Shown in pieces: positions 1-64,000 of a DNA stretch of 64,000 bases (position 1 is its first letter; every line of letters begins with the position of its first letter). The position numbers and the translations under genes are program-made. The notes beneath the pieces were generated by a model. That model saw nothing but the letters and a program-made list of their open reading frames with translations. It ran no database searches and was not told the DNA's origin. Source of the DNA: Orobanche coerulescens (taxonomy: Eukaryota; Streptophyta; Magnoliopsida; Lamiales; Orobanchaceae); the NCBI GenBank assembly GCA_033398695.1, contig CM065819.1:5009501-5073500 (forward strand), given 5' to 3'.

Positions 1-2377
1 ACTCACGACAAGTCAAACACTTCGAAACGTACTCTGCTACGTCCTTCTTCATATTTCCCCACAAGAAGTTTTGTTTTAGATCCTTATACATCTTACTGCT
101 GCCTGGGTGAATAGAATAGGGAGCACTGTGAGCTTCCTTCAAAATTGTCCGTCTCAAATCATCATCATCGAGAACGCAAAGTCGACTTTGAAATCTCAGA
201 ACTCCATCATCTTGTATCACAAATCCTGGGGCTTTTCCTTTCTTTACTTCGTCACATAACCGAAGGATCAGAGAATCGTTCAACTGCTTAGATTTGATTT
301 CCTCGACTAGGGACGAAGTCAGTTCCATCACATATAGTTGCCCTTGGATATCTGGTGACCATACTTCAATCCCTTCGCGGATCAGTTCTCGTTGAATGCT
401 GGTCTGGGACGTAACTGCTTCCAACACTCGAAGAGAAACAGGTTTACGGCTCAATGCATCGGCTACTACGTTTGCTTTACCCGGATGATAGAGAATTTCC
501 AAGTCGTAATCCTTGATCAATTCCAGCCACCTTCTCTGCCTCATGTTTAATTCTTTCTGACTGAAAATGTACTTGAGGCTTTTATGATCTGTAAATATCT
601 GACAATGAGTGCCGTATAAATAATGTCGCCAAATTTTCAAGGCAAAGACCACAGCTGCTAACTCCAGATCGTGACTCGGGTAATTAACTTCGTACGGTTT
701 TAATTGCCGAGAAGCATAGGCAATCACCTTATCCTTTTGCATCAACACACATCCCAGACCCTGATTTGAAGCGTCGCTATATACCATGAATCCATCAGTT
801 CCATCTGGTAATGCTAAAATAGGTGATGTAGTCAGTCTCTTTTTAAGTTCATCAAAACCAGCCTGGAATTTCTCATCCCACGTGAACTTTTGAGTTTTCT
901 ATAACAGCTGAGTGAGTGGACGAGCAATTTTGGAAAATCTCTCTACAAAACGGCGATAATATCCAGCAAGTCCCAAGAAACTCCGGACTTCTTTCACGTT
1001 ATTAGGAGCTTCCCATTCCAAGATTGCTTCGACTTTCTTCGGGTCCACCTGAACTCCGTCAGCTGATATCACATGCCCAAGGAAGGTTACTTCCCTAAGC
1101 CAAAACTCGCATTTGTAAAACTTCGCATAAAGCTGTTCATTTCTCAAGGTGCTCAAAACCACACGCAAATGCTCGGCATGCTCCTCTATGTCTTTCGAAT
1201 AGATCAAGATGTCATCAATGAAAACGACCACAAACTTGTCTAGGTATTCTAAGAATACCCGATTCATCAATTGCATAAATACCGCAGGAGCGTTGGTAAG
1301 TCCGAATGGCATCACCACGAATTCATAGTGCCCGTACCGGGATCTGAAAGCAGATTTCGGTATATCCGATTCCTTAATTCTCAACTGATGATATCCTGAT
1401 CGCAAGTCAATCTTCGAGAATACCCTTGCCCCTTGCAGTTGATCAAACAAGTCGTCGATCCGAGGTATAGGATACTTGTTCTTGATCGTCACCTTGTTTA
1501 GCTCCCTGTAATCAATACATAATCGTAGGGATCCATCTTTCTTCCGGACAAAGAGAACGGGCGCTCCCCAAGGAGAAACGCTAGGTTGAATATAACCCTT
1601 CTGCAATAATTCCTCCAGTTGCTTCTTTAGTTCATACATCTCGGTTGGCGCCATGCGGTATGGTGCTCTGGAAATAGGAACGGCTCCATGCTCTAATTCG
1701 ATAGTGAACTCCACTTCTCTCTGCGGAGGTAACCCAGGTAATTCGTCAGGGAATACATCTGAAAATTCATTCACAACTGGAATAGATGAGAGTTCTACTC
1801 CTTCTTCTTTCTTCATAGCATAGCACCAAATTCCATGACATCCCTGCTTCAGTAATTTCACTACTTTCATCGCTTTGATCAATCTTCCCGAGCTTCCCGG
1901 TCTCCATCCTCCGAATAAGTGTTTAGACCCATCATTAGCAATGATATAAATGACCCTCTTTCAGTAATTCAGAATAGCTCCATAACGGTTGAGCCAATCG
2001 TCTCCGAGAATTAAATCGTCACCATAAATGTCAACTACAATAAGATTTGATGGCCAATCTCTCCCTCCTATAGACACTGTAAAATCTCTAGTTTCTAGGG
2101 TTCCCACAATTTTCTCTCGGCTCGGTAATCCCACAACATAAGGTTCGCAATCATACAAGCACGAGATCTTCAAATGATTAACACAGTTCAAAGATATAAA
2201 AGAATGCGTAGCTCCTGAATCGAATAAGACACTAACTAGTTGGAAAAGGATCTGAATCATACCTGATGCAACAGTCGTGTTCTGATCGTCTGACTTCTTC
2301 ATCTCGTAAATACACGGAGGGAACGGACCCAGCGCTAGATGCTTCTCTTTTCCCAACATTCTGCTGCTGGAAACCAC
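1..2377 (-). pseudogene. pol: A1 pol: protease, RT, RNase H, start of integrase (nonsense-broken)
   Basis: Retroelement polyprotein that would process itself, copy the element RNA and integrate the DNA. Protease carries FDSGATHSF near 2210. RT has [10 protein letters not shown] and the catalytic FIDDILIYS. RNase H shows YSDAS, TDHKS and VADALSRK. The frame continues to the window edge in the integrase zinc region (KCLTC). Two stops break it: a TAG where A2 has CAG (about 897-899, LLQKTQ becomes LL-stop-KTQ) and a TGA where A2 has CGA (about 1960, NYRERV becomes NY-stop-KRV). Otherwise the frame stays open over about 2.3 kb, so decay looks like point mutation rather than rearrangement. Both stops fit C-to-T change in CAG/CGA. 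Confidence 0.92.
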
Positions 2378-3515
2378 TTTGCTGCGTCTGGTTTACACTA
2401 GTGTCCTTCGGAACCGGTGCAGGAGTGCGAGTACCAAAAGATCGAGTCGCATTACCACAAAATGTTGCGCGATGCCCTTCCTATCCACACTCGAAACCGG
2501 TCACAGCAGGTGCGAAACAGTCACGTCGAACATGCCCCGCTTTGCCACAGTTATAACATTTCTTCCCTGCATCTGAAACGGTCGGTGCTGCCCGAAACTT
2601 CTTTCCACCTCGAGAAGGATGCGGAGGCCTCTTGGATGAATGAAATGAGGACTGGCCCCTGCGGGGCCCACTACTCTTATTCTCCGTGAAGTTGCCAGAC
2701 ACTTTCTGCTTCTTTGCTTCCGTTGATTTCTCTACTGCTGCCTCTTTCATATCGTAGGCCAGCGCCTTGTCCTGATACTGTCGCAGGGTGGTACATTCAA
2801 ATCCGGACATATATTGCTGAATCTCCGGCTTCATCCGCATGTCAAAATGGAAAATCCTCTCCGCCTCAGTTCTGACCAAGTGGCGCACATAAGTCGGCTG
2901 GTGATTAAAAGTCTTAATCACGTCGGTCACAGATGCCTCTGAATTTTGTGGTGCGAAAAACTCCCGGACTCGGGACTCCCTAACTGGGCGAGGGCAATAC
3001 TATGCTTCCATCATTAATTTGAACTCCGTCTAGTCAACATTATGCTTCTCAGGTCGAATGGCCTCCCACCAGTCGAAAGCCTCCCCCGTCAGAAGATACT
3101 GGGCGACCGGAACCTTTCTGTCGTTGGGATAGTTAATCCCTGCAAAGATCTTCTCTAACTCCTTCAATCAGTGATCCCAAGAAAGCGTCTCAGCAGAACC
3201 GTCAAATTTCGGAGGGTGCAATTTGACAACCTCGGTAAGCCATTTGTCCCCCTGATTAACCTCGTTATGCTGCTGTCCCATCGTTGTCTGCATGCGTTCA
3301 ACAACCTGAGCAAACTGGTTTATCTGAGCAACCACCTGTTGAAGCGCTCCCGGCACGTTAGGATCTGCATTATTATTTGATGATCCCTGCTATCCTCCGG
3401 AATGGGAATCTGTTCGACTAGTGGTTATTTCTGGGGTAGAAACCGAATCTTCCTGTCTCGCATTTCCACGTCTGCGTCCACGACCGCGTCCGCTTCCACG
3501 ACCTCCCCTCAACAT
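2378..3515 (-). pseudogene. gag: A1 gag (nucleocapsid/capsid), several stops
   Basis: Capsid and nucleocapsid precursor. The likely start is the ATG at 3515, which opens an Arg/Gly-rich N-terminus (MLRGGRGSGRGRGRRRG) also present in A2. Next come a Gln-rich stretch (QQVVAQINQFAQVVERM), the capsid core (KLHPPKFDGS, VTDVIKTFNHQ) and a CCHC zinc knuckle CYNCGKAGHVRRDC around 2520-2570. A second knuckle around 2450-2495 is broken by TAG and its first Cys reads as Gly. Further in-frame stops occur near 3391, 3170, 3029 and 3001 (for example DHWL to DH-stop-L). The gene is not functional. Confidence 0.87.
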
Positions 3516-3736
3516 ACTGTAAACACAAATACTCAATATCCAGGGCAACTTTTCTAAAAGAAAGTACGTCAATATTCACAAAAAGGATTTAAAATAAAAC
3601 GGTAGTAACTGAGATTAGGAGACTTACAACCACGGTGCACACGACGATGCTGACTCAGCAGTGATGTTACAAACGACCCGTAAATAGCGTAAACGGACCC
3701 AACTAAAACCCGACTGCCAAGATATCCATGAATCTT

Positions 3737-3749
3737 AGCTCCGATACCA
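3737..3749 (-). other. A1 primer binding site (tRNA-iMet)
   Basis: The minus strand reads TGGTATCGGAGCT, which matches the usual plant initiator-Met primer site TGGTATCAGAGC with one change. It lies 5 bp inside the LTR end at 3755. A2 has the same variant at 42002-42014. Confidence 0.9.
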
Positions 3750-4748
3750 TATTCTGTAACACCCCGAGATATTCGGAATAATTACAGCACCGTAAATCCT
3801 TTGTATAAGGAATTACAAGGCTAATTAGAAGACTACGAGAATAGTACAAAAACGACATTAATAAAAGGAAATTCAAACCCGTTCTACAACTCAAATAAGT
3901 TCATTATTACAAAGTGTTCCCAAGACAACAACAACATAAACGTACTAGAGTACTAAAAAAAACCGGAAAATAAGACAATACAATCCACATCACTGAGCCA
4001 CTTCATCGTCATGTCGGTACTGTGGCTGCTTCCCCGCTCCTCGGCTACCTGAACATCAAAACAAATGTCCACCCCCGAAGGGGTTAGCAAAACAATGCTA
4101 GTACAAGTATCGCAATACATAAATCATCAATGCATCATAAAACATACAAAACAGACTCCCATCATCGGAATCCAACGATGTGAATCCTCACGATTCCATC
4201 AACACAATACAGGGTAATCCAACGATCCAGCGCCCTCGGTATAGATCACCATGATTATCCCGTCGGACCAACGCATGGTGGAAAGCCTGTCCAACGATCC
4301 AGCGCCCTCAGCATAGATCCCCATGATGATCCCGTCGGACCAACGCATGATGGACATTCGATCCAGCGCCCTCAGCATAGTTCCTCATGATCCCCTCGGA
4401 TCATTTATAACACAACCAATACCATTATGCATACATATCAACACGTTCATCAACGTAAATATCATGACAACTCAAAGAATATAATCTCATGTTCAACAAC
4501 ACGACTAAATCATACACACGATCAACAATACAATATCAATAAGCTTAAAGTACGATACTTGCCTCAAAGATGGCAAGAACAAAACACTCCAACGAATCTC
4601 AACCACTCTAAGGCCGTCTCCTTCGATCAATGTAGCAAGCTCGAACCTTAACAAAAGAAATAATATAGAATTTATCTTATGTCGTACGAATGTCTAACAA
4701 CCCGGTCTACGGCTGAAAGTTCTAAAAATGCAATCTGCCTGAACTACT

Positions 4749-4964
4749 TAGCGTACGCTACATACTCTACGTAACGTGCGCTAAGCCTGCCCGTTAGCAT
4801 ACGTAAACGACGAAGTCTAGCGTACGCTAACTTATGTACCGGCAGTCCTCTCTGACCAGCCAACTGAATCGGCTGATGACATAACGTACGTTACGTACCA
4901 AACGTAGCGTACGTTATTCATTCCCGATAGCGCACGTGAATATATACATCTTAGCATGCGCTAC
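4749..4964. repeat. A1 LTR downstream palindrome cluster
   Basis: About seven copies of TAGCGTACGCTA (a perfect 12-bp palindrome) or close variants such as TAACGTACGTTA. They lie downstream of the TATA box in the transcribed part of the LTR. A2 has the matching cluster at 40805-41019. Confidence 0.85.
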
Positions 4965-5664
4965 CTATGCATGCCAGTTTACTATTGGGCAGAAAACTGA
5001 TCTAATGGTGATGAAAACTCATGAAATTTTCAGTGATAAAACATGTCATCTCCGAGAAAACTATGTTCATACGGTTTGTGAAAGATCTCTTACGGATTAA
5101 ACGACTTCAAGGTACAAGGATACGTATAACCATCACAACATCTTAATTCATCTTGATCTTCAAGAAAATATCCTAAGTTCAATCCATTGCAAATTTTAAA
5201 ACGTATGTTTCCAATATGTAAAGACCTAAGAACTTGCTAATCTCCATGAACTGGCCAATATCGGTTAGAAGATACATGAATATGCTTAGGAGTCCGAATA
5301 CTAAAAGGGTTCAATGGTTTATACGATGAAGAAGTACCGAAACATCGAAAATATCCTTCTAACACATGATGTTCGACTACTCAAGAATTTAACTGACTAG
5401 ATAATCCAAAATCATGATCAAAACATCCTTCAGAATACTACTAATATTGGTGAAGAATCACCTACCTCAAAGTAGCGAAGAACACGAATGAACTTGAAGA
5501 AATCCAACACCGAGAGCTTGGACACCAACCTCCAATGATCTATAATCTTCAACTCGGACTAGGATTATGATATGAAGGGTTTAGGATGGAGAGAGTGACT
5601 CTCTATGTCTCAGAATTCGGGTTTGGATAGTGATGAAAGCTGAAAAAATGAAAAAGGGTGATGT

Positions 5665-5674
5665 CCTATATATA
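5665..5674 (-). promoter_or_regulatory. A1 LTR TATA box
   Basis: The minus strand reads TATATATAGG. The nearest upstream palindrome (5687-5698) is separated from it by exactly 12 bp, the same spacing as in A2. Confidence 0.75.
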
Positions 5675-5686
5675 GAAAATGGTTAT

Positions 5687-5993
5687 TAGCGCACACTAGT
5701 CCATATTCATAGCGTGCGCTAACGGCTATACGAAACTTACTAATTTCACTGTACTCAGCGTTTAGCGTGCGCTATCCTCATATCATTAGCGTGCGCTACC
5801 GCGTTGACTTGGCTTTTCCCGAAAGCCATCCAGGTTCATCCCGACATAATCCGACCAAGATCTGCGGCCTGATCTCACCTACCAACATGTCTCAATCATG
5901 CTGACTACGTATAGCGCGCGCTAAGGTTCATATATATCATGCGCTACTAAATCCAAATTAGCGTACGCTACGCCTAGTCGATAGCGTGCACTA
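5687..5993. repeat. A1 LTR U3 palindrome array (TAGCGYACGCTA)
   Basis: Repeated copies of the 12-bp palindrome TAGCGTACGCTA and one- or two-base variants (TAGCGTGCGCTA, TAGCGCGCGCTA) lie immediately upstream of the TATA box in minus-strand sense. The array ends within 150 bp of the LTR start. Confidence 0.88.
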
Positions 5994-6178
5994 CAAGTGC
6001 AAAATCACAATATTGAATGCAATCATGCAATCATGCGCTCAACAACACCGGATCATGATATACGGAAAATAATACTCAGATCAAAATACAACAAATACAA
6101 TATCACAAGGTTCAAATACACATCATAAATCTCGGGTATTACACCCTAATCTAATGTGACAATCTATACTGCAAAGAA

Positions 6179-7068
6179 TTGATTGAAAGTTATCTTTTGC
6201 AAAAATCAGAAGCCAGAAGAAAAGGAAAAGATAAGTCCGATGACTCTCCCCAAGATCCAAAAGAAGACCACGACTCAGACGACGACGATGCCTTACAGGC
6301 AGGTCTGAGAATGAGCCGTGAGGAGGCTCAGGAAAGACAAGCCTCTCAAACCAATAATTACGAAGGGCCATCAAGCCGCAGTGAGCCCCCTTCGCCACAG
6401 CAAGAAAATATTCCTGACGATGAGGAATCAGTCCCTCTTGTCGAGTAAGAAGAACATGTTTCGGAACAGGCACCTGAGCCTGCCGCATAAAAAGAAGAAG
6501 TATCACGCGCCGTCCAGCAAGAGGAATCAGTCCCTATGGCGGAACAGGCGGAAGCTGAGAGACAACAGGAGGAATCAGTCCCTCCTGTACCCATGTCTAC
6601 AGACACCTCTTTGAAACAGGAGCATACCGCACCTCCTGCCGCCGAACCCGCATCAGCTGCTCCCGCCCCATCAACCGTAGAATCCGTCGATGGTACTATA
6701 CCTGAGGATGTCCAACTCAATTCACGCCCTGACGTGAATTTGAGAAGGTTGAATGGAGAAGAAGACTTTGCTCAGCCGGATTCTCCCAGCACTGCTGCTC
6801 GGAAAGAGCGATTGCGTGCTCTTGGCCTTCAAATCGTCTTTATCCAAGATGCAGTTAATGCCTTGTATTCAGTGGAAAAAGCTCTAAATTGGATGCACAC
6901 TTCTGTTGTTGAAGAGATGACTGGATTACAGCATGAAGTCTCTCGAGTAGTCGAAGCCTTCACTGTATTGCCAGAAGTCTTCAAGCAAGCTCTGAAGAAT
7001 CTTCAAGAAAAACAAGAGCAACTCTTGAGAGGCGAGGAATCTAAAACTTTCATATCCGAGGCCAAGAC
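6179..7068 (+). pseudogene. Sirevirus env-like ORF, part 1 (split by element B)
   Basis: First part of a reading frame that continues in the same phase at 17565 once element B and one target duplication are removed. It is acidic and low-complexity at first (runs of Asp/Glu, SDDDDALQAGLRMSREEAQ), then Pro/Ala/Glu-rich with repeated EESVP units, then a helical stretch (EKALNWMHTSVVEEMTGLQ, EVFKQALKNLQEKQEQL). Two in-frame TAA codons (6446 and about 6491) interrupt it. Its position before a GGGGG-type polypurine tract and a TGTTGGG LTR fits the env-like third ORF of Sireviruses (Ty1/copia); that identification is inference. The true N-terminus is lost beyond the A1 insertion. Confidence 0.65.
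7064..7068. repeat. Target site duplication of B, left copy (AAGAC)
   Basis: AAGAC directly precedes the TGTAACACC end of element B and recurs directly after its other end at 17560-17564. A perfect 5-bp duplication is normal for Ty3/gypsy integrases and fixes both ends of B. Confidence 0.95.
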
Positions 7069-9705
7069 TGTAACACCCCAAACCAGGCGGATATTACAGT
7101 GCCGTGGACCCCCGACTGGGACCCACCAGGCGAATGAAAAAGGATGAATTACACAGGGTAAATGTAGTACCGAACCACATTATAACATCAATTACTCCGA
7201 TTAGGAGTTTCATACAACACACCCAGGATAATATAGAATACTTGTGTATCTTATGTGACGATAAAATACACGACACTGAATGAAATGAGTATTCGAAAGT
7301 AATGTCTGCAGCGGAATAATAAAGAAAACATAAATGACTGAATAAATGACTGAAAGGATTGGGGGCCCCTTCTAGTATCACTGGGACTCTCCGCCGTCAA
7401 CGTGCTCTCCCTGCGCCTTTGCCTTGCCATGACCTGAAAAACAATATCCCCAAACGGGCCGATTATCTGAACAACAATCCTCAAGGGTTGAAAATACACA
7501 ATCATGATATATCTGAAATTATGAATTATCCTGTCGAACATACGCAATCAAACATGCTATATGAATCGACTATCGATGCGGCTCAAAGGAATGGCGCCAC
7601 ACTACGTCCGGATGGAAATGTGTCCGTGCACAAGCCACCAACGATCAAACACGCGTGGTCTTGTACCTAATCGGTCTCACGAGCAATCGACTCGTGTGCA
7701 CACCCAATGTGAGGCCAACAACCAACACACGACCATAATGTGCCCGACATGAAAATCCTACACATACCAACCGCACGCCAAGATGACCCTAATGCCACAA
7801 TATGACAAAAGTGACAACGAAAATGAATAATGACTCACCAAGATTAAATGATGGTGAAATGAATGATAGCTCAATGAAATGATCGGAACCGTCGTTCCTT
7901 ATGACTGAGGTGATTAATTGACAATGACGAGTTTTGATACGATTAATACAATGATGAATGAGTTATGATTATGAATGAACAACGACAAAAGGAATGAATA
8001 TCCTTTTAACCGAGTAAGAATTAACTTACTCAATACCGATGATGAATGTCCGTCCACGAACAACGTCCTAACCAAGATACCGGCCGCCGAACAACCTTAA
8101 TTCAATACAATTACCAACAATCCGATCAATAACGAATTAAACACGAACATAACGAACTCAAGACGTCGATACGATTAAACCAAGTTCATAGGGGCATTAT
8201 ATCGAACACTTTGAGGCCAACTTCGATTGATTACAACTAAACCTCAACAATACCAATCTCAAATCCCCAAGAAGTGCTTCAAATCAATAAAACATCTCCA
8301 ATACGATCAATAGTCCGTTAAGAATATCCAAAACGTGATTATAACAACTATTAATCGGAAATCCCCAAATCGACTCGATATTCAAAGTGTTCTAGAATAA
8401 ATCCCTCAAAAATCCAATGAATCCTTATACAAACTCATAATCATATACATATCCCTTCATAAAACATGATTATAACGTCCGAAACATCATATCTCAACAC
8501 AAAATCGAAATCCAAGGTGTTGAAGAAATTACCTCTTGAAGATCTAACCACTTCGATCCGATGAACACGAGTTATAACGAGTACCCAAGCTTCCCAAAGG
8601 AATGAAGATGATGAAGATTACACACTCAAGTAATTGATGATGATAAAACTCTCTCTCAACCTCTCTCTCGGATGAAGAAGGAAAAAATGAAAAAGTGAAG
8701 TGAAATGACCGGCCAAGTCATTAAATCGCCGGAAGTTACGGCCGTAACTCGGCCCTCTTACGGCCGTAACTTTCCAAGTCAACGGCCTTACGGCCAGAAT
8801 CGCCAACTCGTGCGGCCGTAACTCGGCTTCGTCCGAAAGCTGCCGCTGACACTTTACGGCCAGAATCGATCTGAGTTACGGCGTAACCCGCCTTCGTCAA
8901 AAACATCCGTCGACACCCTTACGGCCGTAACCGCACACCTTACGGCCGTAACTCGGATGATACGGCCGTATCGGCCAAATCTTACGCGTAAGCCCTCTTC
9001 GCCGAAAAGCGGCCGGGCACCACCGCTGCAGACGGCCAGAATCGGCCAACTCAGACGGCCGTGCACGCCTCGACTTACGGCCGTATGCCGCAACCCTTAC
9101 GGCCCTAAGTCACCCTTGGTCGACAACACCCAAAACTTACGAACACCACTTACGGCCGTATATCACCATCCTTACGGCCGTAACTCCCCTTAGGCCGAAA
9201 ATGTCTCGGTAACTGCTGACGCGACGGCCAGTAATCGCCAGCCTTACGGCCGCACTGCCAACTTACGGCCGTACCACAGACCTTACGGCCGTAAGTCCCT
9301 TTCGCCCAAATGGCACGAAACACGAACCCTTGTTACGGCCGTAACCCAAAGTCCTTACGGCCGTAACTCGATGCTGGCCAAGTTGAAAATTCCGATAACT
9401 CCGATTCCACGATACGACTGATGAATGACATAACATACGAATGTGAAAATGAACAAGTCTAACACAAGCCACGGATGATGCTCCGATCGACTACCAAACA
9501 CGATGAAAATAATAATACTCCCGTCGATCTCTAAACGGAGATGACATGACGATCGATAATCGATATACGATTACAACATGCCAACATTGAACGCAAATGA
9601 GTGATTCATGAATGATGAGTGATTATTAATGAGTGAGAATTCTTGAGTGACAATTACGATCGATAATTACCGAATGAAAATGAATGAATTACAACCGGTA
9701 TTACA
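7069..9705 (-). repeat. B 3' LTR
   Basis: 2637-bp LTR. On the plus strand it starts TGTAACACCCCAAACCAGG and ends CCGGTATTACA. It pairs with 14908-17559, with a few substitutions and small indels visible, mainly in the palindrome region. No gene inside; short open frames in it are chance. Confidence 0.95.
8736..9366. repeat. B 3' LTR palindrome array (TTACGGCCGTAA)
   Basis: At least eight exact copies of the 12-bp palindrome TTACGGCCGTAA plus many near copies (for example TTACGGCCAGAA) spread over about 630 bp. In minus-strand sense the array is in U3. The copy nearest the presumed promoter is 8736-8747. Twelve bp beyond it the minus strand reads TAATGAC, at best a weak TATA element. Confidence 0.9.
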
Positions 9706-9720
9706 TACCCCCTTAAAAAG
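9706..9720 (-). other. B polypurine tract
   Basis: The minus strand reads CTCTTTTTAAGGGGGTA immediately before the 3' LTR, preceded by GTTTCGGGTGAAA, the usual context at the end of plant chromovirus internal regions. Confidence 0.85.
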
Positions 9721-9722
9721 AG

Positions 9723-11384
9723 TTTCACCCGAAACTAAGGGTCAAACAACTCGGGATAACTCTCCCGCATACTATCCTCGGTTTCCCAAGTAGCCTCTTC
9801 GACTCCGTGTCTAGACCCTTTGAATTTTAACCAAAGGAATCGTCTTATTCCTCAAGCTGTTTGATTCGCCGCTCTAGAACTCGAATAGGGCGTTCCTCAT
9901 ATGAATGATCGTCGGCGATCTCGATTTCGTCGAATCGAGTATGTGACTGGTCGGCAACATACTTCCGCAACTGAGAGACATGAAACACATTATGAATTCG
10001 GCTCAACGCCGGAGGTAAAGCCAATCGATAAGCTAACTCGCCCACTCGATCCAAAATCTCAAACGGTCCAATGAATCTCGGACTCAACTTTCCCCTCTTC
10101 CCAAAGCGGAAAATACCTCGACTCGGGGATACCTTGACCAAAACGTGGTCACCCGTCTCGAACTCTAGTGGTCGACGACGATTATCTGCATAGGATTTCT
10201 GTCGACTCTGAGCTGTCAACATACGACTCCTGATTAAAGCTACCTTCTCCCGGGCGGCTATAAGCATATCGGGCTCGGTGCCGATTGATTCTGACAAGTC
10301 ATCCCAACACAAAGGAGACCGACAACAACGACCGTACAAGGCCTCGTAAGGTGCCATCTTAATGGAAGCATGCCAGCTATTATTATACGTGAACTCGATC
10401 AATGGTAGTTGGGCTTCCCAATCGTCCTTCCAATCGAGGACGCATGCCCTCAACATGTCCTCTAGTGTCTGAATAGTCCTCTCTGATTGCCCGTCGGACT
10501 GAGGATGAAAGGCGGTACTAAGATTGAGCTGAGTTCCCATAGCACGATGAACTGATTTCCAAAAATGAGACATAAATCGTCCGTCACGATCGGAAACGAT
10601 ACTCTTAGGAGTACCGTGCAGTCTCACTATCTCCTTGATGAACAACTGAGCCAGTCTCTCAGGACCCCACGTATCCTTGATCTCAAGGAAATGAGCTGAT
10701 TTGGTTAGGCGGTCCACGATCACCCAGATCGTGTTCATGCCACGACGACTCGTCGGAAAACTCGTGATGAAATCCATAGAAATGTCTTCCCACTTCCACT
10801 CGGGAATAGGAAGAGGTTTCAGCATACCCACGGCCGCCGATGTTCAATCTTAACTTGTTGTGAGTTAAGCATCTCAAAACGAATTGCGACTTCTCGCTTC
10901 ATATTACTCCACCAAGAATTGCTTTCAAGTCCTTGTACATCTTCCGGATCCGGATGAACAGAATAAGGGGTAGCATGAGCTTCTCTCAAAATCGAGTTTT
11001 TCAACTCGTCATTCGCCAGACGCACAACCGATTCTTAAATCTCAAAAGTCCATCCTCGTGGACCACGAATCCGAGGGCTTTCCTCGAGCCACATCCTCTC
11101 GGATGCGTAACAATGATGGGTCCGAACTCGATTCTCTCGGATTGCATCCTCAAGAGATGATGAAATCTCTAACATACAAAGTCCCTCGAACTCGCCGAAG
11201 CTGGACCTCGATCTCGGGTCTAAGGAGTTCCCGCCAAGCTCCTTCGAATCTGCAAACGGGCAAGCATCTGCTCCTGAACGGACTTACGACTCAAGGCGTC
11301 GGCGACAACGTTCGCCTTGCCCGGTGGTAGAGGATCTCAATATCATAATCTTTGATTAATTCCAACCACCGTCTCGACGCATAT
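9723..11384 (-). pseudogene. B integrase and chromodomain (broken)
   Basis: Integrase would join element DNA to the genome; the chromodomain would direct it to marked chromatin. The zinc region (about 10819-11025) is damaged: EAHATPYSVHP is kept, but the Cys pair expected before QQVKIEH reads MLNS. The catalytic core is an open 328-residue frame (9845-10831) with all three acidic residues in place: [24 protein letters not shown]. The C-terminal GPFEILDRVGELAYRL block follows. The chromodomain near 9770-9845 ([14 protein letters not shown]) is in another frame after a one-base insertion. The stretch 11030-11384 is badly degraded. Confidence 0.88.
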
Positions 11385-12594
11385 TTAACTCCTTCGAGTA
11401 AATATATACTTTAAGCTCTTATGATCGGTGAATATCTGACAGGTGACGCCATAAAGGTAATGACGCCAAATCTTCAAAGCGAACACCACGGCTGCTAGCT
11501 CCAGGTCGTGGGTCGGATAATTAACCTCGTAAGGTCTCAATTGCCGTGAAGCATAGGCAATAACTTTCCCGTTCTGCATGAGCACACATCCGAGACCCTG
11601 TCCGGACGCATCACTATAAACCACAAATCCCTCCGTCCCCTGCGGCAAGGAAAGTACAGGTGCTGACATTAATCGGCTCTTGAGTTCCTCAAAACTCCGC
11701 TGACACGCGTCGGACCACGTGTATTTCTTATCCTTCCGCAAAAGGTTCGTCATGGGTTGAGCGATCTTAGAAAATCCCTCCACAAATCGCCGATAATAAC
11801 CCGCTAATCCGAGGAAACTTCGGATTTCCTTAGCGTTCTTCGGAGGTAGCCAATCCCGAATAGCCTCCGTCTTCTGAGGGTCGACCCGAACTCCGTCTGA
11901 CGAAATTACATGTCCGAGAAAAGTCACTTCGGACATCATTAACTCTAACTTGTAAAACTTTCCAATCAGTTGCTCTCGTCTCAACACGTCGAGAACCTGA
12001 TGAAGATGAACCTCGTGATCCTCTCGGCTACGAGAATAAATCAAAATATCGTCGATGAAGACAACAACAAACTGATCCAAAAAGTCGATGAAAACCCGAT
12101 TCATCAATTCCATGAATACCGCAGGTGCATTAGTTAGCCCGAGCGGCATAACTACGAACTCATAATGACCATAGCGTGTTCGAAACGCCGTCCTCGCGAT
12201 ATCCGACTCTCGAATCCGCAATCGGTGATATCCGGATCTTAAGTCGATCTTGGAAAATATCAAGCTCACGAAGTTGATCTAAAAGATCATCAATACGGGG
12301 TAAGGGATACTTATTCTTGATTGTCACTGCTCAACTCCCGATAATCGATACACAACCGAAATGAACCATCCTTCTTCTTGACAAACAACACGGGTGCTCC
12401 CACGGAGACGCACTCGGTCGGATATAACCTTTCTCGAACAACTCCTCAAGTTGGTTCTTTAATTCCTGCATTTCGGTCGGGGTCATCGATGCGGTGCCTT
12501 CGATATCGGGGGACGTGCAGTGCTCCAACTCAATTGTGAATTCCACATCTCTCTCGTGGAGGCAACCTGTAACTCGTCTGAAAAACATCGGCAT
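11385..12594 (-). pseudogene. B reverse transcriptase and RNase H (frameshifted)
   Basis: RT copies RNA into DNA; RNase H removes the RNA. The 294-residue frame at 11385-12269 holds [21 protein letters not shown], the catalytic [10 protein letters not shown], thumb [19 protein letters not shown], and RNase H motifs [20 protein letters not shown] and [10 protein letters not shown]. The upstream RT part ([29 protein letters not shown], cut here after 20 residues: [20 protein letters not shown]) is in another frame at 12331-12594, so at least one frameshift lies near 12300. RNase H ends early at 11385. Confidence 0.9.
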
Positions 12595-12698
12595 ATTCCC
12601 TCACCACCGGAATATCCGTTAACATTATTGATGACTTCTGGTTTTGGCCATATAGCACCAATAACCGACACATCCTGATTGAGTAACCTTCGCTTTCA

Positions 12699-13245
12699 TC
12701 AAATTAATGACCTTACGGAGCAGGCGGGATTACCTCCACGAAACACACATTCGACTCCATCGTCTCGAAATGATAGTGACCAAACGCTTTGGACACTAAT
12801 GATGGCATCGTGACGGTCCATCCAATCGATACCCAAGATGACGTCGTCCCTCGGCAAATCTACTACGATTAGGTCCGCCGCCATACACGACCATGGCCCA
12901 GATCGGACAATTCTGAATCTCACGACTTCCGATAATTCGTCTACCATCAGGTAGGCCAATGACATAAGGCTCACAACTAGTAGCACTACCCAGACGTAGT
13001 CTACTCAAACATGACTCGGAAATGAATGAATGAGATGCACCAGTATCAAAAAGGGTACACACAGGTTGAGATAGAATATCGAGTGTACCTGAGATCATCC
13101 GGGCCTCGGGATCATCGGTCTTCTTCATCTCATAAATTCGGGGCTTGCCGGCCCCCGAACCGGATGCTCCCGTCTGATAGCTCTTGGCTCCGCCTTTAGC
13201 TCCTGTCGTCTTGAACGACGCTGAGTGAGTGGCCTGATTCTGCAC
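12699..13245 (-). pseudogene. B aspartic protease (frameshifted)
   Basis: Retroviral-type aspartic protease. The N-terminal half contains LFDTGASHSFIS (catalytic Asp-Thr-Gly) and CEPYVIGLPDGRRI in one frame. The C-terminal half (LIVVDLPRDDVILGIDWMD) is in a second frame, so a frameshift lies near 12900. It sits between gag and RT as expected. Confidence 0.87.
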
Positions 13246-14432
13246 CCCTGAATGACCTGGGGCTTGAGATGACGCCGGAGTGGGTTTAGAGTCCCTACGG
13301 CAAAAACGGGCCCTATGCCCAGCAATCCCACAGTTGTGGCACGTGACAGACTGCTTCGGACACTTGGTGCTGAAATGACCCTGTTCTTCACAGTTGAAAC
13401 AAGTGATGGCCGAACTGGCCGCTCGCGACTGAGATTCCGCGGGTTTAGACGCCAGGGGAGGTCGCTCAGAAAAAGTAGAGCCCGCCCGCGGTTTCTTGAA
13501 AGTGGCCTGACTACCGTCAGACTGATTACGGTTCTTGGACTTCTTGCTAGCAGACGAAGGTTGCTGCTTAGCAATTTCCTTAGCCGTAAGCTCGTAAGTA
13601 AGAGCCTTCTCAATGAACTCGGCAGTGGCACGCGATTATGATTAAGCAAATCAAGTCTCATACGGGGTTTGACCTCTTCTTTGAAATACTTGATCTTGTC
13701 CGCTTCCGAGTGAATGATAGATGAGGCGAACGGAAGAAGTTCCTGAAATTTTTCGGCGATGGCGAGAACGTCATCATCCGCCGAAAGGTCGGGAGTGAGT
13801 AATTCCAACAACTTGGCCTCCCTGAGTGGGGCCGGATAGTACCTCTCCATCATGAGAGTCTTGAACTGATCCCAAGTACATGTTCCGTCTGTGGGTCTCA
13901 ACGATAACCACCATGAATGAGCGCTCTTACCGAGATAGTAAGCCGCAACAGAAACTTTATGCCCTTCGGGCAATCCACCATAGCAAACAACTTCTCAAAA
14001 TGCTCAAGCCGGTGAACAATATCCGCCGGCTCGGATGAGCCCTCAAAAGTAGGTGGTCGCGGCGAGAGATATCGCTAATGATATTGCTTACACCCCTCTC
14101 TTGCCTGTGAGGGGGCGTCGGAGGAGCCTTCTGATTTTGATTGACGGTGTTATGCATCGTCTCCATCAACCGAGCCATCTGGGTCATTTGGGCCATCATG
14201 CCTGCATAAATGCGAGTGGGTCGACCCGAACACCCTCGACCGAGCCGTGTCGGTACGACTCCTGACGATGAATGATCGCGTCCGTGTGAGTGAGTGGCGC
14301 TGTCATTGCCGATGAGTTAGCATTATTCCCTGGCATTTGCAGGTATTCGCACGAGTTCTCGGATTCGGCCCGCTCCACGGCCTCGTCCTCCACGTCCTCT
14401 GCCGGCCCCTTCCATGTCAAGCGGAAAGTCAT
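13246..14432 (-). pseudogene. gag: B gag with two CCHC zinc knuckles (frameshifted)
   Basis: Capsid and nucleocapsid precursor. The N-terminal ATG at 14432 is possible; that segment stops at 14196. The capsid core is open at about 13630-13973 (HSWWLSLRPTDGTCTW, MMERYYPAPLREAKLLELL). Two CCHC knuckles can be read on the minus strand at about 13300-13400: CFNCEEQGHFSTKC followed by CHNCGIAGHRARFC. They are in a different frame from the upstream core, so a frameshift lies near 13630. The order core, two knuckles, protease is standard for the lineage. Confidence 0.85.
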
Positions 14433-14890
14433 ATGATGATTATATTTCTCGCATGAGTATCACATTATGATTATATTATGAAATGATGAAAATGAGCATA
14501 CGCGCTCAAATACAGCGATTACATGAATGATTAGTTGACGTGACATGATTTCTGATGAAATTACTGAAATGATTATCTTGAACAATTTAACAAGATTGAT
14601 GATATGATCTTCAAGATCAACAACTGAGTAATGAAATGAATTGAGTGATTAATAAGTTAACATTATCGACTTGATCACAATTGAAATTGATGAATGAGGA
14701 TTGTTAACTGATGAATTATGAATGAATGATTATTGCCAGAAATTATACCATGGCATCAGAAATCTTACAGTTCTTGGTCTGATTGGCTCGGCATTTGCAC
14801 AGGTCACACGTGACGCGAAAGTCCAATGATACTAGTTCGATGACGATGATTTCAAATGAGACATGACTTGGAGGGTAGTATTCAAAACCA
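14433..14890 (-). other. B leader (untranslated) region
   Basis: AT-rich stretch between PBS and gag with many TGAATGAAT-like words and no gene. It resembles the internal region of family C (37057-38573), which supports a common origin of B and C. Confidence 0.7.
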
Positions 14891-14903
14891 CTCTCTGATA
14901 CCA
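14891..14903 (-). other. B primer binding site (tRNA-iMet)
   Basis: The minus strand reads TGGTATCAGAGAG, the standard plant initiator-Met site, 4 bp inside the 5' LTR end at 14908. Confidence 0.92.
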
Positions 14904-14907
14904 ACTC

Positions 14908-17559
14908 TGTAACACCCCAAACCAGGCGGATATTACAAAGGTCAGTGGACCCCGACCGGGACCCACCAAAGCGAATGAAAAAGGATGAATTACACAGGGT
15001 AAATGTAGTACCGAACCACATTATAACATCAATTACTCCGATTAGGAGTTTCATACAACACACCCAGGATAATATAGAATACTTGTGTATCTTATGTGAC
15101 GATAAAATACACGACACTGAATGAAATGAGTATTCGAAAGTAATGTCTGCAGCGGAATAATAAAGAAAACATAAATGACTGAATAAATGACTGAAAGGAT
15201 TGGGGCCCCCTTCTAGTATCACTGGGACTCTCCGCCGTCAACGTGCTCTCCCTGCGCCTTTGCCTTGCCATGACCTGAAAAACAATATCCCCAAACGGGG
15301 TCAGTTATACAGAACAACAATCCTCAAGGGTTGAAAATACACAATCATGATATATCTGAAATTATGAATTATCCTGTCGAACATACGCAATCAAACATGC
15401 TATATGAATCGACTATCAGTACGGCTCAAAGGAATGGCGCCACACTACGTCCGGGATGGAAATGTGTCCGTGCACAAGCCACCAACGATCAAACACGCGT
15501 GGTCTTGTACCTAATCAGTCTCACGAGCAATCGACTCGTGTGCACAGTCCAATGTGAGGCCAACAACCAACACACGACCATAATGTGCCCGACATGAAAA
15601 TCCTACACATACCAACTGCACGCCAAGATGACCCGAATGCCACAATATGACAAAAGTGTCAACGATAATGAATAATGACTCAACTATATTTTTTGATGGT
15701 GAAATGAATTTTAGCTCTTTGAAATGATCGGAACCGCTGCTCCTTATGACTGAGGTGATTAATTGACAATGACGAGTTTTGATACGATTAATACAATGAT
15801 GAATGAGTTATGATTATGAATGAACAACGACAAAAGGAATGAATATCCTTTTAACCGAGTAAGAATTAACTTACTCAATACCGATGATGAATGTCCGTCC
15901 ACGAACAACGTCCTAACCAAGATACCGGTCGCTCGAACAACCTTAATTCAATACAATTACCAACAATCCGATCAATAACGAATTAAACACGAACATAACG
16001 AACTCAAGTCGTCGATACGATTAAACCAAGTTCATAGGGGCATTATATCGAACACTTTGAGGCCAACTTCGATTGATTACAACTAAACCTCAACAATACC
16101 AATCTCAAATCCCCAAGAAGTGCTTCAAATCAATAAAACATCTCCAATACGATCAATAGTCCGTTAAGAATATCCAAAAACGTGATTATAACAACTATTA
16201 ATCGGAAATCCCCAAATCCAACTCGATATTCAAAGTGTTCTAGAATAAATCCCTCAAAAATCCAATGAATCCTTATACAAACTCATAATCATATACATAT
16301 CCCTTCATAAAACATGATTATAACGTCAAACATCATATCTCAACACAAAATCGAAATCCAAGGTGTTGAAGAAATTACCTCTTGAAGATCTAACCACTTC
16401 GATCCGATGAACACGAGTTATAACGAGTACCCAAGCTTCCCAAAGGAATGAAGATGATGAAGATTACACACTCAAGTGATTGATGATGATAAAAACTCTC
16501 TCTCAACCCTCTCTCGGATGAAGAAGGAAAAAATGAAAAAGTGAAGTGAAATGACCCGGCCAAGTCATTAAATCTGCCGGTTACGGCCGTAACTCGGCCC
16601 TCTTACGGCCGTAACTTTCCAAGTCAACGGCCTTACGGCCGAATCGCCAACTCAGACGGCCGTAACTCGGCCGTCAAAGCTCCGGCTGACACTTTACGGC
16701 CAGAATCGATCTGAGTTACGGCGTAACCCGCCTTCGTCAAAAACATCCGTCGACACCCTTACGGCCGTAACCGCACACCTTACGGCCGTAACTCGGATGA
16801 TACGGCCGTATCCGGCCAAATCTTACGGGCGTAAGCCCTCTTCGCCGTCAGCGGCCGGGCACCACCGCTGCCAGACGGCCAGAATCGGCCAACTCGTACG
16901 GCCGTACCTGCCTCGACTAACGGCCGTATGCCGCAACCCTTACGGCCGTAAGTCACCCTTGGTCAACAACACCCAAAACTTACGAACACCACTTACGGCC
17001 GTATCTCACCATCCTTACGGCCGTAACTCACCTTCGGCCGAAAATGTCTCGGTAGCTCGCCTTTGACGCCAGACGTCAGAATCGCCAGCCTTACGTGCAC
17101 CGCTCAACTTACGGCCGTACCACAGACCTTACGGCCGTAAGTCCTTTCGTCCAAATGGCTCGAAACACGAACCCAAGTTACGGCCGTAACCCAAAGTCCT
17201 TACTGCCGTAACTCGATGCTGGCCAAGTTGAAAATTCCGATAACTCCGATTCCACGATACGACTGATGAATGATCCGACATAACATACGAATGTGAAAAT
17301 GAACAAGTCTAACACAAGCCACGGATGATGCTCCCAGTACGACTACCAAACACGATGAAAATAATAATACTCCCGTCGATCTCTAAACGGAGATGACATG
17401 ACGATCGGTAACTGATATACGATTACAACATGCCAACATTGAACACAAATGAGTGATTCATGAATGATGAGTGATTATTAATGAGTGAGAATTACTGAGT
17501 GACAATTACAGACTGATAATTACTGAATGAAAATGAATGAATTACAACCGGGTATTACA
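14908..17559 (-). repeat. B 5' LTR
   Basis: 2652-bp partner of 7069-9705, with TGTAACACCCC and GGTATTACA ends (plus-strand order). The right end abuts the second AAGAC copy. Confidence 0.95.
16581..17211. repeat. B 5' LTR palindrome array (TTACGGCCGTAA)
   Basis: Copy of the array at 8736-9366 with the same layout. Several units differ between the two LTRs by small indels, so this part of the LTR changes faster than its surroundings. Confidence 0.88.
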
Positions 17560-17564
17560 AAGAC
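17560..17564. repeat. Target site duplication of B, right copy (AAGAC)
   Basis: Second copy of the 5-bp duplication. Removing 7069-17559 plus one copy restores the phase of the surrounding ORF. Confidence 0.95.
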
Positions 17565-18300
17565 AGCAGCAGCCATGATTGAAACAACTTCTCATCTACG
17601 AGCTCACGACAAAAATATCAAGGATATGTCGCAAGCGCTCTCCTCCCTTGTCGAGAGAATGTCAAACATTGAGATGAAACAGGATGCTGCTCTGGAGATC
17701 CTAGGACGTCTTGATGACGCCAAAAAGGGGGATGAAGCGAGAGAAGCAGCAAGGAGAACAAGGCTTCAGCACAAACGAGAATTTAATGCTGCTCAAGACA
17801 GCATTACTGCCGAGCTGAATAAACTAGCCCCACCCACACAAAGTTTCAGGATTTCAGGTTCTCGACCTGAGTTCCATGATCCCAGCGTCCCATGGCAAAG
17901 CATTATCCAAAGACCTTCCGAAATTCGTCTGCCAAACAACCGCCATCCCACTGCTGAAGAAGTGAAGCAATGGAGGAAAAATGAACTGATGAGATATTTT
18001 GTTAAACTTGTCAGGGAATCCGCCATCTTCAAAGGTTATAAAACCTTGGCGGAGGCTGCAAATAAATTCACGAAGTTGTTAGAAGAAGAAAATCTTCCTC
18101 TACAACAAGAAATGAAATCCAGACATAGAAGAGGAGATCGGATCACCCATCCAGAAGACTGGATTCTTGCCTTTGACAGATCATACGATGGTAGAGCAAT
18201 CTACTTAGATCGAGGCAACGATTCCCTACAGCACTGGTGGCGTGGAACCGATCATGATCCAGAGAAAAGGCCACGGAGACATGCTGACTATAGAAGCTGA
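17565..18300 (+). pseudogene. Sirevirus env-like ORF, part 2
   Basis: Continues the frame of 6179-7068 without a stop for 245 codons to TGA at 18298-18300. It contains a heptad-rich helical segment (KNIKDMSQALSSLVERMSNI), a basic/Ala segment (EAREAARRTRLQHKREF), and a C-terminal Trp/Arg-rich tail (LQHWWRGTDHDPEKRPRRH). No transmembrane segment is evident. The two parts together give about 541 codons. The context of a downstream polypurine tract and LTR points to the env-like gene of Sireviruses. The role of such proteins in plants is unknown; homology to viral envelope proteins is not shown by this sequence. Confidence 0.65.
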
Positions 18301-18762
18301 AATCCCTGTATTATTGTTTGTAATTTTTCTTTCAAAACAACAATCCTTGTACTCTATTTTTGAATATCAATAAAATGTTTGCCTGTCTTGAAAGATTACA
18401 ACTCGTAATCTACTGTGTTATTGTATGATTATGTACTTATATTTAATTGCTGATATGTATCACAAAAATAGAAAATTAAGTTGTACGAACTTGTCTGCGA
18501 ACAGTTCATAGATTCAGTTGTATGCATCTAGAATACATTATAAAGATTGTGCCTGCGCGTCAATCATAAGCATAATCTTAAAAACTCTTAGTTGTATCGA
18601 ACTCGTCTGCGAGCAGTTCATAAATTAGACTAAGTTGCTGAAAGCCAGATCTTTCGACAGAAGACCAAGATATCCACCCGAAATCATAAGGTTATTCGCT
18701 TCATGAAAAAGGTTTTGGTATCATCAAGAAGGCTTGAAAGATTTAAAGTCTTGGCAAATTGT
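18301..18762 (+). other. Region between env-like ORF and polypurine tract
   Basis: AT-rich with no open frame of note. It contains AATAAAATG near 18369, a possible polyadenylation signal, and two related segments with GAACTTGTCTGCGAACAGTTCATA (20 shown: GAACTTGTCTGCGAACAGTT) near 18488 and 18599, about 111 bp apart. Confidence 0.5.
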
Positions 18763-18777
18763 CAAAAAGGGGGAAAT
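18763..18777 (+). other. Sirevirus-like polypurine tract
   Basis: AAAAAGGGGGAAAT directly before TGTTGGG. This A-G5-A form next to a TGTTGG LTR start is characteristic of Sireviruses (family knowledge). Confidence 0.75.
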
Positions 18778-19337
18778 TGTTGGGATAACAAATACCCTGT
18801 ATCGAAATTGTTGGGATAACAATGCCCGGTATCGAAACAGCAAAACAAACCCTGTATCGAATAGTGGTGATAAGATGTTTTGACAATATTCCAATCCATA
18901 ATACAGTAAGGAAACTGTATCGAAAATATGAAGTGTCAACATGTATCGAAGACCTCTCGTAAGATCCAGCATACAGTACAGCAAATAAGTCTCATAAAGA
19001 CTAAGTATGGAAGCTGTCTCGAATTGACAATACGTAATCCTTCCACACAGCTCTCAACAGGACAAAGAAGTAATCTTCAGCATTCACTAGAAGTCAAGTC
19101 ACGTTGATAAAGAAGTATTTAAATACTAAAGGATAAAGTATTTAAATACTGTAAATCAACAGATCTTCAAATTTCGCAAAATCCGGATCGTGTTTTATTC
19201 AAACACATCATCCCGTTGGAACGGAATCTTGCTCGACGGATTTATCTCAACGGATATATTTCAGAAGACTATATATATCTCCTCAAGGCGTTGAAGATCA
19301 TACACCAATACCAACATTATCAAAAGCTTACGAAGTT
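18778..19337 (+). repeat. Sirevirus-like 3' LTR, truncated
   Basis: Starts TGTTGGGATAAC and runs about 560 bp until it meets family C sequence. It contains several CCTGTATCGAAA-type repeats, a near-palindrome around GTATTTAAATAC (19120-19150), and a TATA-like TATATATATC near 19270. The 3' end and any target duplication are missing. Confidence 0.7.
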
Positions 19338-19551
19338 ATTAGAACATAAATGCCCAACGGCGAATCATAATTATAGAGTACCACGATGAATTACACGACA
19401 TGAACCAAACCAGAACTGAATTAATTATGAATCACAATGCCCGAAGGCTCCAATGAGATTACCAAGACAATTACAAAGGCCTGAAAGCCGCTCATCCAAA
19501 GCTGTCAAATATCACAATCACATGAAGCCAAAACAGCCCGAAGCTGTATCG

Positions 19552-19737
19552 ATTTGGGCCGTAGCCACGGCACGAAGCCATATCACAATTACGGCCGAAG
19601 CCACAGCACGAAGCCGTATCACAATTAGGGCCGAAGCCACGGCATGAAGCCGTATCACAATTAGGGCTGAAGCCACTGCACGAAGCCGTATCACAATTAG
19701 GGCCGAAGCCACGGCATGAAGCCGTATCAAAATGAAA
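19552..19737. repeat. 36-bp tandem repeats in C LTR
   Basis: About five units built on GCCGAAGCCACGGCACGAAG, period 36 bp. Counterparts lie at 39330-39517 and 53884-54028 in the other C LTRs with different copy numbers. Open frames here are artefacts of the repeat period being a multiple of three. Confidence 0.9.
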
Positions 19738-20095
19738 CCATCCAATGGCCGTTGACCTACTGAGCTGTAGGTGTTGGGGGAAACAACCGCGAAGGTTCAG
19801 GCCCCACCAAACTTACCCCATAATGAAACCATCCAATGGCCGTTGACCTAATGAGTTGTAGGTGTTGGGGAAACAACCGTGAAGGTTCAGGCCCCACCAA
19901 ACTTACCCCATAATGAAACCATCCAATGGTCGTTGACCTACACAGTTGTAGGTGTTGGGGGAAAGAACCGCGAAGGTTCAGGCCCCACCAAACTTACCCC
20001 ATACTGAAATCATCCAATGGTCATTGACCTACTGAGTTGTAGGTGTTTGGGGAAACAACTGCGAAGGTTCTGGCCCCACCAAACTTACCCCATAA
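19737..20095. repeat. 90-bp tandem repeats in C LTR
   Basis: Four units of about 90-91 bp, each with AAACCATCCAATGG, TTGACCTAC, GGTGTTGGGG, AAACAACCGCGAAGGTTC and CCCCACCAAACTTACCCC. Counterparts are at 39513-39675 (cut by A2) and 54026-54391. Confidence 0.9.
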
Positions 20096-20415
20096 CGAGC
20101 ACTAGCCGAGACTAGCCTCCAAACATAATTAATCACAAACGGCAACGATTCCAAGATTACCGAATTCCAATAATGACAGTGTGCTGCCTTGAGTCGGCCA
20201 ACACGACAACAATGACTCACGGATGGGTACCGTCCTCGGCGGTCCCAATTCAATACCTCAATTACCTTAGAATGGTCAATCGATAACAACGACACAACGG
20301 ATGAGAACTATCCTTGATAGCCCCAATTCAATACCTCGATTGCCTTAGAATGGCCAACCGATAACAATGATGCAGCGGATGATTCAATATCTCGATTGCC
20401 TTAAAACGACCAATC

Positions 20416-20420
20416 GATAA
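20416..20420. repeat. Target site duplication of F, left copy (GATAA)
   Basis: GATAA precedes the F LTR start (TGTTGTTACCC) and recurs at 32033-32037 after the F LTR end. Confidence 0.93.
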
Positions 20421-21345
20421 TGTTGTTACCCATAATATTATCCGGAGATATTATTGCTGGAATGATCGATTAACAAACAAATGCGAGAACACTTCCGTGA
20501 GAAAAGAAACGACACAAGATTTGCTGGGGTTGTTAATCCCGGGCTTGAATGCTCTCACGAGATGTTATTAATAAATATACTGTCGAGTACAAATATTAAT
20601 GTTAGAATCTATTATAATGAGTGTAAAGACTTCTAGTTATCTAAGCTGTAGAGCGTGTAGATTGCCGGAAGAACCAGATATGTAGATCTGTGAGTTCTTG
20701 CTTGGATGTATGATATGTGTGTATGAGTATCACTCAGAATGTATATGTAATTGCCTGCAAATTCGCGTGTATATTCGCGTTTTTTTGCCACTGTAGTGAG
20801 TTCCCTATTTATATGAGACAAGGTAGTTGGGATTCCTCAGGCGATCGCGGGCGACCGCCATTTTCTATATTATAATAAGATGGCCGATCGTCCCGTCACG
20901 TGGACTGTTTCCTTAAAGTCTGGGGCTGCTGCTGGTGGCCAGCAGTGCGAGCCAATGGGAAGCCAGCACGCGTCTTGGGTCACTGTCTGGGGAGGACCCA
21001 CTTTGTACCTTTCGGCGGCCCTGTCGGTAGGTGAGGTAGGTGACAGGATGGGGTCAACGATCCTATCTGTCGGCGCCCTTTGTGGATCTGCACGTGGGCT
21101 ACCGTCCAAGATTCGGTCTTTGACGACTTTGATGGATGTTGGATCCATACGTGGCACGAGACGATCGCCTCTGGTTCGCTCATTAAAGCCGATCGCCAGA
21201 TATCAAAAGACGATCGCTGGGTACCAAAAGACGGTCGCCGTATTGTGCCGATCGCTGGGCATTTGCCCAAAGTATGTCTTCTATGGTTGGCTTCTCTGAT
21301 CGTGATGTCGATCGCCTATCGAGGCGTATTAATCGCCGCACAACA
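20421..21345 (-). repeat. F 3' LTR
   Basis: 925 bp, plus-strand ends TGTTGTTACCC and GCCGCACAACA. It contains the same TATA box and CGATCG-rich U3 as the other LTR. Confidence 0.95.
20804..20813 (-). promoter_or_regulatory. F 3' LTR TATA box
   Basis: The minus strand reads TATAAATAGG. Upstream in minus sense lies a run of CGATCG-containing words beginning with GCGATCGC at 20841-20848. Confidence 0.7.
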
Positions 21346-21360
21346 ATTGCCCCCCAGCTC
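21346..21360 (-). other. F polypurine tract
   Basis: The minus strand reads GAGCTGGGGGGCAAT directly before the 3' LTR. Confidence 0.85.
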
Positions 21361-21626
21361 GATCAGGCGATCTGCTTTCAACTTTGGACGATCTCTTTTT
21401 GTGCTGGGAGTAGCGGGAAATGAAGGCGGGCTCTCGAAACGTTGCAAGGACACGTGTCGTGCTATTGTTGGGGGAGTCCGACGGTTTGTCAGACTTGCCG
21501 CCTGGCGTGCCCTCGAAAAGACGCGCACGGGGGATTCGAGGGCAGCATTTAATGTGTCCCCTCACTGACGGCTGCTATTCAGCCCTCGGACTTTCGCCTA
21601 TTTGCACAGAGACCCCCGCCTCCATC

Positions 21627-21635
21627 TATAAAAGG
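21627..21635 (+). promoter_or_regulatory. Promoter of the F antisense gene (TATA box)
   Basis: TATAAAAGG on the plus strand, about 150 bp before the ATG at 21783. The leader between them is CT-rich and may hold a further small intron (TTTAGGTAAG near 21735). The element promoters are on the other strand, so this would be an independent internal promoter. Confidence 0.6.
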
Positions 21636-21782
21636 GGCTTGGGTTTCTTCATTTTCACCCTTCACACATCCTTGCATCCTTAGCGGAAACTCTGCAGATT
21701 TTTCCGGAGCTTCTTGTGCCGACCGTCTTCCTTTCTTTAGGTAAGAAAAATCAATCTTCTTTCTCCCTTTACTTTTTATAAA

Positions 21783-24493
21783 ATGTCGGGAGGATCCAAG
21801 ACCTTCGAGACCGGAAGTTCTTCTGCCGCCGCGGCTTCGCCTGATCGGGAGGAGATTCCCGTTGGAGTCGACATGGAAACGGCCGTTGAGGCCATTTGTG
21901 CGGGGATTGCACCCGCAGAACTCGAAGAGCTTTTCAACGAGGCCGCAGTGGTGATGACAGCGGCGACGGCGAAGCAGGGGGGCTCGCCGGCGAATGAGGA
22001 CGAACTGGAGCGGTTAACTTCGGAACGGCAGAGTGTATTTGGCCCCGCCTATATGGCTTTCGCCAAGATTATGGAGGGGATCGCTGGACCCTATCCGGAA
22101 TTTGACTTCGAAGCCTACTCCGCCTCTCATCCTTATGAACATGTGAAACGGACCGTGTTTCGGGCCGCCGACCCGTTTCAGTGGACCCTTGGTAAGATCC
22201 AGAGTTCGGCGACCCGGAAAGACATGAACCGCTGGAGGGCGAAATATCATATTCCCTCTGACGTCTCCCTGCACGCGCCATCGAAAAATGAACGTGCCGA
22301 TCAACTGCCCGAGGGAGTGGTCGCCGTTAGTGAGATGATCATGGAGGCCGGTCTGCGATTCCCTCTCCCATTTTCCGTCTCCTACTTGCTGATCGCCTGG
22401 AATTTGGCGCCGCTCCAACTGATGCCGAATGCTTGGCTACAGGTCATCTGCGCTTTGACACTGTTTGGCGGTCACCATTTGTTCCACCTCCTATCTGCGA
22501 TGGAGATGAACTATTTGTTTAAACTGGCTGCGCAGAAAGGGTCGATCGGTGGTAATCATATCCAAGGCCGAATGGGAAGAGTGGTCTTAGGTGTGCCGAA
22601 CAAGTCCCGGGGCGACCTGGAAAAATGGTGTTGGGTCGGCGGGGCGTGGCGATCGGCATCGAGTGACAGGCCGGAGGAGGAGTTGGATATTCCTACCAAT
22701 TTTCAGGAGAGGAATCCGAGTAAGGATTTTAACTCTCCCTTTGATCGAGCTTGTCTTGGACTGATCTAATTTCGTTTTCTTTTTGCAGGGCCTCTCGTTC
22801 CAGTGATCGGCGATCTCCCTTTCGATTTCTTGATCGTTTGGGAGCGGATTTGTGCCTTGCCGGATTCCTTCATTAACTTTCGCTCGCTCGATAACGAACT
22901 TCACCGGTTGGGGGCTCGATTGTTTCGCTTCCCTCATCACTTGAGAGTTCCAGGTACGAACTTAAGTGGTGCTTCCTTGCTTGACGATCGTCTCCAGGAG
23001 GTCGCAGCGTTTAAGTTGCTGTCTAACTCGTTTATACTTCTTCTTTGACAGAGATTCATTTTCCTCTACTTGTCGAGCCACCACCAGAGATCGCCATGTC
23101 AAACCCAAGACTCGTCGATCGCCTTCACCTGGGTAAGAAGACTGGTCGCGTTCCTGCGACGTCGTCTCGTCCTACTCCGGTGGTGAGGCCCGCTGAGGTG
23201 CCGGTCGCCAAGCCGTAAAATCAAGAAGAGACACAACTCCAGCGCCGCAAGAGGCAGAGGCCGGAGGAGTCCGTGCCGACCACTGAGGCGGACGTGTCTA
23301 TTCTGGAGCCTCCGGTTGCTGCGGCTCCTATCTCCGTCGTTCCGATGGTGGAGAGATCAGGCTCTAGGCCCTTGGCTTCCGGCTCCAGGTCATCGGGCAG
23401 TTCCTCGAAGAAGGTGGCGATCGCTGAGGTGGAAACTTCTCGGGGCAAGCCTTATTTTGGCCGCGATCCCGAGCTGGTCAACAGGTAAGATTGAATTGAA
23501 CTTTCCGTGTTAAGCATTTTGGGTGAGATATAGATATAGACTAACTCCTTTGTCTCTTTTGTTTGCGATGCAGGGTCCCTCTTGCTGACCCGAACGTCGC
23601 TCCTATGGTGCTGGATTTCTTGTCGAGTAAGACTCCGCAAAAGTCCCTCGAAATCCCTACTTACGTCCAGACGGCCATCACCTCACTGCCCAAGGCTTGG
23701 ACGACCGATCTCGACGCGATCGCTCGTCGGCGATCTGGAGACACCATGCAGGCGACCATTGCCCTGGCTCTCCAGACGGCGACGATGGCCGTCCAAGCTG
23801 CCAAGGATTTTTAGGGATGACCCTCTACTGCTCGCCTCCATAGCGACCTCGAGGCCGCCCGGAACGCAAACATAGAATACGCCAACCGGATCCATTCTAT
23901 GGAGAAGGAGTACATAGAGACGGCCAAATGAGCTAAACAGGACGTCGATCGACTGAAGCAAGAGCTGAGCCGCTCCCAGGAAGCAGCCGACCGGTTTCGT
24001 GATCAGGAGAAAGAGGCTCGTCGGAAACATGCGGCTTCGCAGGAGGAGGCGGCCGGGCTGAAGGCGACGGTGGATCGGCTCAGCGGCGAGGAGAGAGATG
24101 GAGAAGGCCAAAGGAGAAAATGCCGCCAAGGTGGTCGGGCTGGCGGAGGCTGAGAAGATGGCTGTGGAGTTGATAGGGCAGCTCAAGGCGATCGAGACTG
24201 ATCCCTACCTCAATGTTGCACTCGTCGGCGAGTTAGCCTATTACATGGCCTACGCCGACGCCGTTCGAGCCGCCAAAAATGCAGGGATCGAGATCGGTCC
24301 CTTTATGGAGAGCTTCAAAGCCTATGCAGTCGAGCACCCTCTGCACCCGGAGTTCTCTTTGCCGATCGTTGACCTCATCGACTTCGGGATCGACTTGAGT
24401 TGGTATCATGGTAAACTCATTCATCCTGAGGCCGATGGGGGGGCGCATGCCGATCCGCCTCCTGAGGGCGAAGACCAGTCGGCGGGACCTTGA
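21783..24493 (+). pseudogene. F antisense accessory gene, four exons, Tat-type aORF (broken)
   Basis: Four exons can be joined in one phase: 21783-22719, 22789-22953, 23052-23484 and from 23574. Introns start GTAAGG, GTACGA and GTAAGA and end TTTTTGCAG, TTTGACAG and GATGCAG. Exon 1 has a Ser/Ala-rich start, then a globular domain with EAGLRFPLPFSVSYLLIAWN and NAWLQVICALTLFGG. This resembles the plant family of gypsy-associated antisense proteins once called gypsy-type transposase (Pfam PF04195, from memory). Exon 4 leads to a long Glu/Lys/Arg/Ala coiled coil. Damage: TAA at 23216-23218, a TAG near 23813, a TGA near 23930 and at least one frameshift near 24100; the last 131 codons (24098-24493) are open. 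The biochemical role of this family is unknown. Confidence 0.8.
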
Positions 24494-25559
24494 GAGATGT
24501 TTTTGTTTTCCTTGTATCTTGTAATTTTTCTGCTTTCATATTGTACGAACTCCTTTTGATAATGAATGAAATATTCCTTTTTCGCACTGTGTCTTTTTTA
24601 TGTACGATCGCGCTTGCATGTTTGCGTGCAATTTTTACAAGTATGTGTATGATTGCATCCGATGTCTTGTTCGTCCGACCGGTTGTTTGAATGTCGAATG
24701 TATTGACATGTTTCGAATCGAAATTCTTACTTTTAGATATTGTTTGAACAATGCCGATCATCCTGCGTGTATTTGAGCGAAGCCGATCGGGTGCGGTTCC
24801 TTTCTTTTGATTGCATTTAGGATTAGCTCCCCTTCTTTGCCCCTTGTTTTTGTTTACTTATTGTAAGTAAGGGAGCAAAAATAATATGTTCGGTGAGCTA
24901 TCCTCAGTTTTGCCGACTTTGGGGAATCGTGCACGATCGCGGAGTTCGATGGACCGACCTCCACAACCGTGTCTTTGTGTGCGAGGGATATTGACTATTC
25001 CGCGACTCACTTTATTGTGAGGGTCCTCCGCTAGGCTACGCTTGCCTTGTATTTAAACGAAAGGCAGGCGATCTTGGTCTGGAGGAGTCCTTGCACGGGG
25101 CGTCGTCGGTTTATTCGACTCCACGCCTGTGGCTCGTTTGCTCGGCTTCCACCTCGGCCCGCCATGAAGATGGCGACCCTCGACGGTGCATGTTGAGATG
25201 GGGGTAGTGGCACGTCGCATTGTTCGGGTTCACCATGTCCAGATGATGAACCTTGAGGGTGTGCGAACGTGTCAACTTATTATTTTGGAGGGTCCTTCGG
25301 CTACGCCGGCCTCGTATTTAAACGAAGGGCGGGCGATCTCAGCCCAAAGGAACCTTGCATGGGCGAAGCTGTCGGTTCCATCGACCTCCAGGACCATGGC
25401 TGCATAGCTTCTACCTCGGATCGTCATGTATGAACGACGATCCTCGCCGGTATGCGAAATGCTCGGTGGGGCGATCGTCAAAATATATGGGATAACAAAA
25501 AATCTCATTATATTCCTTATACATAGGATAGTAGAAACTGACTACAAAGTTTTTTCACT
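24494..25559. other. F region between antisense gene and integrase
   Basis: No convincing gene. It holds the presumed 3' end of the antisense gene (AATGAATGAAATATTCC near 24560) and two diverged copies of a segment with CTCCGCTAGGCTACG / CTTCGGCTACGCCGG followed by GTATTTAAACGAA near 25030 and 25300. Confidence 0.55.
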
Positions 25560-26904
25560 GGTAGTATTTCTTCAGATGCACGGCGTTCCATGGATATTGA
25601 TCCGGGGTACCGTCAGGATGTTCAAGTTCGTAGGCTCCCTTAGTTAGCCATTTAGATATCCAGAAAGGTCCTTCCCAGTTCGGACCAAAAACGCCTGTGT
25701 GGGTTTGGATCTTCTTGAGGACGAGATCGCCCACTTGAAACCTTCTTTATTTGACCTTTGAATTGAAGAACTTCTCGGCTCTCCTTTTGTGGATTGTGTT
25801 CTTTATTTTCGAGGTCAGCCGTCGTTCTTCGAGCATGTCTAGGTCGATTCTTCGAGCCATATCATTGTCGGTCGTCATCGCTTGTTCGGTTCGATGGCTG
25901 AGGACGGCGATCTGCGAAGGAATCATCGCTTCTGTTCCGAAGGCGAGGGCGAATGGGGTTTCGCCGGTTGAATTACGGGTCGTCGTTCGATAAGACCAAA
26001 AAACGTCCGGGAGCTCGCTTGCCCATCGCCCTTGCCTGGATTCGAGTCGCGCTTTAATTGTGTGTTTGAGGATCTTGTTCACAGCCTCTACCTGTCCGTT
26101 CGTCTGAGGGTGATAGGGTGCTGAAAACAATCTTTTGATTCCCCATTTCTCATAGAATTGCATGACTTCTAAGCTGTTGAACTGCTTTCTGTTGTTGAAG
26201 ATGATGGTCTGGGGCAGACCAAATCGGCATATGATGTTTCTCCAGATAAACTTGATCACTTGCTCTTGGCCGATCTTGTTGAGCGGTTCGGCCTCAGCCC
26301 ATTTGGTGAAATAATCGACCCCTACGATGGCGAACTTACAGCCCCCTGGAGCCGTCGGCAAGGGACCTATAAGGTCGATGCCCCATTGCGCAAATGGCCA
26401 AGGGCTATACATGGAGGTGATCTGTTCGGGGGATAGTTTAATGTTGGGGCCCATTATTTGACACCTATGACACGATCTGGCATAGGCGATCGCATCCTTC
26501 TGAAGTGATGGCCAGAAAAAACCTTGCCTGGTTGTCTTATGGATGAGAGCTCGCCCGCGCGCATGGTTTCCACAAATCCCATCATAGATCTCGGCTAAAA
26601 CTAGCCGACCTTCCTCCGGTGTAATACACTTGAGGAGGGGAAGGCTGAAGGCTCGCTTGTAAAGTCGGTCGTCCAATAGGGTATATCTGGTCGCACGGAG
26701 CTGGAGTTGGCGAGCTTTAACATGGTCGTCAGGGACCATTCTGTCCTTAAAGTATTTGATGAACGGAGTCATCCAGTTCTCCTCGGCGACGGCAACCGTG
26801 GTAACCAGGCTTCTGTCGATCGCCGGCCTTGCTGACTTTGTGATATGGACATTGGAGAAGTCGGCTGCCCCATCCGATGACGCTAGTTTGGAAAGGGCAT
26901 CGGC
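25560..26904 (-). pseudogene. F integrase (active-site change)
   Basis: Joins element DNA to the genome. The zinc region is present (GNHARGRALIHK, CHRCQIMG). The core has the first Asp in WGIDLIGPLP and the Glu in NGQVEAVNK, but the second Asp block reads TIIFNNRKQFNS where the family has a SDNG/FDNG-type motif, so the second catalytic Asp is Asn. The C-terminal block continues past an in-frame stop at about 25747 (FQVGDLVLKKIQTHTG to AVHLKKYYQ). A TAG at about 26904 separates it from the RNase H. There is no chromodomain, as expected for Tat. Confidence 0.88.
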
Positions 26905-27840
26905 CTAGGAGTTGTGCTCTCTCGGGATTTGTTCGATTAGCACTTCTTCAAATTTTGTGCACATTTCGGCGACCAGCTCTTGGTATTTGACCATCTGTTC
27001 GCCGCGCGCCTCATATTCTCCCTTCACTTGGTTCACGACCAAAAGGGAGTCCATGAAGATAAGGAGGCGACGAACATCTAGGGCGAGGGCTAGATCGAGC
27101 CCGCCTACCAAGGCTTCGTATTCGGCTTCATTGTTGGTCGCACGAAAACTGAAACGCACAGCATTAGTGAAACTTTGTCCGTCGGGACTGATGAGGACAA
27201 TCCTTGCCCCTGCTCGTGAATTGGTCGCCGAGCCATCCACATATAACTTCCAGGCAGGTCGTCCGTTCTGGGTCGGACTGTGAGGGAAAGTTAATTCCAC
27301 CACAAAGTCCGCCAGAGCTTGGCCTTTGATCGCCGTGCGAGGGGCATATGTGATACCGTATTGGGCGATCTCCAGCGAACACTTGAGGAGTCACCCGTTG
27401 GTGTCCGGTCGATGTAGAACTTGCCTTAGAGGTAGAGTTGTCAGGACTTCCACTTGAAGTTCGAAGAAATAAGCCCTTAGCTTACGAACACTCATGACAA
27501 GGGCATAGGCGATCTTCTCCAATGGTGTATAGCGTGTTTCAGCGTTGTGGAGCGCTTGACTAACATAGTAGATCGGCAAGTGGACTTGTCCCTCCGCTCG
27601 CACCAAGACGGCACTCAGTGCGACCTCCGAGGCTGCTAGGTAAAGGAATAATTTCTCACCGGGGATCGGCTTAGCCAGGATCTGGGGGCTAGATAGATAT
27701 TCCTTTATTTTGGCGAACGCTATCTAACTTTCCTTCATCCATGCGAACTTCGTGTTCTTGATGGTCGCGAAGAAAGGCTTGCTTTTATCGCCAAGTCGAG
27801 ATATGAAACGGTTGAGGGCGGCTAGACAACCTGTGAGGCG
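26905..27840 (-). pseudogene. F RNase H and second archaeal-type RNase H
   Basis: The right part (27391-27840) is the ordinary retroelement RNase H: LFLYLAASEVALSAVLV, PIYYVSQALHNAETRYTPLE. After a TGA where CGA is expected (about 27392) follows a second RNase H at 26905-27303 with WKLYVDGSA, NNEAEYEALVGGLDLA and FMDSLLVVNQVKGEYE. These are the Asp, Glu and Asp positions of archaeal/plant-type RNase H. A dual RNase H is a published feature of the Tat lineage. Stops (TAG near 27724, TGA near 27392) break the frame but the phase is kept. Confidence 0.88.
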
Positions 27841-28424
27841 TTATACCTGCTTGATGTTTCGCGGCTCCTGCATGTCAAGGATCGCCTGTATCTTAGTGGG
27901 GTTCGCCTCGATCCCCCTTTGGCTCACAATGTGCCCCAGGAACTTCCCGGAGCCCACCCCGAAGTTGCATTTCTTGGGGTTTAGCTTCATGTTGAATTTT
28001 CTGAGGATGGCGAACGTCTCGGCGAGATCATTGAGGTGATCTTCCTTCTTGAGGCTTTTGACCACGATGTCGTCAATGTAGACCTCCATGGTCTTGTCGC
28101 CTCTAGCTACCCCGATTAATTTGTTGTTGAGTAATTTTTGGACTTCTACGTCGAGCGCCGCGTATTTTTCGGGACCGAATTTCCTACGTTTATGGTGAAC
28201 AGGCTTCATTGTCGGGTCGATCTTTAGATAGTGTCAAGCGTGCTCAGGACTTATGCCGACCATATCTTTATGCGACCAGGCAAAGACATCGATGTTCTTA
28301 CGTAGCAAATTGATCAGATCCCCTTTTAGTTAGCGGTCGATGCTTGCGCCGATCTGTACTTCCCGTTCTGGATGAGCCGCATCCATCGTAATGCCTTCCA
28401 ACTCTTCGACGGGGACAGTCTCCT
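27841..28424 (-). pseudogene. F reverse transcriptase, catalytic core deleted
   Basis: The open 122-residue piece (27841-28209) starts with the family's RT entry block (HHKRRKFGPEKYAALDVEVQ, KLLNNKLIGVA). It then jumps directly to RGDKTMEVYIDDIVVKSLKK and on to MKLNPKKCNFGVGSGKFLGH. In other elements of this lineage about 110 residues lie between, including the first catalytic Asp. They are missing here without change of phase. A TAA at 27841-27843 ends the piece. The RT cannot be active. Confidence 0.87.
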
Positions 28425-29159
28425 CTCATTTGGAAGGATCTCCGGACTCGATCCTTGGATCGATGCCGAGACTTGGCTCGAAACCGATCCTTGGCTCGAT
28501 GTTGTCCGTCAATTGATGAGAGATGGCGTCCCTTGAGTCGAGTTGGTATGATGTGCTTGGCTCGACGATCTCCATGGGTTGATCATCGATCGTTTCAATG
28601 TTACACATATTATGGGAAGTATTGAAAGCAGTAACGACATAGGAGTACTTCAAACATCTTTTTTCCATTAGCTGATCTCCTTTTACAGTACCGACCGTCC
28701 TATCGACAGTGGGGAATTTGATACAGTAAAAGAAAGATGAGGCGACCGTCTCAAAGGTTTCTAAAAAGGGGCGACCTAGGAACCCATTATAGATGCTGGG
28801 CCTATCTATGATTACAAAACTTAGGTTCCTAGTAATCCTAACCTTGGGATCATAAAAGCATATTAGCTCGACGGAGAGCTTGATCCTTCCGTAAGCTTGG
28901 ACTGTGTTGTCGCCGAACCCTTGGAGCACGGTGTCGAATGGCTTGATGAATTTGATTAAATTGCCGAGTTGGTCTAGGGCGGATTTGAATATGATGTTTT
29001 AAAAACTCCCATTGTCGACCAGCACGCGATCGACCGTCTTCCCAAGGATGCAAGCGGAGATCACGAGTGCATCCTCTTTGGGGCATTGCACTCCCTCCCT
29101 GTCTTTGTTGGAGAAGGTGATGAGTGCGTCTCTAGAGATGGTCGGCTCTGGAGGTACCA
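28425..29159 (-). pseudogene. F aspartic protease and linker (nonsense-broken)
   Basis: Protease with VDRVLVDNGSF, the Asp-Asn-Gly form often seen in Tat proteases in place of Asp-Ser/Thr-Gly. An in-frame TAA follows at once (about 28999), then the same frame goes on: FKSALDQLGNLIKFIKPFDT, GFGDNTVQAYGRIKL, VIIDRPSIYNGFLGRPFL. A linker rich in Ile/Pro/Glu repeats (NIEPRIGFEPSLGIDPRIES) runs to 28426. Confidence 0.82.
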
Positions 29160-30979
29160 CGACATGGACCCCGGCGAACGCCATCAGCTCGGCCTTTCGC
29201 TTCCTGTTTGACATAGTGGAAACCGTGGAAAGGCCCCCGAGGTTTCCACCTCCTGCTTGAAGCATGTTGATCCGACCGCCAGGGTTGATCGGAGGGACCG
29301 ACTCATCAGAGTACTCCGGCTCATGCTCAATTCTGGCGACCGGATTGGGAGGAGTTCTCTCGTGTTGCCGGCGCTCGCGCCCTCCGGTCCTTTCCATCCT
29401 AGGTTCTGGCTTGGTGACCAAGTTGTCCAGTTTGCCTTCCTCAAACAGTCGCCAGAGTTGTCTGAGGAGGTCGCGGCATTGACTGGTGTTGTGGCCGGGA
29501 CTCTTGTGGTAGGCACAGAATTTGCTACGGTCTAGATGACCGTGGTCCCTTATCGGCTTTGGTTTGGAGAGCCACTCGCGACCCTTGATTGCGTTGAAGA
29601 TGTGGGCCGAAGATAAGTTGCGGTTGTGGAGAAGGTGGATCTCTACATCCTCGTAGGCTTTGAACTCGCCAGGCGGCTTGGCGACCGCCTTCTTCTGGAC
29701 ATGGGATGGCGCCTTTCTTTCTCCGGACGGTCCCTCGTCTAAGCGGAGGGAGAGCATCCTCTGCCTAGCCAAGAAGTCGGCGGCTCTGACGTGGAAGACC
29801 GAGTAGGTCGGAGGGATGTCTTTGGTGAGGTGCCTGAATATGGGTGAGTGCCCGCAGAATCCACCCAGGACTGAGTAGAGGGCGAGCTCGTCGCTGATGG
29901 TCTCACCGGTGAGGACTATCTCGTCTACCCGGTCGATGTACTTTTCATGTGATTCGTCCTTCCCCTGCCTGATTTTCATCATGCGGTGGGGGCCTTCAGG
30001 GCGAGCGACTTTGGCGGCGAAGTACGACGTGAAGTCTTTCGCCAGCTTCTCAAAGCAGTTGATTGAGCGAGGTTGTAGTGAGATGTACCACCTGTGGGCG
30101 AGGTCTCCCAGTGTTAATGGGAACATTCGGAACTTGGTCGCATCTGATGCTCCGCATCCGGTCATGTAGATCCGGAATTTGCTCAAGTGGGTTTCCGGAT
30201 CCGATCTCCCCTCATATAGAGGTGTTTGTGGGGGATTGATCGTTGGTTGGACTGGGGCGAGCTCGATCTGAGCCGTGAGTTCTTCGGTTGGCCCAACGAT
30301 CGATCTCCTAGCGCCTGCCCCATTTTCCAGGAGCGCCTTCATCTCGTCGAGCTGGCGTTGCATGGCGGCCATCGCCGTCGCCTGACTGCTCGCCGATTGG
30401 CTCTCAGAGCGCGAACCAAGGCGATCGTGTACTGATCCCCTAGCCCCGTGGTGAATGACGAGCTCCTGCCCGGTGGGTTCATTCCTTGGGCGACGAGGGG
30501 CTCGTGACCGACTTGTCTCGTAGGAGTCGGATATCTTTGAACTCTGGTAAAGGATTGATTCCGATGTCTCATTTGGGGCCTGAGTGCCCGGGTCGCCATG
30601 AGGGATCGATCCCTAGGCGGCTGAAGACGGAATCGTCCCGCCTCACGAGAGCCTTCTCCTGTGGCTCGGGGCTTTCTGTCGATTTCTCAACATAGACCCA
30701 CTTGAGCTTCCGCTTGCCTGCCCGGCGGATGGCTGACGGAGTGATGGTGGGCGAGTCGTAGACCTTCCGTCGCTCCCTGAGGATGGCTATAGCCTCCTCA
30801 ATCTGTTCCGCGGTCTGGAACTGATCGAGTGAGAGGCTAGAACCGTCCCTCGGGGGAGGGAGTGAAAGTCTAGCGTCGCCACGGTCGCCTTCCACCGTGG
30901 GCTGGGATTCGCTCCGGGCCGGAATGAGATTTTCGGCAGATCTTAGGGTGGCTCTCTTGGAAGTCGTAGCAGACGTCAT
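29160..30979 (-). pseudogene. gag: F gag (partly open)
   Basis: Likely start ATG at 30979 (MTSATTSKRATLRSAENL), open to about 30569, then several stops over 30373-30568. A 457-residue frame (28999-30372) covers the capsid core (LYEGRSDPETHLSKFRIYMT, LAHRWYISLQPRSINCFEKL, KIRQGKDESHEKYIDRVDEI) and a His-containing zinc motif CAYHKSPGHNTSQC, the form usual in Tat elements. The frame continues into protease. Confidence 0.85.
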
Positions 30980-31093
30980 TTTTCTGAAGGTTTTTCTATT
31001 GAAAAACAGTGAGTGTTTCTTCAAGTATATGTCCGGAGAACAGTGAGTGTTCTTCGAGACAGTAGGAATAAAAATGAAGGTTTAGAACCCCTT

Positions 31094-31107
31094 CCTCTAG
31101 CACCAAT
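31094..31107 (-). other. F primer binding site (tRNA not assigned)
   Basis: Next to the 5' LTR the minus strand reads ATTGGTGCTAGAGGAAGGGG. This form is common in Tat-lineage elements and is not initiator-Met. I cannot name the tRNA from sequence alone. Confidence 0.6.
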
Positions 31108-32032
31108 TGTTGTTACCCAAAATATTATCCGGAGATAGTATTGCTGGAATGATCGAGTAACAAACAAATGCGAGAACACTTCCGTGAGAAAAGAAACGAC
31201 ACAAGATTTGCAACGGTTGTTAATCCCGGGCTTGAATACTCTCGCGAGATGTTATTAATAAATATACTGTCGAGTACAAATATTAATGTTAGAATCTATT
31301 ATAATGAGTGTAAAGACTTCTAGTTATCTAAGCTGTAGAGCGTGTAGATTGCCGGAAGAACCAGATATGTAGATCTGTGAGTTCTTGCTTGGATGTATGA
31401 TATGTGTGTATGAGTATCACTCAGAATGTATATGTAATTGCCTGCAAATTCGCGTGTATATTCGCGTTTTTTTGCCACTGTAGTGAGTTCCCTATTTATA
31501 TGAGACAAGGTAGTTGGGATTCCTCAGGCGATCGCGGGCGACCGCCATTTTCTATATTATAATAAGATGGCCGATCGTCCCGTCACGTGGACTGTTTCCT
31601 TAAAGTCTGGGGCTGCTGCTGGTGGCCAGCAGTGCGAGCCAATGGGAAGCCAGCACGCGTCTCGGGTCGCTGTCCGGGGAGGACCCACTTTGTACCTTTC
31701 GGCGGCCCTGTCGGTAGGTGAGGTAGGTGACAGGATGGGGTCAATGGTCCTATCTGTCGGCGCCCTCTGTGGATCTGCACGTGGGCCACCGTCCAAGATT
31801 CGGTCTTTGACGACTTTGACGGATGTTGGATCCATACGTGGCACGAGACGATCGCCTCTGGTTCGCTCATTAAAGACGATCGCCAGATATCGAAAGACGA
31901 TCGCTGGGTACCAAAAGACGGTCGCCGTATTGTGCCGATCGCTCGGCGTTTGCCCAGAGTATGTCTTCTATGGTTGGCTTCTCTGATCGTGATGCCGATC
32001 GCCTATCGAGGCGTATTAATCGCCGCACAACA
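31108..32032 (-). repeat. F 5' LTR
   Basis: 925-bp partner of 20421-21345. U3 carries seven copies of CGATCG over about 500 bp. The TATA box TATAAATAGG (minus) is at 31491-31500. The downstream part has TATATGTAATTG- and ATATGTGTG-like AT-rich sequence. Confidence 0.95.
31491..31500 (-). promoter_or_regulatory. F 5' LTR TATA box
   Basis: TATAAATAGG on the minus strand, the presumed promoter of the element transcript. GCGATCGC lies about 27 bp upstream. Confidence 0.72.
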
Positions 32033-32737
32033 GATAACAATGATACAACAAATGATTAAGCACCTTGATTGCTTTAGAACGGCTAATCGATGACAATGAT
32101 ACAATGAATGATTGAGCACATCGATTGCCTTAGAACGGCTAAACGATGACAATGATACAATGAATGATTGAGCACCTCGATTGCCTTAGAACGGCTAATC
32201 GATGACAATGATACAATGAATGATTGAGCACCTCGATTGCCTTAGAACGGCTAATCGATGACAATGATACAATGAGTGATTGAGCACCTCGATTGCCTTA
32301 GAACGGCTAATCGATGAAAATGAGACAATGAATGATTGAACTCCTCCATTTCCTTAAAATGGCTAATCGATGACAATGATACAATGAATGCCTCGGCACC
32401 TTTAATCGGCTACCGACAATGAAGATGAGAACGAATACGACAATGCCTTCAATTGGCCAATACAACATGAATGACAGGATGCCAACATTAATAACAATGA
32501 TTACAACAACGTCTAGATCGACATAAATATTAACAACAACAACCGATACATCGATACCGCGAACCGGTGATCGATAATAACATTAACCACGAATATCTCA
32601 ATGCCTTACCGGCCATTAATGAATGATAATAAACATGTGGCATAATTGCCGAAGAGTATCGTATCGAACGATCCCCTAATATCAATGAACTTATGAAGAG
32701 ACTAAGTCTCACAATGATACAACACATTCATTCATAC
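32033..32737 (-). repeat. C left LTR, piece 2, with F target duplication and 56-bp repeats
   Basis: Begins with the second GATAA copy (32033-32037) and continues the C LTR. About six tandem units of 56 bp (32041-32392) contain GAATGATTGAGCACCTCGAT and CGGCTAATCGATGACAATGA. Counterparts are 49640-49890 and 54720-55060. It ends with CATAC (32733-32737), the target duplication of D. Confidence 0.9.
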
Positions 32738-33582
32738 TGATACGATATCAACTATTCCAATCGAAGAAGAGTCAATAAAAATCGACATCAACGATGATAC
32801 AAATTTGCATGATCATGCATCATCATACTTGGGCGAAAAAAACACGCGGATTGGAGTTACGTTATTAATCGGAACTGGAGTAACGTAAAACATGACGACG
32901 AAATCGGTCCAAAGCATGGAATTTTCGGCCAAAGCATGCTTGAAAGGGACTCATGTTTGTCTTCACATCTTACACAAAATCTTGAAGATCTCCCCCTCCC
33001 CACAAATCGGCCGAAACATGATCCCATGATGAAGACTTTCATCAAACCTTTTCTTCATGTCAAAGTCACCCCTAATAAGTCCAAGATGCTTGAAGATTTG
33101 ATATCATATCTTGTCCAAAATCTTCATGATCCCCTCCCCCACACCCTTAGATGGTTCGGCCGAAGCTTGCTAGGTAGTTTCGTTTTTTTTTGTTTTGATG
33201 TATTTCCTTATGGTTGTAAACTACTATATATAGTAGTTCATGTTGTATTTGTAAGCACTTTGAAAATTAATAACATTGTATTTCTCTTGAAATATACGTT
33301 GAACGAGTTCAACAAAACCTTGGTTATTATTTCGACGCGTCTCGAATTTTAACTTGATCAATTCTCAATAGGTCTTGAGGAGAGATTATCTTTATCGAGT
33401 TATAGGTCTAATTCGATAAAACACATTCAAATCCATACACTATCCTACCTCACGGCCGAAAACCATATCATTTCGGCCACCACCTTTTATTTTTGGTCGA
33501 TATTTTGATACTTGTAAAAACGTAATAATCTTCCGTTGAATTTCATACGCTTTACGTACACTTACATACGTAATTCGTATCA
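32738..33582 (+). repeat. D 5' LTR
   Basis: 845 bp, with inverted ends TGATACGA and CGTATCA. It carries a TATA box in a perfect palindrome (33219-33238). No other LTR family in the window resembles it. Confidence 0.9.
33219..33238. promoter_or_regulatory. D LTR TATA box inside a 20-bp perfect palindrome
   Basis: AACTACTATATATAGTAGTT equals its own reverse complement. It is centred on TATATA, so the element promoter has a symmetric core. Confidence 0.65.
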
Positions 33583-33586
33583 TAAG

Positions 33587-33599
33587 TGGTATCAGAGAG
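33587..33599 (+). other. D primer binding site (tRNA-iMet)
   Basis: TGGTATCAGAGAG, 4 bp after the LTR end. Confidence 0.92.
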
Positions 33600-33634
33600 C
33601 CATTTGTCTCACGGTTCCCGACGTTATTCAAGAA

Positions 33635-35203
33635 GATGGCATTCACCGATGAAGAAGTAGCCCAATTGCGTGACGTTCTTCGAGGCTTGCCGGAGCCCCG
33701 AATCCATGCACGACGAGGATACGACGCCATGCATGTACCACGACATGCTGATGAACAAGCGAACTTCCGGAGTTCGTAGGCAGCACCAATCCCGAGACTT
33801 ATTTGGAGTGGGAAAGGAAAATTGAACGAATGTTTGAGTTCAAGCACCTCGATGACGAGATACGATGCAAGTACGCGATTCTCAAACTTGGAAAGGGAGC
33901 TTCCCTTTAGTTTGAACGAATGAAGACACAACGAGTTCGTGCCGGTAAGGAAAAGATACGTTCGTGGAATTCTCTAAAAAAGAAACTACGTAAGAGATAT
34001 GTCCCGGCTACACACAAGTTGAGTTTGTATCGAAAAATTTCTGACCTCACGCAAGGAAAGCTAAGTCTAGAGGAATACATCGAGGAGTTTGAAAACTTAT
34101 CCTTGATGGGAGAACTTGAAGAAAGCGAAGAATTATAGATGTCCCGTTTTCTACGAGGCTTGAATAAAAACATTGCTAATTCCGTGGAACTCTACCCCTA
34201 TTCCGACTTTGATACTTTGTGCGGACTTTGCATAAAGTTGGAAACTCAAAACAAGACAAAATTTTCTAAACCCGAATTCCCACCTAAATTTGGAAATACC
34301 AACTTTGGCACGAGTTCTAGCTCGTTTCCAAAAACTGTCACGACAAGTCCATCCGTTACTACCATTCCAAAAACTCCTATCACACCAAAGGAAACAAGCT
34401 TATCTAAAGTTCGGTGTTTCAAATGTCAAGGATTTGGACACTATCAAAGTGCTTGTCCAAATCGGAGAATAGTGATGTTACGAGAAGCCATAGCCGTCCG
34501 AGAAGAGTTACTAGCCGAAGAAGAAAGAATTGGAGACGTCTTTAACTTGGAAGCCGACGAAGAAGAAGAAGATTGCGAGGCATACGATGCCCCGAACTAT
34601 GACACGGACCTCGTCCTTCGCATGTTACAAACAAAGGCAGCCCCGAGTGACATAGAACAACGAGATCAAATCTTTCACACGAAGTGTCGTGTCGGAGAAA
34701 AATGGTGTAGCTTGATCATTGACAGTGGAAGTTGTACAAACGTGGCATCAAGCGAGATGGTTTCGAAGCTCGGACTAACCACTACGGCTCATCCAAAGCC
34801 GTATGCACTCCATTGGCTCGATGATGGAAATAAAGTGAAAGTATCAAGACAAGTGAAGGTCGGACTCACCATGGGTTCGTATGGTGATGATATTATATGC
34901 GATGTACTACTGATGGACGCATGCCACGTGTTGTTGGGAAGACCTTGGTTATTTTATCGGGACATACTATATCGAGGGAGGAGCAACGAGTATGAGTTAC
35001 GTGACAAAGGTAAAAAAATTGTTCTTAAACCTATGTCACCTCAAGCTATCCGAACAATGAGTTCAAAAAAAGCCGAAGGACCGAAGCTCACAATGTTTGC
35101 AAACGAAAATGAAGTCGAACACGCCATTGACGATGGCGAACATGTTCATTTGATGATGATCAAAGAAATCCGAAACCTTGCTACCAAATCACACCACGAA
35201 TAA
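33635..35203 (+). pseudogene. D gag and protease (stops and frameshift)
   Basis: The start ATG at about 33635 opens MAFTDEEVAQLRDVLRGL and is lost to a frameshift and TAG near 33777. The capsid frame resumes (PETYLEWERKIERMFEFKHL), is hit by a TAG where Trp is expected (33907) and by another TAG at 34136. It is then open for 354 codons (34139-35203): MSRFLRGLNKNIANSVELYP, a CCHC knuckle CFKCQGFGHYQSAC (34415-34455), an acidic linker, protease LIIDSGSCTNVAS, and HVLLGRPWLFYRDILY. The TAA at 35201-35203 is itself in phase with RT. Confidence 0.87.
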
Positions 35204-35443
35204 GAGATAGATACACTATTACACGAGTTCGCGGATGTATTTCCCGAAGACTTGCCGGTGGGATTACCACCTATCCGCGGAATCGAACACCAAATTGATC
35301 TTGTACCAGGAGCTCCATTACCGAATAAACCGGCGTATCGTTGTAATACCGAAGAAACCAAAGATCTACAACGTCAAATTGATGAGCTCATGAGTCACGG
35401 ATATGTCCGAGAGAGTTTAAGTCCGTGTGCGGTTCCAGTCCTA
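35204..35443 (+). pseudogene. D reverse transcriptase, N-terminal stub
   Basis: Eighty codons of the RT entry region: LLHEFADVFPEDLPVGLPPI, GIEHQIDLVPGAPLPN, YVRESLSPCAVPVLL. It then switches abruptly into LTR sequence at 35444; palm, RNase H, integrase and chromodomain are gone. Confidence 0.87.
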
Positions 35444-35652
35444 CTTGAGGAGAGATTATCTTTATCGAGTTATAGGTCTAATTCGATAAAACACATTCAA
35501 ATCCATACACTATCCTACCTCACGGCCGAAAACCATATCATTCCGGCCACCACCTTTTATTTTTGGTCGATATTTTGATACTTGTAAAAACATAATAGTC
35601 TTCCGTTGTATTTCATACGCTTTACGTACACTTACATACGTAATTCGTATCA
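35444..35652 (+). repeat. D 3' LTR, last 209 bp
   Basis: Matches 33374-33582 with four differences by eye. The junction has CTTG in both partners. Confidence 0.92.
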
Positions 35653-36234
35653 CATACACATATATGATAACATTAATCTCATTGACTAGTACAAGTATAA
35701 AACTTGCCTCAACCGAAGGCGATGAATTCCTTCCACGAACAACGAACGGCGTCCTCCGATAAACACAAGTACTCGAACAACCTTGAATGAAATACAATTC
35801 ATTCAATAACACAATATCAATCGAAATCAACACAACGACCGAAAGAAACTCTTTGAGACATTTAATCGAACACTAAATGTTCAAAGTTCCTCAAGAACCT
35901 AAGAATCATCAATCGGGTTGAACGAATCGAAGATATGGATATACAATCCATAGAACAGGATTAATAATGTTCACTAACATCAACCGATTCATGAAATTCG
36001 GACGAACAATGAAAATCAAGAAGAAATCTCGAAAAATCAAATTCTAGGAGATTTCAAGAAATTACCTCGATCCGACGAAGAACAATGATTTGATGTTGAT
36101 ATAATCGATAAGAACCCTCAAAAATGCTTAGAAATCGACTGGAATTGACCAAAAACTCCATTTACCAATTTTTCCCGTCGCCAGCCGCAACCGGGTGAAG
36201 AAATGATGAAAAAATGAGGTCTGGCCGGTTACTG

Positions 36235-36242
36235 CCTATATA
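36235..36242 (-). promoter_or_regulatory. C left LTR TATA box
   Basis: The minus strand reads TATATAGG. The palindrome TTACGGTCGTAA (36255-36266) is exactly 12 bp upstream. Confidence 0.7.
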
Positions 36243-36254
36243 TGGCCGGCAGGG

Positions 36255-36509
36255 TTACGGTCGTAACCGGCATTCATCTAAACCCGCATAGCACCTGCCG
36301 ATCGCTTACGGCCGTAACCGACAGGGCCTTACGGCCGTAACTCGGCATTTACGATCGTACCCGACAGGTCCATACGGCCATAACCGGCATTCGTCCGAAC
36401 ACTGTCTGGCACCCGTACGGCCATAACTGACAGCCCTTACGGTCGTAACCGGCATTCGGCCGAACACTGCCGATCACGTATAGCCGTAACTGGCACCTTA
36501 CGGCCGTAA
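36255..36509. repeat. C left LTR palindrome array (TTACGGCCGTAA)
   Basis: About nine copies or near copies at 20-40-bp intervals, for example TTACGGCCGTAA at 36498-36509. Confidence 0.87.
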
Positions 36510-37849
36510 CTCGGCCAGGCCAGGCCGTGCTCCAAGAAGTGCGGCCGTGACTCGGCCGTGGCCACTCCGACGGCCCAGACGACGCCGAAACCCGAACCTG
36601 AATATGAATCAAAGATATGGTTACGAAGTACTCGCAAAGACGAATCGAAGCGCTAAGAGAACACACGATTTCGACCACTCGAAGGCTCGAAATTCCACAA
36701 CGGAAAGTAATTACCCCAAACTTTGGGAAATTACGAAAATGGCCCAAAACGTCCTAAATACACGATACACGATCGAAACACCAAGACAAAGCTCGCAACA
36801 TGAATAATAACATTAAATGAACTTACGAGAAACTCGAAACGATAGTTTCGGACGAGATTCGAAAGAATCGAACTCAAGTGCGGAAAAGCTGCTTAAGAAC
36901 ACGGAAGTCAACAAAACGATATCGAAACGAACTCGGATGACAAAAAGTGCAGAATTAAATATTCTCGAAATGACGAAACGGTCACAAAGGAGTCGCTAAG
37001 ATGGACTTCCACCAAAAAAAGAAAATTACCGGAAAATCGAAATTGCGGATATTACATACTACCCCCCTTAGAGGAAGTTTCGCCCCGAAACTTAAAACAA
37101 GTAGGGAGAAGCAATATCCCGCCAGGAAAAATCAACGAGATACACACGAAAATGAATGATCACAATGAATGATAATGAATCGAAATCCAAGAAGGATCAA
37201 GAATGACTCACCGGGGTGAAATGATAACGTAATGAGTGATAGCTCAAATGAAATGATTGGAACCATTGTTCCCGGTGAAATGAATGATTAGTTTGATAAT
37301 TATAAGTCTCAACGTGATTGACATATGATGAATGAATTATACGAATGAATGAACGACGATGAAATGAATGATTATCCTATTACCGAGCAAGAATTAACTT
37401 GCTCAAAACCGGTGAGGAATGTCCTATTGTATCACAGTTAAAGCAAACAACAGTCAAACTCGTCGTCTGAGATGAAGATGCTCTCCAGCATGAAGACGAC
37501 TAGAAAACGATCTCTTGGACCTCGGAGTCCGATGTCCCTCTGACAGCTCTTTCCATACCAAGGCAGGAAAGTCACGTGATAATTACAGATCTCGTATGAA
37601 GATCGCATTATGATTACGAGATGGAATGACAACAATGAGCATACACGCACTAACACAATGATTACATTAATAATGCAATAAAATGATCGTCGACATGATG
37701 CCGGAATATGATAAGATCGCATGAAAGATCAAGTGAGGTGACATGACTATCTGATGAAATTCCTGAAATGATTACTTTGAACAAGTTAACAAGGTTGAAA
37801 ATTTGATCCACAAGATCAACAACTGAACCGTGAGATGGACTGGATGATT

Positions 37850-38160
37850 AATGAATTAACTGAACAATGAGATTGACTGAGTGATGAATGAATTAACTGA
37901 GCGATGAGATTGACTGATTGATGAATGAATTAACTATGCGATGAGATTGACTAAGTGATGAATGAATTAACTGAACAATGAGATTAACTGAGTGATGAAT
38001 GAATTAACTCAACAATGAGATTGACTGAGTGATGAATGAATTAACTGAACAATGATATTAATTGAATGATGAATGAATTAACTGAACGATGAGATTGACT
38101 GAGTGATGAATGAATTAACTGAACAATGAGATTAACTGGAGTGATGAATGAATTAACATG
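37850..38160. repeat. 37-bp tandem repeats in C internal region 1
   Basis: About eight units of TGATGAATGAATTAACTGAA followed by CAATGAGATTGACTGAG. The same array stands at 52360-52710 in internal region 2. Confidence 0.9.
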
Positions 38161-38555
38161 ATTGACAAGATCAAAATGATGATTGAGGATTATTAACTGA
38201 TGAATGAGTTGATCCTTAGCACTTACACAAGTCACACATGCTCCAAAATAATTAGTTATGAATCAATCATAACACTAATATCACATACAGGTTTCAACAA
38301 AGCATGAATAATTAATGACATGATGAATATATGAACATAAAGAGAATCGAGTCCTTACACATGTCATACGAAGCTTCGAAGTCTCACGATACTAGTCTTT
38401 ACTGACGACGATTCGATGAATGAATGACTCGTGTAGTCGTACAAATTTCACGACTCACAAAACCCGACTGTCCAGATTGTCATAACCTGACAGTCCCACT
38501 ACTACCGCGTCGATATAGCCACATAACTCACATATCAGGGTATCTCACAATCCAA

Positions 38556-38568
38556 TTCTCTGATACCA
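38556..38568 (-). other. C primer binding site 1 (tRNA-iMet)
   Basis: The minus strand reads TGGTATCAGAGAA, 5 bp inside the LTR end at 38574. Confidence 0.88.
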
Positions 38569-38573
38569 TCTTT

Positions 38574-39675
38574 TGTAACACCCCCAAATCCTATTGGGTT
38601 TTTACAGTGCCGTGGACCCCATGCCAGGAGATCCACCAGGCGAACATGACTAAAATACATTAAATTAAACAACAAGGGAAATCCATAGTCCCTATCATGA
38701 TATCCGACACAATATTCCGATAAGTAATTTCAACGACAACGATGGGCCTACATGGCCCAAAATAAAATACAACAACATCCACGAGCATCTACTCGGGTAA
38801 TACATAATGACAATGACTGACAAACTGAAGAACACTCCAATTGATTGACCAACATGAACAACTCAGACTAGTATCGCTCGAATGCCTCGTCGCCATCATC
38901 ATGCCCCTGTGTCTCAACTCTCTCCTCGCAAGCACCTAAAACATGAAAACATATTCCGCCCCCACGGGGTCAGTCATCCAGATAATGAACATCAAATACA
39001 TGTATAACATGATATGCATCCAAAGGCATAATGAAACGGTACAATGATAATAATAATACGAGATGCTCACAAACCAATGTAAGAACCGAGCATTCGTGAA
39101 ACACTATGCCCACGGCAAACTATTAATACCTGTTCGACAGGTTAGAATATAAATGCCAAACAGCGAATCATAATTAAAGAGTACCACGATGAATTACACG
39201 ACATGAATATGAATCACAATGCCCGAAGGCTCCAATGATATTACCAAGACAATTACAAAGGCCTGAAAGCCACTAAGCTGAAGCTGTCAAATATCACAAT
39301 CACATGAAGCCAAAACAGCCCGAAGCTGTATCGATTAGGGCCGAAGCCACAACACGAAGCCGTATCACAATTAGGGCCGAAGCCACGGCATGAAGCCGTA
39401 TCACAATTAGGGCCGAAGCCACGGCACGAAGCTGTATCACAATTAGGGCCGAAGCCACTGCACGAAGCCGTATCACAATTAGAGCCGAAACCACGGCACG
39501 AAGCCGTATCAAAATGAAACCATCCAATGGTCGTTGACCTACTGAGCTGTAGGTGTTGGGGGAAACAACCGCGAAGGTTCATGCCACACCAAACTTACCC
39601 CTTAATGAAACCATCCAATGGCCGTTGACCTACTGAGTTGTAGGTGTTGGGAAACAACCTCCAAGGTTCAGGCCC
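38574..39675 (-). repeat. C middle LTR, piece 1
   Basis: Begins TGTAACACCCCCAAATCC and runs through the 36-bp array (39330-39517) into the 90-bp array, where A2 is inserted. GGCCC at 39671-39675 would be the A2 target site. Confidence 0.9.
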
Positions 39676-39828
39676 TGTAATACCCGAGATTTCTGATATG
39701 TTTTTGGAACTAGTGATATTGTAATTATTGTACTTTTGTCTGAGTATTATTTCTCCGTTTTTCATAATCCGATGTTGTCGAGCGTATGATTTCATGATTG
39801 TGATTTAAAAATTGTAATTCTGCGCATG

Positions 39829-40122
39829 TAGCGCACGCTATCGGCTATGTGTAGCGTACGCTAACATGGATCCATAGCGCACGCTACAAAGGAACATTAG
39901 CGCACGCTATGCGTGGTCAATTTGATTGAGACGTGTGGTAGGTGAGATCAGGCCGGGGATCTTGGTCGGATTGTGTCGGGATGAACCTGGACGGCTTTCG
40001 GGAAAAGCCAAGTCAACGCCTTAGCGCACGCTATAGGTATGTGCATAGCGCACGCTAAGTCTTGAAATCTGATGAAGTCGCAGCCGTTAGCGCACGCTAC
40101 GAGCAGGGACTAGCGCGCGATA
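39829..40122. repeat. A2 5' LTR U3 palindrome array
   Basis: Eight copies of TAGCGYACGCTA or a one- to two-base variant start at 39829, 39852, 39875, 39898, 40022, 40046, 40088 and 40111. The first four are spaced 23 bp apart. Confidence 0.92.
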
Positions 40123-40134
40123 ATAACCATTTCC

Positions 40135-40144
40135 TATAAATAGG
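40135..40144 (+). promoter_or_regulatory. A2 5' LTR TATA box
   Basis: TATAAATAGG, 12 bp after the last palindrome of the U3 array. It should drive the genomic RNA. Confidence 0.78.
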
Positions 40145-40804
40145 ACAGCATCCTTTTCGTATTTTCAGTCCTTTCTTTTCCCACATCCGAATTCTTATAC
40201 TTAGAGTATAACTTCCTACATCCTAAACACTTCATATCAGCATCCTAGCTTGTATTGAAGATTGTAAATCATTGAGGATTGGTGTTCGAGCCTTCGATTT
40301 TCTCCTTGTTCTTCACTAATTTGAGGTAGGTGGTTCTTCACCAATATTAGTAGTGTTTTAAAGGACGTTTGATCATGTTTTAATAGTCGGTTATTTCGTT
40401 CAAAATCGATCATCATGTGTTAGAAGGATATTTTCGACGTTTCGGCACTTATTCATCGTATGAACCTTTGAACCTTTTTAGTTTATGGACTCCTAAGCAT
40501 TTCAAACCGATTTGTGATCAGTATATGGAGATTTTCAAGTTCTTATGCGTTTATATAGAAGGATCATACGTTTTGAGACTTATAACGGATTGAACTCAGG
40601 ATATCCCTTGAAGATCTAGATGAACTATGGTGTTGTGATGATTATACGTATCTTTGTATCTCATAGTCATTTAGTACGTAAAGAACTTTCACAAACCTTA
40701 TTAGCATGATATGCTCGGGGATGACTTGTTTTATCACCATAGAATTCATGAGTTCATAACCGTTAGATCCAGTTTTCTACTGGTAGTAATCTGCCATGCA
40801 CGGT

Positions 40805-41019
40805 TAGCGCACGCTAACATACGTAAGTTAACGTGCGCTATCGGGGATAAGTTAACGCACGCTATGTTTAGTACGTAACGTACGTTACGATATCAGCCGA
40901 GTTAGTCGGCTGATCAGAGAGAACTGTCAGCCTATGGCTAGCGTACGCTAGGCTTAGACAATAGCGTACGCTAACAGGCAGGCTTAGCGCACGCTACGTA
41001 GAGTACGTAGCGTACGCTA
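40805..41019. repeat. A2 5' LTR downstream palindrome cluster
   Basis: Eight units including TAGCGCACGCTA (40805), the perfect palindrome TAACGTACGTTA, and four TAGCGTACGCTA-type copies near 40939-41019. They lie within the transcribed part and would be paired hairpins in RNA. Confidence 0.88.
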
Positions 41020-42001
41020 AGTGGTTCAGGCAGACTGCATATTTTGAGCTTTTGGGCCGTAGACCAAATTGTTAGGCAATCGTTCGACTTGAGATGATTT
41101 GTATATCATTTCTTTTGTTAAGGTTCGAGCTTGCTACGTTGATCGAAGGAGGCAGCATTCGAGTGTGTTGAGATCATTGAAGTGTTTCGTTCTTTCCATC
41201 TTTGAGGCAAGTATCGTAATGTGTTAAAATTGATATTTTGAGTATGTTTGTGGTTTATTCATGTTGTTGAACATGGAAATTAATTTGTTGAATTGTCATG
41301 ATATTCGTTATCTAGTGTTTGTATGTTCATGTTGATGAACATAATGATTTGGCATATGTGTATGCATGAGTTGTATTTGTGTACGTTGTACGATCTATGC
41401 TGAGGGCGCTGGATCGGATGTCCACCTCATGTTGGTCCGACGGGATCATCTTGGGATCTAGGGTGAGGGCGCTGGATCATTGGACGGGTTATTTCCACCT
41501 CGTGTTGGTCCGACGGGATCATCTTGGGATCTATGCTGAGGGCGCTGGATCATTGGAATACCCTTGCTGTGTTAATGGAATCTTGTGTATCTTGTTATGT
41601 ATTGTTGATGCATATTTGAATTGTTTAATATGATACTTGTACTAGAATCGTTTTGCTAACCCCTTCGGGGGTGGACATTTGTTTTGATGTTCAGGTAGCC
41701 GAGGAGCAGGGAAATAGCCACAGTACCGACGTGACGACGAAGGGGTTCAGTGATGTTTGTTGTTGTTGGTGATTTGTTTTCTTGTTTGATTTCAGTACTC
41801 GAGTACGCGTGTCGTATTAATATCATTTCGATATGGTTGTATTAATTACTCGTTGAACCAGTTGAATGGTTTTGTAAACTTGAATTTCCGCAGTATTGAT
41901 GTCTTATATTTACATTTCTTTTAAAATCAGCCTTGTAAATCCTTACTTAAAGGGTTTACGGCCCTGTAATTATTCCGAATATCTCGGGGTGTTACAGAAT
42001 A

Positions 42002-42014
42002 TGGTATCGGAGCT
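42002..42014 (+). other. A2 primer binding site (tRNA-iMet)
   Basis: TGGTATCGGAGCT, one change from the standard site, 5 bp after the LTR. Confidence 0.9.
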
Positions 42015-42241
42015 AAGATTTATGGATATCTTGACAGTCGGGTTTTAAGTTGGGTCTGTTTACGTTATTGATTTACAAGTTGTTCGTAACATCACTGTTC
42101 AGCCAAAAGTCGTCATGTGGACCGTGGTTGTAAGTCTCCTAATCTCTTATACTACCGTTTTACTTCATTACTGTTTTGTGAGTATTGACGGGCTTTATTT
42201 CGTAAACTTTGTCCTGGATATTGAGGAATTGTGTTTACAGT

Positions 42242-43375
42242 ATGTTGAGAGGAGGACGTGGACGCGGACGTGGTCGTGGACGCGGACGCGGTCGTGGACG
42301 CGGATGGGGTAACATGAGACAGGAGGATTCCGCAACTACCCCGGAATTATCAGCTAGTCGAACCGATTCCCATTTTGGAGGGCAGCAAGGGTCAGCGAAT
42401 GACGACGCAAATCCTAACATGCCGGGAGTGCTTCAACACGTGGTGGCGCAGATAAACCAGTTCGCCTAGGTAGTCGACCGCATGCAGACGGCGATGGGAC
42501 AGCAGCACCACGAGGATAACCGGGGAGACAGATGGCTTGCTGAGGTGGTCAAATTGCACCCGCCAAAATTTGACGGATCTGCTGAGGCAATTACTTGGGA
42601 TCACTGGCTCAAGGAGTTAGAGAAGATATTCGCGGGTCTTAACTATCCCGAGGACCGGAAGGTTCCCATTGCCCAGTATTTTTTGACTGGGAGGCCTTTG
42701 ATTGGTGGGAAGCTATTCGACCCGAGAATCATAATGCGGATTGGACGGAATTCAAATTAATGATGGAAGCACATTATTGTCCTCGTCCAGTTAGAGAGGC
42801 AAAGATCCGAGAGTTTTTCTCACCACCGAGTTCGGAAGCATCTGTGACAGATGTAATCAAAACTTTTAATCATCAGCTGACTTGTGTGCGACACTTGGTC
42901 AGAACGGAGGCAGAAAAGATTTTTCATTTCGATATGCGGATGAAGTCGGAGATTCAGCAGTACATGTCCGGGTTCGAGTGTACTACGTTGTGACAGTATC
43001 AAGACAAAGCGCTGGCCTACGACATGAAAGAGGCGGCGGTGGAGAAATCAGTGGAGGCAAAGAAGCAGAAGGTGACCGGCAACTTTTCAGAAAACAAGAG
43101 TGGTGGACCCCGCAAGGGCAGGTCTTCCTTTTATTCGGCTAGAAACCTCCACATCCTTCCGTAGGTGGAAAGAAGTTCGGACTACATCGGCGATTCGGAC
43201 GCATCAAAGAAATGCTACAATTGTGGTCTAGCAGGCATATTCGACGTGATCGCCCCGCATCTTCGTGACTTGCTACGATTGTGGACAAGAAGGACACCGT
43301 GCGGCTATCTGAGGATTTGCTACTATGTCTTATCGTACTCGCACACCAGCGCCAGTTCCAAAGGAGATAAGTGTG
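42242..43375 (+). pseudogene. gag: A2 gag (two stops, frameshifts)
   Basis: ATG 42242 opens an Arg/Gly repeat tail (MLRGGRGRGRGRGRGRG). An in-frame TAG at about 42468 replaces CAG (QFAQVV). The frame continues from 42482 through KLHPPKFDGSAEAITWDHWL to a frameshift near 42690 and resumes at 42760 (MMEAHYCPRPVREAKIREFF). A TGA near 42991 replaces CGA (TTLRQYQ). Zinc knuckles follow in different frames (CYNCGLAG at about 43213; [12 protein letters not shown] at about 43272). The gene cannot make full-length Gag. Confidence 0.86.
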
Positions 43376-46300
43376 AACCAGACACAACAGAGTTGATTTC
43401 CGCAGCAGAACGTAGGGAAGAGAGAGACATCGAGTCCGGGTCCGTTCCTCCGTGCACATGCGAGATGAGGAAATCTGGCGATCAGAACACTGCTGTTACA
43501 TCAGGTACGATTCAGATCCTTTTGCAACCAGTTAGTGTTTTATTCGATTCCGGAGCTACACATTCCTTTGTATCCTTGAACTGTGTAAATCGTTTAAAAA
43601 TCTCGTGCTTATTTGATTGTGAACCATATGTTGTGGGTTTGCCGGGTGGAGAGAGAATTGTGGGAACCCTAGAGGCTAGAAATTTTCCAGTGTCTATAGG
43701 AGAGAGAGATTGGCCATCGAATCTTATTGTAGTTGACATCTACGGTGATGATTTAATTCTCGGAGACGATTGGCTCAACCGTTATGGAGCTATTCTGAAT
43801 TACCGAGAGAGAGTCATTTCTATCATTGCTGATGACGGATCTGAACACTTATTTCGAGGGTGGAGACCGGGAAGCTCAGGAAAATTGATCAAAGCAATGA
43901 AAGCCGTGAAATTACTGAAGCAAGGATGTCATGGACTTTGGTGTTATGCCATGAGGAAAGAGGAAGGAGTAGAGCTCTCGTCTATTGCAGTTGTGAATGA
44001 GTTCTCAGATGTATTTCCTGACGAACTACCTGGGTTACCTCGGCAGAGAGAAGTGGAATTCACTAATGAATTAGAGCCTGGAGCAGCTCCTATTTCCAGA
44101 GCACCATACCGCACGGCGCCAACCGAGATGTATGAACTCAAGAAGCAACTGGAGGAATTGTTACAGAAGGGCTATATTCAACCTAGCGTTTCTCCTTGGG
44201 GAGCGCCCGTTCTCTTTGTCCGGAAGAAAGACGGATCCCTCCGACTGTGTATTGATTACAGGGAGCTCAATAAGATGACGATCAAGAATAAGTATCCTAT
44301 ACCTCGGATCGATGACTTGTTTGATCAACTGCAAGGGGCAAGGGTATTCTCGAAGATTGACTTGCGATCAGGATACCATCAGTTGAGGATTAAGGAATCG
44401 GATATACCAAAGTCTGCTTTCAGGTCCCGGTACGGGCATTATGAATTCGTAGTGATGCCGTTTGGACTTACCAATGCTCCTGCGGTATTCATGCAATTGA
44501 TGAATCGGGTATTCTTGGAATACTTGGATAAAATTGTGGTCGTCTTCATTGATGACATCTTGATATATTCGAAGGACGCAGAGGAGCATGCCGAACATTT
44601 GCATGTGGTTTTGAGCACCTTGAGGAAGGAACAGCTGTATGCAAAGCTTTCAAAATGCGAGTTCTGGCTCAGGGAGGTAACTTTCCTTGGGCATGTGATA
44701 TCAGCCGACGGAGTTCAGGTGGACCCAAAGAAAGTCGAAGCAATTTTGGAATGGGAAGCCCCTAATAACGTGAAAGAAGTCCGGAGTTTCTTAGGACTTG
44801 CTGGATATTATTGCCGCTTTGTAGAGGGATTTTCCAAAATTGCTCGTCCGCTCACTCAGCTGTTACAGAAAACTCAAAAGTTCAAGTGGGATGAGAAATG
44901 GCAGGCTAGTTTTGATGAACTTAAGAAGAGACTGATGACAGCACCTATATTAGCATTACCAGATGGAACTGATGGATTCATGGTGTACAGCGACGCTTCA
45001 AATCGGGGTCTGGGATGTGTGTTGATGCAAAGAGATAAGGTGATTGCCTATGCTTCTCGGCAGTTGAAACCATACGAGGTTAATTACCCGACTCATGATC
45101 TGGAGCTAGCAGTTGTAGTCTTTGCTTTGAAAATTTGGAGACATTATTTGTACGGAACTCATTGTCAGATCTTTACCGATCATAAGAGCCTCAAGTACAT
45201 TTTCAGTCAGAAAGAATTAAACATGAGGCAGAGAAGGTGGCTGGAATTGATCAAGGATTACGACTTGGAGATTCTCTATCATCCGGGGAAAGCAAACGTA
45301 GTAGCCGATGCATTGAGTCGTAAACCTGTTTCTCTTCGAGTGTTGGAAGCACTTACATCCCAAACCAGTATTCAACGGGAACTGATCCGCGAGGGGATTG
45401 AAGTATGGGCACCAGGAATCCAAGGGCAACTTTATGTGATGGAACTGACTTCATCACTAGTCGAGGAGATCAAGTCTAAGCAGTTGAACGATTCTCTGAT
45501 CCTTCGATTATGTGACGAAGTAAAGAAAGGAAAAGCCCCAGGATTCGTGATACAAGACGATGGAGTTCTGAGATTTCAGAGTCGACTTTGCGTTCCCGAT
45601 GATGATGATTTGAGACGGACTATTCTGAAGGAAGCTCACAGCGCGCCCTATTCCATTCACCCGGGCAGCAGTAAGATGTATAAGGATTTAAAACAAAACT
45701 TCTGGTGGGGGAATATGAAGAAGGACGTAGCAGAGTACGTTTCGAGGTGCTTGACTTGTCAGCAAGTTAAGATTGAACATCAGCGACCCGCCGGAATGTT
45801 AAAGCCGCTTCCGATCCCTGAATGGAAGTGGGAGGACATCTCGATGGATTTCATCACCAGTATGCCAAGGACTAGAACGGGAATGAACATGATTTGGGTT
45901 GTAGTTGATCGACTAACCAAGTCGGCTCATTTCCTAGGGATTAAAGATACATGGGGGCCCGAGAGATTGGCGCGAGTATTTATTGCGGAGATAGTCAGAT
46001 TGCATGGGATGCCGAAGACCATTATTTCAGATCGAGATGGTCGTTTCGTGTTGCACTTATGGAAAGCAGTTCACAGGGCTCTGGGGACTGATCTCAACTT
46101 TAGCACGGCTTATCGTCCCCAAACGGACGGTCAGTCCGAAAGGACTATACAGACAGTAGAGGACATGCTTAGAGCCTGTGCTTTTGATTGGTCAACTGAT
46201 TGGGAAGTTCATCTGCCATTGATTGAATTCACTTACAATAATAGTTGGCATGCTTCTATTAAGATGGCACCATTTGAAGCTTTGTACGGGAGAAGATGCC

Positions 46301-46971
46301 GATCACCCCTGTGTTGGGATGATTCTTCGGATTTGATCGGGACGGAACCGGAATTGATAATTCAGACTCAAGAGAAGATAACTTTGATTCGAGAAAGACT
46401 GTTGACTGCCCAGAGTCGACAGAAGTCTTATGCAGACGTACGTCGTCGCCCTCTAGAGTTCAACGCTAGAGACCATGTACTATTGAAGGTGTCTCCTACA
46501 CGAGGGATTTTCCGTTTTGGGAGGAGAGGCAAGCTTAGTCCTAGATATATCGGACCATTCGAGATCCTCGAGAGGGTTGGGGATTTAGCATACAGGTTGG
46601 CCTTACCGTCATCGCTGAGTCACGTTCACAATGTGTTTCACGTATCCCAATTGCGGAAGTATGTACCGGACCCCAGTCACGTCATTGAATTCGACGAGAT
46701 CGAGATAGCTAATGATGGCACCTTCGAAGAGAGACCAATCAAGATACTTGAGAGTCGGATCAAACAATTGAGGAATAAACCAATACATTTGGTTAAAGTA
46801 CAATGGTCGCGACACGGAGTTGAAGAGGCCACTTGGGAAACGGAGGACAGTATGAAGACTAGATATCCGGAGTTGTTTTCATCTTATGTTTCGGGACGAA
46901 ACTCCTTTTGGGGGAGGAAGGATGTAATACCCGAGATTTCTGATATGTTTTTGGAACTTGTGATATTGTAA
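43165..46971 (+). CDS. pol: A2 pol polyprotein (protease-RT-RNase H-integrase-chromodomain), open
   Basis: 1268 codons without a stop. The first ~95 residues overlap the damaged gag tail and are probably not natural. Protease: FDSGATHSF, residues 127-135. RT about 335-515 with KIDL (Asp399) and FIDD (461-464). RNase H about 600-720 with YSDAS (Asp610), Glu648, TDHKS (Asp672), VADALS (Asp715). Integrase zinc residues His825, His832, Cys862, Cys865; core Asp895 (SMDF), Asp956 (SDRDGRF), Glu992, giving the usual D,D35E spacing. Chromodomain about 1180-1240 ([15 protein letters not shown]). All catalytic residues are present. The frame runs through the polypurine tract and ends 49 bp inside the 3' LTR. 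Without Gag the copy could act only with help; expression is not shown. Confidence 0.93.
46910..46922 (+). other. A2 polypurine tract
   Basis: GGGGGAGGAAGGA immediately before the 3' LTR, within the pol frame, preceded by TTTCGGGACGAAACTCC. Confidence 0.9.
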
Positions 46972-47075
46972 TTATTGTACTTTTGTCTGAGTATTATTTC
47001 TCCGTATTTCATAATCCGATGTTGTCGAGCGTATGATTTCATGATTGTGATTTAAAAATTGTAATTCTGCGCATG

Positions 47076-47369
47076 TAGCACACGCTATCGGCTATGTGTA
47101 GCGTACGCTAACATGGATCCATAGCGCACGCTACAAAGGAACATTAGTGCACGCTATGCGTGGTCAATTTGATTGAGACGTGTGGTAGGTGAGATCAGGC
47201 TGGGGATCTTGGTCGGATTATGTCGGGATGAACCTGGACGGCTTTCGGGAAATGCCAAGTCAACGCCTTAGCGCACGCTACAGGTATGTGCATAGCGCAC
47301 GCTAAGTGCTGAGTATAGTGAAGTTAGTAGCCGTTATCGCACGCTACGAGCAGGGACTAGCGCGCGCTA
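47076..47369. repeat. A2 3' LTR U3 palindrome array
   Basis: Partner of 39829-40122. Its last copy, TAGCGCGCGCTA (47358-47369), is a perfect palindrome and again lies 12 bp before the TATA box. Confidence 0.9.
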
Positions 47370-47381
47370 ATAACCATTTCC

Positions 47382-47391
47382 TATAAATAGG
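47382..47391 (+). promoter_or_regulatory. A2 3' LTR TATA box
   Basis: TATAAATAGG, 12 bp after the last palindrome. If active it would transcribe outward into family C. Confidence 0.7.
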
Positions 47392-50300
47392 ACAGTATCC
47401 TTTTCGTATTTTCAGTCCTTTCTTTTCCCACATCCGAATTCTTATACTTAGAGTATAACTTCCTACATCCTAAACACTTCATATCCGCATCCTAGCTTGT
47501 ATTGAAGATTGTAAATCAGTGAGGATTGGTGTTCGAGCCTTCGACGTTGGATTGCTTCGATTTTCTCCTTGTTCTTCACTACTTTGAGGTAGGTGGTTCT
47601 TCACCAATATTAGTAGTGTTCTAAAGGACGTTTGATCATGTTTTAAAAGTCGGTTATTTCGTTCAAAATCGATCATCATGTGTTAGAAGGATATTTTCGA
47701 CGTTTCGGCACTTATTCATCGTATGAACCTTTGAACCTTTTTAGTTTATGGACTCCTAAGCATTTTCAAACCGATTTGGGATCAGTATATGGAGATTTTC
47801 AAGTTCTTATGCGTTTATATTGAAGGATCATACGTTTTGAGACTTATAACGGATTGAACTCAGGATATCCCTTGAAGATCTAGATGAACTATGGTGTTGT
47901 GATGATTATACGTATATTTGTATCTCATAGTCATTTAGTACCTAAAGAACTTTCACAAACCTTAATAGCATGATATGCTCGGGGATGACTTGTTTTATCA
48001 CCATAGAATTCATGAGTTCATCACCGTTAGATCCAGTTTTCTACCGGTAGTAATCTGCCATGCACGGTTAGCGCACGCTAACATACGTAAGTTAACGTGC
48101 GCTATCGGGGATAAGTTAACGCACGCTACGTTTAGTACGTAACGTACATTACGATATCAGCCGAGTCAGTCGGCTGATCAGAGAGAACTGTCAGCCTATG
48201 GCTAGCGTACGCTAGGCTTAGACGATAGCGTACGCTACGTAGAGTACGTAGCGTACGCTAAGTGGTTCAGGCAGACTGCATATATTGAGCTTTTGGGCCA
48301 TAGACCAAATTGTTAGGCGATCGTTCGACTTGAGATGAGTTATATATCATTTCTTTTGTTAAGGTTCGAGCTTGCTACATTGATTGAAGGAGGCAGCCTT
48401 CGAGTGTGTTGAGATCATTGAAGTGTTTCGTTCTTGCCATCTTCGAGGCAAGTATCGTAATGTGTTAAAATTGATATTTTGAGTATGTTTGTGGTTTATT
48501 CATGTTGTTGAACATGGAAATTAATTTGTTGAATTGTCATGATATTCGTTATCTAGTGTTTGTATGTTCATGTTGATGAACATAATGATTTGGCATATGT
48601 GTATGCATGAGTTGTATTTGTGTACGTTGTACGATCTATGCTGAGGGCGCTGGATCGGATGTCCACCTCGTGTTGGTCCGACGGGATCATCTTGGGATCT
48701 AGCCGAGGTCGCTGGATCATTGGACGGGTTATTTCCACCTCGTGTTGGTCCGACGGGATCATCTTGGGATCTATGCTGAGGGCGCTGGATCATTGGAATA
48801 CCCTTGCTGTGTTAATGGAATCTTGTGGATTCGCATTGTCAGATTCCGGTAGCGGAAGTCCGTGTGGTGTATCTTGTTATGTATTCTTGATGCATATTCG
48901 AATTGTTTAATATGATACTTGTACTAGCATCGTTTTGCTAACCCCTTCGGGGGTGGACATTTGTTTTGATGTTCAGGTAGCCGAGGAAGCGAGAAAGCGA
49001 CCACGACCGACGTGACGACGAAGGGGTTCAGTGATGTTTGTTGTTGTTGGTGATTTGTTTTCTTGTTTGATTTCAGTACTCGAGTACGCGTGTCGTATTA
49101 ATATCATTTCGATATGGTTGTATTAATTACTCGTTGAACCAGTTGAATGGTTTTGTAAACTTGAATTTCCGCAGTATTGATGTCTTATATTTACATTTCT
49201 TTTAAAATCAGCCTTGTAAATCCTTACTTAAAGGGTTTACGGCCCTGTAATTATTCCGAATATCTCGGGGGAAACAACCGCGAAGGTTCGGGCCCCACGA
49301 AACTTACCCCATAATGAGCGCTAGCCGAGACTAGCCTCCAAACATAATTAATCACAAACAGAAACGATTCCAAGATTACAGAATTCACGAGAATGACAGT
49401 GTGTTGCCTTGAGTCGGCCAACACGACAACAATGACTCACGGATGGGTACCGTCCTTGGCGGTCCCAATTCAATACATCGATTACCTTAGAATGGTCAAT
49501 CGATAACAACGACATAACGGATGGGAACTATCCTTGACAGCCCCAATTCAATACCTCGATTGCCTTAGAATGGTCAACCGATAATAATGATGCAGCGGAT
49601 CATTCAATATTTCGATTGCCTTAAAACGGCCAATCGATAACAATGATACAACGAATGATTGAGCACCTCGATTGCTTTAGAACGACTAATCGATGACAAT
49701 GATACAATGAATGATTGAGCACCTCGATTGCCTTAGAACGGCTAATCGATGACAATGATACAATGAATGATTGAGCACCTCGATTGGCATACAACGGCTA
49801 ATCGATGACAATGATACAATGAATGATTGAACTCCTCGATTGCCTTAGAACGGCTAATCGATGACAATGATACAATGAATGCCTCGGCACCTTTAATCGG
49901 CTACCGACGACGAAAATGAAAACGAATACGAAAATTGCTTCAATTGGCCAATACAACGTGAATGACAGGACGCCAACATTAATAACAATGATTACAACAA
50001 CGTCTAGATCGACATCAATATTAACAACAACAACCGATACATCGATACCACGAACCGGTGATCGATAATAACATTAACACCGAATATCTCAATGCCTTAC
50101 CGACCATTAATGAATGATAATAAACATTTAGCATAATTGCCGAAGAGTATCATATCGAACGATCCCCTAATATCAATGAACTTATGAAGAGCCTAAGTCT
50201 CGGAATGATACAACACATTCATACACATATATGATAACATTAATCTCATTGACTAGTACAAGTATAAAACGTGCCTCAACCGAAGGCAATGAATTCCTTC

Positions 50301-50799
50301 CACGAACAACGAACGACGTCCTCCGATAAACACAAGTACTCGAACAACCTTGAATGAAATACAATTCATTCAATAACACAATATCAATCGAAATCAACAC
50401 AACGACTGAAAGAAACTCTTTGAGACATTCAATCGAACACTAAATGTTCAAAATTCCTCAAGAACCTAAGAATCATCAACCTGGTTGAACGAATCGAAGA
50501 TATGGATATACAATCCATAACAGGATTAATAATATTCACTAACATCAACTGATTCATCAAATTCGGACGAACAACGAAAATCAAGAAGAAATCTCGAAAA
50601 ATCAAATTCTAGGAGATTTCAAGAAATTACCTCGATCCGACGAAGAACAATGATTTGATGTTGATATAATCGATAAGAATCCTCAAAAATGCTTAGAAAT
50701 CGAGTGGAATCGACCAAAAACTCCATTTCCCGATTTTTCCCATCGCTAGCCGCAACCGGGTGAAGAAATGATGAAAAAATGAGGTCTGGCCGGTCACTG

Positions 50800-50807
50800 C
50801 CTATATA
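50800..50807 (-). promoter_or_regulatory. C middle LTR TATA box
   Basis: The minus strand reads TATATAGG; the palindrome TTACGGTCGTAA (50820-50831) is 12 bp upstream. Confidence 0.7.
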
Positions 50808-50819
50808 TGGCCGGCAGGG

Positions 50820-51074
50820 TTACGGTCGTAATCGGCATTCGTCCAAACCCACCCAGCGCCTGCCGATTGCTTACGGCCATAACCGACAAGGCCTTACGGC
50901 TGTAACTCGGCACTTACGGCCGTACTCGACAGGTTCTTACGGCCGTAACCGGCATTCGTCCGAACACTGCCTGGCACCCGTACGGCCGTACCTGACAGCC
51001 CTTACGGCCGTAACCGGTATTCGGCCGAACACTAACGAGCACGTATGGCCGTAACCGGCACCTTACGGCCGTAA
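50820..51074. repeat. C middle LTR palindrome array (TTACGGCCGTAA)
   Basis: About nine copies or near copies, including exact ones near 50939, 51001 and at 51063-51074. Confidence 0.88.
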
Positions 51075-51567
51075 CTCGGCCAGGCCAGGCTCTGCTCCAA
51101 GAAGTGCGGTCCTGAATATGAATCGAAGATACGGTTACAAAGTACTCGCAAAGTCGAATTCAAGTGCTAAGAGAACACACGATTCCGACCACCCGAAGGC
51201 TCGAAATTCGACAACGGAAAGTAATTACCCCAAACTTTGGGAAATTACGAAAATGGCCCAAATCCGAAATACACGATACACGATCGAAACACCAAGCCAA
51301 AGCTCGCAACATGAATAATAATATTAAATGAACTTACGAGAAACTCGAAACGACAATTTCGGACGAGATTCGCAAGAATCGAACTCAAGTGCGGAAAAGC
51401 TGCTTAAGAACACGGAACTCAACAAAACGATACCGAAACGAACTCGGATGATAAAAAGTGCAGAATTAAATATTCTCGGAATGACGAAACGGTCACAACG
51501 GAGTCACTAAGATGGACTTCCACCAAAAAAAGAAAATTACTGGAAAATCGAAATTGCGGATATTACA

Positions 51568-53117
51568 AACTACCCCCCTTAAAAGAAGTTTCGTCCCGAA
51601 ACTTAAAACAAGTAGGGAGAAGCAATATCCCGCCAGGAAAAATCAACGAGATACACACGAACAAGATTGATCACAATGAATGATAATGAATCGAAATCCA
51701 ACAAGGATCAAGAATGACTCACCGGGGTGAAATGATAACGTAATGAGTGATAGCTCAAATGAAATGATTGGAACCATTGTTCCCCGTGAAGTGAATGATT
51801 AGCTTGATAATTATAAGTCTCAACGTGATTGATATATGATGAATGAATTATACGAATGAATGAACGACGATGAAATGAATGATTATCCTATTACCGAGCA
51901 AGAATTAACTTGCTCAAAACCGGTGATGAATGTCCTATTGTATCACAGTTAAAGCAAACAACAGTCGAACTCGTCATATGAGATGAAGATGCTCTCCCAG
52001 CACGAAGACGACTAGAAAACGATCTCTTGGACGTCAGAGTCCGATGTCCCTCTGACAGCTCTTTCAATACCAAGGCAGGAAAGTCACGTGATAATTACAG
52101 ATCCCATATGAAGATCGCACAATGATTACGAGACGGAATGACAACAATGAGCATACACGCTCTAACACAATGATTGCATTAATACTGCAATAAAATGATT
52201 GTCGACATGACACCGGAATATAATAAGATCGCATGAAAGATCAAGTGAGGTGACATGACTATCTGATGAAATTCCTGAAATGATTACTTTGAACAAGTTA
52301 ACAAGGTTGAAAATTTGATCCACAAGATCAACAATTGAACCGTGAGATGGACTTGATGATTAATGAATTAACTGAACAATGAGATTAACTGAGTGATGAA
52401 TGAATTAACTGAGCGATGAGATTGACTGAGTGATGAATGAATTAACTGAGCGATGAGATTGACTAAGTGCTGAATGAATTAACTGAGCGATGAGATTGAC
52501 TAAGTGATGAATGAATTAACTGAACAATGAGATTAACTGAGTGATGAATGAATTAACTGAACAATGAGATTGACTGAGTGATGAATCAATTAACTGAACA
52601 ATGAGATTAACCGAGTGATGAATGAATTAACTGAACGATGAGATTGACTGAGTGATGAATTAACTGAACAATGAGATTAACTGAGTGATGAATGAATTAA
52701 CATGATCGACAAGATCAAAATGATGATTGAGGATTATTAACTGACGAATGAGTTTATCCTCAGTACTTACACAAGTCACACGTGCTCCAAAATAATTAGT
52801 CATGAATCAATCATAACACTAATATCACATACAGGTTTCAACAAAGCATGAATAATTAATGACATGATGAATGTATGAACATAAAGAGAATCGAGTACTT
52901 ACACAGGTCTTACGAAGCTTTGAGGTCTCACGATACTAGTATTCACTGACGACGACTCGATGAATGAATGACTCGTACAGTCATACAAATTTCACGACTC
53001 ACAGAACCCGACGGTCCAGATTGTCATAACCTGACAGTCCCACTACTACCGCGTTGGTAGAGCCACATAACTCACATATCAGGGTATCTCATAATCCAAT
53101 TCTCTGATACCATCTTC
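51568..53117 (-). mobile_element. C internal region 2 (non-autonomous)
   Basis: Near copy of 37057-38573 with polypurine tract, gag remnant, 37-bp array (52360-52710) and PBS (53100-53112). A minus-strand fragment near 51950 reads VVCFNCDTIGH, the first half of a CCHC knuckle (Cys-X2-Cys-X4-His) whose final Cys is lost. Confidence 0.85.
52360..52710. repeat. 37-bp tandem repeats in C internal region 2
   Basis: About nine units of the same 37-bp word as at 37850-38160, with a different unit count and order of variants. Confidence 0.9.
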
Positions 53118-56100
53118 TGTAACACCCCCAAATCCTATTGGGTTATTACAGTGCCGTGGACCCCACGACAGGAGATCCACCAGGCGAACATGACTAAAAT
53201 ATGGAAAACCATAGTCCATACCATGATATCCGACACAATATTCCGATAAGGAATTTCAACGACAACGATGGGCCTACAATGGCCAAAAATAAAATACAAC
53301 AACATCCACGAGCATCTGCTTGGGTAATACATAATGACAATTACTGACAAACTGAAGAACACTCCAACTTACTGACCAACATGAACAACTCGGACTAGTA
53401 TCGCTCGAATGCCACATCGCCATCATCATGCCCCTGTGTCTCAATGCTCTCCTCGCAAGCACCTAAAACATGAAAACATGTTCCACCCCCACGGGGTCAG
53501 TCATCCAGATAATGAACATCAAATACATGTATAACATGATATGCATCCAGAGGCAGAATGAAATGATACAATGATAATAATAATATGAGATGCTCACAAA
53601 CCAATGTAAGAACCGATCATTCGTGAAACACTATGCCCACGGCATACTATTAATACCTGTTGGACAGGTTAGAACGTAAATGCCCAACGGCGAATCATAA
53701 TTATAGAGTACCACGATCAATTACAGGACATGAACCAAACCGGAACTGAATTAATTATGAATCACAATGCCCGAAGGCTCCAATGAGATTACCAAGAAAA
53801 TTACAAAGGCCTGAAAGCCACTCAGCCGAAGCTGTCAAATATCACAATCACATGAAGCCAAAACAGCTCAAAGCTATATCGATTAGGGCCGAAGCCACGG
53901 CACGAAGCCGTATCACAATTAGGGCCGAAGCCACGGCACGAAGCCGTATCACAATTAGGGTCGAAGCCACGGCACGAAGCCGTACCCCAATTAGAGCAGA
54001 AACCACGGCACGAAGCCGTATCAAAATGAAACCATCCAATGGCCGTTGACCTACTGAGCTGTAGGTGTTGGGGGAAACAACCGCGAAGGTTCAGGCCCCA
54101 CTAAACTTACCCCATAATGAAACCATCCAATCCACGTTGACCTACTGAGTTGTAGGTGTTGGGGAAACAACCGCGAAGGTTCAGGCTCCACCAAACTTAC
54201 CCCATAATGAAACCATCCAATGGTCGTTGACCTACTGAGTTGTAGGTGTTCGGGGAAACAACCGCGAAGGTTCAGGCCCCACCAAACTTACCCTATAATG
54301 AAACCATCCAATGTCCGTTGACCTACTGAGTTGTAGGTGTTGGGGGAAACAACCGCGAAGGTTCAGGCCCCACCAAACTTACCCCATAATGAGCACTAGC
54401 CGAGATTAGCCTTCAAACATAATTAATCACAAACGGCAACGATTCCAAGATTACCGAATTCACGAGAATGACAGTGTGCTGCCTTGATTCGGCCAACAAG
54501 ACAACAATGACTCACGGATGGGTACCGTCCTCGACGGTCCTAATTCAATACCTCGATTACCTTAGAATGGTCAATCGATATCAACGACAAAACGGATGGG
54601 AACTATCCTTGACAGCCCCAATTCAATACCTCGATTGCCTTAGAATGGCCAACCGATAACAATGATGCAGCGGATGATTCAATATCTCGATTGCGTTAAA
54701 ACGGCCAATCGATAACAATGATACAACGAATGATTGAGCACCTAGATTGCTTTAGAACATCTAATCGATGACAATGATACAATGAATGATTGAGCACCTC
54801 GATTGCCTTAGAACAGCTAATCGATGACAATGATACAATGAATGATTGAGCACCTCGATTGCCTTAGAACGGCTAATCGATGACAATGATACAATGAATG
54901 ATTGAGCACCTCGATTGCCTTAGTACGGCTAATCGATGACAATGATACAATGAATGATTGAGCACCTCGATTGCCTTAGAATGGCTAATTAATGACAATG
55001 AGACAATGAATGATTGAACTCCTCGATTGCCTTAGAATGTCTAATCGTTGACAATGATACAATGAATGCCTCGGCACCTATAATCAGCTACTGACGACGA
55101 AGATGAGAACGAATACGACAATGCCTTCAATTGGCCAATACAACATGAATGACAGGACGCCAACATTAATAACAATGATTACAACAATGTCTACATCGAC
55201 ATCAATATTAACAACAACAACCGATACATCGATACCGCGAACCGGTGATCGATAATAACATTAACAACGAATATCTCAATGCCTTACCGGCCATTAATGA
55301 ATGATAATAAACATTTGGCATAATTGCTGAAGAGTATCGTATCTAACGGTCCCCTAATATCAATGAACTTATGAAGATACTAAGTCTCGGAATGATACAA
55401 CACATTCATACACATATATGATAATATTAATCTCATTGACTAGTACAAGTATAAAACCTGCCTCAACCGAAGGCGATGAATTCCTTCCATGAACAACGAA
55501 CGGTGTCCTCCGATAAACACAAGTACTCGGACAACCTTGAATGAAATACAATTCATTTAATAACATAATATCAATCGAAATCAACACAACGACCGAAAGA
55601 AACTCTTTGAGACATTTAATCGAACACTAAATGTTCAAAGTTCCTCAAGAACCTAAGAGTCATCAATCGGGTTCAGCGAATCGAAGATATGTATATACAA
55701 TCCATATAATAGAATTAATAATGTTCACTAACATCAACCGATTCATCAAATTCGGACGAACAATGAAAATCAAGAAGAAATCTCGAAAAATCAAATTCTA
55801 GGAGATTTCAAGAAATTACCTCGATCCGACGAAGAACAATGATTTGATGTTGATATAATCGATAATAATGCTCAAAAATGCTTAGAAATCGAGTGGAATC
55901 GACCAAAAACTCCATTTCCCGATTTTTCCCATCGCCAGCCGCAACCGGGTGAAAAAATGATGAAAAAATGAGGTCTGGCCGGTCACTGCCTATATATGGC
56001 CGGCATGGTTACTACGGCCAGAATCGGCATTCGTCAAATCCTCGCCAAAGACTCGCTTGGCCGATCGACAGGGCCTTACGGCCGTAACTCGGCACTTACG

Positions 56101-56193
56101 GCCGTACCCGACAGGTCCTTACGGCCGTAACTGGCATTCGTCCGAGCACTGCCTGGCACTCGTACGGCCGTAACTGACAGCCCTTACGGCCGT
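53118..56193 (-). repeat. C right LTR, truncated
   Basis: Begins TGTAACACCCCCAAATCC, has the 36-bp (53884-54028), 90-bp (54026-54391) and 56-bp (54720-55060) arrays and the TATA region (about 55990), and breaks off in the palindrome array at TTACGGCCGTG (56193). Roughly the last 500 bp of the LTR are missing. Confidence 0.9.
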
Positions 56194-56259
56194 GTATACA
56201 TATCTAGTATGTTGAGACGTTGGATAAGAATAGCTGAAAATGGCTAAGTATAGCCTTAT

Positions 56260-56714
56260 TAGTGCACGCTAATATTCAAGCATAGTGCCCGCTATCGTGC
56301 AGGTTTAGAGCACGCTAAAGGCAAAGGATAGCGCATGCTAGTGCAGAACAGATCAGAGGAAATCTACATGTGGACCCGTCTACTTTCGGCGTATGTTCCA
56401 AGGTCAACGGATGTTTGTTATAAAGGATTAGCGCACGCTAATGCATATTGTTAGCGCACGCTAATATCAGATCGGTCTAAAGGGAATCTTATCCTTGTCA
56501 GATGCTTTCGGCGTGTGGACCCATCTTCGGAGCATACAGACAAACGAGTCAACTATGAGTAGCGCACGCTATGGTCGGACACTTGCGTACGCTAAATAGA
56601 GGCATTTACGTATGCTATTACATGGGCATTGCGTACATAAATCATTATACGAAGCTAGGTAGTAGCTTATGGACTGCGATTGCGCACGCTATTTTGTGAA
56701 AGTAGCGCACGCTA
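56260..56714. repeat. E LTR U3 palindrome array
   Basis: About a dozen copies of TAGCGCACGCTA and decayed variants (TAGTGCACGCTA, TAGCGCATGCTA). Confidence 0.83.
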
Positions 56715-56725
56715 ATAACAGTCAG

Positions 56726-56735
56726 TATATATATG
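56726..56735 (+). promoter_or_regulatory. E LTR TATA box
   Basis: TATATATATG, 11 bp after the palindrome at 56703-56714. Confidence 0.65.
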
Positions 56736-59444
56736 ATTGAAGATGTGAATTATGTTCATTCGGCCATTCCTTCCCTTATTTCGATAGAGAGAGTTCTTAG
56801 AGAGAAGTTTGGGGTTCCAAACACTGAGAGATGATCGTTCTTAACAATATTAAGATGGAGAGCATGGATTAAAGCCTTGTTCTTGAAGATTATTGATGAT
56901 TCTTGGAATGGAGTTTGATTGTTCTTCTTCATGGTTCGTCTACAAGGTAATTTTCGTATCCCATTGTTAGTGTTCATTTTTAAAGGATGATTACCTGGGA
57001 GGGAATATGTTGGATTATCATGTGAGGGTGTTATAATAGTTTTAATAGATATATAAATGACTTGGATTATGAATCGGATGATTATTTACATGTTAAAGGA
57101 TATCGGATTATGTTGTTTTGATGACTATGAACATGGTTTCGAATCACTTGGTGTTCTTGAAGAGCTTATTGATGAATATACCATAGCAAGACGATTGTAT
57201 GTTGAATTATCAGTATTTTAGATATGAAGATGAAAGGTTCATATCTAGGATTAAGTCATGTTGATTGATGATTGATTAATGGTATATATCATGTGAGTAT
57301 GATAACGAGATTGAATATGGAAAGATTATGATTGATCTTGGAGTATGATTTCCTTTACATTCGTATACGCAATCACCATATGTTGATCGGTACCTATAAT
57401 GCCTGCAACTGCATGTCATTAGCGCACACTAGTGTTACTGGCTAGCGCACGCTAACTGAAGCAACTTAGCGCACGCTATGTTAAATGATTAACATGCGCT
57501 ATGTCAACAGGCAGTGTAGTATATCGTGTTGTGGTTATGAATTCATGCGGGTTTGAGTTGGATTGTTCAAACTATGTTTAACCGAGATATTGTGGAACCG
57601 TTGAGTTTGATTTATTGGTTATATTGGGAATTGATTATTATCGAATGTGTGTTAATCGATTATTGCAATAGGTTGTGATAATTGATCATTGATAAGAACA
57701 GTGTGTTGCGGTCGTGTTCGAGTATGTTCGTGAATTGCATTGGTCAGGATCGAGGAGCTCATAGACAAAGGCAATGAGATTGGTAGCGGCTTCATCATCG
57801 TCGTATCGGTATCGAGGCAAGTTATTACTGGCACAGTTTATAATATTTAATGAATGGTTTCGATTTCATTCGTTTATAATTTGTATAGCAATGATTATAA
57901 TTGTGAACACAGGAGATTTGTGCTTGTAGATTGTTTTCAGATTTTGAGAATTTAAATCATAATGTATATGATTTACTTTTGTTATTGGTATACTTGGGTA
58001 TCGAGGATACATTGTGTTATAGCCGAAGACATGAATTATCTACCGCCCGTGACAGTTTGGACCGTCGAATATTGAGGATTATTATTGTTGATGGTTTTGA
58101 CATCTAGATTGCTCTCGAAGGACTCGGGGCAAGTAATATATCATTTTTGTCATTTTGTGTCGATCATGTTGCGATGCATTTGTGTATTGTTGTTTTCGTG
58201 CATTGTGTATTGTTGTTTTGTGCAGTTGTGCATTGTTGTCATATGTCCAGCATGCGGTGGTCCGACGGGATCATTATGGGAATCTATAGTTGTGTGTGCT
58301 AGATCGCTGGACAGGTATTTCCACCATGCGTTGGTCCGATGGGATCATCATGGGAATCTATAGTTGTGTGCACTGGATCGTTGGATTACCATGTGTTGTT
58401 GTTGTGCATACGTATATTATAGGTTATCCATGAGTATACATTGTTATAATTGATGTGAGCATATTGACGTTGTCATATGAGTATGCATTTGTAGGTCATG
58501 CGTTAGGACCATGTCCGTATTGTGTATTGATCTGATCTCGGATTAGACTGACATGATTGTCGTGGTATTGTGCATCTCGAGGTATGTTCCGTATTTCCTT
58601 TGGTAATTTGTTTTTGATGGACAATCGATTATCGTGTTGAGATGTGATGAGGTTACCCGATGGATTGGGTTGGACAGAGTTAGTAGATTTCATAACAGTG
58701 AGTTATGATAATGTTTTGAGAACCTTGGGTATTGTTGAGATACAATATAGATATTTCGGTATGAGCTTATTGCGTTGTTGAAAGGATACGAGATGTGAAC
58801 TTTGGTAATTATTATCACGAGTTGGTAAAGTTATGGCGGTAAGATTACATTGGTCGTATTATTACTTAGTACTATCATTAGTATGTAATTATTGATGTGA
58901 TGTGATCGTTATCATTGTTGGGTATTATGGCTGACCCCGTCGTGGGATTTCTTTTTAGATTCTTGGGTATTGAGCTTGTAGCGATCATGAAGAGAAGAGC
59001 TTCCCGGAGGATACTGGCTAGGGCATGTATTTGTATATTGAGTTTCCTTCTCAGTTGTGTATTCTGCTGCTAGAGTATTTTTAACTGTTGTCTTTTCCGC
59101 TGCGTGAGTATTTTTGAATGACATTTCGTTATCTGGTATCTTAAGTTACTTTGGATAGGGTTTTCTAAACTATTTTGTCGGTACGTGTAAGCGATAGCTT
59201 AACGTATGCTTTTAAATTGTTGAGTTATGACATTGTAGGCCTTGTCCTTTCAAATGAGATGTTACGACGGTTTTGTTAAACGAATATTTTTATAAGTCTT
59301 CGAATGTTTCTAAAAGATAGTACCGTCATTAGCCTCTTGGGCGTTCGTAAATTTTTGCAAAAATGTCTTTCAGCCTTGTGGGTTCCGTCTCGGGGCCCAT
59401 GACGCTGTAATATTCCCGGTCGAATCTCGGGGTGTTATAGAATA

Positions 59445-59456
59445 TGGTATTGGAGC
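59445..59456 (+). other. E primer binding site (decayed)
   Basis: TGGTATTGGAGC, two changes from the tRNA-iMet site, at the same offset from the LTR end as in A2. Confidence 0.8.
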
Positions 59457-60278
59457 AAGGTTGATAAAACCTAGGCAGTTGGGTTGAGTTGGGTCGTGTT
59501 TGTCGCGTCATTCGAGTTGTCGATTGACTAATACTGGAGCCCTAGATTTTTGTTGTTCACTTGGGCTTGTGCGTTATGTGATTTACGAGTCTGGTGCTGG
59601 GTTGTTGTAAACTTTTCCAAATGATACTAACGTGTTTCCTCAGATAGAGTTGTGTTGTGTCTTCGAAGTTGAACTGAGTTTGAAAAATCTGTGTTTTGAA
59701 AATATCTGTGTCGAGTAATTTCTAGAGTTGAGACATGTGCCAGTATCACGGAGAATCGTCGGCTTCACGATGTGTAAGTATTTGGATTTTTGAATTGCAT
59801 TGAGGTTATTTGCAGGTATAATATTGATATGCTTTGAGATTCAGAAAGATATTATATGTTACAGTATGAGATGACAGAGTTGGGACAGGATTGATGATCT
59901 TGCGAAGCTATGATTTTGGAAATCAATATGTCGGTTAAACATTGGAATGGATTTGTGCATTTGGGAGAAATGTTGTGGATGGTTGAGCAGAACATGTAGT
60001 CATGTTAGTTCATTTTGAGATATATGAAATTGTTTTTGAGCATTTGAAAATGATACTTTTCAAAATGAATGTTTCACGGGTGTTTTACGGAAAATGATTT
60101 TGGGCCGAGACCCAATCGATTTTGAAATAGTTTTATAACTCAGGACTTGGGGTCCAAAAAGGGTTTTCTATTTTAAAATTTCTTGTAATGTGGAATGAGA
60201 TATGGTCTGAGACCTTAATGTTTCAAAAGGCTTTTCTGTTTTCTGAAACTCCCAAGATTTGTAAAACACCTTACCAAT
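59457..60278 (+). other. E leader remnant and unassigned sequence
   Basis: Starts like the A2 leader (GTTGGGTTGAGTTGGGTCGTG) and then becomes AT-rich sequence without an open frame. I see no gag. The right part (about 60050-60278) may belong to another decayed LTR. Confidence 0.5.
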
Positions 60279-61378
60279 TGTAACACCCCCTAACCTAGCA
60301 GCTGAACCGCAAAGGGGTCCGTGCTACTAAGTTGGGGAGTATTACACTTTTAAACTTTGAAAACCAATAAGAAGTAGATTTGGTAATGCGAGTACTCAGG
60401 GAAATAATGCAAACCAGTATTATTTATTCAAAACATTACATAACCTTAGGTTTAATACATAACAAAACCATAACAGAGTGATCTTATTAAAAAAAAAACA
60501 TAGTCTTCCAGCATAGGGGCGAAATAGCTGGGAATGGCATATGGACAAGTCTACGGCTGTCAACACTGAAGAAGATAGTCAACTCCTAAACATGAGCATC
60601 ATCACCTGTATCATAAGAATCTAATGAGCTAATGGCTCAGTAAGATGAGACTTCTGTAATAGCAAAGTATCACGTAGCATATTTATCAATGAATAACTAC
60701 TATATATATATAGTCATGTTCTTGTAAAATCCTTTCTTCGGGTACCCTTGAAGTGTGGTACTCGACTGATAGTGATAGGCCATGGTTTTCGGAACCTGTT
60801 CATATAATTGGCCAATAAAAGATGTATACGGGGGTTCCCATATTGGTTTTTCAGCCAATGGTATTAGCCGTATTAAACCTTTTTCATTCAGTGTGGGTTT
60901 CCTTGACCAACATTCAGCCGCAAGTATTTGCCACCATGTGTTGGGTCCGCCGGTCCCCCTCATCCCGTGCCTACCCGCCATCAATCAAGTACCATACTTC
61001 CTGTTCTTAAACATTCTTTCACATACACATGTTATGCATGATCGTTCAATAACAGTCACATATGCAAATATCAATCAATATATGATCCTTATGATAAAGC
61101 AAGGAAAAGCATCATCTTACCTCAAGTCCTGTGCCCGTTGATGTGAAAAGATCAGTTTCTATAGATGGATGTGCTAAAATCCTTGAAGAAAAATTTGAAA
61201 TCTCTTTGGAGACTTTTATCAAACACTTTGGAAAACTATCAGATTTGAGCTTCCTGTTTGATCGTGCTTTTTATGGTTTTTTACAATTTTTGTAAGAGAA
61301 ATATGTTACGGGCGTCTTAAAGTAGAGGTTCACAGCTTCAAAATGGTATATAATTTGTTGGTAAATACGTACGTATAC

Positions 61379-61390
61379 ATATATTTATAG
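61379..61390 (-). promoter_or_regulatory. H LTR TATA box
   Basis: The minus strand reads CTATAAATATAT. Repeats with CTTATCCGGATAGTGGCC lie upstream of it in minus sense. Confidence 0.6.
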
Positions 61391-61433
61391 GAGTCCAAAG
61401 TCGGCTGAAAGTCAACCTTACTCGATAAATGGA

Positions 61434-61690
61434 GGCCTTATCCGACACCGCCGAGAAGGTTCTGTCGGTCGTGATCGACCTTATCCTGGACAAATTTGGG
61501 ATGACCTTATCCGGATAGTGGCCTAGAAGCTTCGCTGGTCGTGGCCGACCTTATCCGACATTGGGACCGGCACTTTATCCGGATAGTGGCCTCAGCTTCG
61601 TTGGTCGTGATCGACCTTATCCGACAATGGGACAAATTTTATCCTGATAGTGGCCTCAAGCTTCATCGGCCGTGGCCTAGCTTGTCATCG
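61434..61690. repeat. H LTR U3 repeats (CTTATCCG / TATCCGGATA)
   Basis: Irregular tandem repeats combining GGTCGTGATCGACCTTATCC and TTATCCGGATAGTGGCCT. TATCCGGATA is a perfect 10-bp palindrome. Confidence 0.75.
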
Positions 61691-62098
61691 GCGTGTCCGT
61701 GATTCAAGCAAATGTCACCAACTTGGCTCACCCGATTCGACCCCTTCCCGACGTCCAAATTCTATTTTTGGACCCGTTGACTCGTCGGGTTAAATCTTCG
61801 ATATGCTCTAACGGATTTTCGATAATATTAATATAATAATTTAATATTATTTTTGCAGTATAAGTGTTCTGTAATGAAAATTTTATCGTATCAATTCATC
61901 GAAAATTTTCGAAATTACTTTCATAAATTCTAAAATAATCCTTATAATTTATTTTGAAATCTTTTCTTTTTAAATCCTTCATTTTATGTTGAAAACATAC
62001 CGGTCCAAGTATTGGACAACTTGTAAATATCGAGATCCATGATCATTAGCAAAATAAATAGCATTTAAATAAGTCTTTGAAATTTTTAGGGTATTACA

Positions 62099-62359
62099 AT
62101 TATTGTTTTATAATCGTTTAGCACATCGATCTCATTATTTGAGAAACTAAGCTCCTCACTGCAACAAAACATCTCACAATGACCTTTATCATGTTAGAGG
62201 AGATAATTAACATGTCGTATAAAACGTAATGCGAATGGACATAGCAATTATTCATGCTCATGAAATGTCTACTTGTATGCCATGCTTCCATAATGCATAT
62301 TATGTAATTGTATTTAGGTATTAAATGGTTATTAGCTTAGGGGATAACCGGGCATTATA
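62099..62359 (-). repeat. G 3' LTR remnant
   Basis: 261 bp. The minus strand starts TATAATGCCCGG (expected TGTAATGCCCGG) directly after the polypurine tract. It is cut at 62098 by H. Confidence 0.65.
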
Positions 62360-64000
62360 GTCCTCCCCTCCTTATAAAATTTCGTCCTCGAAATTGACAT
62401 ACCGAACAGTTCTGGATATTTGCTTTGCATTTCCTCCCCTCTTTCCCATGTAGCCTCTTCAACGGCATGATTCCTCCACAAAATCTTTACCAAATGAATT
62501 TCCTTGTTCCTTAGTTTCTTTATTTTCTTATCAAGAACCTGTACCGGCTTCTCTTCATAGGACAAGTCTGGGGATAATTCCAACGGCTCATAATTTAACA
62601 CATGTGAGGGGTTGGAAATGTACCTCTTTAACATGGACACATGGAACACGTTGTGTACACCAGATAGCGAAGGAGGTAAGGCTATTCAAATGGGCCAACA
62701 TATCTCGGGCTAAGTTTTCCTTTCTTCCCAAATCTCATTATGCTTTTCATCGGGAATACCCTCAAGAAGACATAGTCTCCAACTGCGAATTCCAAATCTC
62801 TTCTTCGATTATCTGCATAACTCTTCTGTCTAGTTTGTGCAATTTTCATTCATTCTCTTATCTTTTCTACCGCCATAGCAGTCTGTTGTATCATTTCTGG
62901 GCCCAGTAGACTTCTTTCTCCAACTTCATCCCAAAGGTACGGAGATCTACATTTTCTCCCATATAGTGCTTCATAAGGTGCCAACCCAATTGTAGATTGG
63001 TAACTGTTGTTGTAGGTGAACTCTACCAATGGAAGCTTTGTATCCCAATTGCCCTTGAAATCTAGTATGCATGCTCTCAACATATCTTCGAGTATTTGAA
63101 TAACTCTTTCTGACTGCCCATCACTTTGTGGATGAAATGCGGTCGAAAGCAAGCTTCGTACCCATTGCATTATGTAAACTTTTCCAAAATGCAGATGTGA
63201 ATTTAGGGTCCCTGTCAGATACTATAGATATTGGCACCCCATGTAGCCGGACTATCTCTTTAATATATTCCTGAGCGTATCGATCCATATTATATGTGGA
63301 TTTTACTGGCAAGAAATGAGCAGACTTGGTCAGTCTATCAACAATCACCCATATGGAATTATACCCACTTTGAGTACTTGGTAGCCCAAGCACAAAATCC
63401 ATTGTAATGTGTTCCCATTTCCATTCCGGAATTAGTAAAGGCTTCAATAAGCCTGCTGGTCTCTGATGTTCAGTTTTGATCTGCTGACAAGTTAGATATT
63501 CTGCAACGAATTTTGCGATATCTTTCTTCATGTTAGGCCACCAATAATGTTGTTGCAAGTCTTTATACATTTTTGTGCTACCTGGATGTATTGAATAAGG
63601 ACTGGAATGGGCTTCCTTCAGAATGTCCCCTATGATGGTTGTGTCAGCTGGCATACACAATCTCCCTTTATATCGTAATATTTTGTCACCAGAGACTGAG
63701 AAGTTTGGCAGTTTGCCTTCATCAACTTTTTCTCTCAATTTGCCAATGTATTGATCCGCCTTCTCGGTTTCTTTGATTATATCTTGCAGTGCAGGTTTCA
63801 ATATGAGTGCTGATAATGAACAAGTCTTCCTTTTGGGAACAATTTCCAGCTCTAATTTTTGCAAGTCTAATAATAGTGGCTTCTGCGTGACTAGCAAGGA
63901 AGACATAGACTTTCTACTTAGTGCATCTGCAACCACATTTGCCTTACCAGGATGATAGTTGATCTCGCAATCATAGTCTTTCACCAATTCCAACCACCTT
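62332..64000 (-). pseudogene. pol: G pol: RNase H end, integrase, chromodomain (broken, cut by window edge)
   Basis: 3' end of a minus-strand Tekay-type pol. 63121-64000: RNase H end ([10 protein letters not shown]), zinc region ([12 protein letters not shown]; Cys pair altered to YLTC, first Cys lost), integrase core ([20 protein letters not shown]). A one-base change near 63150 shifts the frame; the third catalytic block (DGQSERVIQ) is in the next frame at 62850-63170. A TGA replacing CGA ends that piece (KIRERMK). A degraded stretch follows, then the chromodomain frame 62332-62649 (VKILWRNHAVEEATW). This last frame runs through the polypurine tract and ends 28 bp inside the LTR. Confidence 0.9.
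62360..62374 (-). other. G polypurine tract
   Basis: The minus strand reads TAAGGAGGGGAGGAC, preceded by TTTCGAGGACGAAATTT, the usual end of Tekay internal regions. Confidence 0.88.

What the first reader, a model, noticed from the sequence alone, without database searches (positions are those of the whole stretch)
39829..40144. Palindrome array at a fixed 12 bp from the TATA box in A-family LTRs
A2 5' LTR has eight TAGCGYACGCTA-type 12-bp palindromes in about 300 bp, the last ending exactly 12 bp before TATAAATAGG. The same 12-bp gap occurs in the A2 3' LTR (47358-47369 to 47382) and in A1 (5687 to 5674 on the minus strand). Several other positions have decayed while this spacing has not. 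A binding site for a dimeric transcription factor one helical turn from the TATA box is a plausible inference; cruciform or RNA hairpin function is another.
Basis: partly seen in the sequence, partly recalled or inferred. Interest (0 to 1): 0.85.

Follow-up and report, generated by a model that had tools for sequence, protein, structure and literature searches.

The report
Palindrome-array promoters in plant retrotransposons
Many different jumping elements in this large plant-like genome carry the same short palindrome in ordered rows that usually end 11-12 bases before a TATA box, which looks like a landing pad for one unidentified paired DNA-binding protein that would control them together.

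Summary
The A2 5' LTR has eight TAGCG-YR-CGCTA palindromes at the stated places, the last 12 bp before TATAAATA; the 3' LTR and A1 match.

Genome-wide (3.65 Gb, species unnamed) the exact palindrome occurs 1,309,842 times, against 108 for the reversed string. Of 49,753 matches with TATAWATA within 30 bp, about 41,540 (83%) have a gap of 11-12. Neighbours typically lie 23-24 bp apart, in runs of four and two. Distances between runs show a ~10.5-bp period, also in a random sample, less clearly in two listings. Four LTR groups with unalignable flanks share the array; carriers include chromoviruses, coding-poor derivatives and a Ty1/copia element. A second palindrome, TTACGGCCGTAA, takes the same place in family C.

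Arms are conserved between families while spacers approach saturation. Compensatory arm changes are not in excess. A1, A2 and A3 upstream RNA folds no better than shuffles; seven other LTRs fold better.

Best reading: an array of binding sites for a homodimeric, probably host-encoded, factor acting in fixed register on the LTR core promoter. No protein, binding or transcription was shown. Sirevirus LTR palindromes are closest: a new variant of a known kind.

The parts
39676..41989 (+). A2 5' LTR (chromovirus; 93.9% identical to its 3' LTR)
   Evidence: self-BLAST; pol domains
39829..39909 (+). A2 upstream array, run of four palindromes (starts 39829, 39852, 39875, 39898; steps 23,23,23)
40022..40057 (+). 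A2 upstream array, pair (40022, 40046; step 24)
40088..40122 (+). A2 upstream array, TATA-proximal pair (40088, 40111; step 23); starts at -47 and -24 from the TATA box
40135..40142 (+). TATAAATA, 12 bp after the last palindrome; pyrimidine-rich Inr-like stretch roughly 27-45 bp downstream of its start
40805..41019 (+). second array downstream of the TATA box, two runs of four (+670,+694,+718,+741 and +804,+827,+850,+873)
46923..49270 (+). A2 3' LTR
47076..47369 (+). A2 3' LTR upstream array of eight palindromes; TATA from 47382, gap 12
48069..48260 (+). A2 3' LTR downstream array (seven sites, one with 3 mismatches)
5687..5993 (-). A1 upstream array of eight palindromes; TATATATA on the minus strand from 5674, gap 12
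4749..4963 (-). A1 downstream array of eight sites, one with 3 mismatches
56260..56714 (+). A3 upstream array (runs of 4, 2, 3 and 2 sites, one with 3 mismatches); TATATATAT from 56726, gap 11; flanks not alignable to A1/A2 by BLAST
57420..57501 (+). A3 downstream array (four sites)
16581..17211 (-). B-family LTR array of TTACGGCCGTAA-type palindromes (many 20-23-bp steps); no canonical TATA after it; the other LTR has a similar array at 8736-9366
36237..36550 (-). C-family array of TTACGGCCGTAA-type palindromes; the first (36255-36266, one mismatch) lies 12 bp before TATATA (36242-36237, minus strand), i.e. also at -24; the same offset in the C copy at 50802-50831, 3 bp more in the copy at 55991-56023 where that site has 3 mismatches
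43165..46971 (+). A2 pol frame: protease, RT, RNase H, integrase zinc-binding, SH3, weak chromodomain; the only frame of 150 aa or more listed between the A2 LTRs

Best explanation
The palindromes are binding sites of a homodimeric sequence-specific DNA-binding protein with half-site TARCG. The two halves are separated by a flexible pyrimidine-purine step. The sites form an ordered enhancer and promoter-proximal array in the LTR. The last pair sits at about -47/-24 from the TATA box, so that bound protein contacts the basal machinery in a fixed register. Further runs of four upstream (and, in some families, downstream of the start) add occupancy, with neighbouring runs in preferred helical phase. 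The factor is probably made by the host, because chromoviruses, coding-poor derivatives and a Ty1/copia element share the same site. Shown here: the sites, their conserved arms, spacings and TATA register, across flanks that no longer align. Inferred: that a protein binds, that it is dimeric, host-encoded and activating.
For: Enrichment: 1,309,842 vs 108; paired sites with 0-30 bp between them 471,302 vs 0. TATA gap 11-12 in about 41,540 of 49,753, with 60 distinct gap sequences among 100 listed, 50 of them 11-12 long. Second-last site at -48 to -44 in 25 of 26 LTRs though the search did not ask for it. Palindrome downstream of TATAAATA only 3,558 (not like for like, TATAAATA alone). Step 23-24 in 131 of 167 neighbour pairs and 63 of 75 in random loci. 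Inter-run distances: 10.5 the best period of 5-16 bp, R=0.58, n=82, 38 distinct values p=0.006; random loci at 10.5 R=0.57, same phase, n=37, p=5e-6, 24 distinct values p=0.009. Arms vs non-CpG spacers between copies or families OR 0.25 (p=9e-31), within elements OR 0.74 (p=0.12); MK-type p=0.009. Centre YR in 60 of 60 random sites. Ty1/copia carrier. No clear compensatory excess.
Against: No protein, binding or expression data. The 23.3-bp step is not a whole number of helical turns. The MK-type contrast weakens to p=0.09 if CpG spacers are counted. In the exact-site listing helical phasing fails on distinct values (p=0.19) and 9.1 bp fits best; in the TTACGGCCGTAA listing 10.9 bp fits best. 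The Ty1/copia gap is 17. Family B has no canonical TATA at that spot. One arm-perfect site with a non-YR centre was seen. Shared descent or LTR exchange makes copies non-independent. The TATA-anchored copies examined in detail were my picks from the first ~12 Mb of one contig, found by an exact palindrome near TATA.
Confidence: 0.7

Rival explanations
1. The sites are bound by a protein, but one that represses or marks the LTR (a host silencing factor or chromatin organiser), or an anti-silencing factor, rather than a classical activator.
For: Conservation shows only that element lineages keep the sites while active. CpGs in arms differ less between the two LTRs of an element (18 of 433) than CpGs in spacers (67 of 491), which could reflect protein occupancy or low methylation.
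Against: Elements would be expected to lose sites that silence them. Register with the TATA box fits promoter activation better. The CpG contrast may come from how copies were picked.
Confidence: 0.12
2. Shared descent or repeated exchange of one LTR promoter segment, with no active selection on spacing: the layout is inherited and indels are rare.
For: 16 of 24 LTRs compared link, many of them weakly, in one flank cluster. Acquisition of an LTR segment by the Gypsy family RLG_Quinta, with a homologue in the Copia family RLC_Gisela, is proposed for einkorn (PMC11302176, passages).
Against: In the big group spacers differ at 51% and have 16% gap columns while arms differ at 15%. Inter-run lengths vary from 40 to 127 bp but with a ~10.5-bp period. 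A different palindrome occupies the -24 position in C.
Confidence: 0.1
3. RNA hairpins: palindromes pair with each other in read-through U3 transcripts and feed small-RNA production, as proposed for maize Sireviruses.
For: Of 11 U3 stretches folded (40 shuffles each), six have z of -3.49 or lower (L005, L007, L010, L013, L014, L017) and L001, of the A flank group, has -2.79, with palindromes mostly pairing with one another. Bousios 2016 as reported in PMC10760457 (passages).
Against: A1, both A2 LTRs and A3 have z of -0.38 to -1.52. Single palindromes fold weakly or not at all. There is no clear compensatory excess. Neither the TATA register nor a 10.5-bp DNA period is expected.
Confidence: 0.05
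4. Cruciform or other DNA secondary structure at short palindromes.
For: Dyad symmetry near a TATA box.
Against: Most exact sites have a CA or TG centre that breaks the symmetry (158 of 210). A 12-bp palindrome is very short for extrusion (recalled). No clear compensatory excess.
Confidence: 0.03

Closest known systems
Sirevirus (Ty1/copia) LTR repeated motifs (RM boxes), Bousios et al. 2010, PMC2829016 (abstract, passages and section 9 seen)
   Same: Many copies of one short palindrome in the upstream half of the LTR, before a TATA box, with CpG; the motif differs between families; TTACGGCCGTAA even shares the CGG-CCG core.
   Different: Described there as Sirevirus-specific, with a CGG-CCG core in all but one element. 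[quoted passage not shown] no fixed register is described in what I saw. Here Ty3/gypsy chromoviruses carry a GCG-YR-CGC core, a mostly 11-12-bp TATA gap, 23-24-bp steps and a 10.5-bp period between runs.
Maize Sirevirus palindrome-rich cis-region with small-RNA excess (Bousios et al. 2016, not held; seen through PMC10760457 passages)
   Same: Palindrome clusters in the LTR regulatory region.
   Different: The role discussed there is through RNA secondary structure; here A1, A2 and A3 upstream RNA folds no better than shuffles and DNA spacing is conserved.
Tnt1 BII boxes and ONSEN heat-responsive element (PMC3316501 and PMC3907296, passages); Tto1 13-bp motif (title in a reference list only)
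   Same: LTR-borne sites for host DNA-binding factors in plant retrotransposons (HSFA2 binding by EMSA for ONSEN).
   Different: As far as seen, single families; no genome-wide ordered array shared by many families and two superfamilies.

Membership tests
Sirevirus RM-box array | Carrier is a Ty1/copia Sirevirus | tested here: not met
   A2 has Ty3/gypsy-type pol with RVT_1, Integrase_H2C2, SH3_Tf2-1 and a sub-threshold Chromo match; one carrier (L005/L066) is Ty1/copia, Sirevirus status not tested
Sirevirus RM-box array | CGG-CCG core | tested here: not met
   A palindrome core is GCG-YR-CGC; the B/C palindrome TTACGGCCGTAA does have CGG-CCG
Sirevirus RM-box array | Several copies of one palindrome in the LTR upstream of a TATA box (at least eight copies per element in PMC2829016) | tested here: met
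   eight in A2 and up to 17 in other LTRs; some LTRs hold only 5-7
Sirevirus RM-box array | Additional copies in the linker upstream of an env-like gene (only in env-bearing Sireviruses) | tested here: not met
   between the A2 LTRs the listing of sites with up to 3 mismatches shows only one 2-mismatch site, at 45639
Dimeric transcription-factor site array | Two-fold symmetric site, arms conserved, spacing constrained | tested here: met
Dimeric transcription-factor site array | A protein binds the site | not testable with these tools
   no binding data held
Chromovirus (Ty3/gypsy) | Gypsy pol order with C-terminal chromodomain | tested here: met
   protease, RT, RNase H, H2C2, SH3_Tf2-1; Chromo E=2.2e-4 at the C-terminus, 21.5 bits, below its cut-off of 25.1

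The most novel reading that the evidence does not exclude
One dimeric host factor (or a small paralogue family with half-sites TARCG and TTACG) reads a common promoter code in this genome. The code is used by chromoviruses, their coding-poor derivatives and Ty1/copia elements. With about 1.3 million exact sites (0.4% of all DNA) it may form a genome-wide retrotransposon regulon and a huge sink for that factor.
Probability: 0.3. Interest if true: 0.88.

Novelty: new variant of a known kind. Interest (0 to 1): 0.74.

Why it matters
How high-copy retrotransposons are switched on in large plant genomes is mostly known from single families (recalled). A shared, ordered site array next to the TATA box in many families would mean that one regulator controls much of a genome's mobile DNA. 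It gives a short, exact probe sequence with which to fish out that protein. It also offers tens of thousands of natural promoter variants (gap, phase, site number, palindrome type) for reading out promoter grammar.

Tried and rejected
Element-encoded regulator: no other frame of 150 aa or more was listed between the A2 LTRs (shorter or spliced genes not excluded), and Ty3/gypsy and Ty1/copia carriers share the site, so a host factor is preferred; this is not proven. Recent tandem duplication as the cause of the spacing: sequences between palindromes look unrelated within an array while palindromes are nearly identical (by eye). Compensatory evolution: not supported. Palindrome type following pol phylogeny: doubtful. 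In the longest pieces B pol is closer to A2 (RT 72%, RNase H 75%, integrase 81%, SH3 77%) than L063 is (47%, 59%, 57%, 84 and 52% in two pieces), SH3 apart, yet B has TTACGGCCGTAA and the L063 element TAGCG-type sites; in the protease piece B is not closer (43-49% vs 53%). Virus carriers: an IMG/VR scan found one pair in a single contig. It is an isolated pair in GC-rich, phage-like sequence with no array in the 577 bases read; a chance or operator look-alike, not followed further. Literature for the exact strings: six hits, all in papers on unrelated subjects by title. No listed paper looked like a report of this TATA-register array, but only titles and starts of abstracts were seen, and 24, 48, 86 and 88 listed 15 of 196, 15 of 26, 12 of 37 and 10 of 28. 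The species was not identified.

Not obtained: the TATA-gap distribution for TTACGGCCGTAA (did not complete).

Full report
WHAT IS THERE. A2 is a chromovirus. Its 5' LTR spans 39676-41989 and its 3' LTR 46923-49270, 93.9% identical. Its pol frame carries protease, RT, RNase H, integrase zinc-binding and SH3 domains and a weak chromodomain match. The eight palindromes and the 12-bp gap stand as reported. The window has 61 sites with up to two mismatches where shuffles give 3.05. A1, A2 and A3 also have a second array about 700 bp downstream of the TATA box, as do L004 and L009. The other loci show none in that listing, but their fetched stretches reach only about 0.2 to 1.7 kb past the TATA box, so several could not have shown one.

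GENOME SCALE. Exact TAGCGYRCGCTA: 1,309,842 places; the string read backwards: 108. TTACGGCCGTAA: 184,551 against 83. Two palindromes with 0-30 bp between them: 471,302 against 0. In 200 kb of stretches at arbitrary coordinates (20 x 10 kb) there are 60 TAGCGNNCGCTA sites and all 60 have a YR centre. An unsupervised look there for palindrome arms that recur at 14-32 bp ranks TAGCG first (19 neighbour pairs) and TACGG second (7; TTACG 3); a 16-bp-period repeat with other arms follows (up to 4).

TATA REGISTER. Palindrome, 0-30 bp, TATAWATA: 24,033 + 25,720, control 1 + 1. With the gap limited to 11-12: 20,696 + 20,844, control 0, i.e. about 83%. Among the first 100 listed, 31 have gap 11 and 59 have gap 12. 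The rest are 7, 8, 9 (two), 10 (two) and 17 (four). These 100 hold 60 distinct gap sequences, 50 of them 11-12 long. After loose clustering 9 of 15 clusters have 11-12, against 2 of 31 possible lengths (p=7e-8). With the palindrome on the other side of TATAAATA there are 1,804 + 1,754 places (TATAAATA only, so not like for like). Many of the 100 listed there (not counted) read, on the other strand, as palindrome, 12-13 bp, TATTTATA.

THE GRID. I picked 20 loci with varied gap sequences from that listing and looked at them with A1, A2, A3 and three further elements (26 LTRs). The last site starts at -24 to -21 and the one before at -48 to -44 in 25 of 26; L005 has -29 and -54. The last site was asked for by the search, the other was not. 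L014 shows runs of four at -437..-367, -302..-233 and -169..-100 before the pair; L010, L017, L018 and L053 are similar, others keep fewer sites or another arrangement. Neighbour steps of 30 bp or less: 131 of 167 are 23-24 bp; in the random stretches 63 of 75. Longer distances cluster near 43, 53, 64, 75, 107 and 125. Scanning periods from 5 to 16 bp, 10.5 fits best (R=0.58, n=82; 38 distinct values p=0.006). In the random stretches, fixed at 10.5, R=0.57 with the same phase (n=37, p=5e-6; 24 distinct values p=0.009; best period 10.3). For TTACGGCCGTAA places from the listing a test at the predicted phase gives p=0.0025 (n=24; 17 distinct values p=0.027), with 10.9 bp fitting best. For exact A sites from the listing it gives p=0.004 (n=38), but p=0.19 on 25 distinct values, and 9.1 bp fits that set best. 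Copies share descent, so the p-values are optimistic.

UNRELATED FLANKS. With palindromes masked, 24 LTRs fall into four groups that BLAST cannot connect: {A1, both A2 LTRs, L001, L004}, {A3, L009}, {L005} and 16 others, some linked only weakly. L005 is the 3' end of a Ty1/copia element. The adjoining upstream stretch L066 encodes RVT_2 (E=1.2e-73), Pol_BBD and gag_pre-integrase domains. L005 itself opens with frames that look like the end of a Ty1/copia RNase H (recognised from memory, no Pfam hit), then come a run of four, a pair and a TATA box (gap 17). The L063 element has chromovirus pol pieces. L061 and L062 gave no pol similarity. C in the window (minus strand) has TTACGGTCGTAA at -24, 12 bp from TATATA; B has the palindromes but no canonical TATA there.

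SELECTION. Comparing two LTRs of 11 elements (10 pairs assumed from adjacent same-strand hits, plus A2): arms differ at 39 of 1080 sites, non-CpG spacers at 142 of 2949, CpG spacers at 67 of 491. Comparing seven disjoint pairs of different copies or families: arms 74 of 785, non-CpG spacers 483 of 1643. The odds ratio goes from 0.74 (not significant) to 0.25. The MK-type contrast has p=0.009 with non-CpG spacers and 0.09 with all spacers; a bootstrap over pairs with all spacers gives 0.009. Gap columns and sites with more than three mismatches were dropped, and nine of the 20 picked loci were not used in the seven pairs. So arms appear to be held while elements are active and to drift later. 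Centres change more than arms: 325 of 1001 against 734 of 5027 in the big group, yet among arm-perfect array sites they stay YR with one exception seen. CpGs in arms differ less than CpGs in spacers even within elements (18 of 433 vs 67 of 491, p=3e-7). This could mean occupancy or low methylation, or selection of intact copies by my search.

STRUCTURE OR PROTEIN. Of 36 arm-only two-mismatch sites, 6 are complementary, 4.5 expected: no clear excess. RNA folding of the upstream region of 11 LTRs, 40 shuffles each: z of -0.38 to -1.52 for A1, A2 (two LTRs) and A3, and -2.79 to -6.36 for the seven others (L001 of the A flank group, L005, L007, L010, L013, L014, L017), with palindromes mostly pairing with one another. 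Hairpins are thus possible in many families but not general. The TATA register and a 10.5-bp period between runs are features of double-stranded DNA seen by proteins. A pyrimidine-rich, often TCA-containing stretch roughly 27-45 bp after the TATA box fits a start site there; no transcript was examined.

MECHANISM. I take the array as binding sites for a homodimer that contacts the core promoter from a fixed place. Half-site TARCG is inferred from the commonest arm variants (G3 to A and C10 to T, 42 of 105 one-mismatch sites). That the protein comes from the host is inferred from shared use by Ty3/gypsy and Ty1/copia elements and by coding-poor elements. Exchange of LTR segments could also spread it (PMC11302176, passages).

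KNOWN RELATIVES. Sirevirus repeated motifs are the nearest kind (PMC2829016, passages and section 9). They too are palindromes in the upstream LTR half before a TATA box, but are described as Sirevirus-specific, mostly with a CGG-CCG core, and no fixed register is described in what I saw. Later maize work ties such palindromes to secondary structure and small RNAs (seen through PMC10760457 passages). Tnt1 and ONSEN show LTR sites for host factors (PMC3316501 and PMC3907296 passages). I saw no report of this register or spacing in the listings of searches of an open-licence library; several of those listings were capped.

Noticed in passing
31943-32734, 35653-39675, 49267-56193: Family C occurs in several near copies about 5 kb apart (A2 left out) with inner 56-bp and 37-bp tandem repeats, and A2 is inserted in one of them; its palindrome is TTACGGCCGTAA on the minus strand.
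   Followed up: partly
7062-9705 and 14901-17559: Family B, LTRs 95% identical, element on the minus strand, has RT, RNase H, integrase and SH3 pieces 72-81% like A2 in their longest matches but a different palindrome, so the palindrome type switched or was exchanged between relatives.
   Followed up: partly
L064:212-1567: About 60 bp after the TATA box of a palindrome promoter (gap 17) begins an open stretch of 452 codons with a weak match to PF20167 (putative plant transposon protein, 43.3 bits, cut-off 45).
   Followed up: no
L065:2-985: Protein kinase gene fragment about 0.75 kb upstream of Ty1/copia coding sequence.
   Followed up: no
L067:12696-12730: An IMG/VR contig with GC-rich phage-like sequence holds one pair of the same palindrome with 11 bp between the sites; likely coincidence or an operator.
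   Followed up: partly
LTR pairs L041-L060 and the two A2 LTRs (39676-41989, 46923-49270): CpGs inside palindromes differ less between two LTRs of an element than CpGs in spacers (18 of 433 vs 67 of 491), which is unexplained.
   Followed up: partly
20421-32032: Another LTR element with 925-bp LTRs (97.6% identical) and pol pieces only about 24-37% like A2; no TAGCG-type site with up to 3 mismatches in its LTRs.
   Followed up: no
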